Assembly (NCBI GenBank): GCA_030789695.1
Contig: CM061133.1
Location: forward strand, 96,367,128-96,431,127
Source of the DNA: Scilla litardierei
Lineage: Eukaryota; Streptophyta; Magnoliopsida; Asparagales; Asparagaceae
Length of the DNA: 64,000 nucleotides
Reading direction: 5' to 3'
Shown here: positions 1-64,000 of the stretch, one piece after another
Numbering within the stretch: position 1 is the stretch's first letter
Layout of the letters: every line of letters begins with the position of its first letter
Notes under the pieces: model-generated
What the model was told of the DNA's origin: nothing
The model's input: the letters and a program-made list of their open reading frames with translations, nothing else
Database searches by the model: none
Translations under genes and position numbers: made by a program

Positions 1-2497
1 ACTTCCTGCACGATTCACGTTACATCACTATCCAAACTAGGAAAAGGAATTAAAGACGGAGAGTAAAAGAATTTTACCTCCATATATCTCCTTGCTAGCG
101 CCTCAGTGGACTGTCCCACTCGGAACGGAATAAAGTGCGCAGATTTGGTCAATCGATCCACGATCACCCAAATCGCGTCATTCTGCTTCGGACTCCGAGG
201 TAGTCCAGTCACGAAATCCATAGTGATGTGTTGCCACTTCCACTCCGGAATCGGAAGCGGTTGTAGCAACCCGGCCGAACGCTGATGCTCCGCCTTCACT
301 TGCTGGCAAACCAAGCACTTGGCTACACTCCGAGCCACGCTCCTCTTCATACCATGCCACCAATAATTCAGACGAAGATCCTGGTACATCTTGGTGCCAC
401 CAGGATGCACAGAATACGGCGAACTGTGTGCCTCCACCATCAGCTCATCTCTGATATCCCCAGCAGGCACACACAACCTGGCTCCAAACCTCAGCGAGCC
501 ATCCTCATGAATCAAGAAGTCAGTCCGCAGACCGGCTTCCACCATCTCCCGAATCCTCACCAGCTTCGGATCCTCGGCCTGGCCAGCCTTAATCCGATCC
601 ACGATCGTCGACTGTACCTGCATGTACATCAACGAAGAAGCCTCCCCAGGAAGGACAATTTCCACTCCAGACTCGCAAAAATCCTGCTGCAATCTCCACT
701 GCGAGGTCAAAATCATCACCGCTGGCAGCCTACTCAAAGCATCTGGAACCACATTCACCTTGCCAGGGTGATACTGCAAATCAATATCATAATCCGCCAT
801 AAGCTCCAACCATCGACGCTGTCGCATGTTGAGCTCCTTCTGAGTGAAAATATACTTCAAGCTTTTGTGATCGGTGAAAATCTTCACTTTCTCACTCAGC
901 AAGAAGTGCCTCCAAATCTTAAGAGCAAACACAACGGCAGCCAACTCCAAATCATGCGTCGGGTAATTCTTCTCATGAACCTTAAGCTGACGAGACGCAT
1001 ACGCCACAACATGCCCATGCTGATGCAACACACAACCGAGACCCTTGCCGGAAGCATCGCAAAAGATCTCAAATCCACCGCTGCGATCAGGCACAACCAA
1101 AATAGGGGCAGTCGTCAACCTCTCCTTCAGAACACCAAAAGCACTCTCACAATCACCCGACCAAACATAAGCAACATCCTTCCGCGTCAACCTGGTCATC
1201 GGCTCAGCAATACGAGAAAAGTCCTTAATGAATCGCCGATAATAACCAGCAAGCCCAAGAAAACTCCGAATCTCAGACGCCGACGACGGAACATGCCACT
1301 CCCTGATGGCCCTAATCTTCTCGGGATCCACAGAAATACCACCTCCAGACACCACATGCCCCAGAAAAGCAACTCGATCCAGCCAAAACTCGCACTTCGA
1401 AAACTTAGCATACAACCGATGCTTCCTCAAAATCTCCAACACCGTCCTCAAGTGCGAGGCATGCTCTTCCTCCGACTTCGAATAGATCAGAATGTCGTCA
1501 ATAAAGATAACGACAAACTTATCCAAAAAGTCGTAGAAAATCAGGTTCATCAGATTCATGAAAACTGCGGGCGCGTTAGTTACGCCAAAAGGCATAACCA
1601 CAAACTCATAGTGTCCATACTTCGTCCTGAACGCTGTCTTCGGAACATCTCCCTTCTTCACCTTCAACTGATGGTAACCACTCCTCAAATCCAACTTAGA
1701 AAACACCCTCGAACCTCCAAGATGATCAAAAATATCATCAATGCGAGGCAACGGGTATTTATTCTTAATGGTCACCGCATTCAACTCCCGATAATCCACG
1801 CACATGCGACGCGAACCATCCTTCTTCTTAACCAACAACACCGGTGCTCCCCACGGAGACACGCTAGGATTAATATAACCCTTCTGCAAAAGCTCATCCA
1901 ACTGCTTCCGCAACTCTTCCAACTCTGCAGGTGCCATACGATACGGCGCCTTCGAAATCGGCTGCGCACCTGGAACAAGATCGATAGAAAATTCCAAAGC
2001 TCGATCAGGCGGCAAACCAGACATCTCCTCGGGGAAGACGTCGCCAAAATCACGCACCACAGCTGGCCACTCCAGCTCCATCTGCATAGCCACAGCCTCC
2101 ACCGGCCTGGCCCGAAATCTGACAGGACCAAGCGAACTGCTACCACGACTGAACTCGAATACTGGATGTCCGGGAATCTCGAACACCACCTTCTTCCTCC
2201 TGCAGTCAATCGTAGCATAGAAGCTCGCAAGCCAGTCCATCCCAAGAACTGCATCATAGTTGATGATGTCGTGGACAATGAAATCAGCGAAAAGCTCATG
2301 TCCACAGACCACCAACGAGCAAGAATTGCAACCACGATGCACCGAGACCACGCCATTCCCTGTAACGATATTCCAACTCTTGGGGAGAGGGGACGTCGAC
2401 AAGGAATGCCTCTCCACGAAGCTCCGAGAAATAATGCACATCGATGCACCAGAGTCAAAGAGGACTCGTGCAGGAAATGTGCACACCAAAATCACAC
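1..2497 (-). CDS. Gypsy F pol: protease, RT, RNase H, integrase N-terminal half
   Basis: This polyprotein processes Gag, copies element RNA and integrates the cDNA. Near the start is the aspartic protease motif LFDSGAS. RT follows, with [14 protein letters not shown] and the catalytic FIDDIL. RNase H has [11 protein letters not shown] and TDHKSLKY. The integrase HHCC zinc region (CLVCQQ) and the first catalytic Asp (MDFVTGL) come last. The frame is open over about 800 codons. It enters a predicted intron at position 77; without splicing it stops at 15. The first codon is GTG, not ATG, because the frame appears to continue from gag through intron 1. The second catalytic Asp and the Glu lie beyond the left edge. 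Confidence 0.9.
6..77 (-). other. Predicted intron 2 of Gypsy F, inside integrase
   Basis: Read on the minus strand, donor GAG|GTAAAA lies at 78/77 and acceptor TGCAG|GAAGT at 6/5, length 72 nt. The unspliced frame ends in a stop within it. Removing it gives the YMEEV-type junction expected in Gypsy integrases between the first and second catalytic Asp. Copy G has the same donor and an equivalent acceptor with length 73, so the two copies cannot both be read through in the same frame. No transcript evidence is available here. Confidence 0.75.
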
Positions 2498-2611
2498 CTA
2501 ATCAATCAATTAACAATCAAACCCTAGTCTAGCAAACAAGCAAGTTCAAGCAAACAACATAATCTAGCAATCAAGACCAAATAAGAAAGTAATAGCTAGA
2601 ATGAGGATTAC
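2498..2611 (-). other. Predicted intron 1 of Gypsy F, gag-protease junction
   Basis: Donor GCAG|GTAATCC is at 2612/2611 and acceptor GATTAG|GTGTG at 2498/2497, length 114 nt, AT-rich. Unspliced RNA ends Gag inside the intron, about 13 codons after the donor. Splicing completes a Gly codon and enters the protease frame a few residues before [15 protein letters not shown] has the same structure with a 112-nt intron of diverged interior, while the exon edges are conserved. Confidence 0.75.
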
Positions 2612-3743
2612 CTGCGATAACCTCATCCACTGCTTCGCTCTCCGCAGCGGTCATCAGAAAAGCCTGCCTCCTCGGCGGAGCAGCCTGCTGAAAAGCCTGC
2701 CTCTGCGGAACAAGAGCTGCTCCACGTCCAGCAGGAACAGACGCTCGCTGATGCAACGGCTGGGCAGCAATAGGTGCCTTCCAAGGCTGCTTCAACCTCG
2801 GGCACTCCCTGAGAGCATGGGCGGGATCTCCGCAGGCGATACATTGCCCCAAGAACATCCTACACGATTCCTTGACATGGCCCTCCTTGCCACAAAAATG
2901 GCAAGTCCTCCGAGCAGGCCCTACTGGTCTCTTAAACTGAACAGGCTGGTTCGGCCTGAATCCAGGCCGAACCACAGCTCTCGCCTGTTCCACAGGCCTC
3001 TTCCCAGCACCAACCACAGATCCTCTCCTCTGGTTCACGAGCAGCTCCTACCTCTTGGCAGCTACTAGAACCTTCTGATAAGATTCCCGGTCAGAGGAGG
3101 TCACAAAGCTCTGGAGCTCCGAAGCAAGCCCCTGCAGGAACCTCTGAGCTCTCTCCTCAGCGTCCTGCACCATCTTCGGCGCAAACCGACTAAGCCTCAT
3201 GAACTCCTGGTGGTACATGTCCACCGACGAGTTCCCCTGCTTCAGATCGATAAAACGCTGCAGCATCTCCTCCTTGGCAGCCTTCGGGAAGAACTCACCC
3301 TCAAATCTGGCTTTGAAGGTAGCCCAAGCTATCGGCTCCACCAACAACTTCTCCTCTGCATCCCACCAATTCCTGGCGTTATCCTTTAGCTGCCTCTTCG
3401 CCAAATCAACCCATCCAGCCGGGGTGATCTTGGCCATCTTCAGATTGTCCTCGACGTTCCGAATCCACTCATCGGCAGCCAAAGGACCCTCAGAACCATC
3501 AAAATATACGGGACCCAGCTCCCGAAATTGCTTCGCTCCTGGCTCAGAGCGAGGGGCATCCGGAAGAACCCGGGCAGCTCGAGCAGGTGGAGCATTCTGG
3601 ACTTGCAAAAGCACGCCCTGCTGCACTTGCATCATCTGGATCATCATCCGCATCATCTCACCGCTGGTGGGTTCTCGCTCAGGCTCCTCATCATGAGGGA
3701 GCGCACCACTGCCCCCACCACGGGTGAAACGTCTTCCTGCCAT
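2612..3743 (-). pseudogene. Gypsy F gag (nonsense mutation)
   Basis: This is the capsid/nucleocapsid polyprotein that packages element RNA. It starts with MAGRRFTRGGGSG. A retrotransposon gag domain follows, including ARNWWDAEEK, ATFKARFEGEFFP and the MYHQEFMRLSRFAP region. A single CCHC zinc knuckle (CHFCGKEGHVKESC) is followed by a second Cys-rich half-knuckle (CIACGDPAHALREC). One in-frame TAG at 3048-3050 interrupts it where copy G has CAG (Gln), so one C-to-T change explains the break. The start ATG matches that of G. Confidence 0.9.
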
Positions 3744-3888
3744 CTAGTGACACGGAAAACAAATCAGATTAGACTCATAGCTTATGACTCGAACGTCGAA
3801 CTTAGTTTATTGGACATTCTAATGTTATTATCGCTATTCCAAAAATCGCAGTTACAGAAGAGGACCTGCATGGGCCACCACTAAAACC
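3744..3888 (-). other. Gypsy F leader between 5' LTR and gag
   Basis: This is a 145-nt untranslated leader. The primer-binding site should abut the LTR at 3888. The adjoining minus-strand bases read GGTTTTAGTGGTGGCCC, identical in G, and do not resemble the usual initiator-Met site. I do not recognise the tRNA. Confidence 0.5.
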
Positions 3889-4545
3889 TGTCACGACCCG
3901 CTTCCCTAAAATGGAGGCGAGACGTGAAAAGGTCCGCACGAGAGTGGAGCTGTGAAGCCCCAAACCCGATAAGCGTCCACAATACATAAACAGGTCCCTG
4001 TAACCACAACAGAATAGCAATAATAACATAAGGAGAGACTGAGATAAAATTCACATCTCACAAATATTGTCCAGCATCACAAATAAGTTCAACATCCAGA
4101 AAAGCCACCAGGCTAAAAGAAAAGAGTCTAAAGGCCCAGAACAAGGCCAACAAAAGCAACAACATAACAAAGTATGGGTGCCACGCACCAATAACAAACA
4201 ACTGTCTAACAAAAATAAAACGCAACGGAGACACTAGGACTGGTCCCCAGTGTCCACGTACTCCCCGTCAAACACAAGCTCGGGCTCGGCGTCAGCAAAC
4301 ACCTCGTCCTCAACGAGGTACTCGGGCTCAGGATCTAACATGTGTCACCCAAAAGAGTAAAGGGGCACATGTCAGCAAGTCTAAAAGACTTGGGCAAGGA
4401 AACTGAAAGTGAGGCATCTAGCAACCTAGCAGTTATAGTATTAAGTAATGACATGGCAGTTAAGCATGATGCAACAGTTTAAAAAGAGAAGCAAGCATGC
4501 ACAATGTAGCAAAAGCTACCAAATCACTAATCACTTATCATTTAA

Positions 4546-4800
4546 CACTTATCACTTATCACTTATCACTTATCACTTATCACTTATCACTTATCACTTA
4601 GTGCATAGAGAGTCCACCTGCTGGCCAGCTCGTGGCTCAGGCCGCTTATCTCTACCACTATTAACACTTGTCACTGGTAAACACTTAATGCATAGAGAGT
4701 CCACCTGCTGGCCAGCTCGTGGCTCAGGCCGCTTATCTCTATCACTATTAATCACTTGTGCACTAGAGAGTCCACCTGCTGGCCGGAGTGGCGGATCAGG
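4546..4800. repeat. Tandem repeats in F LTR
   Basis: A heptamer array, about seven units of TCACTTA, runs to 4600. It is followed by roughly three copies of a ~70-bp unit containing AGAGAGTCCACCTGCTGGCC and a CAGGCCGCTTATCTCT segment. The G LTRs have fewer units, so the array has expanded in F. Confidence 0.8.
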
Positions 4801-5656
4801 CCAACTCGGGGCTCAGGCCGCTTATCTCTTCCCCCACCCATATGTGTCGAGCGTTGGGGTTTCCAACTCACTAAGCTCGCTTCTGGAACACGAGCCAGGA
4901 ATATAATATTGTAGCGTGCGCTACGCAATCACGATGAATAATCACTATGCAAAGACATGAACAGATATTTGCGTACCGTTAATTTAAATTAAACGTGACA
5001 GGCAAAATGCAATGACATGAACATATTCGCGTACCGTTAATTGAAAGTAAACATGACATGGTAATTGTGCAACATGCTAAAAGTCGGAATTAGCTTCGTT
5101 GTCAAGCTAATTCCCCAATTTGCGCCTAGGCGAGTTTCATATCTTCGCCTAGCCTCTTTTACGCCTACAACATGCAAATGGCCTAAAACATGGCCTAAAC
5201 CCTAAGTGGCAAGTTTCACTTGCCTAGCACAGGGGATGACGATCAACCTCGTCACACGGATGCTATCTACGAGGAAATCGCTGTTTAGGGGGAAACAAAC
5301 ACCAAACACATGAAATTAATTAGGGTTTCATAAAGATATAGATAAGTTAAGAAAACAACGGTAGATCGATTTCTTACCGAGAGGAGACGGAAGGAACACT
5401 CCGGGGAACCCTAGGATCAAATCTGGAAGAGATTGGAGAAGTTTGGGGAAACTAGGGTTTTGGGGGATTTGTGGATTTTGATGGGGTTTGATGAGATTTT
5501 GGGGAAGATGAGAGGTAGATAGGGCAGATGGATGGTTTGGATGATGGATTTAGGGCTTGGAATGGAGAAATGGAGCTTGGAGGAAGGTGGGGGATCAATG
5601 GGGGCGATTTTAGGGTTTAGGGTCGAGTTGGAGGGGAAGAAAACGTTTGGGTTGGG

Positions 5657-5664
5657 TATTTATA
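5657..5664 (-). promoter_or_regulatory. TATA-like box of Gypsy F LTR
   Basis: Minus strand TATAAATA, conserved in both G LTRs (26053-26060 and 41465-41472). It lies just downstream of the palindromic U3 array in transcription order. The transcription start is inferred, not seen. Confidence 0.55.
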
Positions 5665-5709
5665 GGCTAGGCTGGCGGCTAGGGCAAAACTAGGGTTTAC
5701 AGCACTAGT

Positions 5710-6123
5710 TAGTCGGTCAAAGAACAACCACTGACCGACTAGTTTGACAACTAGTCGGTCGGTCGACCAACGCAGACCGACTAAGTGTAAACAGTAGCTA
5801 CAGGTGAAATTAGGATTCTAGAGTTAGTCGGTCCATGAACAAGTACTGACCGACTAGTTTGGCAACTAGTCAGTCGATGAACGTTCTTAGACCGACTAAG
5901 AGTAAACAGTAACTGATACAAAAATAATTTGATGAGTTAGTCGGTTCAAGAAGCATTGCTGACCGACTAGTTTGCAACCTAGTCGGTCAACCAACGTTCT
6001 TAGACCGACTAACGATAAACAGTAACTCCTGAGAAATTTAGAAAGCTAACTAGTCGGTCCAAGAAGGATTGCCGACCGACTGGATCGTCATCGAGTCGGT
6101 CGGTGGCCCTTCTTACACCGGCT
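5710..6123. repeat. U3 array of TAGTCGGTC / GACCGACTA inverted pairs
   Basis: The 9-mer TAGTCGGTC and its reverse complement GACCGACTA alternate about a dozen times, with spacers of 10-50 bp. Several copies are fused into longer palindromes (ACTAGTCGGTCGGT). The array lies upstream of the TATA-like box and could bind a dimeric regulator or form hairpins. Confidence 0.85.
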
Positions 6124-6394
6124 AATGAGCACAGAAAGTACCGATACGGAGCGCGGGGCCCCGGGATCGATTCCTAAGACTCCTAGGCTTGATCTAATAG
6201 TTAGATACGACCGTTATGAAGCCCGTCACGAGTGACAAACTTCGAAATCGACAATCCTAAGAAAGAAGCGAGAAAATACGACGAATCGATCGAAAATGAA
6301 AACTACGGAGACGAAAACCACACAAGAGGAGAAAATCCACCAAAACATATATTATAATATATAAAATCCAGATACATGAAAAGCAGTCGTTACA

Positions 6395-6906
6395 AGAAGT
6401 GCACATGGTTGCTAGTTCCTCACAAGGGGGAAAGAAACGGAAAAATCGTTCGAAGTTTACTAATGAACGTAATAAACAACCAGAGTCTACCAAGAAATCC
6501 AAACATAAGGGTGGGCACAAGAAATGGCACAAGAAGAAGGACTTGAAGAGATCAAGTGTTTCAAGTGCAACAAGTTAGGTCACTATGCTCGTTCATGTAC
6601 GAGTGGAGGTGACGAGGTAACTTGGAATAATACTAGTTACATATGTGTTTCTAGTTCAATATTTCTTGTGGAATCTAATCCTTTTTGGATAATTGATTAA
6701 GGTGCCACCGACCACATAGAAAGGGACAGACAGTCCTTCGTGGAGTATCACCGGATACCCCAAGGAACGAAGTGGATCTATGTAGGAAACAACACACGTG
6801 TTGAAGTGAACGGCGTTGGGATGTGCAAGCTCGTCTTGGACAATGGCCGCACTATCCTACTTCATGATGTTCTCTTCGCTCCGGATATTCGAAGAATATT
6901 ATATCT
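6395..6906 (+). pseudogene. Copia E gag C-terminus and protease
   Basis: The fragment covers the basic Lys-rich tail of Gag, the CCHC knuckle (KCFKCNKLGHYARSC in the intact B copy) and the protease. It is disabled: a one-base loss before the knuckle shifts the frame, and the protease active site IIDSGATDH of copies A and B has its Ser codon changed to TAA here. It is truncated at the left by F. Confidence 0.85.
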
Positions 6907-8826
6907 GTGGTTGTTTTAATGGGTCTTGGTTATAGTTGGTTCTTTCATAGTTGTAAAGTGGACGTGTCTTGTAATAATTCTTTAATTGGTTCTGGGTATG
7001 TTTTCAAAGGATTTGTTGTATTAAATACAATGTATGATTCCTCATTTTATAATGAAAATTTCCTTATTGCAAATTCATCAAATTATGAGTCAGATGTAAT
7101 TTGTTGGCATGCAAGGCTTGGTCACATTGGACCAACACGAATGGATAGACTTGCCAAACGTGGCCTTCTATCCAATGTTTCACAGGTCGAAATGTCGACT
7201 TGCGAACATTGCCTTGTAGGGAAATCTTGTCGCAAGCCGTTTGGAACCGGCACAAGGGCCGAGGTTTCATTACAGCTCATCCATTCAGACATATGTGGTC
7301 CGATGAATGTCAAGACAAGACGCGGGAAGTCCTATTTCATCACTTTTATTGATGACTTCACCCGATCCGGTCACATCTATTTGATACCCCACAAAAGTGA
7401 AGTATTAACCTGCTTTAAAAACTATATGAGTTTGGTGGAAAATCAATTAGATCGCAAGATTAAGGTCTTGCGAACCGATATAGGCGGTGAATACCAATCA
7501 ACAAATTTTAAGGAACTTTGTGATGAAAAAGGCATAGTTCATCAAGTAACTATGCCTTATACTCCGCAACAAAATGGTGTTGCAGAAAGGAGGAATATGA
7601 CTTTAATGGAAATGGTCCGTTCAATGATGGCACAAGCCAACTTGCCAATCACCTTTTGGGGTGATGCATTATTGATGGCCGCTTTCATTTTAAACCGCAT
7701 ACCCTCGAAATCAGTTAGCTCCACTCCTTATGAGTTGTGGAACCAAAGGTCTCCTGACTTAAGCATTTTAAAACCATGGGGATGTACATCCTATGCACAT
7801 ATTTCCTCCCATAAGTATGGCAAACTTGGGCCAAGGGGGAGGAAATGTATCTTTATACCATACACAGAAAACTCCAAAGGTTATGTTTTCATTGGTCAGG
7901 GAGACAATGGAGGACTAATTGAATTTGAGTCGAGGGATGTCACTTTCTTGGAAAACGAGTTTCCAAGACAGGGCGAGGTAAGTCAGGACTTATCTCTATT
8001 TGAGATTTATGATCAAGAAGGATTACCTCATTCAAGTGGGAGAATTCTTGGTGAAGAGGAAAATACGTTTCAACCTTCACCAATGGATGATACGAATGAT
8101 GCGAATCCTATTCCATACGGGAATAATAATCCAAGTGGGAGCATTTCTAACGACATTCCAAGTGGGAGTGATATTAGAATTGATCTAAATTCGAGTCAAC
8201 AAGGACTTGAAGAATCTCAAATACGACGTAGTAGTCGTACAAGGTTATCTCCTCTAAGATTTGAGGATGAATTCCCACAAACCTTTATGACTTTACTACA
8301 AGAAGATGACGAGCCTGCTACTTTCAAACAGGCCGTATCATGCCCTGCAAAAGACAAATGGATAGAAGCGATGAAGGAGGAATTAGAATCCATGAAAGTT
8401 AACCAAGTCTGGGACTTGGTTGACTTACCCAGAGGACATAGAGCTATTGGGAACAAATGGGTTCTCAAGATCAAGCATAAGGCTGATGTCTCTATAGACA
8501 GATATAAAGCTCGCCTTGTCGCAAAAGGTTTTACGCAACAGGAAGGGATAGACTACGAAGAGACCTTCTCACATGTTGTGTGTTTTACCTCGATTCGCTT
8601 GATTCTGGCTATGGTAGCATGCTTAGACCTCGAATTACATCAAATGGATGTAAAGACTGCCTTTCTCAATGGAGAATTGGACGAGGAGATCTATATGGAA
8701 CAACCAACAGGGGTTGTAAAAGAAGGAAACGAACATAAGGTTTGTAAACTTCGTAAGTCTATATATGGTCTTAAACAATCCTCGAGGCAATGGTATATAC
8801 GATTTCAAGAAGTTGTCTTATCAAAT
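6907..8826 (+). pseudogene. Copia E integrase and N-terminal RT
   Basis: The open frame contains the pre-integrase zinc region (WHARLGHIG, then CEHCLVGK) and the integrase core with D (HSDICGPM), D (LRTDIGGEY) and E (QNGVAERRN). Then come the RVT_2-type RT start (WIEAMKEELESM, GFTQQEGIDYEETF) and FLNGELDEEIYMEQP. It is about 640 codons and continuous until the G insertion. The YVDD active site lies in the other half (42325 on). The usual protease-integrase continuity is broken upstream. Confidence 0.88.
8822..8826. other. Target-site duplication CAAAT, left of Gypsy G
   Basis: CAAAT precedes the LTR start TGTCACG here and follows the LTR end GTTACA at 42320-42324. It shows that everything between entered E as one Gypsy insertion later enlarged by other elements. 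Confidence 0.93.
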
Positions 8827-9600
8827 TGTCACGCCCAGCTTCCCTAAAATGGAGGCGAGACGTGAGAAGGTCCGCTCAAGCGTGGAGCTGTGAAGCTGCA
8901 CGCCCGATAAGCGTAAATTTAGTATAAGCAGGTCCCTGTAATTGCAAACGAAACAACAACAATAATTATAATAATATGAGACGGATATGAAATACCAATC
9001 CCACAGTTTGTCCACAAAATATTCAACATCACAGAAAAGCCACCAGGCTAAAAGAAAGAGTCTAAAGGCCCAGAACAAGGCCAAACAAAAATACAAACAT
9101 AACAGAGTATCAAAATAGGTGCCACGCACCGACAACCTAAGCAATCTAACAAACTAGACGTAGACACTAAGACTGATCTCCAGTGTCTACGAAGTCCTCG
9201 TCCAACACGGGCGCACGCTCGGCGTCCGCAAACACCTCACCCTCAGTAAGCAACTCTGGCTCGGGGTCTAACATGTGTCACCCAAAAGAGAAAAAGGGGC
9301 ACATGTCAGCAAGTCTAAAAGACTTGGGCAAGGAAACTGAAAGTAACTAACAACCTAGCACGTACAACATTAAACAATGACATGACAGTTTAGTTGATGC
9401 AGCAGTTTAAAAGAGAGACAAGCACACACGATGTAGCGAAAGCTACCAATTCACTAATCACTTTTCACTTATCACTGTTTATCACTTAGTGCATAGAGAG
9501 TCCACCTGCTGGCCAGCTCGTGGCTCAGGCCGCTTATCTCTTATCAATATTAATCACTTGTACACTAGAGATTTCGCCTGCTGGCCGGAGTGGCGGATCA
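8827..9600 (-). repeat. 3' LTR of Gypsy G, distal part
   Basis: This is the first 774 bp of the LTR as read on the plus strand, nearly identical to 39784-40557. Copia A interrupts it after GGCGGATCA; it resumes at 25146, and GATCA is duplicated on both sides. Confidence 0.93.
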
Positions 9601-10207
9601 TGTAGGATCCTGCCAAAACAGAGTTAGGATCGATAATATGAAGTTTAGACTTACGCTTGCGTATGCGGCACGGTAGTCTACGAACTTCGCCTTCGGATTC
9701 GCCACGACGGATCGAGTCTTCTCACGAACGGAGTAAGGCTACTAAATCCACAATCTAAATCTCTACTTTAGATTAAGAACTTGGATAGAGGAAGAGAAAG
9801 GATTTCTGCAGAGCTTCGCTAGAATGAAGTTGCATGCATGAATTTCATGCAAAAAGGTGTAAGAAATGGCTTACCCTTGGGTCTTATTTATAGCCCCCAA
9901 GGTAGTTATTTTAGGGTAAGTTGTTCCTTTGGAACAACTTAATTAAGGTGTACCATGATACATGTCACATTATAAGCTTAAGTTGTACCATATGCATGGT
10001 ACAACATAAGCTTAAGATATTCCCCCTTTATTAGCCATATGTCGCATGCACTTATGCATATATAAAGCGACTTTCCTACTCATCCAGAGATCCTTTCCGC
10101 AAGGGAACAGATTCCCTTTGCACACGACTTCGTGTACGCGACGTTCGAGGTCCGTATTCCCTCGTACATCCCCCACAAGGGTGTACAAACGTCTTCCATA
10201 TCCAACA
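9601..10207 (-). repeat. 3' LTR of Copia A
   Basis: 607 bp, plus-strand ends TGTAGGATCC and ATATCCAACA. It contains the inverted-repeat block and TATAAATA box described for B. The minus-strand purine tract GTGTGAGTGGGAGA abuts it at 10208. Confidence 0.93.
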
Positions 10208-11258
10208 TCTCCCACTCACACTTGAGGGGATTGTAAGAGAACGTCTTTCCCTTAGTTCTTTCATCTATCATACCGAGAAATAGACAGTGCGACCGTCATG
10301 CGCGTAGAGTCTGTTGTTGTGCACTTGTTAGAGATACACAACGACCTCGAAGGTGCAAAGTTGAGTAGTTCAACGCATGCTTTACCCTAGATTATTTCTT
10401 CACATTTCTTGTACTTTATATTCAACAATTGAATCCCATCTGGATTACAATTGGCTGGCCAGCTTTGAATCATTTAAAGTCCAAATGTGAATATGAAATC
10501 AATCTTCCTCTTCTTGCGAACCTTCTGATCTTGACTTGATTCGCTTTTCTAACGTGCCCCGCCGAGCCGAATTATCATAGCCCATTAGCAACACGCTAAG
10601 ATAGCGATCATCTCGTCAAATCTAAAGGAACCAATTGGAGTCCTTGAGGGTAAGAGTTAAGACCCGTATGGCCTTTGAGTCTCACATAATAGCAAACACT
10701 ATTGCTACTAACTCAGTGGTCGAAATGCATACGTGGTATGAACACGTATTACAACATCACTCGTTTCCAAGGGAGAGTATGTCTTAATGATGTTGTACGG
10801 ATGAAAGATCAGACACCACAGTGCCTATCTTTTTGAGTCCCCTTACTACTCGTGAAATATTCACGGACTCTCATCCTGCATAAGACAGATAGGATTAAAA
10901 AATCCTATGAGATCTCTTTCAGATATCCTTGTGATACAGATATCAGATCTTTTGTAAGCATCCATATGATGCAGATCTTTCATTCGACTATCTTGTTTAA
11001 GTCATGACTCTAAATCATTCGTCTAATGATTTTGACTTTAAACTAGTCTCATCTCTATCTTATCCATCTGATAAGATAAGGCAGTTGCTCATGTGAGTGA
11101 GCCAACCTTAATCTGTCCGACATACACACAATTCAGCTGAGATTTCAAAAATGTACACAAACATTTTTTAAGAAATTCATATGCAATGTTGGAAAAAGAA
11201 CTTATTCTTTTATTAATTTTGATCATTTCTTAGACATGGGAATATATATTGGTACAAC
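10208..11258 (-). other. Copia A polypurine tract and 3' non-coding region
   Basis: About 1 kb between the end of pol and the 3' LTR, with the polypurine tract at 10208-10221. The same region occurs at 20394-21444 in B (inverted) and, diverged, at 43372-44385 in E. No credible coding sequence. Confidence 0.8.
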
Positions 11259-14160
11259 TCAGCTCATACGCAATCTTTGGGATGATAAGTGTTTATAAAA
11301 CACATTTCTGGGGATCGCTTTCGTAAGCTGATCCTCTATCATCTTATGCGTAGATATGTACCTTATGTCTACCTTCTTGGTTTTATCATAGTCTTTTGCA
11401 AATTCGTATCGGATATCAATGTGTTTGATCTTACAAGACACATTATCCTCTTAACCGCTTTCCAGTGTACTTGCCCTGTATTGGATTGGTAACAGCTTAC
11501 CATTTCCAACGGCAAAACAGATGTTCGGTCTCGTACACACCATAGCGTACATAAGACTATCAACTGCACTGGAATATGGAACTTTTTCCATAATTTCCTT
11601 TTCCTTTTGGTTCTTTGGACACGATTCCAGATATAAATTATCGCATATGCTTATATGAATATCAATGGACTTGCAGTCCTGCATATTAAATCGTTCTAGA
11701 ACCTTCTTTATATAAGTCTCCTGTGAAAGAGAAAGAAGTTTCTTCGAACGATTCCTTGAAATCTTAACTTCAAGGATATATGCGGCTTTTCCTATGCCTT
11801 TCATCTCAAATACTGATGAAAGCCAAGCCTTGATACTCATCACAAAAGCCCTTGTCATTTCTGGCTATTAAAATGTCATCTACATATAGAGACATGATAA
11901 TATACTTGCTTTTAATCCTCTTGATATATACTCAGTTATCTTCATCAAGCATGGTAATACCATTTGATAACTTTATGAAATCGTATATACCATTGCCTCG
12001 AGGATTGTTTAAGACCATATATGGACTTACGAAGCTTACAAACCTTATGTTTGTTTCCTTCTTTTACAAACCCTGTTGGTTGTTCCATATAGATCTCCTC
12101 GTCCAATTCTCCATTGAGAAAGGCAGTCTTTACATCCATCTGATGTAATTCGAGGTTTAAGCAAGCTACCATTGCCAGAATCAGGCGAATCGAGGTAAAA
12201 CGCACAACAGGTGAGAAGGTCTCTTCGTAGTCTATCCCTTCCTGTTGCGTAAAACCTTTCGCGACAAGGCGAGCTTTATATCTGTCAATAGAGCCATCAG
12301 CCTTATGCTTGATCTTGAGAACCCATTTGTTCCCAATTGCTCTATGTCCTCTGGGTAAGTTAACTAAGTCCCAGACTTGGTTAACTTTCATGGATTTCAA
12401 TTCCTCCTTCATCGCTTCCATCCATTTGTCTTTTGCAGGGCAAAATGACGGCCTGTTTGAAAGTAGCAGGCTCGTCGTCGTATTTGAGATTCTTCAAGTC
12501 CTTGTTGACTCGAAGTTAGATCAATTCTAATATCACTCCCACTTGAAATGTCGTTAGAATTGCTCCCACTTGGATCATTATTCCCGTTTGGAATAGGATA
12601 ATCGTCATTCGTATAATCCATTGGTGAAGGTTGAAACGTATTTTCATCTTCACCAAGAATTCTCCCACTCGAATGAGGTAATCCTTTTTGATCATAAATC
12701 TCAAACAGAGATAAGTCCTGACTTATCTCGCCCTGTCTTGGAAACTCGTTTTCCAAGAAAGTGACATCCCTCGACTCAAACTCAATTAGCCCACCATTGT
12801 CTTCCTGACTAATAAAAACATAACCTTTGGAGTTTTCTGCGTATCGTATAAAGATACATTTCCTTCCCCTTGGCCCAAGTTTGCCATACTTATAGGAGGA
12901 AATATGTGCATAGGATGCACAACCCCAAGGTTTCAAAATGTTTAAGTCAGGAGACCTTTGGTTCCACAACTCATAAGGAGTGGAGCTAACTGATTTCGAG
13001 GGTACGCGGTTTAAAATGAAAGTGGCCGTCAATAATGCATCACCCCAAAAGGTGATTGGCAAGTTAGCTTGCGCCATCATTGAACGGACCATTTCCATTA
13101 AAGTCCTATTTCTCCTTTCTGCAACACCGTTTTGTTAAGGAGTATAAGGCATAGTTACCTGATGTACTATGCCTTTTTCATCACAAAGTTCCTTAAAACT
13201 TATTGATTGATATTCACCGCCCCTATCGGTTCGCAAGACCATAATCTTGCGATCTAATTGATTCTCCACTAAACTCATATAGTTTTTAAAGCAAGCCAAA
13301 GCTTCACTTTTGTGGGATATCAAATAGATATGTCCGAATCGGGTGAAATCATCAATAAAAGTGATGAAATAGGACTTTTCGCGTCTTGTCTTGACATTCA
13401 TCGGACCACATATGTCCGAATGGATAAGCTGTAATGGAACCTCGGCCCTTGTGCCGGTTCCAAACGGCTTGCGACAAGATTTCCCCACAAGGCAATGTTC
13501 GCAGGTCGACATTTCAACCTTTGAAACATTGGATAGAAGGCCACGTTTGGCAAGTCTATCCATACGCGTTGGTCCAATATGACCAAGCCTTGCGTGCCAA
13601 CAATTCACATCAGACTCATAAGTCTTAGAATTTGCAACAAGGAAATTTTCATTACATGAGGAATCATACATTGTACTCATTACAATAAATCCTTTAAATA
13701 CAAACCCAGTTCCAATAAGAGTATTATTACAACTTAAGTCCATATTACAATCATGAAAAAACCAGCTATAGCCAAGACCCATTAATACAACCACAGAAAT
13801 TATATTCCTTCGAATATCTGGAGCGAAGAGGACATCATGAAGTAGGAGAGTGCGGCCGTTGTCCAAGACTAGCTTGCAAGTCCCAACGCCTTTCACTTCA
13901 ACACGTGTGTTGTTTCCTACATAGATCCACTTCGTTTCTTGGGGTATCCGGTGATACTCCACGAAGGACCGTCTGTCCCTTGCTATGTGGTCGGTGGCAC
14001 CTGAATCAATTATCCAAAATGGATTAGATTCCACAAGAAATATTGAACTAGAAACACATATGTAACTAGTATATTTACAAGTTACCTCGTCGCCTCCACT
14101 CGTACACGAACGAGCATAGTGACCGAGCTTGTTGCACTTGAAGCACTTGATGTGGATATT
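11259..14160 (-). pseudogene. Copia A protease-integrase-RT, RNase H deleted
   Basis: In order are the protease active site (IIDSGATDH near 14010), the pre-integrase zinc region, integrase D-D-E (HSDICGPM, LRTDRGGEY, then QNGVAERRN after a CAA-to-TAA stop near 13136), and RT (GFTQQEGIDYEETF). The YVDD region is out of frame. After PNICFAVG the frame collapses, and about 360 bp containing the RNase H core present in E are missing. Only the last ~60 residues of pol ([20 protein letters not shown]) remain. The RT frameshift, in-frame TGA and RNase H deletion are identical in B. Confidence 0.88.
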
Positions 14161-14170
14161 TAAAAAGAGA

Positions 14171-14778
14171 TGTTGGATATGGAAGACGTTTGTACACCCT
14201 TTTGGGGGATGTACGAGGGAATACGGACCTCGAACGTCGCGTACACGAAGTCGTGTGCAAAGGGAATCTGTTCCCTTGAGGAGAGGATCTTTGGATGAGT
14301 AGGAAAGTCGCTTTATATATGCATAAGTGCATGCGACATATGGCTAATAAAGGGGGAATATCTTAAGCTTATGTTGTACCATGCATATGGTACAACTTAA
14401 GCTTATAATGTGCCATGTATCATGGTACACCTTAATTAAGTTGTTCCAAAGGAACAACTTACCCTAAAATAACTACCTTGGGGGCTATAAATAAGACCCA
14501 AGGGTAAGCCATTTCTCACACCTTTTGCATGGCATTCTTGCATGCATTTTCATCCTAGCGAAGCTCTGCCGAAATGCTTCCTCTCTTTCTTTATCCAAGT
14601 TCTTAATCTAAAGTAGAGATTTAGATTGTGGATTTAGTAGCCTTACTCCGTTCGTGAGAAGACTCGATCCGTCGTGGCGAATCCGAAGGCGAAGTTCGTA
14701 GACTACCGTGCCGCATACGCAAGCGTAAGTCTAAACTTCATATTATCGATCCTAACTCTGTTTTGGCAGGATCCTACA
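14171..14778 (+). repeat. 5' LTR of Copia B
   Basis: Begins TGTTGGATATGG and ends AGGATCCTACA. It matches the reverse complements of 9601-10207 and 24534-25140. Confidence 0.93.
14362..14493 (+). promoter_or_regulatory. U3 inverted repeats and TATA box of Copia B LTR
   Basis: Two perfect inverted repeats precede TATAAATA (14486-14493). One is GTTGTACCAT with its complement across GCAT. The other is AAGTTGTTCC with its complement across AAA (near 14440-14462). CTTAAGCTTAT flanks the first on both sides. The same block lies in the other three copia LTRs. Promoter function is inferred from position. Confidence 0.65.
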
Positions 14779-14793
14779 TTGGTATCGGAGCCA
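14779..14793 (+). other. Primer-binding site of Copia B (Met-type)
   Basis: TTGGTATCGGAGCC directly follows the LTR. It is one mismatch from the initiator-Met tRNA complement TGGTATCAGAGC usual in plant copia elements. A carries TGGTATCAAAGC at the same place. Confidence 0.85.
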
Positions 14794-15282
14794 TATGGGT
14801 TCGCCCCGGTCAAACCCGTCGAAACTATGAACGAGTCGGTGTCTTTTTCACGAATGGGTATCCTACCATTACGGATATGGTAGGAACGCTTCGTGACGGA
14901 GAGAACGCAGCGGTTGTTCTTTTCACGTTAGGGTCTCCTATCATTACGGATATGGTAGGAACTCTCCGTGACGGGAAGAACCGACCGTTCACGTAGTATG
15001 TTATTCATTTTTGGCACACGGCCATTAGGAAATAACTAATTTCTCGACGAACGGGTGCTTCATCGACGAACGGGTGCTTCATCGAGGAAGATGATGGTAG
15101 TTATTTCCATCGGGTAAGTTGAAATTTGGTGCATGTGCACCATGGCCAAATGGGCTATGAAGCCCATGCACCCCCCCTCCACTTGCGAAGGGGGTTGGCT
15201 ACGGCCAATAACCACCGGCAACCACCCCATCAAGGGGGAGGAGTGTGTGTGGCAACCCCATTCAAGGGGGTGGCCGGCCATG

Positions 15283-15680
15283 GCCAAAGGGGCCATGGCC
15301 GGCCAATGCCCAAATTGGCCTTGGTCATGACCGGCCATGGCCAAGCCATGGCATGCCATGGCCAGGCCGGCAGTGGCCGGCCTGGCCGGCCCTGGCAATG
15401 GCCAGGGCCGGCGCCCTGGCCACTGCCAGGGCCTGGCCGGCCCTGGCAGTGGCCACGGCCAGCCTGCCGGCCCTGGCAGAGGCCAGGGCCGGCGCCCTGG
15501 CCGGCCCTGGCAGAGGCCAGGGCCAATGCCCTGGCCTTGGCCAGGGCATGGCCGGCCCTGGCCGGCCTCGGCCAGGGCAGAGGCCCTGGCCGAGGGGTCA
15601 GGGCCCCTGGCCGGCCAGGGCAGAGGCCCTGGCCGGCCCTTGGCCAAGCCCCGGCCAGGGCAGAGGCCCTGGCCGGGAAG
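15283..15680. repeat. GGCC-saturated tract in Copia B leader
   Basis: About 400 bp built almost only from GGCC, CCATGG, CCCTGGC and CAGAGGCCAGGGCC. Almost every GGCC is self-complementary, so any segment can pair with many others. The inverse copy is at about 23695-24035 in A. The boundary with normal-composition DNA is abrupt on both sides. Confidence 0.9.
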
Positions 15681-15891
15681 ATGTTGCAGACCAAAATTGG
15701 TCGACCAATTTGGTGTTTTTGGTCGACCAATCCGACAGAAGGTCTGGGTCAACTGCAAACTTGCCAACTGACCCATACGGGGTGACAAAAGGCCTTGATC
15801 AAACTCGAATGTGCCGATTAGCCCATACGGGGCTAACCACAGTGCTGACTAGTTCATACGGGACTAACGTTTTAATGAAGTTTTTTTTCAC

Positions 15892-16135
15892 TGGGCTCTA
15901 CTCCTTGAAGACTAGCCATAGTGCTCTACTTCATGCGAGATTAGCCAAGTCATTGTGCTCTACTCTACGGAGATTAGCCAATGTACTTATGAAATTGTGC
16001 TCTACTCCTTGAAGCTTAGCCGTAATGCTCTACTTCATGCGAGATTAGCCATGTCATTGTGCTCTACTCTACGGAGATTAGCCAATGAACTTATAACATT
16101 ATGCTCTACTCTACGGAGATTAGCCAATGTGTTTT
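15892..16135 (+). repeat. ~35-bp tandem array in Copia B leader
   Basis: About seven units share TGCTCTACT followed by a variant segment (CTACGGAGATTAGCCAATG, TCATGCGAGATTAGCCA or CCTTGAAG-TAGCC). Two unit types alternate, indicating duplication of a two- or three-unit block. The inverse array is at about 23250-23500 in A. Confidence 0.85.
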
Positions 16136-16650
16136 CAAATTTTTTGAAAAAGGTATTTTCAAATAGGTTATGTCCCGTCCTTAATCGGGATAGCGCAATT
16201 TAGAATTCCAAGTCCTACCACGATCCTGCCATGGTTATCTAACCCATGGGTGTGTAGAACAGGTCTCGTGGCTTGACAATTGTTGCGTTAAAATTCTTTG
16301 CGCAAACTCTCACCTATTCCATTTTGAAAGATATGTTTTTCAAAATTGATTTTCCGCTGCGAAGTACTATAAGAGTACAATTGTTTGATAAGTGATGGGG
16401 GAATATTGAAGGTTGTTCTAGATGGTGATTGGAATCAAAGAGACCTTTTCGATTCTAGAACAACATCTTCAATATTTTTCGAAAGTAACTTATCAAATAT
16501 AATATAATTCCAAGTGGGATTTGAATTTTTAGAACTATCCAAATGGGATATTCTATTATCATTTCAAGTGGGAGTTATATTTTAAGAATTTTTATGCAAT
16601 GTTTTGATCGAACCTTCGGTTTTATGTCTTTTGCAGCATTTTAAAAGTAA

Positions 16651-17578
16651 AATGTCTTCCGCTTCAAAGAATATCGTTGCTGAGTTAAACAAAGGTGAAA
16701 AACTCAACGACGATAATTACAATCTTTGGTCCATAAAGATACAATACGTTCTAGAGGAGCAAGAAGTGCTCGAAACTCTAAAGAACGTTATGATTGAACC
16801 CGAGTTGGGCACTACGGCCCAACACCGACGAGACAAGGAAGCTTTTGATGCTTGGTCTCGGAAGAATAAGATAGCGCGCATTACGTTATTAAGCAGTATG
16901 GCTGATGACATAATGCGCATCTTCCGAGAACATGACCTAGCCATGGACATATGGTCCAAGCTAGAGGAGAAGTTCGGTGGCACATCGGTGTCCAAACTTC
17001 GCGCCTTAACTATAAAGTTCGATACATATAAGAAACATCCAGATCATTCCATAGGGAAACATCTGCGACATATGGCGAACCTTATCTCGGAGTTAAAGGA
17101 CGCAGGTCATTTGCTCACTGATGAGCAACAAATCCAAGCAGTCATACGTTCCCTACCAAATGGGTGGGATCAGATGAAGATGCATCTCACTCATAATGAG
17201 AGCATCAAGACCTTCAACGATGTTTCCAAGCACCTCGAATTAGAGGAAGAGCGGCTTGCGGCTGCCAAGCCAGGTGCAGAAGTGCACATGGTTGCTAGTT
17301 CCTCACACGGGGGAAAGAAACGTAAAGATCGTTCGAAGTCTTCTAATGAACGTAATAAGCAACCTGAGTCTACCAAGGAACCCAAACATAAGGGTGGGCA
17401 CAAGAAATGGCACAAGAAGAAAGACTTGAAAAGGATCAAGTGCTTCAAGTGCAACAAGCTCGGTCACTATGCTCGTTCGTGTACGAGTGGAAGTGACGAG
17501 GTAACTTGTAATACTAGTTACATATGTGTTTCTAGTTCACTATTTCTTGTGGAATCTAATCCATTTTGGGATAATTGA
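16651..17578 (+). CDS. Copia B gag (Retrotran_gag_2/UBN2 type with CCHC knuckle)
   Basis: This encodes the Gag capsid-nucleocapsid protein, about 309 residues from MSSASKNIVAELNKG. An upstream in-frame ATG at 16604 exists, but the copies in A and I also begin around this Met, so I prefer it. The UBN2-type domain includes YNLWSIKIQYVLEEQ, ITLLSSMADDIM, WSKLEEKFGG and IQAVIRSLPNGWDQMK. A Lys/His-rich stretch precedes the knuckle CFKCNKLGHYARSC. An inserted G before the protease active site (GGGATAATTGATTC) ends the frame at NPFWDN, so Gag is intact but protease is out of frame. Confidence 0.9.
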
Positions 17579-20393
17579 TTCAGGTGCCACCGACCACATA
17601 GCAAAGGACAGACGGTCCTTCGTGGAGTATCACCGAATACCCCAAGGAATGAAGTGGATCAATGTAGGAAACAACACACGTGTTGAAGTGAAAGGCGTTG
17701 GGACTCGCAAGCTAGTCTTGGACAACGGCCACACTCTCCTACTTCATGATGTTCTCTTCATTCCATATATTCAAAGGAATATTAAAAATGTGGTCAATTT
17801 AATGGGTCTTGGTTATAGTTGGTTCCTTCATGATTGTAATATGGACCTATTTTTGTAATAATTCCTTTATTGGTACTGGGTTTGTTTTTCAAAGGATTTA
17901 TTGTAATAAGTACAATGTATAAATTCCTCATGTAATGAAAATTTCCTTGTGACAAATCCTTTGACTAATGAGTCTAATATAATTTGTTGGCACACAAGGC
18001 TTGGTCATATTGGACCAAAGCGTATGGATAGACTTGCCAAACGTGGCCTTCTATCCAATGTTTCAAAGGTTGAAATGTCGACCTGCGAACATTGCCTTGT
18101 GAGGAAATCTTGTCGCAAGCCGTTTTGAACCGGCACAAGGGCCGAGGTTCCATTACAGCTTATCCATTCGGACATATGTGGTCCGATGAATGTCAAGACA
18201 AGACGCGGGAAGTCCTATTTCATCACTTTTATTGATGATTTCACCCGATTCGGTCATATCTATTTGATATCCCACAAAAGTGAAAGCACTAAACCTGCTT
18301 TAAAAACTATATGAGTTAAGTGGAGAATCAATTAGATCGCAAGATTACGGTCATGCGAACCGATGGGGGCGGTGAATATCAATCAACAAGTTTAAAGGAA
18401 CTTTGTGATGAAAAAGGCATAGTACATCAGGTAACTATGCCTTATACTCCTCAACAAATTGGTGTTGCAGAAAGGAGGAATAGGACTTTAATGAAAATGG
18501 TCCGTTCAATGATGGCGCAATCTAACTTGCCAATCACCTTTTGGGGTGATGCATTATTGACGGCCGCTTTCATTTTGAACCGCGTACCCTCGAAATCAGT
18601 TAGCTCCACTCCTTATGAGTTGTGGAACCAAAGGTCTCCTGACTTAACATTTTGAAACCTTGGGGTTGTGCATCCTACGCACATATTTCCTCCCATAAGT
18701 ATGGCAAACTTGGGCCAAGAGGAAGGAAATGTATCTTTATACGATACTCAGAAAACTCCAAAGGTTATGTTTTATGTTAGTCAGGAAGACAATGGTGGGC
18801 TAATTGAGTTGAGTCGAGGGATGTCACTTTCTTGGAAAATGAGTTTCCAAGACAGGGCGAGATAAGTCAGGACTTATCTCTATTTGAGATTTATGATCAA
18901 GAAGGATTACCTCATTCGAGTGGGAGAATTCTTGGTGAAAACGAAAAATACGTTTCAAACTTCACCAATGGATTATACGAATGACGATTATCCTATTCCA
19001 TACGGGAATAATGATCCAAGTGGGAGCAATTCTAACGACATTTCAAGTGGGAGTGATATTAGAATTGATCTAACTTCGAGTCAACAAGGACTTGAAGAAT
19101 CTCAAATACGACGTAGTAATCATACAAGGTTGGTTGAAATTTCCGCAAACCTTTATGATTTTACTACAAGAAAATGACGAGCCTGCTACTTTCAAACAAG
19201 CCGTCATTTTGCCCTGCAAAAGACAAATGGATGGAAGCGATGAAGGAGGAATTGAAATCCATGAAAGTTGACCAAGTCTGGGACTTAGTTAACTTACCCA
19301 GAGGACATAGAGCAATTGGGAACAAATGGGTTCTCAAGATCAAGCATAAGGCTGATGGCTCTATTGACAGATATAAAGCTCGCCTTGTCGCGAAAGGTTT
19401 TATGCAACAGGAAGGGATAGACTACGAAGAGACCTTCTCACCTGTTGTGCGTTTTACCTCGATTCGCCTGATTCTGGCAATGGTAGCTTGCTTAAACCTC
19501 GAATTACATCAGATGGATGTAAAGACTGCCTTTCTCAATGGAGAATTGGACGAGGAGATCTATATGGAACAACCAACAAGGTTTGTAAAAGAAGGAAACA
19601 AACATAAGGTTTGTAAGCTTCGTAAGTCCATATATGGTCTTAAACAATCCTCGAGGCAATGGTATATACGATTTCATAAAGTTATCAAATGGTATTACCA
19701 TGCTTGATGAAGATAACTGAGTATATATCAAGAGGATTAAAAGCAAGTATATTATCATGTCTCTATATGTAGATGACATTTTAATAGCCAGAAATGACAA
19801 GGGCTTTTGTGATGAGTATCAAGGCTTGGCTTTCATCAGTATTTGAGATGAAAGGCATAGGAAAAGCCGCATATATCCTTGAAGTTAAGATTTCAAGGAA
19901 TCGTTCGAAGAAACTTCTTTCTCTTTCACAGGAGACTTATATAAAGAAGGTTCTGGAACGATTTAATATGCAGGACTGCAAGTCCATTGATATTCATATA
20001 AGCATATGCGATAATTTATATCTGGAATCGTGTCCAAAGAACCAAAAGGAAAAGGAAATTATGGAAAAAGTTCCATATTCCAGTGCAGTTGATAGTCTTA
20101 TGTACGCTATGGTGTGTACGAGACCGGACATCTGTTTTGCCGTTGGAAATGGTAAGCTGTTACCAATCCAATACAGGGCAAGTACACTGGAAAGCGGTTA
20201 AGAGGATAATGTGTCTTGTAAGATCAAACACATTGATATCCGATACGAATTTGCAAAAGACTATGATAAAACCAAGAAGGTAGACATAAGGTACATATCT
20301 ACGCATAAGATGATAGAGGATCAGCTTACGAAAGCGATCCCCAGAAATGTGTTTTATAAACACTTATCATCCCAAGGATTGCGTATGAGCTGA
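17526..20393 (+). pseudogene. Copia B protease-integrase-RT, RNase H deleted
   Basis: The frame is broken into pieces. They are protease with IIDSGATDH (17526-17858), a damaged pre-integrase zone with several indels (17860-18320), and the integrase end with QIGVAERRN where other copies have QNGVAERRN. RT follows, with WMEAMKEELKSM to GLKQSSRQWYIRF (19174-19707), then an out-of-frame YVDD stretch and PDICFAVG. As in A, about 360 bp of RNase H are absent near 20205, and pol resumes at KHIDIRYEFAK. It ends with the same residues as E. Confidence 0.88.
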
Positions 20394-21444
20394 GTTGTAC
20401 CAATATATATTCCCATGTCTAAGAAATGATCAAAATTAATAAAAGAATAAGTTCTTTTTCCAACATTGCATATGAATTTCTTAAGAAATGTTTGTGTACA
20501 TTTTTGAAATCTCAGCTGAATTGTGTGTATGTCGGACAGATTAAGGTTGGGTCTCTCACATGAGCAACCGCCTTATCTTATCAGATGGATAAGATAGAGA
20601 TGAGACTAGTTTAAAGTCAAAATCATTAGACGAATGATTAAGAGTCATGACTTAAACAAGATAGTCGAATGAAAGATCTGCATCATATGGATGCTTACAA
20701 AAGATCTGAGATCTGTATCACAAGGATATCTGAAAGAGATCTCATAGGATTTTTTAATCCTATCTGTCTTATGCAGGATGAGAGTCCGTGAATATTTCAC
20801 GAGTAGTAAGGGGACTCAAAAAGATAGGCACTGTGGTGTCTGATCTTTCATCCGTACAACATCATTAAGACATACTCTCCCTTGGAAACGAGTGATGTTG
20901 TAATACGTGTTCATACCACGTATGCATTTCGACCACTGAGTTAGTAGCAATAGTGTTTGCTATTATGTGAGACTCAAAGGCCATACGGGTTTTAACTCTT
21001 ACCCTCAAGGACTCCAATTGGTTCCTTTAGATTTGACGAGATGATCGCTATCTTAGCGTGTTGCTAATGGGCTATGATAATTCGGCTCGGCGGGGCACGT
21101 TAGAAAAGCGAATCAAGTCAAGATCAGAAGGTTCGCAAGAAGAGGAAGATTGATTTCATATTCACATTTGGACTTTAAATGATTCAAAGCTGGCCAGCCA
21201 ATTGTAATCCAGATGGGATTCAATTGTTGAATATAAAGTACAAGAAATGTGAAGAAATAATCTAGGGTAAAGCATGCGTTGAACTACTCAACTTTGCACC
21301 TTCGAGGTCGTTGTGTATCTCTAACAAGTGCACAACAACAGACTCTACGCGCATGACGGTCGCACGGTCTATTTCTCGGTATGATAGATGAAAGAAATAA
21401 GGGAAAGATGTTCTCTTACAATCCCCTCAAGTGTGAGTGGGAGA
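20394..21444 (+). other. Copia B 3' non-coding region and polypurine tract
   Basis: Inverse counterpart of 10208-11258, nearly identical. It ends in GTGAGTGGGAGA immediately before the 3' LTR, the plus-strand priming site for reverse transcription. Confidence 0.8.
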
Positions 21445-22051
21445 TGTTGGATATGGAAGACGTTTGTACACCCTTGTGGGGGATGTACGACGGAATACGG
21501 ACCTCGAACGTCGCGTACACGAAGTCGTGTGCAAAGGGAATCTGTTCCCTTGCGGAGAGGATCTCTGGATGAGTAGGAAAGTCGCTTTATATATGCATAA
21601 GTGCATGCGACATATGGCTAATAAAGGGGGAATATCTTAAGCTTATGTTGTACCATGCATATGGTACAACTTAAGCTTATAATGTGCCATGTATCATGGT
21701 ACACCTTAATTAAGTTGTTCCAAAGGAACAACTTACCCTAAAATAACTACCTTGGGGCTATAAATAAGACCCAAGGGTAAGCCATTTCTCACACCTTTTG
21801 CATGGCATTCTTGCATGCATTTTCATCCTAGCGAAGCTCTGCTGAAATGCTTCCTCTCTTTCTTTATCCAAGTTCTTAATCTAAAGTAGAGATTTAGATT
21901 GTGGATTTAGTAGCCTTACTCCGTTCGTGAGAAGACTCGATCCGTCGTGGCGAATCCGAAGGCGAAGTTCGTAGACTACCGTGCCGCATACGCAAGCGTA
22001 AGTCTAAACTTCATATTATCGATCCTAACTCTGTTTTGGCAGGATCCTACA
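21445..22051 (+). repeat. 3' LTR of Copia B
   Basis: 607 bp, TGTTGG...CCTACA, same block order as 14171-14778, TATAAATA at 21759-21766. It is followed directly by A's gag in inverse orientation. Confidence 0.93.
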
Positions 22052-22724
22052 TGGAACTAGCAACCATGTGCACTTCTGCACTTGGCTTCGCAGCCGCAAG
22101 CCGCTCTTCCTCTAATTAGAGGTGCTTGGAAACATCGCTGAAGGTCTTGATGCTCTCATTGTGAGTGAGATGCATCTTCATTTGGTCCCACCCATTTGGT
22201 AGGGAACGTATGACTGCTTGGATTTGTTGCTCATCCGTGAGCACATGACCTGCGTCCTTTAACTCTGATATAAGGTTCGCCATATGTCGCAGATGTTTCC
22301 CCATGGAATGATCTGGACGTTTCTTATATGTATCGAACTTTATAGTTAAGGCGCGAAGTTTGGACACCGATGTGCCACCGAACTTCTCCTCTAGCTTGGA
22401 CCATATGTCCATGGCGAGGTCATGTTCTCGGAAGATGCGCATTATGTCATCAGCCATACTGCTTAATAACGTAATGCGCGCTATCTTATTCTTCCGAGAC
22501 CAAGCATCAAAAGCTTCCTTGTCTCTTCGGTGTTGGGCCGTAGTGCCCAACTCCGGTTCAATCATAACGTTCTTTAGAGTTTCGAGCACTTCTTGCTCCT
22601 CTAGAACGTATTGTATCTTAATGGACCAAAGTTTGTAATTATCGCCGTTGAGTTTTTCACCTTTGTTTAACTCAGCGACGATATTCTTTGAAGCGGAAGA
22701 CATTTTACTTTTAAAATGCTGCAA
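22052..22724 (-). pseudogene. Copia A gag, truncated by B
   Basis: Same Gag as B (MSSASKNIVAELNKG start). The frame stops at TAA (22116-22118) after SKHL, where B has GAA, and sequence continues only to HMVASS before the B LTR. The basic tail and the start of the knuckle region are absent; A resumes near 14160 within the knuckle. Confidence 0.9.
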
Positions 22725-24520
22725 AAGACATAAAAACCGAAGGTTCGATCAAAAACACATTGCATAAAATTCTTAAAATATAACTCCCACTTGAAATTAT
22801 ATTATATTTGATAAGTTACTTTCGAAAAATATTGAAGATGTTGTTCTAGAATCGAAAAGGTCTCTTTGATTCCAATCACCATCTAGAACAACCTTCAATA
22901 TTCCCCCATCACTTATCAAACAATAATACTCTTATAGTACTAGCAGCAGAAAAACGAGTTTGAAAACGTATTTTTCAAATATAATTCCCACTTGAAATGA
23001 TAATAGAATATCCCATATGGATAGTTCTAAAATCAACTCCCACTTGGAATGATATTCATAATTTGATAAGTTACTTTCGAAAAATATTGAAGATGTTACT
23101 CTAGAGTCGGAAAGGTCACTATGTTTCCAATCACCATCTAGAGTAACTTTCAATATTTCTCCCTCACTTTATCAAATGTTAGTACTCTTATAGTACTTTG
23201 CAGCGGAAAAGCGTTTTTGAAAAACGTATTTTTCAAAAAATTTAAAATACATTGGCTAATCTCCGTAGAGTAGAGCACAACGTCATAAGTACATTGGCTA
23301 ATCTCCGTAGAGTAGAGCACAATGACATGGCTAATCTCGCATGAAGTAGAGCACTAAGGCTAATCTTCAAGGAGTAGAGCACAATTTCATAAGTACATTG
23401 GCTAATCTCCGTAGAGTAGAGCACAATGACTTGGCTAATCTCGCATGAAGTAGAGCACTATGGCTAGTCTTCAAGGAGTAGAGCCCAAAGAAAAACTTCA
23501 TTAAAACGTTAGTCCCGTATGAACTAGTCGGCACTGTGGTTAGCCCCGTATGGACTAATCGACACATTCGAGTTTGACCAAGGCCTTTTGTTACCCCGTA
23601 TGGGTCATTTGGCAAGTTTGCAATCGACCCAGACCTTTTGTCGGATTGGTCGACCAAAAACACCAAATTGGTCGACCAATTTTTGGTTTACAACTTCTTC
23701 CCGGCCAGGGCCTCTGCCCTGGCTGGGGCTTGGCCAAGGGCCGGCCAGGGCCTCTGCCCTGGCCGAGGCCGGCCAGGCCCTGGCCGAGGCCAGGGCATTG
23801 GCCCTGGCCTCTGCCAGGGCAGGCCAGCCGGCCCTGGCCCTTGCCAGGGCAGGCCAGGCCCTAGCCGAGGCCAGGGCGCCGGCCCTGGCCACTGCCAGGG
23901 CCGGCCAGGCCGGCAGGCCTTGGCCGGCCACTGCCGGCCTGGCCATGGCCGGCCATGGCTTGGCCATGGCCGGTCATGGCCAAGGCCATTTGGCATTGGC
24001 CGGCCATGGCCCCTTTGGCCATGGCCGGCCACCCCCTTTGAATGGGGTTGCCGCACATACTCCTCCCCCTTGATGGGGTGGTCGTCGGTGGTTATTGGCC
24101 GTAGCCAACCCCCTCCGCAAGTGGAGGGGGGGGTGCATAGCCTTCATAGCCCATTTGGCCATGGTGCACATGCACCAATTTCCTCTTACCTGATGGAAAT
24201 AACTACCATCATCTTCCTTGATGAAGCACCCGTTCGTCGATGAAGCACCCTTCGTCGAGAAATTAGTTATTTCCTAATGGCCGTGTGCCAAAAATGAAAA
24301 ATAACATACTACGTGAACGGTCGGTTCTTCCCGTCACGGAGAGTTCCTACCATATCCGTAATGATAGGAGACCCTAACGTGAAAAGAACAACCGCTGCGT
24401 TCTCTCCGTCACGAAGCGTTCCTACTATATCCGTAATAGTAGGAGACCCATTCGTGAAAAAGACAACGACTCGTTCATAGTTTCGACGGGGCGGTGGTTT
24501 GACCGGGGCGAACCCATATG
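22725..24520 (-). repeat. Copia A 5' leader
   Basis: Inverse counterpart of 14794-16650, with the tandem array at about 23250-23500, GGTCGACC palindromes near 23650-23680 and the GGCC tract at about 23695-24035. It also holds an extra diverged copy of the gag-proximal segment (22800-22920 resembles 22980-23170) that B lacks. Non-coding. Confidence 0.8.
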
Positions 24521-24533
24521 GCTTTGATACCAT
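24521..24533 (-). other. Primer-binding site of Copia A
   Basis: Minus strand ATGGTATCAAAGC abuts the 5' LTR, close to the initiator-Met tRNA complement. This fixes A's orientation as leftward. Confidence 0.85.
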
Positions 24534-25140
24534 TGTAGGATCCTGCCAAAACAGAGTTAGGATCGATAATATGAAGTTTAGACTTACGCTTGCGTATGCG
24601 GCACGGTAGTCTACGAACTTCGCCTTCGGATTCGCCACGACGGATCGAGTCTTCTCACGAACGGAGTAAGGCTACTAAATCCACAATCTAAATCTCTACT
24701 TTATATTAAGAACTTGGATAGAGGAAGAGAAAGGATTTCTGCAGAGCTTCGCTAGAATGAAGTTGCATGCATGAATTTCATGCAAAAAGGTGTAAGAAAT
24801 GGCTTACCCTTGGGTCTTATTTATAGCCCCCAAGGTAGTTATTTTAGGGTAAGTTGTTCCTTTGGAACAACTTAATTAAGGTGTACCATGATACATGGCA
24901 CATTATAAGCTTAAGTTGTACCATATGCATGGTACAACATAAGCTTAAGATATTCCCCCTTTATTAGCCATATGTCGCATGCACGTATGCATATATAAAG
25001 CGACTTTACTACTCATCCAGAGATCCTTTCCGCAAGGGAACAGATTCCCTTTGCACACGACTTCGTGTACGCGACGTTCGAGGTCCGTATTCCCTCGTAC
25101 ATCCCCCACAAGGGTGTACAAACGTCTTCCATATCCAACA
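24534..25140 (-). repeat. 5' LTR of Copia A
   Basis: 607 bp, nearly identical to 9601-10207. I count about four to six differences by eye. Confidence 0.93.
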
Positions 25141-25145
25141 GATCA

Positions 25146-26907
25146 GGCCAACTCAGGGCTCAGGTGGCCGCATATCTCTTACCCCACCCATATGTGTCGA
25201 GCGTTGGGGTTTCCAACTACATGGCCCGCTTCTGGAACACGAGCCAGGAAAATAATAGTATTGTAGCGTGTGCTACGCAATCACTATGAATAATCAATAT
25301 GCAATGCCATGAACAGATATTTGCGTACCGTTAATAGGAATTAAACATGACAGGCAAAGATGCAGGAATGATATGAACAGATAATTGCGTACCGTTAATT
25401 GAATTTAAACGTGACGTACAAGCATAATGAGGGTGACGGATCTAGCTTCGTTGTCAAGCTAGATCAAAGGCGTCCAGACAGCTATCCTTTCACTGTCTAG
25501 TCTCTTTTACGCTAAAACAAGGTAATGGCCTAAGCACGGCCTAAACAACAAGGGTAGCAAGTTTCACTTGCCTGATACCGGGGTTGACGAGCAATGAAGA
25601 TCGTCACAAGCTAAACTACGGATGGATCACTGTTATGACAAAACAATCATTAGAACAATGATTCTAAATCAATTTCTTATTAGAATCCTAACTTCTAATA
25701 ATCCATTTTATTAGGGTTTCACAATGTCAATGTGGGTTATGCTAAAACTAAAGGAATCGAGTATTACCGTGAAGAAGCGGAGGAACGATGCCGAGCAACC
25801 ACGGCAACGGAAGAACGAGCCAGCTCAGATCTGGAAATGAGGGAAAAATCTGGAGAAATGGGTTTTGATGTGGATTTTGGGGGTTTGATGAAGGTTTGGG
25901 GAAGATGGAAGGTGAGTTGTGACTAGGGAGGGTTTGGATGATGGAGGATGAGCTTGGGATGGAGGATTAATGGTTTGAGGAAGATGGGGGCTCAATGGGG
26001 GAGAAATTAGGGTTTTAGGTCGTGAGAGAGAAGAAGAAAACGTTTGGAGGTGTATTTATAGAGTTTGGTGGCGGCTAGGGCAAAACTAGGGTTTACAGCA
26101 CTTGTTAGTCGGTCAAAGAACAACCACTGACCGACTAGTTTGGGAACTAGTCGGTCGGTTGACCAACACAGACCGACTAAGTGTAAACAGTAGCTTCAGT
26201 CGAAAACCTGAATTAAGAGTTAGTTGGTCAAAGAACAACTACTGACCGACTAGTTTGACATCTAGTCGGTCGATGACCGTTCTTAGACCGACTAAGAGTA
26301 AACAGTAACTCGACTGTACAGAAGAACTAAGAATTAGTCGGTCTGAGTACAAAACTTAACCGACTAGTTTAACAACTAGTCGGTCGAAAGATAAACTTAG
26401 ACCGACTAATAATGAACAGTACTGATACCAAGAAAATAGTAAATGAGTTAGTCGGTTAAAGAAGCATTGCAGACCGACTAGTTTGCAACCTAGTCGGTCA
26501 ACCAACGTTCTTAGACCGACTAACGACAAACAGTAACTCCTCAATAACTTTTCAAGCCCGCTAGTCGGTTCAAGAAGGTTTTCCGACCGACTGGATCGTC
26601 ATCTAGTCGGTCGGTGCCCCTTCTTATACCGGCTAACGTGCACCAAAAGTTCCGAAATAGAGCGCTAAGCTCCGGGATGCTTTCCTAAGTCTCCTAGGCT
26701 CGTTCTAACTCTAAGATATCGACGTTATGAAGCCCGTCACGAATGAATTACTTCAAACACGCCAACCGACGGAAGAATCTAGAGAATCACGACGAAACGG
26801 ACGAAAATGAAAACTACGGAGACGGAAAAAGGAAATCACAACAAGGGAAAGCAATCAAATATATAATATTCATAATAAAATCCATACATAAAAAACCAGT
26901 CGTTACA
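25146..26907 (-). repeat. 3' LTR of Gypsy G, proximal part
   Basis: Continuation of the LTR interrupted at 9600, preceded by the duplicated GATCA (25141-25145). It ends GTTACA next to the polypurine tract. Counterpart: 40558-42319. Confidence 0.93.
26053..26636 (-). promoter_or_regulatory. TATA-like box and palindromic array of G 3' LTR
   Basis: Minus strand TATAAATA at 26053-26060, with the TAGTCGGTC/GACCGACTA array upstream of it at 26106-26636. In transcription order the array precedes TATA by about 50 bp. Counterparts are 41465-41472 and 41518-42050. Confidence 0.6.
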
Positions 26908-26923
26908 TCCTCCCCAACTTAAG
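26908..26923 (-). other. Polypurine tract of Gypsy G
   Basis: Minus strand AAGTTGGGGAGGA directly precedes the LTR start TGTAACG, where plus-strand DNA synthesis is primed. Confidence 0.8.
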
Positions 26924-26952
26924 AAAAATTCCGTCCTCGGAATTCCCAACAC

Positions 26953-27855
26953 TCACGTGTCCAGAAACAAAAGTGGGTAACGCTCTCGCATCTCATCTTC
27001 TCTCTCCCAAGTAGACTCTCCCGGCGAACCGTGCCGCCACATCACTCTAACAAGATCGACGACCTTGTTCCGAAGTGTTTTCTGACGCCTGTCCAAAATC
27101 TGCACTGGATGCTGGTCATACGTCAAATCTGGGCGAACGGCGATCTCCGAGAAATCTACGGCGTGAGATGGATCGCTGATGTATCAACGAAGCTGCGACA
27201 CATGGAAAACATCATGGACTCCTTCCAAAGATGGCGGCAAGGCTAAGCGGTAAGCTACTTCGCCGACCTTCTCCAAAACATCAAACGGTCCAATGTATCG
27301 CGGGCTCAACTTCCCTCGCTTCCCAAAACGAATCACTCCACGATTCGGGGAAATCCTCAGAAACACATGATCGCCCGGCTGAAACTCCAAAGGACGATGT
27401 TTCGCATCCGCCCAATGCTTAAAACGGTCCTGAGCAATCCTCAGCCTCTCCCGAATGTTCCTGACAACCTCCACCGCCTCCACAATCATCTCAGGTCCCA
27501 ACAGCTCCCGATCGCCAACGTCATCCCAACTCAATGGCGATCGACATTTCCTCCCATACAAAGCGGCGAAAGGCGCCATGCCAATACTCGCCTGGAAGCT
27601 GTTGTTGTAAGAAAACTCCACCAGATGTAGGTGGTCCTCCCACGAACCCTTGAAATCCAACATGCACGCCCTCTGCATGTCTTCCAAAATCTGAATCGTC
27701 CTCTCGGACTGGCCATCCGTCTGCGGATGGTACGCCGTGCTGAAACTCAGACGCGTACCCAAACTCTTCTGCAAACTCTGCCAGAACTGAGATGTGAACC
27801 TCGTGTCTCTGTCTGACACGATGCTCACGGGGACTCCGTGAAGTCGCACGACCTC
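26953..27855 (-). pseudogene. Gypsy G integrase C-terminal half and chromodomain-like tail
   Basis: Exon 3 of pol. It holds the second catalytic Asp (IVSDRDTRF) and the Glu ([10 protein letters not shown]), then the GPY/F-type region ([16 protein letters not shown]) and [14 protein letters not shown] at 27184-27186 stops it, where related Gypsy proteins continue with Arg. About 76 more open codons follow to 26953, including a chromodomain-like end (LDRRQKTLRNK, WRHGSPGESTWERE). Such tails target integration to chromatin in chromoviruses. A single CGA-to-TGA change is sufficient to explain the break. Confidence 0.88.
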
Positions 27856-27928
27856 CTGTACGATTCACGTTACATCACTATCCAAACTAGGAAAAAGGAA
27901 ATAAACACGGAGAGTAAAAGAATTTTAC
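27856..27928 (-). other. Predicted intron 2 of Gypsy G
   Basis: 73 nt, donor GAG|GTAAAA and acceptor TACAG|GAGGT. The position matches F exactly (72 nt there). Because the lengths differ by one base, only splicing gives both copies the same downstream frame. Confidence 0.78.
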
Positions 27929-28820
27929 CTCCATATATCTCCTCGCTAGCGCCTCAGTGGACTGTCCCACTCGGAACGGAATAAAGTGCGCGGATTTGGT
28001 CAATCGATCTACGATCACCCAAATCGCGTCATTCTGCTTCGGACTCCGAGGTAGTCCAGTTACGAAATCCATAGTGATGTGTTGCCATTTCCACTCCGGA
28101 ATCGGAAGCGGTTGTAGCAATCCGGCCGTACGCTGATGCTCCGCCTTCACTTGCTGGCAAACCAAATACTTGGCCACACTCCGAGCCACACTCCTCTTCA
28201 TGCCGTGCCACCAAAAGTTTAGACGAAGATCCTGGTACATCTTGGTCCCACCAGGATGCACAGAATACGGCGAACTGTGTGCCTCCACCATCAACTCCTC
28301 TCTAACATCCCCAGCTAGTACACACAACCTGGCTCCAAACCTCAGCGAGCCATCCTCATGAATCAAAAAGTCAGTCCGCAGACCAGCTTCAACCTGCCCT
28401 CGAATCCTTACAATTTCGGATCTCCGGCCTGACTCGCCTTAATCCGATCCACGATCGTTGACTGCACCTGCATGTACATCAACGAAGTAACCTCCCCGGG
28501 AAGAACAATCTCCACTCTAGACCCGCAAAAATCCTGCTGCAATCTCCACTGCGAAGTCAAAACCATCACCGCGGGAAGCCTACTCAAAGCATCTGGCACC
28601 ACATTCACCTTGCCAGGGTGATACTGCAAATCAATCTCATAATCTGCCATAAGATCCAACCATCGACGCTGTCGCATGTTGAGCTCCTTCTGGGTAAAAA
28701 TATACTTCAAGCTTTTGTGATCGGTGAAGATTTTCACTTTCTCACTCAGCAAGAAGTGCCTCCAAATCTTAAGAGCAAACACAACGGCAGCTAACTCCAA
28801 ATCATGCGTCGGGTAATTCT
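27929..28820 (-). pseudogene. Gypsy G RNase H end and integrase N-terminal half
   Basis: Continues pol to the left of insertion [27 protein letters not shown], then integrase zinc region and [12 protein letters not shown] small indel near 28405 splits it into two frames. The zinc-region CLVC of F reads YLVC here, losing one metal-binding Cys. Its first five bases are the duplication made by C. Confidence 0.88.
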
Positions 28821-29327
28821 TGATCGCTCCAAAATGCAACCCAAGAGCACGACCAAAAACTTGATCGGCCCCGGATATACACCCGGAGAACGATTGTAGT
28901 TTTACCGCAAGTGCACGGCAAAGTGGCAAGCGGGTATCGAACACGAGGAGGTGGTGTTGGCTCCAATCTATCCTAGGTTAGTTTGACTACGAATGTTTTA
29001 TTGGTGGAGATGGTTATGGAATGATATAATGGAAATGGTGGTGGATGTCGGTGTCGATGATAAAGAAATCGGTCAAATATCGATTTAAATACAATATAAT
29101 AAAAGAAGGAATTTGCCTTGCGGCGATCCTGTCACAATCGTCGGGCAAAGTGTGGTGATATAAAATCAAATAAAGACGTCTAGGGCTAGGGAATTCCCAC
29201 TACGGATCGTCATACATCATTGTAAATAGTGAATCTCAATATTACTAGACTTGTGTTGAGGTGAACTAGTCGTAACTGAATAGAGAACCAAGCTCACGCT
29301 CTCGCGCTATTACCGGTCTATAGCAAC

Positions 29328-29629
29328 CTAGATTAGGGCCCAATCTCTTGCAAACCGTAACCTAAGCCGCTAGCATGAAGATTGACATCATCGTCCAATC
29401 GCTCCTCGAGCCCACTCTCGTGCAAACCCGAGTTACGATCTAGGTTGTGATAGTTCGTATTCGTCCAATCTCTTGCAAACGAATATGTGTATAGATTTAC
29501 AATTAAAAATCCTAGCTTTGGTCCAATCTCTTGCAAACCAAATCTAGAGAAACCCAATTGTAAACCTAAATCGAATATCTAGGCCTTCCCATCGATTAGA
29601 ATCCAATCTCTTGCAAATCCCAAATCGAT
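29328..29629 (-). repeat. Constant-loop/variable-stem hairpin array, C 3' LTR
   Basis: Five units share a 16-nt core TCCAATCTCTTGCAAA (or a close variant), each flanked by a different inverted repeat. Cores start at 29339, 29411 (degenerate), 29464, 29522 and 29602. Clear stems are TATTCG/CGAATA around 29464 and TTTGG/CCAAA around 29522; ATCGATT/AAATCGAT is the outer stem at 29602. The collinear array in the 5' LTR is 35261-35562. Predicted to be transcribed in R/U5. Confidence 0.9.
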
Positions 29630-30015
29630 GGAAATCCCTAGCTATCCGTAGGAAATCAATCACAACCTAACCTACTACCAATTCTAGCAATTTAGAAATT
29701 CATTCATCACAAATATGAAATTAGATCCATAGGGTTCATCCCCATGCCCTAGAACAACAAATCTACTCTAGCATAGCAATAAGCATATGAGAATCAATAA
29801 AAATCATTGCTTGCATACAAAAAGATAGAAAAACAAAGATTCAAATAAAAAGAAGAAAATACTTAGCTTGATGAAGATCTTCAATCCAAAATACAAGCTT
29901 TTAGATCCAAGAGGGGGCCTAGGGCATGGCCTAACCTCTAAAATAATCCTAAGAGAAACATATGTGGCTAAGAAAACATAATGGGGATCCCCCTCTAATG
30001 GTGGCTACAAAACCC

Positions 30016-30022
30016 TTAAATA
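30016..30022 (-). promoter_or_regulatory. TATA-like box of C 3' LTR
   Basis: Minus strand TATTTAA, conserved at 35949-35955 and at the collinear place in D (49761-49767, 61000-61006), about 90-100 bp downstream of the palindrome array. Start site not determined. Confidence 0.5.
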
Positions 30023-30119
30023 CTCTCCCCAAAACCCTAACAAATAACCCTAGAAAACCCCTCAAATTCGTGCCCAAAAACAGCCCAAACCGCAACTTAG
30101 AATCTGGGCCCAGGCCACA

Positions 30120-30631
30120 CTCGGCCGAGTGGAATATGTGACCCGGCCGAGTGGAAATTCCAGCAATGCAGCATCAACTTGCAGAAATTCCCCAGATTTC
30201 ATCCGACCTCCGATTTGCGCGTTCTTGGCGGCGTTGGAACCGTCATTGAGTCTACTATCCATAAAAAATATGAGAAAAATACTTTAAATGCTGGAATGAT
30301 AGAAGATTTCAAAAGAGTGAGAGGCTATCTGAAAATCTGGGCGCTGCGTGTCCTCGGCATCACTCGGCCGAGTGGCAAATGTCACTCGGCCGAGGGGCTT
30401 TTGGAACTCGGCCGAGTCGGAGCTCATAGTCGACTGACGGATTACAGAGAGTTGGACATTTTGGCTTGCCGTCGTCTGGGTGCCACTCGGGCGGACGGAG
30501 TCTCCGCACTCGGCCGAGTGGGCGTGCGATGCTCGGCCGAGTGCACGCTGATACATCTCTGTTGCGTGTCTGATCTGGCCGGCCGAGCGGGGTCTCAATG
30601 CTCGGCCGAGTGACTCCTTCACTCGGCCGAG
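30120..30631. repeat. CTCGGCCGAG palindrome array, C 3' LTR
   Basis: Eight exact or near-exact copies of the 10-bp palindrome CTCGGCCGAG, usually within ACTCGGCCGAGTG, plus degenerate ones, spaced 20-90 bp. The positions and spacing match 36052-36563. Lies upstream of the TATA-like box, hence a U3 regulatory candidate. Confidence 0.9.
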
Positions 30632-30939
30632 TGGCATGCTGAAAATGCCCAATCTCCATCTTTTCGCTTCCTCGTCGCTCCTACGACGTTCTTTCTTCTT
30701 CAACTCGTCTTCCATTGCAGAATAATCCTCAAAAGGACCATGGTTGACACTCCGGAGTGGGTGCAAATCCTTTAAGCTCATTTTTTGCTCCCGATCGCTC
30801 CATATTTCCTGAAATCTGACAAAAACAAGAAATAGTGAAAAGCATCGCAATATTGTCGAATAATCTTGAAAACCGCAATATGAGCAATCAAAATGACGTG
30901 AAAACATGCGGAAAAAAGGTGTAAAATATGGAGTGATCA

Positions 30940-32928
30940 AAATCCCCCAAGCTTACCTCTTACTCGTCCTCGAGGAAGACAAGTAGAAGGCGAACCCGAA
31001 GGGTAAAAATAAGGAAAAAATGAAAAAGAATACGAAGTGGAAGGGGTCGCTAGATTATTCTCTCAGATCTCAGGCCATAAGCTACACATCACGATAACTT
31101 GGGAAATACGAATCACATGCTATAAAGATTTCATATCTTACTTAAACATGGTACTTGCAAGCTTTTCAGATCAACAAAAGGGATTCTCTAAATTCATACA
31201 ATCAATTCATATCCACATCATGCATTTCATAGAATTTAATATACAATTGTTGGCGATGTACTTTTCAATCAAGAGTTATAACAGAAGCATATAAGAATCA
31301 CACCAATCATGCAATGGAGAATAGAATAAATCATGGCATTCACATATTTATATCGATTCATAAGAAATCTCCATAACTAAGGTATTGTGCTAAGTTTCAG
31401 CATTATCAAACTTCCCCATTCGTGCACCTCTCCACTCTAATGTCGCACTCACTCATATGGTCAAATGAGTTCACCCCCCCAAGCTTAGCTTGAGGCATCA
31501 CATCTAAAGGAATATGATAGTGGAAAATGGGATTTTTGCCTTGGTTTTCCCAAGTATTTTGTGGCTCCAATAATGAGATAGAGAAACATTTTTTTCTTCT
31601 TCTTTTTCTCTTTTTGAACTTTTTTTGTTTCTCACTTTTCTTTTTTGGATTTTTGTAGGAGCTATTTGATTTGTATTTTTGGTTTTTGGCTCCTTTTTGG
31701 CTTTTTGGACTTTTTGGAGCAACCTTTTCTTTTGTAGGGATTTTTGGGAAATAGATGCGATATAAGTAGCTTTAGGAGGTAAGCTCAAGTGACATGTAGA
31801 GAATAAAAAGTTATATGTGGAGAAAGAAATGATGTAACACTCGGTTCACTCTAAGATGTGCACGAACGGTTCAATAAAATAATACTTCAACTAAAACTCA
31901 TATGTAAGCATGGATATTCTCAATCATCTCAATAAAAAGTGAAGTCAAGCGGTAAAGAGTACTTTCATATCAAGCATGCAACAGAAGGTGAATAGGATGA
32001 TAAGGCAGATGCTCCCGTTATACAATTGATGCGTGAATCTTGGTGCACTTCCAACAAAAGCATACTAAACACTAATCCATACATTCAGCTTCAACTAATA
32101 TCATGCATCCATATATAGAGGAATCATCAAAAGAATATATAAGCAAACACATGGATAGCGGGATACTGAAATACTCGAAGTAGCATGGCAATGAATAACA
32201 AGCATCGTGATGGTTGCTAAAGCAATAAGAGATATCATCATAAGGAACGCATCTAGCAAAAGAAGGAAAAGAAGGAAAAGAAAATAAAGAAAATAAAATA
32301 AAAGAGAGGAAAGAAAAGAAAATCAAGCACACAACTTGATGCATGAACACACATAAAAGGAAAATAAGATGGAAAAATCAAAAAGATGATGCGAAAATTT
32401 GAAAAATTTTAAAAACCCTAAAATAAAGTAAAAATGCAACTAATGCATCTAAATGGCATGGAAATGCACTCCCCCAAGCTTAAACTTCACATTGTCCTCA
32501 ATGTGATCATAAAAGGAAAAATATGAGGAACAACGGTAAATATGAGGGAGGTGAATGAAAAATGATGAAATGAATGACATGAAATCCTAATGCAACTACA
32601 TGCACATACAATGATGCATGAGAGCGCTTCCCCCAAGCTTATACCAAACAAACCTATTCAAATGACTTGACCAAAAATGTCATGGCTTTGCAAAGCGTGA
32701 TCAAGTCAAACGAATAAGAAAGTAAGGTTTCACTTGAAAGAAATGCTCGATGGTGGTGAGCAAAAGGATGCGACACATAAAAATATGAAGAGGGCAATAA
32801 ATATGTATAATGGGTTTGGGGTGTAAAAGATTTTTGTTGCCGTCATATGAGATGATATTTATTCAAGCAAATCTATACGGTCCTCTCGCTGTCGAGAGGA
32901 TTCGAGTTTATTGAAAGCATAAAATTTT
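30940..32928 (-). other. Element C polypurine tract and 3' non-coding region
   Basis: The tract AGCTTGGGGGATTT (minus strand, 30940-30954) abuts the LTR. The motif AGCTTGGGGG recurs at 31476-31486, 32471-32481 and 32630-32640. There is a T-rich stretch at 31590-31740. No coding sequence is credible. Confidence 0.75.
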
Positions 32929-34533
32929 CTACCCTACTGGATTGATATCACCTATAGCAAAAGGCGGATCCAGTATCTTTGCCGGTGCAGGCAACTGCTC
33001 CAACTGCTCCTTCCGTGGCTCCGCTAGACGCGTATGTCCACGGACTCCATCAGATTCCAGCAATGCGGCTTCCAGCATCTCTCCAAGGACTCCACCTGTA
33101 CCCTGCAAGAGATAAGCCGCATCAATCTGATGTGGATAATTCTTCCCCAAAATAAATGTATTCCAAAGAGGGTCGTCAACATAAGTATTTAAAATTAAAA
33201 ATGGTTGACAACACTTCCCTGGAAATAAATCCCTACTCTCGTATACGACGTCGATCAACTCCTTGTTGTTCGCCTCAGGTTGTTCAGGTAGCTTCGGCAT
33301 ATAAGCGTGGGTTTCATCAGGTAGCTCCTCATCATCATCAGACTTATCCCATCGCACCTCCTGATCATAGTCAATAGCATCCATGGGTGCTAACTCCTCG
33401 CTCTCCTCCTCATATATGTCCCATCGTACCTCTTGATCGTATGTACATGAATCCTGCAAAAGGCACGATGAGTCGTCAAAATCTGAATCATAAAAAACAG
33501 CATACACTGGAGGAGAATCAAATATAGGAGATGAGGGAGTAAAGAGATCTCCCTGAAGGGGAGCCATAAGCTCTGTGGGATTGTCCTCAACATCAGTGGA
33601 AGCGTGGTCCTCTGAGGGATGCTCAGCCTCTGTAGAGGGTGGGGATGGCTGCGGTAGCTCGAAAAGAGGGGGGCACAATTCGGGCTCCATCTGTGTGCAG
33701 ATGTCATCGTCTAAAGTCACGTCCTCCTCGATGGTCTGCTCCGCTACTATAGGCATGACCTCCTCAAAAATATCCTCTGATGGTATAGGCTGCTCTGACT
33801 CAGGTGGGTGGCAGGGGGAGGCGACGACGGCATAAGGTGGCTCTATAGGCTCATGTATCTCGACCATGGTGTAAAAATGGGTCTTGTGCCCCTCAATTAG
33901 AGCGTAGACTCCATCATCAATTGTGCCTGTGGAAGAGATACAATGAGTAATAAAGTTTTGAAATTCAAGCTCAAAAGGATCACCTGCCGTTATTGTCAAT
34001 GGACCGGAATTTCGAACTATGTCGACAATGCTTCTCAATAGGTCCGTGTAAGTGTCCTCCTTTGGCAACTCAGATGTCTCTATTTGTGGAGTGTTGATGG
34101 TATAAAGGTGGATATGATCACCTTCAAGTGAAGCATACACTCCATCTACGATAGTACCTGCGCTAGAGACATTAGCCATAACAAAATCGATGAATACTTG
34201 GTCGTATGGTTTACTTACCGTAACGGTTAGTGAACCGGTAGATCGAGCATCATCTATCATTTGCTCCAAGGCAGCTGCCAACTGTAGATCACTGAACTTC
34301 CCCACTTGCATCCTCTTCAAAAATTCACGTGAGGGTCCCTTTAGCCTTCTAGTGAAGATATCAAATAGCGTGGAGTCATTCCACTCATGGTCTGACTCCG
34401 TCTGGAACATTTCTAACATTCCTTCAAACCTAGACAAGGCTTCCCCGAAGGATTCTCCATCAGCCTGATAGAATGCAGCGAGATATATGTAGGATTGTAT
34501 AGAGCCCGCTCGCATTTTCCTTGGAAGCAACAT
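32929..34533 (-). CDS. Element C Gag-like protein with duplicated module
   Basis: 534 residues, uninterrupted. The first ~95 resemble the end of an Athila/Tat gag domain (FYQADGESFGEALSRFEGML, then LFDIFTRRLKGPSREFLKRM). Two copies of a ~60-residue module follow, at about 87-146 and 163-224. Both have the pattern TG/SG-LT-T...P....F..F.....S..GTI.DGVYA..EG....YT. A single copy begins the D pol protein. The remainder is acidic and proline-rich, with a repeated YDQEVRWD. I see no zinc knuckle, protease or enzyme motif. A splice acceptor-like TTGTTGCAG lies just upstream, so an upstream exon is possible. Confidence 0.7.
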   Translation of the reverse strand: MLLPRKMRAGSIQSYIYLAAFYQADGESFGEALSRFEGMLEMFQTESDHEWNDSTLFDIFTRRLKGPSREFLKRMQVGKFSDLQLAAALEQMIDDARSTGSLTVTVSKPYDQVFIDFVMANVSSAGTIVDGVYASLEGDHIHLYTINTPQIETSELPKEDTYTDLLRSIVDIVRNSGPLTITAGDPFELEFQNFITHCISSTGTIDDGVYALIEGHKTHFYTMVEIHEPIEPPYAVVASPCHPPESEQPIPSEDIFEEVMPIVAEQTIEEDVTLDDDICTQMEPELCPPLFELPQPSPPSTEAEHPSEDHASTDVEDNPTELMAPLQGDLFTPSSPIFDSPPVYAVFYDSDFDDSSCLLQDSCTYDQEVRWDIYEEESEELAPMDAIDYDQEVRWDKSDDDEELPDETHAYMPKLPEQPEANNKELIDVVYESRDLFPGKCCQPFLILNTYVDDPLWNTFILGKNYPHQIDAAYLLQGTGGVLGEMLEAALLESDGVRGHTRLAEPRKEQLEQLPAPAKILDPPFAIGDINPVG

Positions 34534-34732
34534 CGCTGCAACAACTGTACCTGATCAATCAAAGTAAACAACCTGAAAAAGACGTCAGTGGTACAAAGAG
34601 AGATAAAGATAATAATAGTAGCAGGTGGTGGGGAAAAAATCTCTCTCAAATTTTTTTTGTTTTGTTTTGTTTTTTTAATGTAATCAAATCAACCTAATTG
34701 TGACAAATTGGCACCCAACGGGAAACACCTCC

Positions 34733-34747
34733 CCGGCAACGGCGCCA
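34733..34747 (-). other. Primer-binding site of element C (Asp-tRNA type)
   Basis: Minus strand TGGCGCCGTTGCCGG, six bases from the LTR end. Sites starting TGGCGCCGTTG are, to my knowledge, characteristic of Athila/Tat elements and pair with tRNA-Asp. Confidence 0.75.
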
Positions 34748-34753
34748 AAAACT

Positions 34754-36871
34754 TGATCGCTCCAAAATGCAACCCAAGAGCACGACCAAAAACTTGATTG
34801 GCCCCGGATATACACCCGGAGAACGATTGTAGTTTTACCGCAAGCGCACGGCAAAGTGGCAAGCGGGTATCGAACACGAGGAGGTGGTGTTGGCTCCAAT
34901 CTATCCTAGGTTGGTTTGACTACGAATGTTTTATTGGTGGAGATGGTTATGGAATGATATAATGGAAATGGTGGTGGATGTCGGTGTCGATGATAAAGAA
35001 ATCGGTCAAATATCGATTTAAATACAATATAATAAAAGAGGGAATTTGCCTTGCGGCGATCCTGTCACAATCGTCGGGCAAAGTGTGGGGATATAAAATC
35101 AAATAAAGACGTCTAGGGCTAGGGAATTCCCACTACGGATCGTCATACATCATTGTAAATAGTGAATCTCAATATTACTAGACTTGTGTTGAGGTGAACT
35201 AGTCGTAACTGAATAGAGAACCAAGCTCACGCTCTCGCGCTATTGCCGGTCTATAGCAACCTAGATTAGGGCCCAATCTCTTGCAAACCGTAACCTAAGC
35301 CGCTAGCATGAAGATTGACATCATCGTCCAATCGCTCCTCGAGCCCACTCTCGTGCAAACCCAAGTTACGATCTAGGTTGTGATAGTTCGTATTCGTCCA
35401 ATCTCTTGCAAACGAATATGTGTATAGATTTACAATTAAAAATCCTAGCTTTGGTCCAATCTCTTGCAAACCAAATCTAGAGAAACCCAATTGTAAACCT
35501 AAATCGAATATCTAGGCCTTCCCATCGATTAGAATCCAATCTCTTGCAAATCCCAAATCGATGGAAATCCCTAGCTATCCGTAGGAAATCAATCACAACC
35601 TAACCTCCTAGCAATTCTAGCAATTTAGAAATTCATTCATCACAAATATGAAATTAGATCCATAGGGTTCATCCCCATGCCCTAGAACAACAAATCTACT
35701 CTAGCATAGCAATAAGCATATGAGAATCAATAAAAATCATTGCTTGCATACAAAAAGATAGAAAAACAAAGATTCAAATAAAAAGAAGAAAATACTTAGC
35801 TTGATGAAGATCTTCAATCCAAAATACAAGCTTTTAGATCCAAGAGGGGGCCTAGGGCATGACCTAACCTCTAAAATAATCCTAAGAGAAACATATGTGG
35901 CTAAGAAAACATAATGGGGATCCCCCTCTAATGGTGGCTACAAAACCCTTAAATACTCTCCCCAAAATCCTAGCAAATAACCCTAGAAAACCCCTCAAAT
36001 TCGTGCCCAAAACAGCCCAAACTGAAACTTAGAATCTGGGCCCAGGCCGCACTCGGCCGAGTGGAATATGTGACCCGGCCGAGTGGAAATTCCAGCACTG
36101 CAGCATCAACTTGAAGAAATTCCCCAGATTTCATCCGACCTCCGATTTGCGCGTTCTTGGCGGCGTTGGAACCGTCATTGAGTCTACTATCCATAAAAAA
36201 TATGAGAAAAATACTTTAATTGCTGGAATGATATCAGATTTCAAAAGAGTGAGAGGCTATCTGAAAATCTGGGCGCTGCGTATCCTCGGCATCACTCGGC
36301 CGAGTGGCAAATGTCACTCGGCCGAGGGGCTTTTGGAACTCGGACGAGTCGGAGCTCGTAGTCGACTGACGGATTACAGAGAGTTGGACATTTTGGCTTG
36401 CCGTCGTCTGGGTGCCACTCGGGCGGACGGAGTCTCCGCACTCGGCCGAGTGGGCGTGCGATGCTCGGCCGAGTGCACGCTGATACATCTCTGTTGCGTG
36501 TCCGATCTGGCCGGCCGAGCGGGGTCTCAATGCTCGGCCGAGTGACTCCTTCACTCGGCCGAGTGGCATGCTGAAAATGCCCAATCTCCATCTTTTCGCT
36601 TCCTCGTCGCTCCTACGACGTTCTTTCTTCTTCCACTCGTCTTCCATTGCAGAATAACCCTCAAAAGGGCCATGGTTGACACTCCGGAGGGGGTGCAAAT
36701 CCTTTAAGCTCATTTTTTGCTCCCAATCGCTCCATATTTCCTGAAATCCGACAAAAACAAGAAATAGTGAAAAGCATCGCAATATTGTCGAATAATCTTG
36801 AAAACCGCAATATGAGCAATCGAAATGGCGTGAAAACATGCGGAAAAAAGGTGTAAAATATGGAGTGATCA
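34754..36871 (-). repeat. 5' LTR of element C
   Basis: 2118 bp, near-identical to 28821-30939. Hairpin array at 35261-35562, TATA-like box 35949-35955, CTCGGCCGAG array 36052-36563. It drives the genomic RNA, so its hairpin array would be in the leader. Confidence 0.93.
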
Positions 36872-38402
36872 ATTCTTCTCATGAACCTTAAGCTGACGAG
36901 ACGCATACGCCACAACATGCCCGTACTGATGCAACACACAACCGAGACCCTTGCCAGAAGCATCGCAAAAGATCTCAAATCCACCGCTGCGATCAGGCAC
37001 AGCAAGAACATGGGCAGTCGTCAGTCTCTCCCTCAGCACACCAAAAGCATTCCCACAATCACCCGACCAAACAAAAGGTACATCCTTCCGCGTCAATCTG
37101 GTCATCGGCTCAGTAATACGGGAAAAGTCCTTAATGAAACGCCGATAATATCCCGCCAAACCAAGGAAACTCCGGATCTCGGACGCTGACGACGAAACAG
37201 GCCACTCTCTGATGACCCTAATCTTCTCGAGATCCACTGAAATACCATCTCCAGTCACCACATGCCCGAGAAAAGAAACTCGGTCCAGCCAAAACTCGCA
37301 CTTTGAAAACTTAGCATACAACCGATGCTTCCTCAAAATCTCCAACACCGTCCTCAAGTGCGAGGCATGCTCTTCCTTCGACTTTGAATAGATCAGAATG
37401 TCGTCAATAAAAATAACGACAAACTTATCCAAAAAGTCATAGAAAATCAGGTTCATCAGATTCATGAAAACTGCGGGTGCGTTAGTCACGCCGAAAGGCA
37501 TAACCACAAACTCATAGTGTCCATACTTCGTCCTGAAAGCTGTCTTCGGCACATCATCCTTCTTCACCTTCGACTGATGGTAACCACTCCTCAAATCCAA
37601 TTTAGAAAACACCCTCGAACCTCCTAGCTGATCAAAAATATCATCGATGCGAGGCAACGTGTATTTATTCTTAATGGTCATCGCATTCAACTCCCGATAG
37701 TCAACGCACATGCGACGCGAACCATCCTTCTTCTTCACCAGCAGCACCGGTGCTCCCCACGAAGACACGCTGGGATTAATGTAACCCTTCTGCATAAGCT
37801 CATCCAACTGCTTCCGCAACTCTTCTAATTCCGCAGGCGCCATACGGTATGGTGCCTTCGAAATCGGCTGCGCACCTGGAATCAAATCAATAGAAAACTC
37901 CAAAGCTCGATCAGGCGGCAATCCAGACATCTCCTCGGGGAAGATGTCACCAAAATCTTGCACCACAGCTGGCCACTCCAACTCCATCTGCATAGCCACA
38001 ACATCCATCGGTCTGGCCCGAAATCTGACCGGACCCAGCGAACTGCTACTACGGCTGAACTCAAATACTGGATGTCCGGGAATCTCGAACACCACCCTCT
38101 TCCTCCGACAGTCAATCGTAGTATAGAAGCTCGCAAGCCAATCCATCCCAAAGACCGCATCGTAGTTGGTGATGTTGTGGACAATAAAATCAGCTAAAGC
38201 TCATGTCCACAAACCACCACAGAGCAAGGGCTGCACCCACGATGCACCGAGACTACTCCATTCCCCGTAACGATGTTCCAACTCTTGGAGAGAGGGGACG
38301 TCGACAAGGAATGCTTCTCCACGAAGCTCTGGGCCAAAATGCACATCGACGCACCTGAGTCAAAGAGGACTCGGGCATGGAATGTGCAAACCAAAACCAC
38401 AC
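36872..38402 (-). pseudogene. Gypsy G protease and RT
   Basis: Starts after intron 1 with [17 protein letters not shown] one-base loss near 38197 shifts the frame within protease (F reads [11 protein letters not shown] here). From 38146 the frame is open through RT ([23 protein letters not shown]) and RNase H start ([11 protein letters not shown]) to the insertion of C at KVHEKN. Confidence 0.9.
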
Positions 38403-38514
38403 CTAACAAACAGTCTAATCAATCAAATCTTATTCTAATAACATTCATACACAAGCAACCAACAAAATTTTAACAATCAACCAATTAAGAAGGAACAACT
38501 AGATTGAAAGTTAC
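38403..38514 (-). other. Predicted intron 1 of Gypsy G
   Basis: 112 nt. Donor ACAG|GTAAC, acceptor TGTTAG|GTGTG. Same exon edges as in F, with a clearly diverged interior. Unspliced RNA ends Gag about 11 codons inside the intron. Confidence 0.78.
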
Positions 38515-39642
38515 CTGTAATGACCTCATCCATGTCCAAAATCTCCTCCTCGGTCATCAAAAATGCCTGCCTCCTTGGCGGAACAGCCTGCCGAAAGGCA
38601 TGCCCTTGTGGAACAAGGGGTACCCCACGACCTGCGGGCACCGGGGCTCTCTGCTGCAACGGCGGGGCAGCAATAGGTGCCCGCCAAGGCTGCTTCAACC
38701 TCGGGCACTCCCTGAGAGCATGAGCGGGATCTCCACAGGCAATACATTGCCCCAAGAACTTCCTACACGATTCCTTGATATGGCCCTCCTTGCCACAGAA
38801 ATGGCAAGTCTTCCGAACAGGCCCTCCTGGCCTCTTAAACTGAACAGGCTGGTTCGGCCTGAATCCAGGTCTAACCACAGCTCTCGCCTGTTCCACAGGC
38901 CTCTTCCCAGCACCAACAATAGACCCCTCCTCTGGTTCACGAGCAGCTCCTGCCTCTTGGCTGCTACTAAAACCTTCTGATAAGATTCCCGGTCGGAAGA
39001 GGTCACAAAACTCTGGAGCTCCAAAGCAAGTCCCTGCAGGAACCTCTGAGCTCTCTCCTCAGCGTCCTGCACCATCTTCGGTGCAAACCGACTCAGCCTC
39101 ATGAACTCTTGGTGATACCGGTCCACCGACGAGCTTCCCTGCTTCAGATCGATAAAACGCTGCAGCATCTCTTCCCTTGCAGCTTTTGGGAAGAACTCAC
39201 CATCAAATCTGGCCTTGAAGGTAGCCCAGACGATCGGCTCCTCCAACATCTTCTCTTCAGCATCCCACCAATTCCTGGCGTTATCCCTCAGCTGGCGCTT
39301 TGCCAAGTCAACCCAACTAACTTCGTTGACCTTGGACATCTTCAGATTTTCCTCGATATTCCTCATCCATTCATCAGCAGCTAGTGGACCTTCGGTTCCA
39401 TCAAAGTATGCAGGACCCAGCTCCCTGAACTGCTTCGCCCCAGGCTCAGGGCGAGGGGCTTCCACTACCCGAGCAGCTCGAGCCACCGGAGCATTCTGTA
39501 CCTGCAGAAGCACACCCTGCTGAACTTGCATCATCTGCATCATCATCCGCATCATCTCTCCGTTAGTGGGCTCCCGCTCAGGCTCCTCGTCATGAGAGGG
39601 CGCACCACTACCACCACCACGGGTGATTCGCCTTCCTGCCAT
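38515..39642 (-). pseudogene. Gypsy G gag (frameshifted)
   Basis: Same protein as F gag: MAGRRITRGGGSG start, gag domain with ARNWWDAEEK and RYHQEFMRLSRFAP, CCHC knuckle CHFCGKEGHIKESC. Gln is intact at the site of the F stop (KRQELL). A one-base loss near 38930 splits it into two overlapping frames. Confidence 0.9.
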
Positions 39643-39783
39643 CTAATGACACAGAAAACGAAACAATTAGACTCATAGCTTAGGGCTCAGATGTCGAACT
39701 TATTTGTTGGACAATCTTATATTATTATCGTTATCCCAATAATTGCAGTTACAGAAGGACCTGCATGGGCCACCACTAAAACC
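39643..39783 (-). other. Gypsy G leader and primer-site region
   Basis: 141 nt between LTR and gag. The bases next to the LTR (GGTTTTAGTGGTGGCCC, minus strand) are identical to those in F; primer tRNA unassigned. Confidence 0.5.
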
Positions 39784-42319
39784 TGTCACGCCCAGCTTCC
39801 CTAAAATGGAGGCGAGACGTGAGAAGGTCCGCTCAAGCGTGGAGCTGTGAAGCTGCACGCCCGATAAGCGTAAATTTAGTATAAGCAGGTCCCTGTAATT
39901 GCAAACGAAACAACAACAATAATTATAATAATATGAGACGGATATGAAATACCAATCCCACAGTTTGTCCACAAAATATTCAACATCACAGAAAAGCCAC
40001 CAGGCTAAAAGAAAGAGTCTAAAGGCCCAGAACAAGGCCAAACAAAAATACAAACATAACAGAGTATCAAACTAGGTGCCACGCACCGACAACCTAAGCA
40101 ATCTAACAAACTAGACGTAGACACTAAGACTGATCTCCAGTGTCTACGAAGTCCTCGTCCAACACGGGCGCAAGCTCGGCGTCCGCAAACACCTCACCCT
40201 CAGCAAGCAACTCTGGCTCGGGGTCTAACATGTGTCACCCAATAGAGAAAAGGGGGCACATGTCAGCAAGTCTAAAAGACTTGGGCAAGGAAACTGAAAG
40301 TAACTAACAACCTAGCACGTACAACATTAAACAATGACATGACAGTTTAGTTGATGCAGCAGTTTAAAAGAGAGACAAGCACACACGATGTAGCGAAAGC
40401 TACCAATTCACTAATCACTTTTCACTTATCACTGTTTATCACTTAGTGCATAGAGAGTCCACCTGCTGGCCAGCTCGTGGCTCAGGCCGCTTATCTCTTA
40501 TCAATATTAATCACTTATACACTAGAGATTTCGCCTGCTGGCCGGAGTGGCGGATCAGGCCAACTCGGGGCTCATGTGGCCGCATATCTCTTACCCCACC
40601 CATATGTGTCGAGCGTTGGGGTTTCCAACTACATGGCCCGCTTCTAGAACACGAGCCAGGAAAATAATAGTATTGTAGCGTGTGCTACACAATCACGATG
40701 AATAATCAATATGCAATGCCATGAACAGATATTTGCGTACCGTTAATAGGAATTAAACATGACAGGCAAAGATGCAGGAATGATATGAACAGATAATTGC
40801 GTACCGTTAATTGAATTTAAACGTGACATACAAGCATAATGAGGGTGACGGATCTAGCTTCGTTGTCAAGCTAGATCAAAGGCGTCCAGACAGCTATCCT
40901 TTCACTGTCTAGTCTCTTTTATGCTAAAACAAGGTAATGGCCTAAGCACGGCCTAAACAACAAGGGTAGCAAGTTTCACTTGCCTGATACCGGGGTTGAC
41001 GAGCAATGAAGATCGTCACAAGCTAAACTACGGATGGATCACTGTTATGGCAAAACAATCATTAGAACAACGATTCTAAATCGATTTCTTATTAGAATCC
41101 TAACTTCTAATAATCCATTTTATTAGGGTTTCACAATGTCAATGGGGGTTATGCTAAAACTAAAGGAATCGAGTATTACCGTAAAGAAGCGGAGGAACGA
41201 TGCCGAGCAACCACGGCAACGGAAGAACGATCCGGCTCAGATCTGGAAATGAGGGAAAAATCTGGAGAAATGGGTTTTGATGTGGATTTTGGGGGTTTGA
41301 TGAAGGTTTGGGGAAGATGGAAGGTGAGTTGTGACTAGGGAGGGTTTGGATGATGGAGGATGAGCTTGGGATGGAGGATTAATGGTTTGAGGAAGATGGG
41401 GGCTCAATGGGGGAGAAATTAGGGTTTTAGGTCGTGAGAGAGAAGAAGAAAACGTTTGGAGGGGTATTTATAGAGTTTGGTGGCGGCTAGGGCAAAACTA
41501 GGGTTAACAGCACTGGTTAGTCGGTCAAAGAACAACCACTGACCGACTAGTTTGGGAACTAGTCGGTCGGTTGACCAATACAGACCGACTAAGTGTAAAC
41601 AGTAGCTTCAGTCGAAAACCTGAACTAAGAGTTAGTCGGTCAAAGAACAACTACTGACCGACTAGTTTGACATCTAGTCGGTCGATGACCGTTCTTAGAC
41701 TGACTAAGAGTAAACAGTAACTCGACTGTACAGAAGAACTAAGAATTAGTCGGTCTGAGTACAAAACTTAACCGACTAGTTTAACAACTAGTCGGTCGAA
41801 AGATGAACTTAGACCGACTAATAATGAACAGTACTGATACCAAGAAAATAGTAAATGAGTTAGTCGGTTAAAGAAGCATTGCAGACCGACTAGTTTGCAA
41901 CCTAGTCGGTCAACCAATGTTCTTAGACCGACTAACGACAAACAGTAACTCCTGAATAACTTTTCAAGCCCGCTAGTCGGTTCAAGAAGGTTTTCCGACC
42001 GACTGGATCGTCATCTAGTCGGTCGGTGCCACTTCTTATACCGGCTAACGTGCACCAAAAGTTCCGAAATGGAGCGCTAAGCTCCGGGATGCTTTCCTAA
42101 GTCTCCTAGGCTCGTTCTAACTCTAAGATATCGACGTTATGAAGCCCGTCACGAATGACTTACTTCAAACACACCGACCGACGGAAGAATCTAGAGAATC
42201 ACGACGAAACGGACGAAAATGAAAACTACGGAGACGGAAAAAGGAAATCACAACAAGGGAAAGCAATCAAATATATAATATTCATAATAAAATCAATACA
42301 TGAAAAACCAGTCGTTACA
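39784..42319 (-). repeat. 5' LTR of Gypsy G
   Basis: 2536 bp, plus-strand ends TGTCACGCCC and GTTACA, same length as the reassembled 3' LTR. TATA-like box 41465-41472, U3 palindromic array 41518-42050. Confidence 0.94.
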
Positions 42320-42324
42320 CAAAT
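42320..42324. other. Target-site duplication CAAAT, right of Gypsy G
   Basis: Second copy of the 5-bp duplication found at 8822-8826. Confidence 0.93.
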
Positions 42325-43371
42325 GGTTTTTCCATGCTTGATGAAGATAAATGTGTATATATCAAGAGGATTAAGAGCAAGTATGTTATTATGTCTCTAT
42401 ATGTAGATGACATTTTAATAGCCGGAAATGACAAGGGCTTTGTGATGGATATCAAGGCTTGGCTTTCATCAGTTTTTGAGATGAAAGACATGGGAGAAGC
42501 CGCATATATCCTTGGAGTTAAGATTTCAAGGAATCGTTCGAAGAAACTTCTCTCTCTTTCACAAGAGACTTATATAAAGAAGGTTCTAGAACGTTTTAAT
42601 ATGCAAGACTGCAAGTCCATTGATACTCCTATAAGCAAAAACGATAATTTATGTCTGAAATCGTGTCCAAAGAACCAAAAGGAAAAGAAAATTATGGAAA
42701 AAGTTACATATTCCAGTGCAGTTGGTAGTCTTATGTACGCTATGATGTGTACAAGACCGGACATCTGTTTTGCCGTTGGAATGGTAAGTCGTTACTAATC
42801 CAATCCATGGCAAGTACACTGGAAAGCGGTTAAGAGGATAATGCGGTATCTTAAAGGAACTGTAGACTATGCTTTATGCTATCAAGGAGATGCCTTGAGG
42901 CTCAAAGGCTACACTGATGCTGATTGGGTGGGTGATCTCGATGAGTGACGATCGACCTCAGGATATGTTTTTCTACTCGGATCTGGTGCAATATCCTGGA
43001 GTAGCAAGAAACAATCCTGCATCGCACTCTCAACAATGGAAGCCGAGTTTGTAGCATTTAGCATGGCAGTCCAAGAAGCTGTTTGGCTTAGAAAGTTCTT
43101 AGACAGGCTAATTGATGCAAGTGACTCATGTGCTGTACCAATACACAGTGACAGTCAAGCATCTATAGCCTATGTCAAAGATCCAAAATTCCATTGTAAG
43201 ACCAAACACATTGATATCCGCTACAAATTTGCAAAAGACTATGATAAGACCAAGAAGGTAGACATTAGGTACATATCTACGCATGAGATGATAGTGGATC
43301 CGCTTACAAAGGCGATCCCCAAAGATGTGTTTTACAAACACTTATCATCTCAAGGATTGCGTAAGAGCTGA
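42325..43371 (+). pseudogene. Copia E RT C-terminus and RNase H
   Basis: Contains the RT active site LYVDDILIAGND, then AYILGVKISR, the connection region and an RNase H with [17 protein letters not shown] and [10 protein letters not shown]. It ends at [11 protein letters not shown]. Two stops interrupt it: a TAA after VSRY (CAA expected) and a TGA after GDLDE (CGA expected). It is the only copy in the window that keeps RNase H and so defines the deletion in A and B. Confidence 0.9.
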
Positions 43372-44385
43372 GTTGTACCAATGTAAATTCCCATGTCTAT
43401 GAAAGATCAAATTTAATAAAAGAATAAGTTCTTTTCAACATTGCATATGAGTTTCTTGAAAATGTTTGTGTACATTTCTTTTATCTCAACTGTATTTTCT
43501 AGTATGTCGGACAGATTGAGGTTGGCTCTCTCACATGAGCAACCGCCTTTATTCTATCAGACGGATAAGATAAAGATGAGACCTGTTTAAAGTCAAAATC
43601 ATCAGACGGATGATTTAGAGTCATGACTTAAAAAAAATGGTCGTATGAAAGATCTGCATCATATGGATGGTTGCAAAAGATCTAAGAAGATTTTTAATCT
43701 TATCTGTCTTATGCGGGATGTGGGTCCAGGAGATCAATGAGTAATAAAAGGGACTCAAAGTCAGACATTGTGGTGTCTGACCATCATCCTTACAACATCA
43801 TTAAGACATACGCTCCCTGGGAAAGGAGTGATGTTGTAATACGTATTCATACTACGTATGCATTTTGACCATTGGGTTAAAATAGTAATTGTGTTTACTA
43901 TTATGTGAGACCCAAAGACCACATGGGTCTTAACTTCTTACCCTTATGGACTCTAATTGGTTCCTTTAGATTTGACAGGGTGATCGCTATCTTAGCATGT
44001 TGCTTATGGACTATGGTCAATTCGGTCCGGCGGGGCATGTTAGAAAAGCGAGTCAAGTCAAGATCGAAAGGATCGCAAGAAGAGGAAGATTAATTTCATA
44101 TTCACATTTTGATTTTAGAGATTCAAAGCTGGCCAGCCTATTGTAATCCAGATGGGATTCAATTGTTGAATATAAAGTATAAGAAATGTGAAAAAATAAT
44201 CTAGGATAAAACATGCATTGATCTACTCAACTTTGCACCCCAAAGAGTGTTGTGTATCTCTAACAAGTGCACAACAGCGGACTCTATGCGCATAACGGTT
44301 ACACGGTCTATTTCTCGGTATGATAAATTGAAGAACTAAAGGAAAAGATGTTTCCTTACAATCCCCTCAAGTGTGAGTGGGAGAA
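43372..44385 (+). other. Copia E 3' non-coding region, 3' LTR missing
   Basis: Diverged relative of 20394-21444. It reaches the polypurine tract GTGAGTGGGAGA at about 44373-44384, and the sequence then switches to inverse gag where TGTTGG should begin. Confidence 0.8.
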
Positions 44386-44710
44386 AGATGCGCATTATGT
44401 CATCGGCCATACTGGACAACAATGTAATGCGAGCAATCTTGTTCTTCCGAGACCAAGCATCGAAAGCTTCCTTGTCTCTTCTGTGTTGGGCCGTAGTGCC
44501 CAACTCTGGTTCAATCATTTTGTTCTTCAGAGTTTCGAGCACATCTTGCTCCTCTAGAACATATTGTATTTTCATGGACCATAGTTTGTAATTATCGCCG
44601 TTGAGTTTTTCACCTTTGTTTAACTCAGCGACGATGTTCTTGGAAGCGGAAGATATTTTAGCTTTAAAATGCTGCAAAAGATATAAAAAGAAGGTTCGAT
44701 CAAAAAACAT
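44386..44710 (-). pseudogene. Copia gag fragment I, inverted
   Basis: First ~100 codons of the same Gag (ISSASKNIVAELNKGEKL to SSMADDIMRIF) on the strand opposite to E. Copia similarity continues to about 44735 and then ends. No LTR or TIR at either edge, so this is a rearrangement scar or the remnant of a deleted inverted neighbour. Confidence 0.85.
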
Positions 44711-45507
44711 TGCATAAATTTCATATTTATAGTCATCATTTTAGACATTTTCATAATTCAGCAGTCTCGGCCAGCGGACCGACCAGGGGAATGGCTAGTC
44801 CATGGTTCACTACCCCCAGACAGAGCCGAGGTGTTCCACAAACTAGTCCAAAAGACCACTGGCCGAATCATGATCCATTGAGACGCTGAATCAATCGAAT
44901 GTGGAAATTTCAGACTAGTTTAATAAGACACACATATTCACAAATGTGCATGACATTATGAAATAAAAACACCCAATGAGTCTCAGGCAAGCAACAGCAA
45001 CAGAAACACAAATGTGATGGACATTCTGAAATAAAACCACACACATTCTGAAATATGGGAACCATCCTACAAGCCTTCCTATTAATTGGGAAAGTATCAA
45101 GGCATTTCAGCGCATTCATGGTTACATCATTGGGCTATTAGAAAAAAAATCCAATATTTCAGAAATATTGCCATGAAAGATGAATGCATGCCACAAATAC
45201 AAAAAAGGCATGTCCATTATGATATAAAACCAAAGTTGCCTCTTTGCCAAAAATTCCAGCCATTCAAGCTTATTCCCATGCACAAAGGCAATATGCCAAT
45301 GTTTCTGCAAATGTTTGAGACATGTGGCACTATGCAAATGTTTAACCCAGAATTTACCCAACAACACATCCAAAAAATAACAAGATAGCAAGATAGCATG
45401 TTAACAAGATAGCAAGATAGCAAGATAGCATGCCAAAATTTACTCCCAATACTAATCTGAACCAAATTTACTCATCAACACATCCAAAAAAACAAGATAG
45501 CATGCCA
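44711..45507. other. Unassigned non-coding stretch
   Basis: AT-rich and without credible coding sequence. Contains short tandem AACAAGATAGC/AAGATAGC units at about 45376-45435, and a segment near 45185-45235 resembling 47005-47055. Confidence 0.5.
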
Positions 45508-45689
45508 GGGCCTGTTCTTTTGAATGGAATAGGAAAATAGGAATATATGTGTATCTGTTCCTGTTGCCTGACTGGGTCCATGACAATATTTTCGAAATCC
45601 AACTCCATTGTAAATATCCAAATGCCAATTTCAGACAACCTAAGTTGCTACACGAAAATTGCTACCAAATGCTAACTGCAAGCCCCAGA

Positions 45690-47915
45690 TACCAATATTG
45701 CATGTCCAAAAATGATAACATACCAAAGTCTAGGCATGCACATAGGCATTCAAGCTTATTCCAGGCACATATGCATGCAAAAGACAAACATATGTCATGG
45801 ATAGACTGAACCAAAACCCAAGTTAGCTCGGATGAAGAGTGACTTGATGCACACAGGTATGACATAGATACATAAATGAGAAGGAGATAAAGAAATATAT
45901 AGACATTACTCTCAAACCCAAATTATTCAAAGCCAAAAAAATATAAAAGCCAAATAACCGATTCCAGCTCAATGCCAAACAAATAGGAAGGAGAATACAA
46001 CAATAACTCATTCCAGCTCAATGCCACATAAATCACAGCATGGACCATGGATCAGTACTGACATGCACCCAGGCTTGCAATAGATTAGCATAGCAAATAG
46101 AATGAATAATTTGAATTTTATAGCCCTAACGAATTTATAAATAGCATTTTCCCAACTAGGTTGCTGGCAGCAGCGACTGAGGTATCTACCCAAGACAATC
46201 CCATAGCTGGGGTTTTATTTCCGACGGCAACCGATATACATCATAGGAACCAAGCTGCCAACCCTCCAATTAATTGGGATATTCAGAGTCTATATTACCA
46301 AATTCTTTTTATCATCATTGGGCTATAGAAAGAGAAAAAACTCAAATAATTCTTCTATATTGCAATGCACCCATGCATGCCTCAGATACACATATGTACA
46401 TGAACCCAATATATATAAATGCAACATATTTGTAGCATGCATCACCATTGCCATAAACCTATGCATCCTACAAATCCAACATTGTAAACTGAAAAACCAC
46501 CCCAATGAGTCTCAGGAATGCAGCAGGCAAAGATACAGAAAATGTGCAAGAAAATCAAGGATCATGTAATTCGATATTATAAGAAAAATTGAGCCAAATT
46601 AGCATTTTCATATCAGAACACTAATATGAACATAAGTATAACATAAATTTACTAATAGAAAGAAATATGCTTCATAGAACTCATTTTTGCCATTACAAAA
46701 AATTCCATTTTATGCAATCTTGGGAGATAATTGAGTTTCAGTTATAATCAATGAATCTTGGGAGATAATGAACATTACTGTGTTTCCCCTTTGAAAGATG
46801 ACTATTTATAAAGGATAACCTGATGACAAGTTTGAATGTTATAGGTGCTTATGCTTAATTCTTGGTAGGCCAAATAATAGACCTAGCTTAAGTGCTCCTT
46901 GTTTGCGACAGTGCATCAAACATATTTGTAGCCTGCATCACCATTGCCATGAATCCAGGCATGCTACAAATCCAATACTATCACATGAAAAAAACATATA
47001 AAATGGATGACTGTATGCCACAGATACAAAAAATGCATGTCCAAAATGATAACAAACCAAAGTCTAGGCATGCACATAGGGATTCAAGCTTATTCCAGGC
47101 ACATAGGCATGCAAAAGACAAACATATGGCATTGACAGCCTGAACCAAAACCCAAGTTACCTCTGATGATGAGACACTTGATGCACAAATATAAGACACA
47201 GATACATAAATGGCAAGGAGAGTCTGAAATATATGGCCTTTACTATCAAAACAAAAAAGAAGACAGCATTCCAGCAATGTTGTCATGCACACATGCATGC
47301 AAAAGTTACACAGATGCCATGGACATCCTGTAATTAAATCCATTTCATCTCAAAGCCAAAAAACCCCAATCTTTAAGAAATACTAAACAGCAGCATGCTA
47401 CTAAAAAACAAATGGGAAGGACAGTACAATAAAAACCCATTCCAGCTCAATGCCACAAATTACAGCATGGATCATGGATCAGTACTGACATGCACCCAGG
47501 CTTGCAATAGATTAGCATAGCAAAAAGAATGAATAATTTGAATTTTATAGCCCTCACGAATTTATAAATAGCATTTTCCCAACTAGGTTGCTGGCAGCAG
47601 GGCCTGAGGTATCTACCCAAGAAAATCCCATAACTTGGGTTTTATTTCCGACGGCAACCGATATACATTATAGGAACCAAGCTGCCAACCCTCCAATTAA
47701 TTGGGATATTCAAAGTCTATTTTACCAAATTATTTTTATCATCATTGGGCTATAGAAGAGAAAAAAAACTCAAATAATTCTTCTATATTGCAATGCACCC
47801 ATGCATGCCTCAGATACACATATGTACATGAACCTAATATATATAAATGCAACATATTTGTAGCATGCATCACCATTGCCATGAACCCAGGCATGCCACA
47901 AATCCAACACTGCCC
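45690..47915. repeat. Diverged tandem duplication
   Basis: About 45690-46490 is repeated at about 47030-47915. The best-conserved part (46010-46487 against 47435-47915) keeps long identical blocks such as ATCAGTACTGACATGCACCC. A third partial copy is near 46905-46980. Rich in GCATGC words; non-coding. Confidence 0.75.
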
Positions 47916-48492
47916 TGGAAATAAGGGAATAAAATCCGCATGAACTCATAGAAAAATATCTCCAACATTAGCATGCTGATATATCAAAGAAGTCATCTAT
48001 ATTGCAATGCAACCATGCATGCCACAGCTACATATATGGCTGTAAAATTCTGAAATAAAACCCAAGTTATCTCTGTGTAACTAATGCCATGAACCCAGAG
48101 ACAAACCATTCTGCCTAAAAGCCCCATCTTTTCCCCAACATTGCAAGGCAAACATGCATGCAAATGAGTCACATATAAGCTGGAAAGTATGCAAGAAAAT
48201 CCATGCTTCCACCCAGAAAATCCATGCAAGAAATAAAACCACATCACATGGAGCAATAAGGACATGAACCCATAAAAATAACAGATACACATATTGCCAA
48301 GAAATCAAGCATGCCCGTGAACATGCCATGAAACATAAAGCCACATAATATCATCTGCAATTCTAGTAGACATATTACATGTGTGATATGAGCCTAATTT
48401 ACAAATCCACCGTACATTCCCCCATCATCGTGCATGCTAGACATATTACTCAATTGTAGTAGATATATTACATGCTTGATATATTACTCCCA
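47916..48492. other. Non-coding stretch left of the Myb-like gene
   Basis: No credible coding sequence. Repeats of GACATATTACATG-like words occur near 48367-48480. It would be the 3' flank of the accessory gene. Confidence 0.5.
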
Positions 48493-48709
48493 TCAACGTA
48501 AGTTACCCCATCGACCTTCATCTTCGTCGTCCTCATTCTCACGATCGAATTCATCCATTTTCCTCTTTAGGTAACGAGTCCTTGCCACCTCCGGCATCCC
48601 CACATACTTCCTCCCCTCAACATCTCTTCAATAAGGTGTTCATACAATCTATCCAACTTCTCTGCCGGATACTCTGTGCGTGTATAGAGACTCTTACCAA
48701 TCTCCACAG
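48493..48709 (-). pseudogene. Myb/SANT-like accessory protein, C-terminal end
   Basis: Continues the reading frame of 61766-62158 across element D: the duplicated CACAG, counted once, restores the frame into EIGKSLYTRTEYPAEKLDRL. A one-base shift after IEEML changes frame, then VGMPEVARTRYLKRKMDEF leads to a stop at 48493. The basic-acidic tail is typical of these proteins. Confidence 0.78.
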
Positions 48710-49070
48710 TGATCGCACCCCGGCGTACACGTCCCGAGGCGACGGTTGTAGTTTTACCGCAAGCGCACGGTATAGCGGCGAGCGGGTATCGAACACAGGG
48801 AGGACGAATGACCGTGCTTGCTCCTAATCAACCTGGCTATTTAGAGGGATAATTGCCTTGGGTGATCCTGTCACAATCGTCAGACAAAAGTGCGAAATAT
48901 CAAATCAAATAAAGAACGCCTAGGGAATGGGGAATCCCCACTACTCACCGTATTTCACAAATGTGGTTCGCCGGTATCGAAATCGCTAGGATGAGAATTT
49001 GGATGAACTAGTTGCAACTAAATGTGGAACCAAGCTCACGCTCTCGCGCTGTTGCCGGTCTATAGCTATC

Positions 49071-49369
49071 CTAGGTTTGGGTCCAATCTCTTGCAAACCC
49101 TAGCCTAGGGAAGCTAGCATTAGGATCAACATCATCGTCCAATTGCGCACCGAGCCCAATCTCTTGCAAACTCGGTCCACAATCTAGATTAGGATAGTTC
49201 CTACCCGTCCAATCTCTTGCAAACGGGTATCGGCACGGAATTGCAACCGGAGATCCTAGCATCGGTCCAATCTCTTGCAAACCGATACTTCGAAAATCCG
49301 ACTCCAACCCAATTCGGATTTCTAGGGCTTCCTATCGAATTGGGATCCAATCTCTTGCAAATCCCAATT
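49071..49369 (-). repeat. Constant-loop/variable-stem hairpin array, D 3' LTR
   Basis: Five units around TCCAATCTCTTGCAAA. Cores and stems: 49082 with an 11-bp imperfect stem CTAGGTTTGGG; 49155 with ACCGAG/CTCGGT; 49208 with TACCCG/CGGGTA; 49266 with ATCGG/CCGAT; 49346 with AATTGGGA/TCCCAATT. The last four are perfect. Collinear with the array in C and repeated at 60310-60608 in the other D LTR. Confidence 0.93.
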
Positions 49370-49852
49370 GATGTGAATACCTAGCTATCCGTAGTAATTC
49401 GATCCCAATCTAATCCCTAATAACAATCCTAGCTCAATTTTTACCAATTCAACACAAATACGAAATTGGGCTTGTAGGGTTCATCCCCACGCCCCAAGAC
49501 GTGGAGACTACTCACTAATCATAGCAATAGCACAACAATTAGCAATGAAATAGACAATGGAATTCATCACAACAATGATATAAACAATAAAAATAGAGTT
49601 TTTGGGGAAGAGAAGTGCAAACCAATGTAGATCTTCAATCAACCCAACAAAAATCCAAGTTTTTCTCTTCTCCAATCACAATTAATAAAACTAAAAAGTA
49701 GACTCAAAAAGCTGCAAAAAATCTGAGAGGTGGCTCCCAAAACTAGGGTAAAAACAGAGCTTAAATAGCCCCAAAAATCGTCTAAAAATCCTGACCAAAA
49801 TGCCCCTGCACAGCCTGTTTTCCGCAAATTTCGCTACAGGCTGCGCATCGCA

Positions 49853-50230
49853 CTCGGCCGAGTGACAAATGTCGCTCGGCCGAGTGAAAACCCTGTCAAT
49901 TTTCCAGTAAGTCGGGGGCTTCAGGGGTCTTCAGTTCGGGGGCGGCTCGGCCGAGTGAGTTGTCGTCACTCGGCCGATGGCTTCACTTCACTCGGGCGGA
50001 CGGGATTTGCCACTCGGCCGAGTGGGTCTTCTGAAGCTCAGATGGCCGAAAAACAGTAACTTCGATCTTTTTGAGGGCCTTCGTCTGGGCGCCACTCGGG
50101 CGGACGTGGTATCGTCACTCGGCCGATGTGGTCTCCGTCGCTCGGCCGAGTACACATGGAAATCGTGTCTGAACGGGTCGGCCGAGCAGTGTCTCGCTGG
50201 TCGGCCGAGTGGCTCCTCCACTCGGCCGAG
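49853..50230. repeat. CTCGGCCGAG palindrome array, D 3' LTR
   Basis: Five exact and about five near copies (CTCGGCCGAT, GTCGGCCGAG) upstream of the TATA-like box. Repeated at 61092-61469. Confidence 0.9.
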
Positions 50231-50526
50231 TGGGACACAAAAAATGCCCAAACTGGTCGTTTTGGCCTCCTCGTCGCTCCGGCGACGTCCATTCTTCTTC
50301 CGCTCCTCTCCAATAGCAAAATACCCCTCGGGGAGGTCGTCGGTGGCCGTCTATCGTGAGCGCATCTCATGATCACTCCAAATCGCGCCAAATCGCCTGA
50401 AATGCGACAAAAACAACAAAGCGTGAAAAGCATCGCAATATCGTCGATATATCGTGAAAAACATGATTTGGGCGATCTAAATGGCATGCAAACATGCGGA
50501 AAAAGGTGTAAAATAAGGAGTGATCA

Positions 50527-52510
50527 AAATCCCCCAAGCTTGCCTCTTACTCGTCCTCGAGGAAGATAAGTAAAAAGCGAACCCGGTGGATTCGGAAAAC
50601 GAAAACGGCGAAAAACGAAAAAAAATGAAAAACGAAGAAGAATGAAAACCAAACGAAAATAAAGAAAGAAAGAAAGAATAGGTAGGATGCTAGATCATTT
50701 TCTCAGGACGTGGGTTTCACCTACTCTTATAGCATGCACCGAGTGAGAAATACATGTCAAAGAATCTCAATTTTGATATCATAGTAGAATAGTGCAAGTA
50801 GAAAATAGAAAACCCACGAACAACGGTATAATCATGAAAAACGGAATGATTTTAAAATTAACATCGCCTGGATCATCTAAAGCGGTATACAAATCTCAGA
50901 TCACACACTTTTCAATTGAACGCTTTCTATCTGGAGTATAAGAGTATCACATCATAGAATAGAGAGAATAGAAAAGTATGGATTTCATGAAATGAATGCT
51001 AGGCTTAGATTTCTGGATTTCGTAAAGCTAGAAACAATCTCACCGAGTATAGAATATTACTTAGCCTAGGTTGTCGTGCAATGTCAAGTAGTCGCTCTCT
51101 CACACATCAATGGATCTCCTCCCCCAAGCTTATCTATAAGCGTGGTGGCACAAAAATATTTACATCCCCATTTTTATATAGCTCCAAAGGCAAAGAAGGG
51201 AAAGAAGAAAGAAAGTAAGCGAGATGGGATCTTTTATTGAGGATTTTTCCTCTTTTCTCTTTTTTTTTCTTTTTTTTTTCCTTTTTTTTAGCACAAAGCA
51301 ACATATATACAATGATCCCAACTCAGAGAGAGGTAATGATATACAAGAATGTTTTTCTCTCTTTTATTCTTCTCTTCTCTCTCTCTCTTTTTTTTTATTT
51401 TTGAAATAAGAGATTTGGAGCTAGGAATTAATAGCGGGGGAAATGCCATAAAATAGAGTCACTAAGGGGAGATTCACCAATGATTTTAAAAGTAGAGAAG
51501 TGATGTTCAAGATTTGTGGAGAAAGAAATAAATATAACTCTCGGCTCACTCTATAAGACATGCACGACAACTTCAGCAGGGTAATCTAATCTACTCAGTT
51601 TCGATCACAAAAAAGCTAACTAATCCAGATATATCTTAGCTAATCATCATTCAATCATCCGGAAGTGAAGTGTACAATTCATGCATATAGAAGTGATAAA
51701 GGAAAAGAAGTCAGTACTCCAGATATAGGCATTCAATGCGTGAATCTTGGTGTGTTTTCTGTGATAGCATACATATGAATATTCAGGCTCAGCTAATAAT
51801 AAAATTTCATCCATTTTCATGAGGAAAAAGTGTGGGTTACTATTTCTAAATGTAAAGCAAGTCATAGCATATGATATCAGAAATGAAATCTAAGACACGA
51901 CAAATATAGCATGCATATAGAATAAGCTAACTCCACGTAGACATCATCACAGAAAATTCATCTCTAGCATGAGATGAAAAAGAAATAAAGATAAAGTAAA
52001 ATAGAACTATGCAATGCGGCACACAGGAAAATAAGAAAAACGTGATGCATGGCAAGATAAATGAAAAAAATAATGAAAAATAAGTGCAAAAGTGAAAAAC
52101 GGTGTGGAAAAAAAAACTAAAAATAAGGGTGGCAAATCGAAAAAGAACGTGAGAACTCACTCCCCCAAGCTAAAGTGCACAGTGTCCTCAATGTGCAAAG
52201 TGTGGCACACAGAGAGACATGTAATGAGAGGGGCAAGTGAGGATGCATGCATGATGGAAAGAAAAAAAAGATAATAAAACGAAAAATAAAGAAACGAAAA
52301 TATGATGCGGATATGATGCATGCACAGATATGAGTGATACGAGTAAAAATGGGTCACCAAAAGCTCTCCCTCTCTCCCAAAAAAGATATATAAAGAGACG
52401 GCAAATGAGAATCACAAAAAGGTGAGGGGAGGGGGGTGGACAAAAGTGCATCAGGACCCAGCAGAGACGGGCAGCACAACGGCAGGAATGGATAAAGGCA
52501 TCAAGAGTGC
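50527..52510 (-). other. Element D polypurine tract and 3' non-coding region
   Basis: AGCTTGGGGGATTT (minus strand, 50527-50541) abuts the LTR as in C. AGCTTGGGGG-like copies recur at 51121-51131 and 52163-52172. T-rich and CT-repeat stretches at 51235-51400. No coding sequence. Confidence 0.75.
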
Positions 52511-54697
52511 CTAAGAAGGCGGTGCCGCGCCGTCTCCGTCCTGAGGCGGAGGTGGTGGTGGTGGTGTGGGCTGCTGAGCTGGGGTGGAAGCGGAAGCAGG
52601 TCTAGTGTGTGTGGAAGTGTGTGTGGGAACCTGCTGGGTGGGCTGGGGTACGCGAGGGAGACGCTCCAGCACCTGTGTAAGGCAGTAGTGGATCTGGGGT
52701 ATCAGGTCGAAGCGTCCAGCAATCGCAGAGACGGTGGAGGACAGGGTCCTAAGGTCTCCTCTAAGACCACTCACCGCCAACTCAAGAGCACGTATGCTCT
52801 GCAGTGTAGTGTCGGGCGGGGGTGGGGCAGAAGGACGCACCGGTCTAGGCTGCGCAGGGCGAGGCTGGCGTACGCGTGTGGAGTATGTAACGGGCTCAGC
52901 AGGGAATGGGACAAAAGGTGCCGCGCCTGGAAAAGTGGGCCTAGCCTCGGTGTGAGGCCGGGACACCAGCTGGCGAGAAGTGGAGGCAGCGGCAGCAAAG
53001 GAGGCGTGCAAAAGAGGCAACGAGGTGGCCAGAGAGGTCCGTGGCACAGAAGTGTGGACAGACGCCACGACACTCTCGGAGAAAACGGCGGCAGTGGAGA
53101 CAGAGGAATCTCCCGCTGGGGCAGAAGTGTGCGGTCCAAAAGGTGTAACCCCAGCGGAGATCATGCTAACCATGGTCTCCACGACCGCGGTGAACGAGGG
53201 CTCTCCACTCTCAACAAAGGTCTGCGGGCGATGGGGGAGAGCGGAGCAAAGGGGCTCCACGGACAGAGGGCCGGAGGTGGCAGCAGGAGTGGTGGGGACA
53301 GCCTCGGAAGTGGTGACAGTGGTGGAAGTGGGCTCAGCAAAAGTACTCTCGACACAGGCAGAGGTGGGGACAGAAGTGTCAAGAGCAGTGGAAAAGTCAG
53401 GAACAGGCTGAGAGGCCACAGGGTCGACGGGGTGGGCAGCAGGCTCGGAAGGGTGTGCAGCAGGGTCTGCGGGAGCAGCGTGGGCAGCGTGGGCCTGCTC
53501 GGCCTCCTCGGCCTCGAGCACGTAGGCGGTGGGAATGAGGACATCCATCGCCGGAATCCAGTCAACGTGGGCTGGTGCAATCAGAGTCCGAGCAGGGCTC
53601 GGGAGAATCATGTAATCGGCCCCATAGGGGCCGTGCAACCAGACCCAGTGACGCTCACCATGCGGACGCAGCATCTTCATCCGGGCCATAACGTCTATCG
53701 ACAAGGAAGTGGGGCCCGGAACGCGTCGCAGGTCGTCGGGTAGGTCCTCGTCGGTCATCATGGTAAGCAAGGTGATCAGACCGCCGCAGCATATCGGTGA
53801 GCGAGCGCCCACCGACACAATGATACGGTCTAGAAACCAAGCCGCAATGTCGATCACGACGGCGGGGACAAGCTCGAGTCCATCCCTAGACAGAGCTCTG
53901 GGACGTGTCATCGCGTAGAGCATGTAAAGATCTGGCGTAGACATCGTGCCCGGCTCATATCTGGCCAAAAAGGTAGTCGCCATAAGGCGCTGGGCAATGC
54001 GTAGGCAGGGGTGGACTATGGCCGAGGCCTTGGCCCTACTAGGGTCAAAGGCAGCGTGGTGGCCTGTGATCCGGGCCCAGAAGGCACCGGCGTCGAAAGA
54101 AGGTGGGGGGATGTGGGTAGGGCCGTAACCGCGATCGGCTCCGGGGACGGCGGGCCATGAGAAAAATGCTCTCATCATATCGAGAGTGACCTGGCACTCT
54201 CGATCCATGAACCGGAATGAGCATCCCTCATCGGTCCGGGCGATCGAACTCAAAACCTCAAGTGTCAGGCGGGTAAAAGTATCCGCCGACACTTGAAGGA
54301 AGTCGCGCCAACCCACGTTGTCGTACAACGTGAGTATCCCCTCAAGTACCCCAAGGCGTCCAAGGTCAGCGAGGTGTGCAAACCTGGAGGGTACGATCGA
54401 GCGCTGGGAGATACGCTCGAAGACGGCGCGGTGTGCGTCGTCTCGGAACGTAATCCCGAGCGGCCCGACCAGTGGAGCCGGTGGTGGTGGCTGTGGATCG
54501 GCAGGGAGAGGCTGTGCGGGCTGTGGCTGCGCTGCAGGCTGTGCGGGGTGTGCGGGGCCTGCAGGCTGTGCTGGGTGTGCGGTGTGTGTGGGGGACGGTG
54601 GAGGAGAGTCCTCCAACTCGTGGGAGGGGCCGGCATCATCCGACCGCTTCCGCTTGGCGGAAGCTCTCTTCGACCGCGGCCGTGTCCGGGGCGGCAT
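52511..54697 (-). CDS. Env-position ORF of element D (ATHILA ORF1-like domain)
   Basis: 728 residues, intact. A basic start (MPPRTRPRSKRASAKRKR) is followed by a Pro/Ala/His/Gln-rich low-complexity stretch. The folded domain at about 95-400 contains ERISQRSIVPSRFAHLADLG, FTRLTLEVLSSI, FRFMDRECQVTLDMM and a helical run (AAWFLDRIIVSVG). The tail is Ser/Thr/Pro-rich. The domain resembles the plant 'Arabidopsis retrotransposon ORF-1'/Athila family, as judged from memory of its pattern. I see no signal peptide and no convincing transmembrane anchor, so an envelope role is not supported by the sequence; position alone suggests the label. Confidence 0.7.
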   Translation of the reverse strand: MPPRTRPRSKRASAKRKRSDDAGPSHELEDSPPPSPTHTAHPAQPAGPAHPAQPAAQPQPAQPLPADPQPPPPAPLVGPLGITFRDDAHRAVFERISQRSIVPSRFAHLADLGRLGVLEGILTLYDNVGWRDFLQVSADTFTRLTLEVLSSIARTDEGCSFRFMDRECQVTLDMMRAFFSWPAVPGADRGYGPTHIPPPSFDAGAFWARITGHHAAFDPSRAKASAIVHPCLRIAQRLMATTFLARYEPGTMSTPDLYMLYAMTRPRALSRDGLELVPAVVIDIAAWFLDRIIVSVGARSPICCGGLITLLTMMTDEDLPDDLRRVPGPTSLSIDVMARMKMLRPHGERHWVWLHGPYGADYMILPSPARTLIAPAHVDWIPAMDVLIPTAYVLEAEEAEQAHAAHAAPADPAAHPSEPAAHPVDPVASQPVPDFSTALDTSVPTSACVESTFAEPTSTTVTTSEAVPTTPAATSGPLSVEPLCSALPHRPQTFVESGEPSFTAVVETMVSMISAGVTPFGPHTSAPAGDSSVSTAAVFSESVVASVHTSVPRTSLATSLPLLHASFAAAASTSRQLVSRPHTEARPTFPGAAPFVPFPAEPVTYSTRVRQPRPAQPRPVRPSAPPPPDTTLQSIRALELAVSGLRGDLRTLSSTVSAIAGRFDLIPQIHYCLTQVLERLPRVPQPTQQVPTHTSTHTRPASASTPAQQPTPPPPPPPQDGDGAAPPS

Positions 54698-55892
54698 ATC
54701 TGCCCCGAGCGCGCGCCGAAAAGTGAAAAGTGCGGCGTGTGCACAAAGAGTGGAAAGAGTTTACCCAAACACGCCGCGAGTGCTAAGCAGTGGAAGCGTG
54801 CGAAGTCCGCGCCTCCACGAAGTCCTGAGCAGCCCGTAAAAGCTCCCCTGAGCTCCCCTAGGCTCCAAAAAGCAACCTGCGCATGGAAAAGCGATATCAG
54901 CGAGTAATAATCAAAATGTATGGAGCAATAGGGGTATAACAGATAGATATGGGAATTGATTCGGGTTAGGGGTTCGATTAACACACGGATCCTCAAAAAC
55001 TACGCAAAAAGAGAAGAAAATGGTGAAAATAAGCGAACCGGAGGTGATCGGAGACGGGGCTGCCGGCGGCGACTCGGGCGGGGTCCGGCGATGGTCGGCC
55101 GGCGATGGCAGGCCGAGCGGCGGCGCGCGCGGGCGAGTGGCTGTTGGGCGAGGCGAGATCGGGCGAGGGAAAGCTGAGGGGGCGCGGGCGAAGGGGTTTT
55201 TTTTTCGTTTTCGAAAACTGCGCCCCCCCTTGGCTTTATATTAAAAAGTTACGACTCGGCCGAGTGGCTTTACTCACTCGGCCGAGCGAGGCAAATAAAA
55301 ATTTCTCCCCGATATCGCTTCGGCCGAGTGGCTTTGCCATGCTCGGCCGAGTGGAGTAAGTCCATTCGGCCGAGTGACTCAAGCTACTCGGCATAACTCG
55401 CCCTAGGAGGGTATCCGTTTCACTCGGCCGAGTGAATATATATACTCGGCCGAGTAACAGTTATAATGAAATGAGAAAAATAGACAGAGAGTTGGGTACA
55501 GCAGACTTCCCTCGTTCGTGAGCGGCTCGGCCGGACGAACTTCTGTACTCGGCCGAGTGACTAGTATACTCGGCCGAGTGAGCCTTGTATTCTGCTGTTT
55601 GTCTTCGTTTAGGCTCTAAACTCCGTCTTTCTTCCTCCAGTCGATTTCATGCTCCTCCTAAGCATCGAACGCCTTCTTGGGGCGCTCCTCATCGTCTCGT
55701 TCATTCTCCTCATGATGATCTACCTATCTTCTCTCCTGTCAAGAAAAATAGGACCCGTTATCACAAAATTTTTGGTCGGATGACTCAAAACACTAAAAAT
55801 CTCTAAAACGAAAATAAAGAAAAAGCAAAAACCGTCGGGTTGCCTCCCGAAAAGCGCTCGTTTTAGGTCGTGAGCTCGACCCCCTATAATTT
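54698..55892 (-). other. Spacer between integrase and env-position ORF
   Basis: 1.2 kb, non-coding. The 54990-55230 part is GC-rich, the 55235-55578 part carries the palindromic array. It would be the leader of a subgenomic RNA if the internal promoter is real. Confidence 0.55.
55235..55578 (-). promoter_or_regulatory. Candidate internal promoter of element D
   Basis: About nine CTCGGCCGAG palindromes or near copies (55255-55578) directly precede a minus-strand TTAATATAAA (55235-55244), about 540 nt upstream of the ATG of the env-position ORF. The same two parts in the same order form the U3 promoter region of the C and D LTRs. Function inferred. Confidence 0.5.
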
Positions 55893-57275
55893 TCAATCAA
55901 TGCGGGATGTTTGGTGCATATGAGATGCACCCGTCAAACTTTCCGGGGAGCGCGCTTGGATTCGAACGTGGCGGCGTAGCGTTCTCCCGCGGTGGTCTCC
56001 TATCTCGAATAGTGTTGGGGGAGGCTCCCCCAAGCTAGCATTTGCCCCGGTCAACGGCTTAACCGGCGATGCCGATTTCCGTACCGGCGGAGCTTTCTTT
56101 GGAGACTTTGATTTCGAGAGCTTGCAGAGCTCTCGAATCCTTGTGACATCAGCGTCGCCTTCATCTTCATCAGCGGAGAAGTCGGGGGAATCGTCTTCAA
56201 TCTTTTCATCTCGGCCTAAATCCGGGCCTTCATCAAATTCTTCATCAAAAAGGGCACCAATTGAGTGAGGAATCGCCTCCTCTATCACCTCATCAAGGAG
56301 GTCCGAGAGATCATCCGACCGCTCTTTAAGCAAATATACTCTATTGATTTCGCCCGTCGGGATCCCCTCGGAATAGTGCTTTAGCCTTTGCCCATTTACT
56401 TTGAATGTGGTACCTTCCTTGCTTTCCAACTCGAAAGCTCCTCCCGGTTGTATGTGCTTGATGGTGAAAGGTCCCGACCAACGTGACCTCAACTTACCGG
56501 GAAATAGTCGGAGTCGGGAATTGTAGAGCAAGACCTTGTCTCCCACCTTGAAGTCCGTGACAGTTATGCGGGCATCGTGGAAAATCTTGGTCCTTTCCTT
56601 GTAAATTCTCGAGCTCTCATAAGCGTCTCTCCTTATTTCATCAAGTTCGTTGATGTCCAAGAGTCGCCTCACCGCCGCACTCTTATAATCGTAGTTAAAG
56701 GTCTTGATGGCCCAATATGCGCGGTGTTCCAACTCTACCGGCAAGTGGCAAGCCTTCCCATAAACTAGGCGGAACGGTGTGGTACCGATGGGGGTGCGAA
56801 AGGCCGTGCGATAGGCCCATAGAGCATCGTTTAGCTTCATTGACCAATCCTTTCTAGACCGATCTACTGTTTTCTCGAGAATTTGCTTGATTTCTCTATT
56901 TGAGACTTCTACTTGGCCGCTTGTCTGGGGGTGATAAGCCATTCCAACTCTATGATTTACCCCGTACTTCTTTAGCATGGCTTCAAACTTGTTCTCTATG
57001 AAGTGGCTTCCCCCGTCACTTATCAAGGTACGCGGCACTCCAAAGCGCGGAAAGATATTTTGCTTGAAGAATTTGGAGACGACCCTCGCATCATTAGTAG
57101 GGGTGGCAATAGCTTCCACCCATTTGGAGACATAGTCAACAGCCAATAGGATGTACTTGTTGCCATTGCTCGACGGAAAAGGCCCCATGAAGTCTACTCC
57201 CCAACAATCAAAAAGCTCAATCTCATGGATGGGTCTCATCGGCATCTCATTGCGCTTGGAGATATTCCCGGTCCG
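55893..57275 (-). pseudogene. Element D integrase
   Basis: Continues pol in the same frame after a TAA (57276-57278) in the zinc region following CDRC, where a Gln codon (CAA) is expected. The D-D-E triad is present: [18 protein letters not shown] and [10 protein letters not shown]. Then come [20 protein letters not shown], the GPF-type region ([14 protein letters not shown]) and an acidic tail. About 450 codons open. One substitution separates it from the upstream frame. Confidence 0.9.
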
Positions 57276-59777
57276 TTAACATCTATCGCAACCCTTCACA
57301 AAAGCGTGAGTGTCTTTAAACATTGTGGGCCAGAAGAATCCGCTCTGCAAGATCTTAGCGGTTGTTTTAGAGGCGGCATGATGTCCCCCGCATGGTAGAC
57401 CGTGGCAATGCAAAATGATAGACGTTGCCTCCTCTTTAGAAACACACCTACGAATGACACTATCTTTGCATATCTTGAAAAGGTAAGGATCTTCCCAAAA
57501 ATAGCTACGGACCTCATGCATAAATCTCCTCTTTTGTTGCGTGGACATCCCATGCGGTTTGATTCCGCACGCCAAGTAGTTGACGAAGTCCGCGTACCAA
57601 GGTACTTCCTCGGTCCTTACCGCATATAGCCTCTCATCAACAAATGTGTCGTCAATAGGTAAGCTCTCATCCTCCTTGTCGCGAATGAGCCTAGATAAAT
57701 GATCCGCCACGACATTGTCTGTACCCTTCTTATCTCTGATCTCTAGGTCGAATTCTTGCAACAAGAGTATCCACCTAATCAACCGGGGTTTGGCCTCCTT
57801 CTTGTTTAAAAGATACTTCAATGCCGCATGGTCGGTGTGGACAATCACCTTGGAACAGAGGAGGTAGGAGCGAAACTTCTCTATGGAATAGACGACCGCT
57901 AGAAGCTCCTTTTCGGTAGTTGTGTAGTTTTTCTGCGCGTCATCCAATGTCTTGCTTGCGTAGTATATCGCATGAAGCTTCCTATCTTTCCTTTGTCCCA
58001 ATACCGCTCCAATGGCTTGGTCGCTAGCATCGCATATTAGCTCAAAAGGGAGGCTCCAATCCGGCGGTTGAATGATGGGCGCTGAGACTAGCGCTTCCTT
58101 CAAGGTGTTGAAAGCTTGCAAGCATTCTCCTGAAAATTCAAAAGGAACATCTTTAGCGAGTAAGGAAGTAAGTGGTCTGGCAATCGAGGCGAAATCCTTA
58201 ATGAAGCGGCGGTAGAACCCCGCGTGACCAAGGAAGCCTCTAATGCCCTTAATATTAATAGGAGGAGGAAGTTTTTCGATTACCTCAATTTTAGCTTTAT
58301 CTACCTCGATTCCTCTTGAGGAAACAAGATGCCCGAGGACTATACCTTCCGTGACCATGAAGTGACACTTCTCCCAATTGAGAGTGAGATTGTTTTGTTG
58401 GCACCTTTTTAGGACTTTAGTGAGATTTTCCAAGCAAGAGTCAAACTCACTTCCGTAAACCGAGAAATCATCCATAAAAACTTCCATAATATTTTCAATA
58501 TAATCGGAAAATATGGATGTCATACATCTTTGAAAAGTGGCGGGAGCATTACAAAGGCCGAACGGCATCCTACGGTATGCGTAGGTGCCATAGGGACAAG
58601 TGAAAGTTGTCTTTTCTTGGTCATCTTGGTGCAAAGGGATTTGGAAAAAACCCGAATACCCGTCTAGATAGCAAAAGTATTTATGGTTCGCGAGGCGTTC
58701 AAGCATTTGATCGATGAATGGCAATGGGTAATGGTCCTTTCGGGTGGCTTTATTGAGTCTCCTATAGTCAATGCACATTCGCCATCCCGTGACAGTGCGC
58801 GTGGATATTGGCTCACCTTTGTCATTTTTTATGACAGTCATCCCTCCTTTCTTGGGGACGACGTGGACGGGGCTAACCCATCTACTGTCAGAGATAGGAT
58901 AAATTATACCGGCTTCAAGCAATTTTAGGATTTCCTTTTTAACCACCTCCTTCATGTTCGGGTTCAACCGCCTTTGAGGCTCTATGGAGGTGGCTTCGGT
59001 ATCCTCCAAATGGATCCGATGCGTGCAAAGCCTAGGGCTTATCCCTTTAAGATCGGAGATAGTGTATCCCAAGACATCTTTGTGGCTCCTAAGGACGTCT
59101 AGGAGTTTTTCAAGTTGATCTTGTGTGAGGTGGGAATTGACTATCACCGGAAAAGTCAATTTATTACCCAAAAAGGCATACCTTAGATTCGGCGGTAATT
59201 GTTTAAGCTCTACCTGAGGTGGCGCTGCTTCTTCCACCTTTTCAGCTCGCATGAATTCGGCTTCTTCCTTATCATCCTGGTTTAGCTCATCTTCAGGTGG
59301 AATGCTTTCTTGTGACGAGTCGGACTCGCTACTTAGTGAGGATGAGGCATCGAAGTAGGCGCCCTCTGATTCAGTGCTAGCATCGCCAAAACCTTCACTC
59401 TGCTCCAGTTCGTACCTGGAATCAAGAAACACATCAGACGATTCATAAAAACAAGAGTGAGCGTCATAAAGTGTAACACCCGGAATGTCGGTTTGCTCGA
59501 AGGGTTCTTCGGGAGCATAGTGCTCTTCGACATTTGCTCTATTGTCTTCGAAATACAATTTGTCGTCGACCACGTCAACTCTGACATTGCCTCTGATAGT
59601 TCCTTCCGGGGAGATTTGGTCCATCACAAAGCTAGCAAATAGTTGTTCGTCGGGGTCCGTGATATTGATAGCAAATGCTCCGGTAGCGTGGACCTCGTCG
59701 ACAAGCTCCTTAAGGAGGTCTGTGAAGGTGTCATAGTCTTCTCAACTGAGTTCTATTGTTGGCGTTGCATCCCCCAT
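57276..59777 (-). CDS. Element D pol: N-terminal module, RT and RNase H
   Basis: About 830 codons from ATG 59777. A TGA (59742-59744) lies 12 codons in, so translation may instead start at the Met at 59627. The N-terminus carries one copy of the module duplicated in C's protein ([22 protein letters not shown]), then an acidic linker. RT is of Athila type: [36 protein letters not shown] and active site FMDDFSVYG. RNase H has [15 protein letters not shown] and [10 protein letters not shown], then DHLSRL and the integrase zinc region. No DSGA or DLGAS protease motif occurs anywhere in it. Confidence 0.9.
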
Positions 59778-59927
59778 TCTCCCTGTTAAGATCTTATGCG
59801 AAATGCGGGGAGAATATGCAAATAGGGCTACGAATGAAGTTAGGATAAGATAGAGAGGGAAGTAAAGGAAGAAAGTAAGAAGAAATAACCGGGTGGTCGG
59901 TGCCGATCACCGTCAAAATGCCCTTCC

Positions 59928-59942
59928 CCAGCAACGGCGCCA
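59928..59942 (-). other. Primer-binding site of element D (Asp-tRNA type)
   Basis: Minus strand TGGCGCCGTTGCTGG, six bases from the LTR. Differs from C by one base. Confidence 0.75.
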
Positions 59943-59948
59943 AAAACT

Positions 59949-61765
59949 TGATCGCACCCCGGCGTACACGTCCCGAGGCGACGGTTGTAGTTTTACCGCA
60001 AGCGCACGGTATAGCGGCGAGCGGGTATCGAACACAGGGAGGACGAATGACCGTGCTTGCTCCTAATCAACCTGGCTATTTAGAGGGATAATTGCCTTGG
60101 GCGATCCTGTCACAATCGTCAGACAAAAGTGCGAAATATCAAATCAAATAGAGAACGCCTAGGGAATGGGGAATCCCCACTACTCACCGTATTTCACAAA
60201 TGTGGTTCGCCGGTATCGAAATCGCTAGGATGAGAATTTGGATGAACTAGTTGCAACTAAATGTGGAACCAAGCTCACGCTCTCGCGCTGTTGCCGGTCT
60301 ATAGCTATCCTAGGTTTGGGTCCAATCTCTTGCAAACCCTAGCCTAGGGAAGCTAGCATTAGGATCAACATCATCGTCCAATTGCGCACCGAGCCCAATC
60401 TCTTGCAAACTCGGTCCACAATCTAGATTAGGATAGTTCCTACCCGTCCAATCTCTTGCAAACGGGTATCGGCACGGAATTGCAACCGGAGATCCTAGCA
60501 TCGGTCCAATCTCTTGCAAACCGATACTTCGAAAATCCGACTCCAACCCAATTCGGATTTCTAGGGCTTCCTATCGAATTGGGATCCAATCTCTTGCAAA
60601 TCCCAATTGATGTGAATACCTAGCTATCCGTAGTAATTCGATCCCAATCTAATCCCTAATAACAATCCTAGCTCAATTTTTACCAATTCAACACAAATAC
60701 GAAATTGGGCTTGTAGGGTTCATCCCCACGCCCCAAGACGTGGAGACTACTCACTAATCATAGCAATAGCACAACAATTAGCAATGAAATAGACAATGGA
60801 ATTCATCACAACAATGATATAAACAATAAAAATAGAGTTTTTGGGGAAGAGAAGTGCAAACCAATGTAGATCTTCAATCAACCCAACAAAAATCCAAGTT
60901 TTTCTCTTCTCCAATCACAATTAATAAAACTAAAAAGTAGACTCAAAAAGCTGCAAAAAATCTGAGAGGTGGCTCCCAAAACTAGGGTAAAAACAGAGCT
61001 TAAATAGCCCCAAAAATCGTCTAAAAATCCTGACCAAAATGCCCCTGCACAGCCTGTTTTCCGCAAATTTCGCTACAGGCTGCGCATCGCACTCGGCCGA
61101 GTGACAAATGTCGCTCGGCCGAGTGAAAACCCTGTCAATTTTCCAGTAAGTCGGGGGCTTCAGGGGTCTTCAGTTCGGGGGCGGCTCGGCCGAGTGAGTT
61201 GTCGTCACTCGGCCGATGGCTTCACTTCACTCGGGCGGACGGGATTTGCCACTCGGCCGAGTGGGTCTTCTGAAGCTCAGATGGCCGAAAAACAGTAACT
61301 TCGATCTTTTTGAGGGCCTTCGTCTGGGCGCCACTCGGGCGGACGTGGTATCGTCACTCGGCCGATGTGGTCTCCGTCGCTCGGCCGAGTACACATGGAA
61401 ATCGTGTCTGAACAGGTCGGCCGAGCAGTGTCTCGCTGGTCGGCCGAGTGGCTCCTCCACTCGGCCGAGTGGGACACAAAAAATGCCCAAACTGGTCGTT
61501 TTGGCCTCCTCGTCGCTCCGGCGACGTCCATTCTTCTTCCGCTCCTCTCCAATAGCAAAATACCCCTCGGGGAGGTCGTCGGTGGCCGTCTATCGTGAGC
61601 GCATCTCATGATCACTCCAAATCGCGCCAAATCGCCTGAAATGCGACAAAAACAACAAAGCGTGAAAAGCATCGCAATATCGTCGATATATCGTGAAAAA
61701 CATGATTTGGGCGATCTAAATGGCATGCAAACATGCGGAAAAAGGTGTAAAATAAGGAGTGATCA
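59949..61765 (-). repeat. 5' LTR of element D
   Basis: 1817 bp. Hairpin array 60310-60608, TATA-like box 61000-61006, palindrome array 61092-61469. The CACAG duplication follows at 61766-61770. Confidence 0.94.
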
Positions 61766-63083
61766 CACAGCCCAGGGGAAGTTTGAGATCCGTAAGGCTT
61801 CGGCTACCTTGGTGAGTTTATCAACAAATATACCTTGCATAGCATCGGTGGAAGCATTTCCCCATTGTCTACGCCTTACCTTTTTACCCAATACTGGAGG
61901 AGATGCATTGCTAGTACCAGCTGGACCAGGACTTGGAGAGGGTGCCTGAGGGGTGTAAGGTAAAGGTGTGTCAGATGATTCATGCTCAAGCAGCGAAGGA
62001 GTTGCCTGCTCACTGTCACCGTCAGTGTATGGGCCGCCAAAAGTTGTAAACACACCCTTCATAAAATCCCCACTAACTGCGTCATCTCCTATAATCAATC
62101 TCAGATCGGCAAGCCATGGTAAGATCTTATTAATATAGTCTTTTGTTCTAGGGTGGGCCTGCACTTATATACAAAGGGATATTATTGAGTAAAAAAGAAA
62201 ATGACATAGACGAGTTTGTATTTTTGCGTCAATTGTGAAATTATTACCGAGGCCCACGTGGCATACGTTTCTGGCTCCATTAAAATCATCTGCCTATCTT
62301 CACACCACCCAATGCCACTTAAATTGATGCACGTATTCACATCGGCTAGTTTCTTACGCAATCCTTTCATACGATTATGAACATTTTGGCTTGAGTAGGC
62401 CATGCCGAATCTCTCATTAATGTGTGCAGCAGCAGCATTGAAGGCAGCAGCTTTGAAAGTCTTATCGGATTTCATCCATTCACTGGCCTGCTCCGCAAGG
62501 AATGGGATGAGGACCAAATCATGCTCCCATGGCCATATTTTGTGCACCGGCCCCTTTTTTGCAGGCTGCTTCAATTTTTTGATGGGGTTAGAAACTGATG
62601 CTTCCCCTAACTCTTCCCACCGACCCGACTTTCTTGAAGAATCGCTACCACATATGGGGTCATTACTGCTTTGGGATGATGCCCGGTTGAAAGCACTTGG
62701 GTGAGGCGGGCTAATATACTGATGGTGTCCACCAATACCTCACAATACTGGCACTTAGTAGCTCCCTCCCACTTGTTGCATCCCACCCCCATGGACCATC
62801 CCACCCCTTGGTAGCTCCCACCCCCCTGTCCCATACCGCCCCCTTCCAGCATTTGCATATACCCAGTTGGACTTTGCATAAATCCAGGTGGACTCCCCAT
62901 TTGCATCGGCCTGCTATACTGAGGGTATTGTTCAAAATGCATACTTGTGCCACCACCATAGTTGCCTACACCATAGTTGCCCTGCGAAGGATACTGGAAA
63001 TCTACCCATTGATTAACAAATGGTGGGTCAGAGATTGGGGGCATCGGATCACTCCCTTGACCTAGTTGAGATGCCCCTGACAT
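61766..63083 (-). pseudogene. Myb/SANT-like accessory gene of PIF/Harbinger element H, 5' part
   Basis: In related systems this protein binds transposon ends and helps recruit the transposase. ATG 63083 (MSGASQLGQG) follows an acceptor-like TTTGTGTAG, so a 5' non-coding exon is likely. A Gly/Met/Gln/Pro-rich N-terminus (to about 62780) precedes the Myb/SANT-like domain: WPWEHDLVLIPFLAEQASEW, FNAAAAHINERFG, VHNRMKGLRKKLADV. An 89-nt intron follows WAS, then an exon with ILPWLADLRLIIGDDAVSG. A one-base loss in a G run near 62788 and two stops near 62740-62760 break it, and D splits the last exon. Confidence 0.8.
62159..62247 (-). other. Intron of the Myb/SANT-like gene
   Basis: Donor CCTCG|GTAATA, acceptor AAGTGCAG|GCCCA, 89 nt, AT-rich with a pyrimidine-rich stretch. 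Removal joins ATWAS to AHPRTKDY in frame. Confidence 0.75.
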
Positions 63084-63255
63084 GCCTACACAAAGAAAGA
63101 CATAATATTGCAAATTAATAAATCAAAATATCCAAACAACTTGCCACAAGAAAATATCTCATGCGTAATTAAACAATGACATATTAGAAGTAATAATGCA
63201 TAACAAATATGACAATGTAATACTTATATCTACTACATACACCCCAACCCAAATT
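63084..63255 (-). other. Spacer between transposase stop and Myb-like start
   Basis: 172 nt, AT-rich, ends in an acceptor-like TTTGTGTAG. No coding sequence. Confidence 0.5.
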
Positions 63256-64000
63256 TCAAGGACCTTGTTCATGCGTGTTCCCCTGATAATGTATGTTACA
63301 ATAGTCGACCCACATATCCCAAGCGATTTGGTCCCTGCGCATTTTCCAATTATCCCTCTGTTGGGTTTGTTCACGCATGGGCATCTGTTGGGACATATCC
63401 ATAATCGAGTCATCGTGAACATCTCCATCGTCTGCAATCACATCAACATCATCCTCACTAAGTTTCGGGTCATGTGGATCTGTAACTTGGATGTAATTAT
63501 GCAACACAGTGCATGCAAGGATGGTATCGACCTGACATGAGAATGGATAGTGGGGCTTGGATGTCAGTATCTTAAACTTGTTCTTTAGGATTCCAAAAGT
63601 TGACTCGATCTTAGTTCGTAAAGACGAGCGACGTAGGTTGAAGAGCTCCTTGTGATTTCGAGGAACTCGATCAGTATGGTCCTTCAGATGATATCTAACG
63701 CCCCTGTATGGAGATATGAACCCTGGCATGATAGTATATCCAACATCGCATAGGTAATATTTACCTACAATCATAACCGTTAAACATTAGTATAATATAT
63801 TCACAAGATTTAATAAGGACAAGGAATTATACTGTTGGTTAACTTCGTCCTCTTACCTTCATACACTCGAAGACCGTTTGGGGGGGGGGGTAATGACAAC
63901 GTAGCTTTAAGGACGGTGAAATCATTTGTGGACCCTTCCCAACCTTCCATTACGTATGTGAATCTTTTATTTGGCGTTGCAGCTGCAAGAATATTTTGTG
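63256..64000 (-). CDS. PIF/Harbinger transposase (DDE_Tnp_4 type), C-terminal part
   Basis: Two exons visible, start off the right edge. Exon 63857-64000 has MEGWEGSTNDFTVLKA and NGLRVYE. Exon 63256-63764 has YYLCDVGYTIMPGFISPYRG (Asp in the usual D-G-Y context), NLRRSSLRTKIESTFGILKN (the catalytic Glu precedes STFG) and VLHNYI. An acidic, Gln/Met-rich tail ends it. The frame is maintained through an 11-C run. Apparently intact in the visible part, in contrast to the Myb-like gene. The first catalytic Asp lies outside the window. Confidence 0.9.
63765..63856 (-). other. Intron of the PIF/Harbinger transposase gene
   Basis: Donor TGAAG|GTAAGA, acceptor GATTGTAG|GTAAA, 92 nt. Removal joins RVYE to GKYYLCDVGY, matching the spacing in related transposases. 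Confidence 0.8.

Follow-up and report, generated by a model that had tools for sequence, protein, structure and literature searches.

Four long terminal repeats (LTRs) in a 64,000-nt stretch of Scilla litardierei DNA (hereafter the window) each carry a series of short hairpins with nearly identical tips and with stems that differ from unit to unit. This arrangement raises the question of whether the pairing is under selection, whether it acts as RNA or as DNA, and which function it might serve. The LTRs belong to two elements, C and D, whose features are collected in Table 1; hairpin units are numbered in sense order.

The elements and their hairpin arrays

Table 1. Positions in the window of the C and D elements, their reading frames and the units of the hairpin array
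Feature	Position	Strand	Remarks
D LTR, 3' in sense	48710..50526	-	self-BLAST, 99.8% identical to 59949-61765; TG...CA ends
D LTR, 5' in sense	59949..61765	-	self-BLAST; TG...CA ends
C LTR	about 28819-30940	-	self-comparison, 98.4% identical to the other C LTR
C LTR, 5' in sense	about 34752-36872	-	self-comparison
D ORF, RVT_1, RNase H and integrase zinc-binding domains	57276..59627	-	fixes the sense strand
D ORF, integrase core	55893..57245	-	domain match
D ORF, PF03078 ATHILA ORF-1 match	52511..54697	-	E 4e-10
C ORF, 534 aa, gag position	32929..34533	-	only interior ORF of at least 180 aa
TATA-like TATTTAA	49761..49767	-	about 406 nt upstream of the U1 core; D copy 61000-61006, C about 35949-35955
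Hairpin U1	49334..49373	-	core 49346-49361; long stem; 94.4% of stem cells paired; both-side changes in 6/11 pairs
Hairpin U2	49260..49287	-	core 49266-49281; plus-strand stem ATCGG/CCGAT; 90.8% paired; both-side changes in 3/5 pairs
Hairpin U3	49202..49229	-	core 49208-49223; stem TACCCG/CGGGTA
Hairpin U4	49149..49176	-	core 49155-49170; inner stem CAA/UUG in D, CAC/GUG in most copies
Hairpin U5	49070..49109	-	core 49082-49097; stem GGG/CCC plus CCTAGG/CCTAGG
Sixth GAGA hairpin, GCGC-GAGA-GCGT	49038..49049	-	after U5, beyond the interval of the original prediction
Five-unit array and sixth hairpin, D 5' LTR	60277..60612	-	cores 60321-60600
Array and sixth hairpin, C 5' LTR in sense	35229..35562	-	cores 35272-35550
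Array and sixth hairpin, other C LTR	29296..29629	-	cores 29339-29617

The pol reading frames of D are encoded by the minus strand, which therefore corresponds to the sense RNA, and C is taken to run likewise by homology of its LTRs to those of D. In sense order, the RT/RNase H frame of D precedes the integrase-core frame, which is the pol arrangement of the Ty3 type, and as read from its sequence D is an Athila-type element of plant Ty3/gypsy. Inspection of its ends revealed the 5-bp target duplication CTGTG on both sides. The 5' LTR of D is followed in sense by the primer-binding-site-like TGGCGCCGTTGCTGGGGA, which we take to be the primer-binding site, and a primer-site-like TGGCGCCGTTGCYGGGGA lies just past the LTR end in both C and D, with presumably the aspartate tRNA as its match. 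Pol is present and a full gag ORF absent in this copy of D; a short coding stub occupies the expected gag position (59627-59948), and the ATHILA ORF is placed after the integrase, not ahead of pol.

C is connected with D through homologous LTRs, short interior stretches and its 534-aa ORF, which has no Pfam match and weakly resembles the stub of coding sequence at the 5' side of D (E about 2e-7). At the DNA level the two interiors match in no more than five stretches, each 22-75 bp long, of which two lie at the ends. Comparison of the three D proteins with the C interior yielded nothing better than E 2.7, leaving C without detected Athila proteins; neither reverse transcriptase nor integrase was detected in the interior of the one examined C copy, and the CCHC zinc-knuckle pattern is absent from the interiors of both elements. 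Many CTCGGCCGAG-like palindromes lie in U3 upstream of the TATA-like box (D 49850-50235 and 61089-61474; C 36040-36570). Elsewhere in the window, an uninterrupted copy of the C target, an empty site, is found at 1-4669 (93% and 86% identity to 27851-28821 and 36871-40516), and 9600-25140 holds large inverted and direct repeats (about 91-99% identity) resembling nested elements.

The original prediction had described five collinear hairpins in each of the four LTRs, and all 20 cores were indeed located. At up to 3 mismatches the window contains 21 core matches, against 1.14 expected and a maximum of 4 in 100 shuffles. The flanks of a unit pair with each other at 5.49 of 6 positions (180 cases), whereas exchanging flanks among the units of an array lowers this to 3.02 (720 cases), which agrees with the claim that each unit has its own stem; the C and D stems that had been quoted for comparison were also correct. 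The additional sixth hairpin is looser than the five units: by hand count from the flank table, 48 of 68 arrays have all 4 of its pairs and 58 have at least 3.

A search of the whole genome, suggested alongside the original prediction, found about 199,000 exact cores, far beyond the window. Allowing up to one mismatch, the 16-mer has 186,894 matches in the 3.68-Gb genome, against 55 for a reversed control. The exact 15-mer TTTGCA-x-GAGA-y-TGG occurs in 166,684 copies with A/T at x/y and in 31,788 with C/G; together with the mixed states C/T (242) and A/G (291), the four variants total 199,005, reversed controls giving 0-2 matches per search. At five units each, this number would correspond to roughly 40,000 arrays. 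Among viral contigs, 94 stretches contain the 15-base core, with one match each in the 80 listed and no array among those listed.

Our alignment of 68 arrays, limited to those with at least 4 units in register, comprises the 4 window arrays, 34 that lie in the initial 3.6 Mb of C1 and were drawn from the first 100 listed places of the 16-mer search, and 30 chosen for the C/T core. A larger set holds 97 five-unit arrays; 3 of the 30 loci picked for the AG core (L167-L196) gave no five-unit array. Merging of exact duplicates reduced 68 arrays to 65, 97 to 92, and 38 to 36. Core composition, flank swap, C-D identity, the TATA count and linkage were assessed on unselected arrays only.

The order of the five units is the same in all 68 arrays, with spacings of about 80, 58, 53 and 73; the largest departure seen is 43 instead of 58 in L117. 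Between C and D (38 arrays), identity is 0.43-0.53 for the greater part of the more distant 300 nt upstream, 0.65-0.73 immediately ahead of the array, 0.75-0.83 within it and 0.86 immediately beyond it; after a drop it climbs back to 0.79 toward the end of the LTR. Loci L127, L128, L154, L157 and L164 have a third stem type, an intermediate one with ATCCG/CGGAT or nearly so in U3, that mixes C-like with D-like units, which suggests recombination between the families or an intermediate lineage. Distances between fetched regions in the C1 sample fall into classes: five pairs of neighboring C-type LTRs in the same orientation are spaced 5.0-6.0 kb, five such D-type pairs 10.0-11.2 kb, and one intermediate/intermediate pair 9.9 kb, leaving out a C/C pair at 6.7 kb, a C/C pair of opposite orientation at 6.0 kb, a C/D pair at 5.0 kb and an intermediate/D pair at 6.5 kb. 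Each same-type neighboring pair would represent one element.

Covariation of the stems and the sense strand

Pairing was scored over 52 named pairs (37 outer, 15 inner). In total 95.4% of the cells are paired, a count in which the picking of CT-core and AG-core loci inflates the unpaired inner cells, as it does in the tree-event tests below; six controls slid by 1-3 columns reach at most 51.9%. Changes on both sides occur at 17 pairs, with a shuffle mean of 11.4 and only 1 of 500 shuffles as high.

Because cells are inherited, changes were also counted on the tree and then randomly reassigned among the same columns. For the outer stems of the 65 distinct arrays this gave 11 compensatory doubles, whereas 200 reassignments averaged 1.77 and never exceeded 6; 95.4% of the cells are paired, against 84.3% in the null. 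The 92 distinct arrays gave 8 doubles (null mean 1.50, maximum 5) and 95.1% against 84.5%. Independent compensatory events are thus few (8-11).

Linkage offers a complementary view, using 36 distinct arrays not picked for core variants. The 13 paired variable columns have a median r2 of 0.80, compared with 0.21 for the 1374 other column pairs within 60 nt (p 0.0025), and r2 is at least 0.9 in 3 of the 13 and in 87 of the 1374. The U3 pairs 173-196 and 174-195 switch between C-G and U-A with r2 of 1.00 and 0.89. Rare intermediates in pairs with r2 of 0.80-0.89 are G-U six times and C-A once, and 3 of the 13 paired columns display no linkage (r2 0.10, 0.09 and 0.00).

The selected RNA structure with covarying stems put forward in the original prediction is supported by these partner controls, tree-event and linkage tests, all of which name the structure. 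The outcome that the prediction itself had listed as refuting, a larger alignment lacking significant covariation, did arise in one test: a structure-blind G-test, run with an average-product correction and a tree null like that of R-scape, gave 0 significant results among 58,996 column pairs at E<0.05. We ascribe this negative result to the two-clade phylogeny, since the deep split lets many unpaired columns covary just as strongly and leaves a structure-blind test little power.

The nature of the substitutions points at the strand on which the structure forms. One C unit, CTCGAG/CCCGAG, had been described as containing an A-C mismatch, which is true of the plus strand; in sense, the same position is a G-U pair. 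At this unit, 13 of 16 C-type copies have CTCGAG/CTCGAG (hand count). Over the outer and extended stems, read on the sense strand, changes from Watson-Crick to G-U outnumber those to A-C by 97:44, and on internal branches by 40:11 (p 6e-5), compared with 112:127 for the same two transition classes in unpaired columns (Fisher, p 3e-5 overall and 4e-5 on internal branches). The 92-array set gave 133:72, with 54:12 on internal branches. The bias is weaker on terminal branches (57:33), as expected if single copies decay. Such an excess is expected of a structured sense RNA; neither a DNA structure nor antisense RNA would yield the bias.

The tip of the hairpin

With both elements taken to lie on the minus strand, the functional core reads TTTGCAAGAGATTGGA. 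Among the core letters of 180 units, U1-U3 are conserved at 99-100%, G4 at 98%, C5 at 96%, A6 at 100% and each letter of GAGA at 99.4%; position 16 is mostly A or G. The exceptions are positions 7 and 12, which hold A/U (140 each) or C/G (38 and 40). The second core, CAC-GAGA-GUG, thereby alters both sides of a potential inner stem.

These matched changes speak against the original description of the core as an unpaired 16-nt loop. Probably the sense core UUUG-CAA-GAGA-UUG-GA is a small bulged hairpin, with an inner stem of 3 bp closed by a GAGA tetraloop of the GNRA type. Under independence, about 26,900 copies of each inner-stem intermediate would be expected in the genome; 242 (CT) and 291 (AG) were seen. 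With intermediates this rare beside the 31,788 copies of the second core, an open 16-nt loop is disfavored. A U-A compensated inner pair (x/y = T/A) has only 27 copies. The inner closing pair is A-U or C-G with r2 of 1.00 in U4 and U5, although only 1-2 independent double events underlie it. On the tree, 2 inner-stem compensatory doubles are found with 65 arrays and 1 with 92 (null mean 0.2-0.4, maximum 2). The huge copy counts therefore reflect inheritance or conversion between units, besides selection; few independent events would also result if one core converted another within an array.

Folding predictions are in partial agreement. For the common core, ViennaRNA pairs U1 with A16 and U2 with G15, leaves U3 and G4 as a bulge and forms CAA/UUG below GAGA (15 window units), with inner-pair probabilities of about 0.56-0.69. 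The CG core in U4 of C favors an alternative pairing, its inner stem having a probability of about 0.23, and the RNAalifold consensus pairs UUUG with letters of the UGGA side in units 1-4. We prefer the inner CAA/UUG stem to the RNAalifold pairing because it accounts for the double change at positions 7 and 12, a change that favors the inner stem in both cores. Altogether, the array is well supported as a conserved RNA structure of five bulged hairpins and a looser sixth, with covarying stems and near-constant UUUG...GAGA tips.

Candidate functions of the array

In 35 of 38 arrays a TATA-like match precedes U1 by 380-421 nt, in keeping with the original placement of the array downstream of such a box, and this position predicts that the array is part of the R/U5 leader. 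With a transcription start ~30 nt past the box, the array would be included in all transcripts. If the tips are the recognized part and the stems only hold them in place, it would be clear why the stems drift through paired changes while the tips stay fixed. Drifting paired stems, fixed tips, several equal tips, a predicted leader position and retention in an element with no detected pol together resemble packaging signals. We hypothesize that the tips are read by the nucleocapsid part of Gag from coding relatives, in which case pol-less C-type elements could be packaged in trans, and six tips within about 340 nt could attract several Gag molecules per RNA. The array is kept in pol-bearing D and in C, where no pol was detected, and this sharing, together with the spacing classes, fits a signal read in trans. 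From sequence evidence, we consider the chances about even that this conserved leader structure of Athila-type elements is a multivalent Gag-binding packaging signal.

Known packaging signals offer partial parallels. In Moloney MLV, several stem-loops act together and NC binds exposed UCUG, according to the accessible part of PMC7599994. The core encapsidation signal there (SL-B, SL-C and SL-D) likewise consists of adjacent leader stem-loops, and UCUG recalls the near-invariant UUUG of our units; it has three stem-loops with NC at a linker, whereas here there are five near-identical GAGA-tetraloop tips, known from sequence. BARE2, which lacks Gag, is described in the available portion of PMC3735527 as packaged in trans with conserved dimerization and packaging signals. 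The likeness lies in the trans packaging of an incomplete element; BARE1 and BARE2 are Ty1/copia elements, and that portion of the paper mentions no array of hairpins with identical tips. Retrozymes, with their hammerhead ribozymes, are likewise structured RNAs in non-autonomous plant retrotransposons (PMC4918200, in part). They are set apart from the present elements, as no Rfam family matched over its gathering threshold in the 64 kb; in the D 5' LTR at E up to 1, the single match (E 0.43) is on the opposite strand and outside the array. Open-licence papers yielded no described element of this form, and the core letters, searched as text, led to no paper on retrotransposons as judged by titles and abstract openings. 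More tentatively, and with a probability we place somewhat short of even, the array could represent an undescribed class of multivalent cis-signal, made of bulged GNRA hairpins whose stems are interchangeable and whose tips do not vary; one Gag would read it in trans, and Athila-type families, whether autonomous or pol-less, would share it as one packaging code over roughly 40,000 LTRs of the genome.

A structured leader could instead control translation, the hairpins and a short upstream ORF leading to ribosome bypass or reinitiation, as leaders with upstream ORFs and structure are known from plant pararetroviruses (PMC5902531, in the part available). The predicted leader is long, about 1.2 kb with 7 upstream ATGs in D and 1.4 kb with 19 in C, and a conserved ATGATG between U4 and U5 (about 49109-49149, sense) starts an ORF of 9-11 codons in 71 of 92 distinct arrays. 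Its products include MMLILMLACLG and MMSIFMLVA. The ORF is absent in 18 of the 92 arrays, however, and 29 codons long in 3; in C and D its stop falls, by eye, within the 5' arm of U5 and not ahead of one large hairpin. Translation control alone would also leave five near-identical tips unexplained, and we regard it as unlikely. A similarly low probability is assigned to binding of the tips by a host RNA-binding protein in place of Gag, with a role in nuclear export, stability or silencing evasion. It draws on the same sequence evidence, including the recognition-type conservation of UUUG and GAGA, and these data do not separate host-protein from Gag binding. We know of no host partner for such tips.

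The commonest core contains the self-complementary TTGCAA, which might form kissing-loop RNA dimers as in the HIV-1 DIS and Ty1 (PMC4588261 and PMC5454406, both in part). This is improbable because the CG core breaks the palindrome, its 31,788 copies retaining only TGCA, and the CAA of TTGCAA sits in the inner stem of the predicted fold. Ty1 leader hairpins are needed for dimerization and packaging, as tested through compensatory mutations in the accessible text of PMC5454406; there, two different loops pair with each other, whereas here the second core disrupts the palindrome.

Still less probable is a role of the inverted repeats as DNA, as protein sites, cruciforms or recombination points. 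Palindromic LTR repeats can be transcription activator sites, as the available part of PMC2829016 describes for the CGG-CCG palindromic RMs of Sireviruses, likewise repeated dyad motifs in plant LTRs. According to the same text these lie upstream of the TATA box. Within C and D it is the CTCGGCCGAG palindromes of U3 that look like them, not the hairpin array farther downstream; Sireviruses are copia elements. Folding z-scores give no clear separation of the strands: values over the array are moderate (D array, sense -2.6 to -2.7, antisense -0.6 to -3.8), both strands being similar in several windows, and the GC-rich U3 repeats attain stronger values than the array. On the other side, the folding energy of the three 150-nt windows covering D LTR 1101 to 1450 is lower for the sense strand than for the antisense strand, and the array is downstream of the TATA-like box. 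The sense-strand excess of changes to G-U over those to A-C disfavors DNA-level palindromes. That the pairing is a functionless inherited relic, its matched changes stemming from the deep split into C and D clades that differ at many linked sites, would suit the negative structure-blind test and is highly improbable, as the slid, shuffled, event-reassigned and linkage controls all favor the true outer-stem partners.

LTR retrotransposons fill large plant genomes, and their packaged RNAs are poorly understood; as of 2013, little was known of plant LTR retrotransposon RNA packaging beyond BARE, by the account in the accessible part of PMC3735527. The array provides a concrete candidate signal for pol-less elements that may borrow the machinery of coding elements. 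The division between stems, in which only pairing is maintained, and tips, in which the letters are fixed, directs attention to what a protein or RNA partner would be expected to recognize. At about 200,000 units per genome, five to each LTR, these hairpins constitute a natural mutation library for testing the structure.
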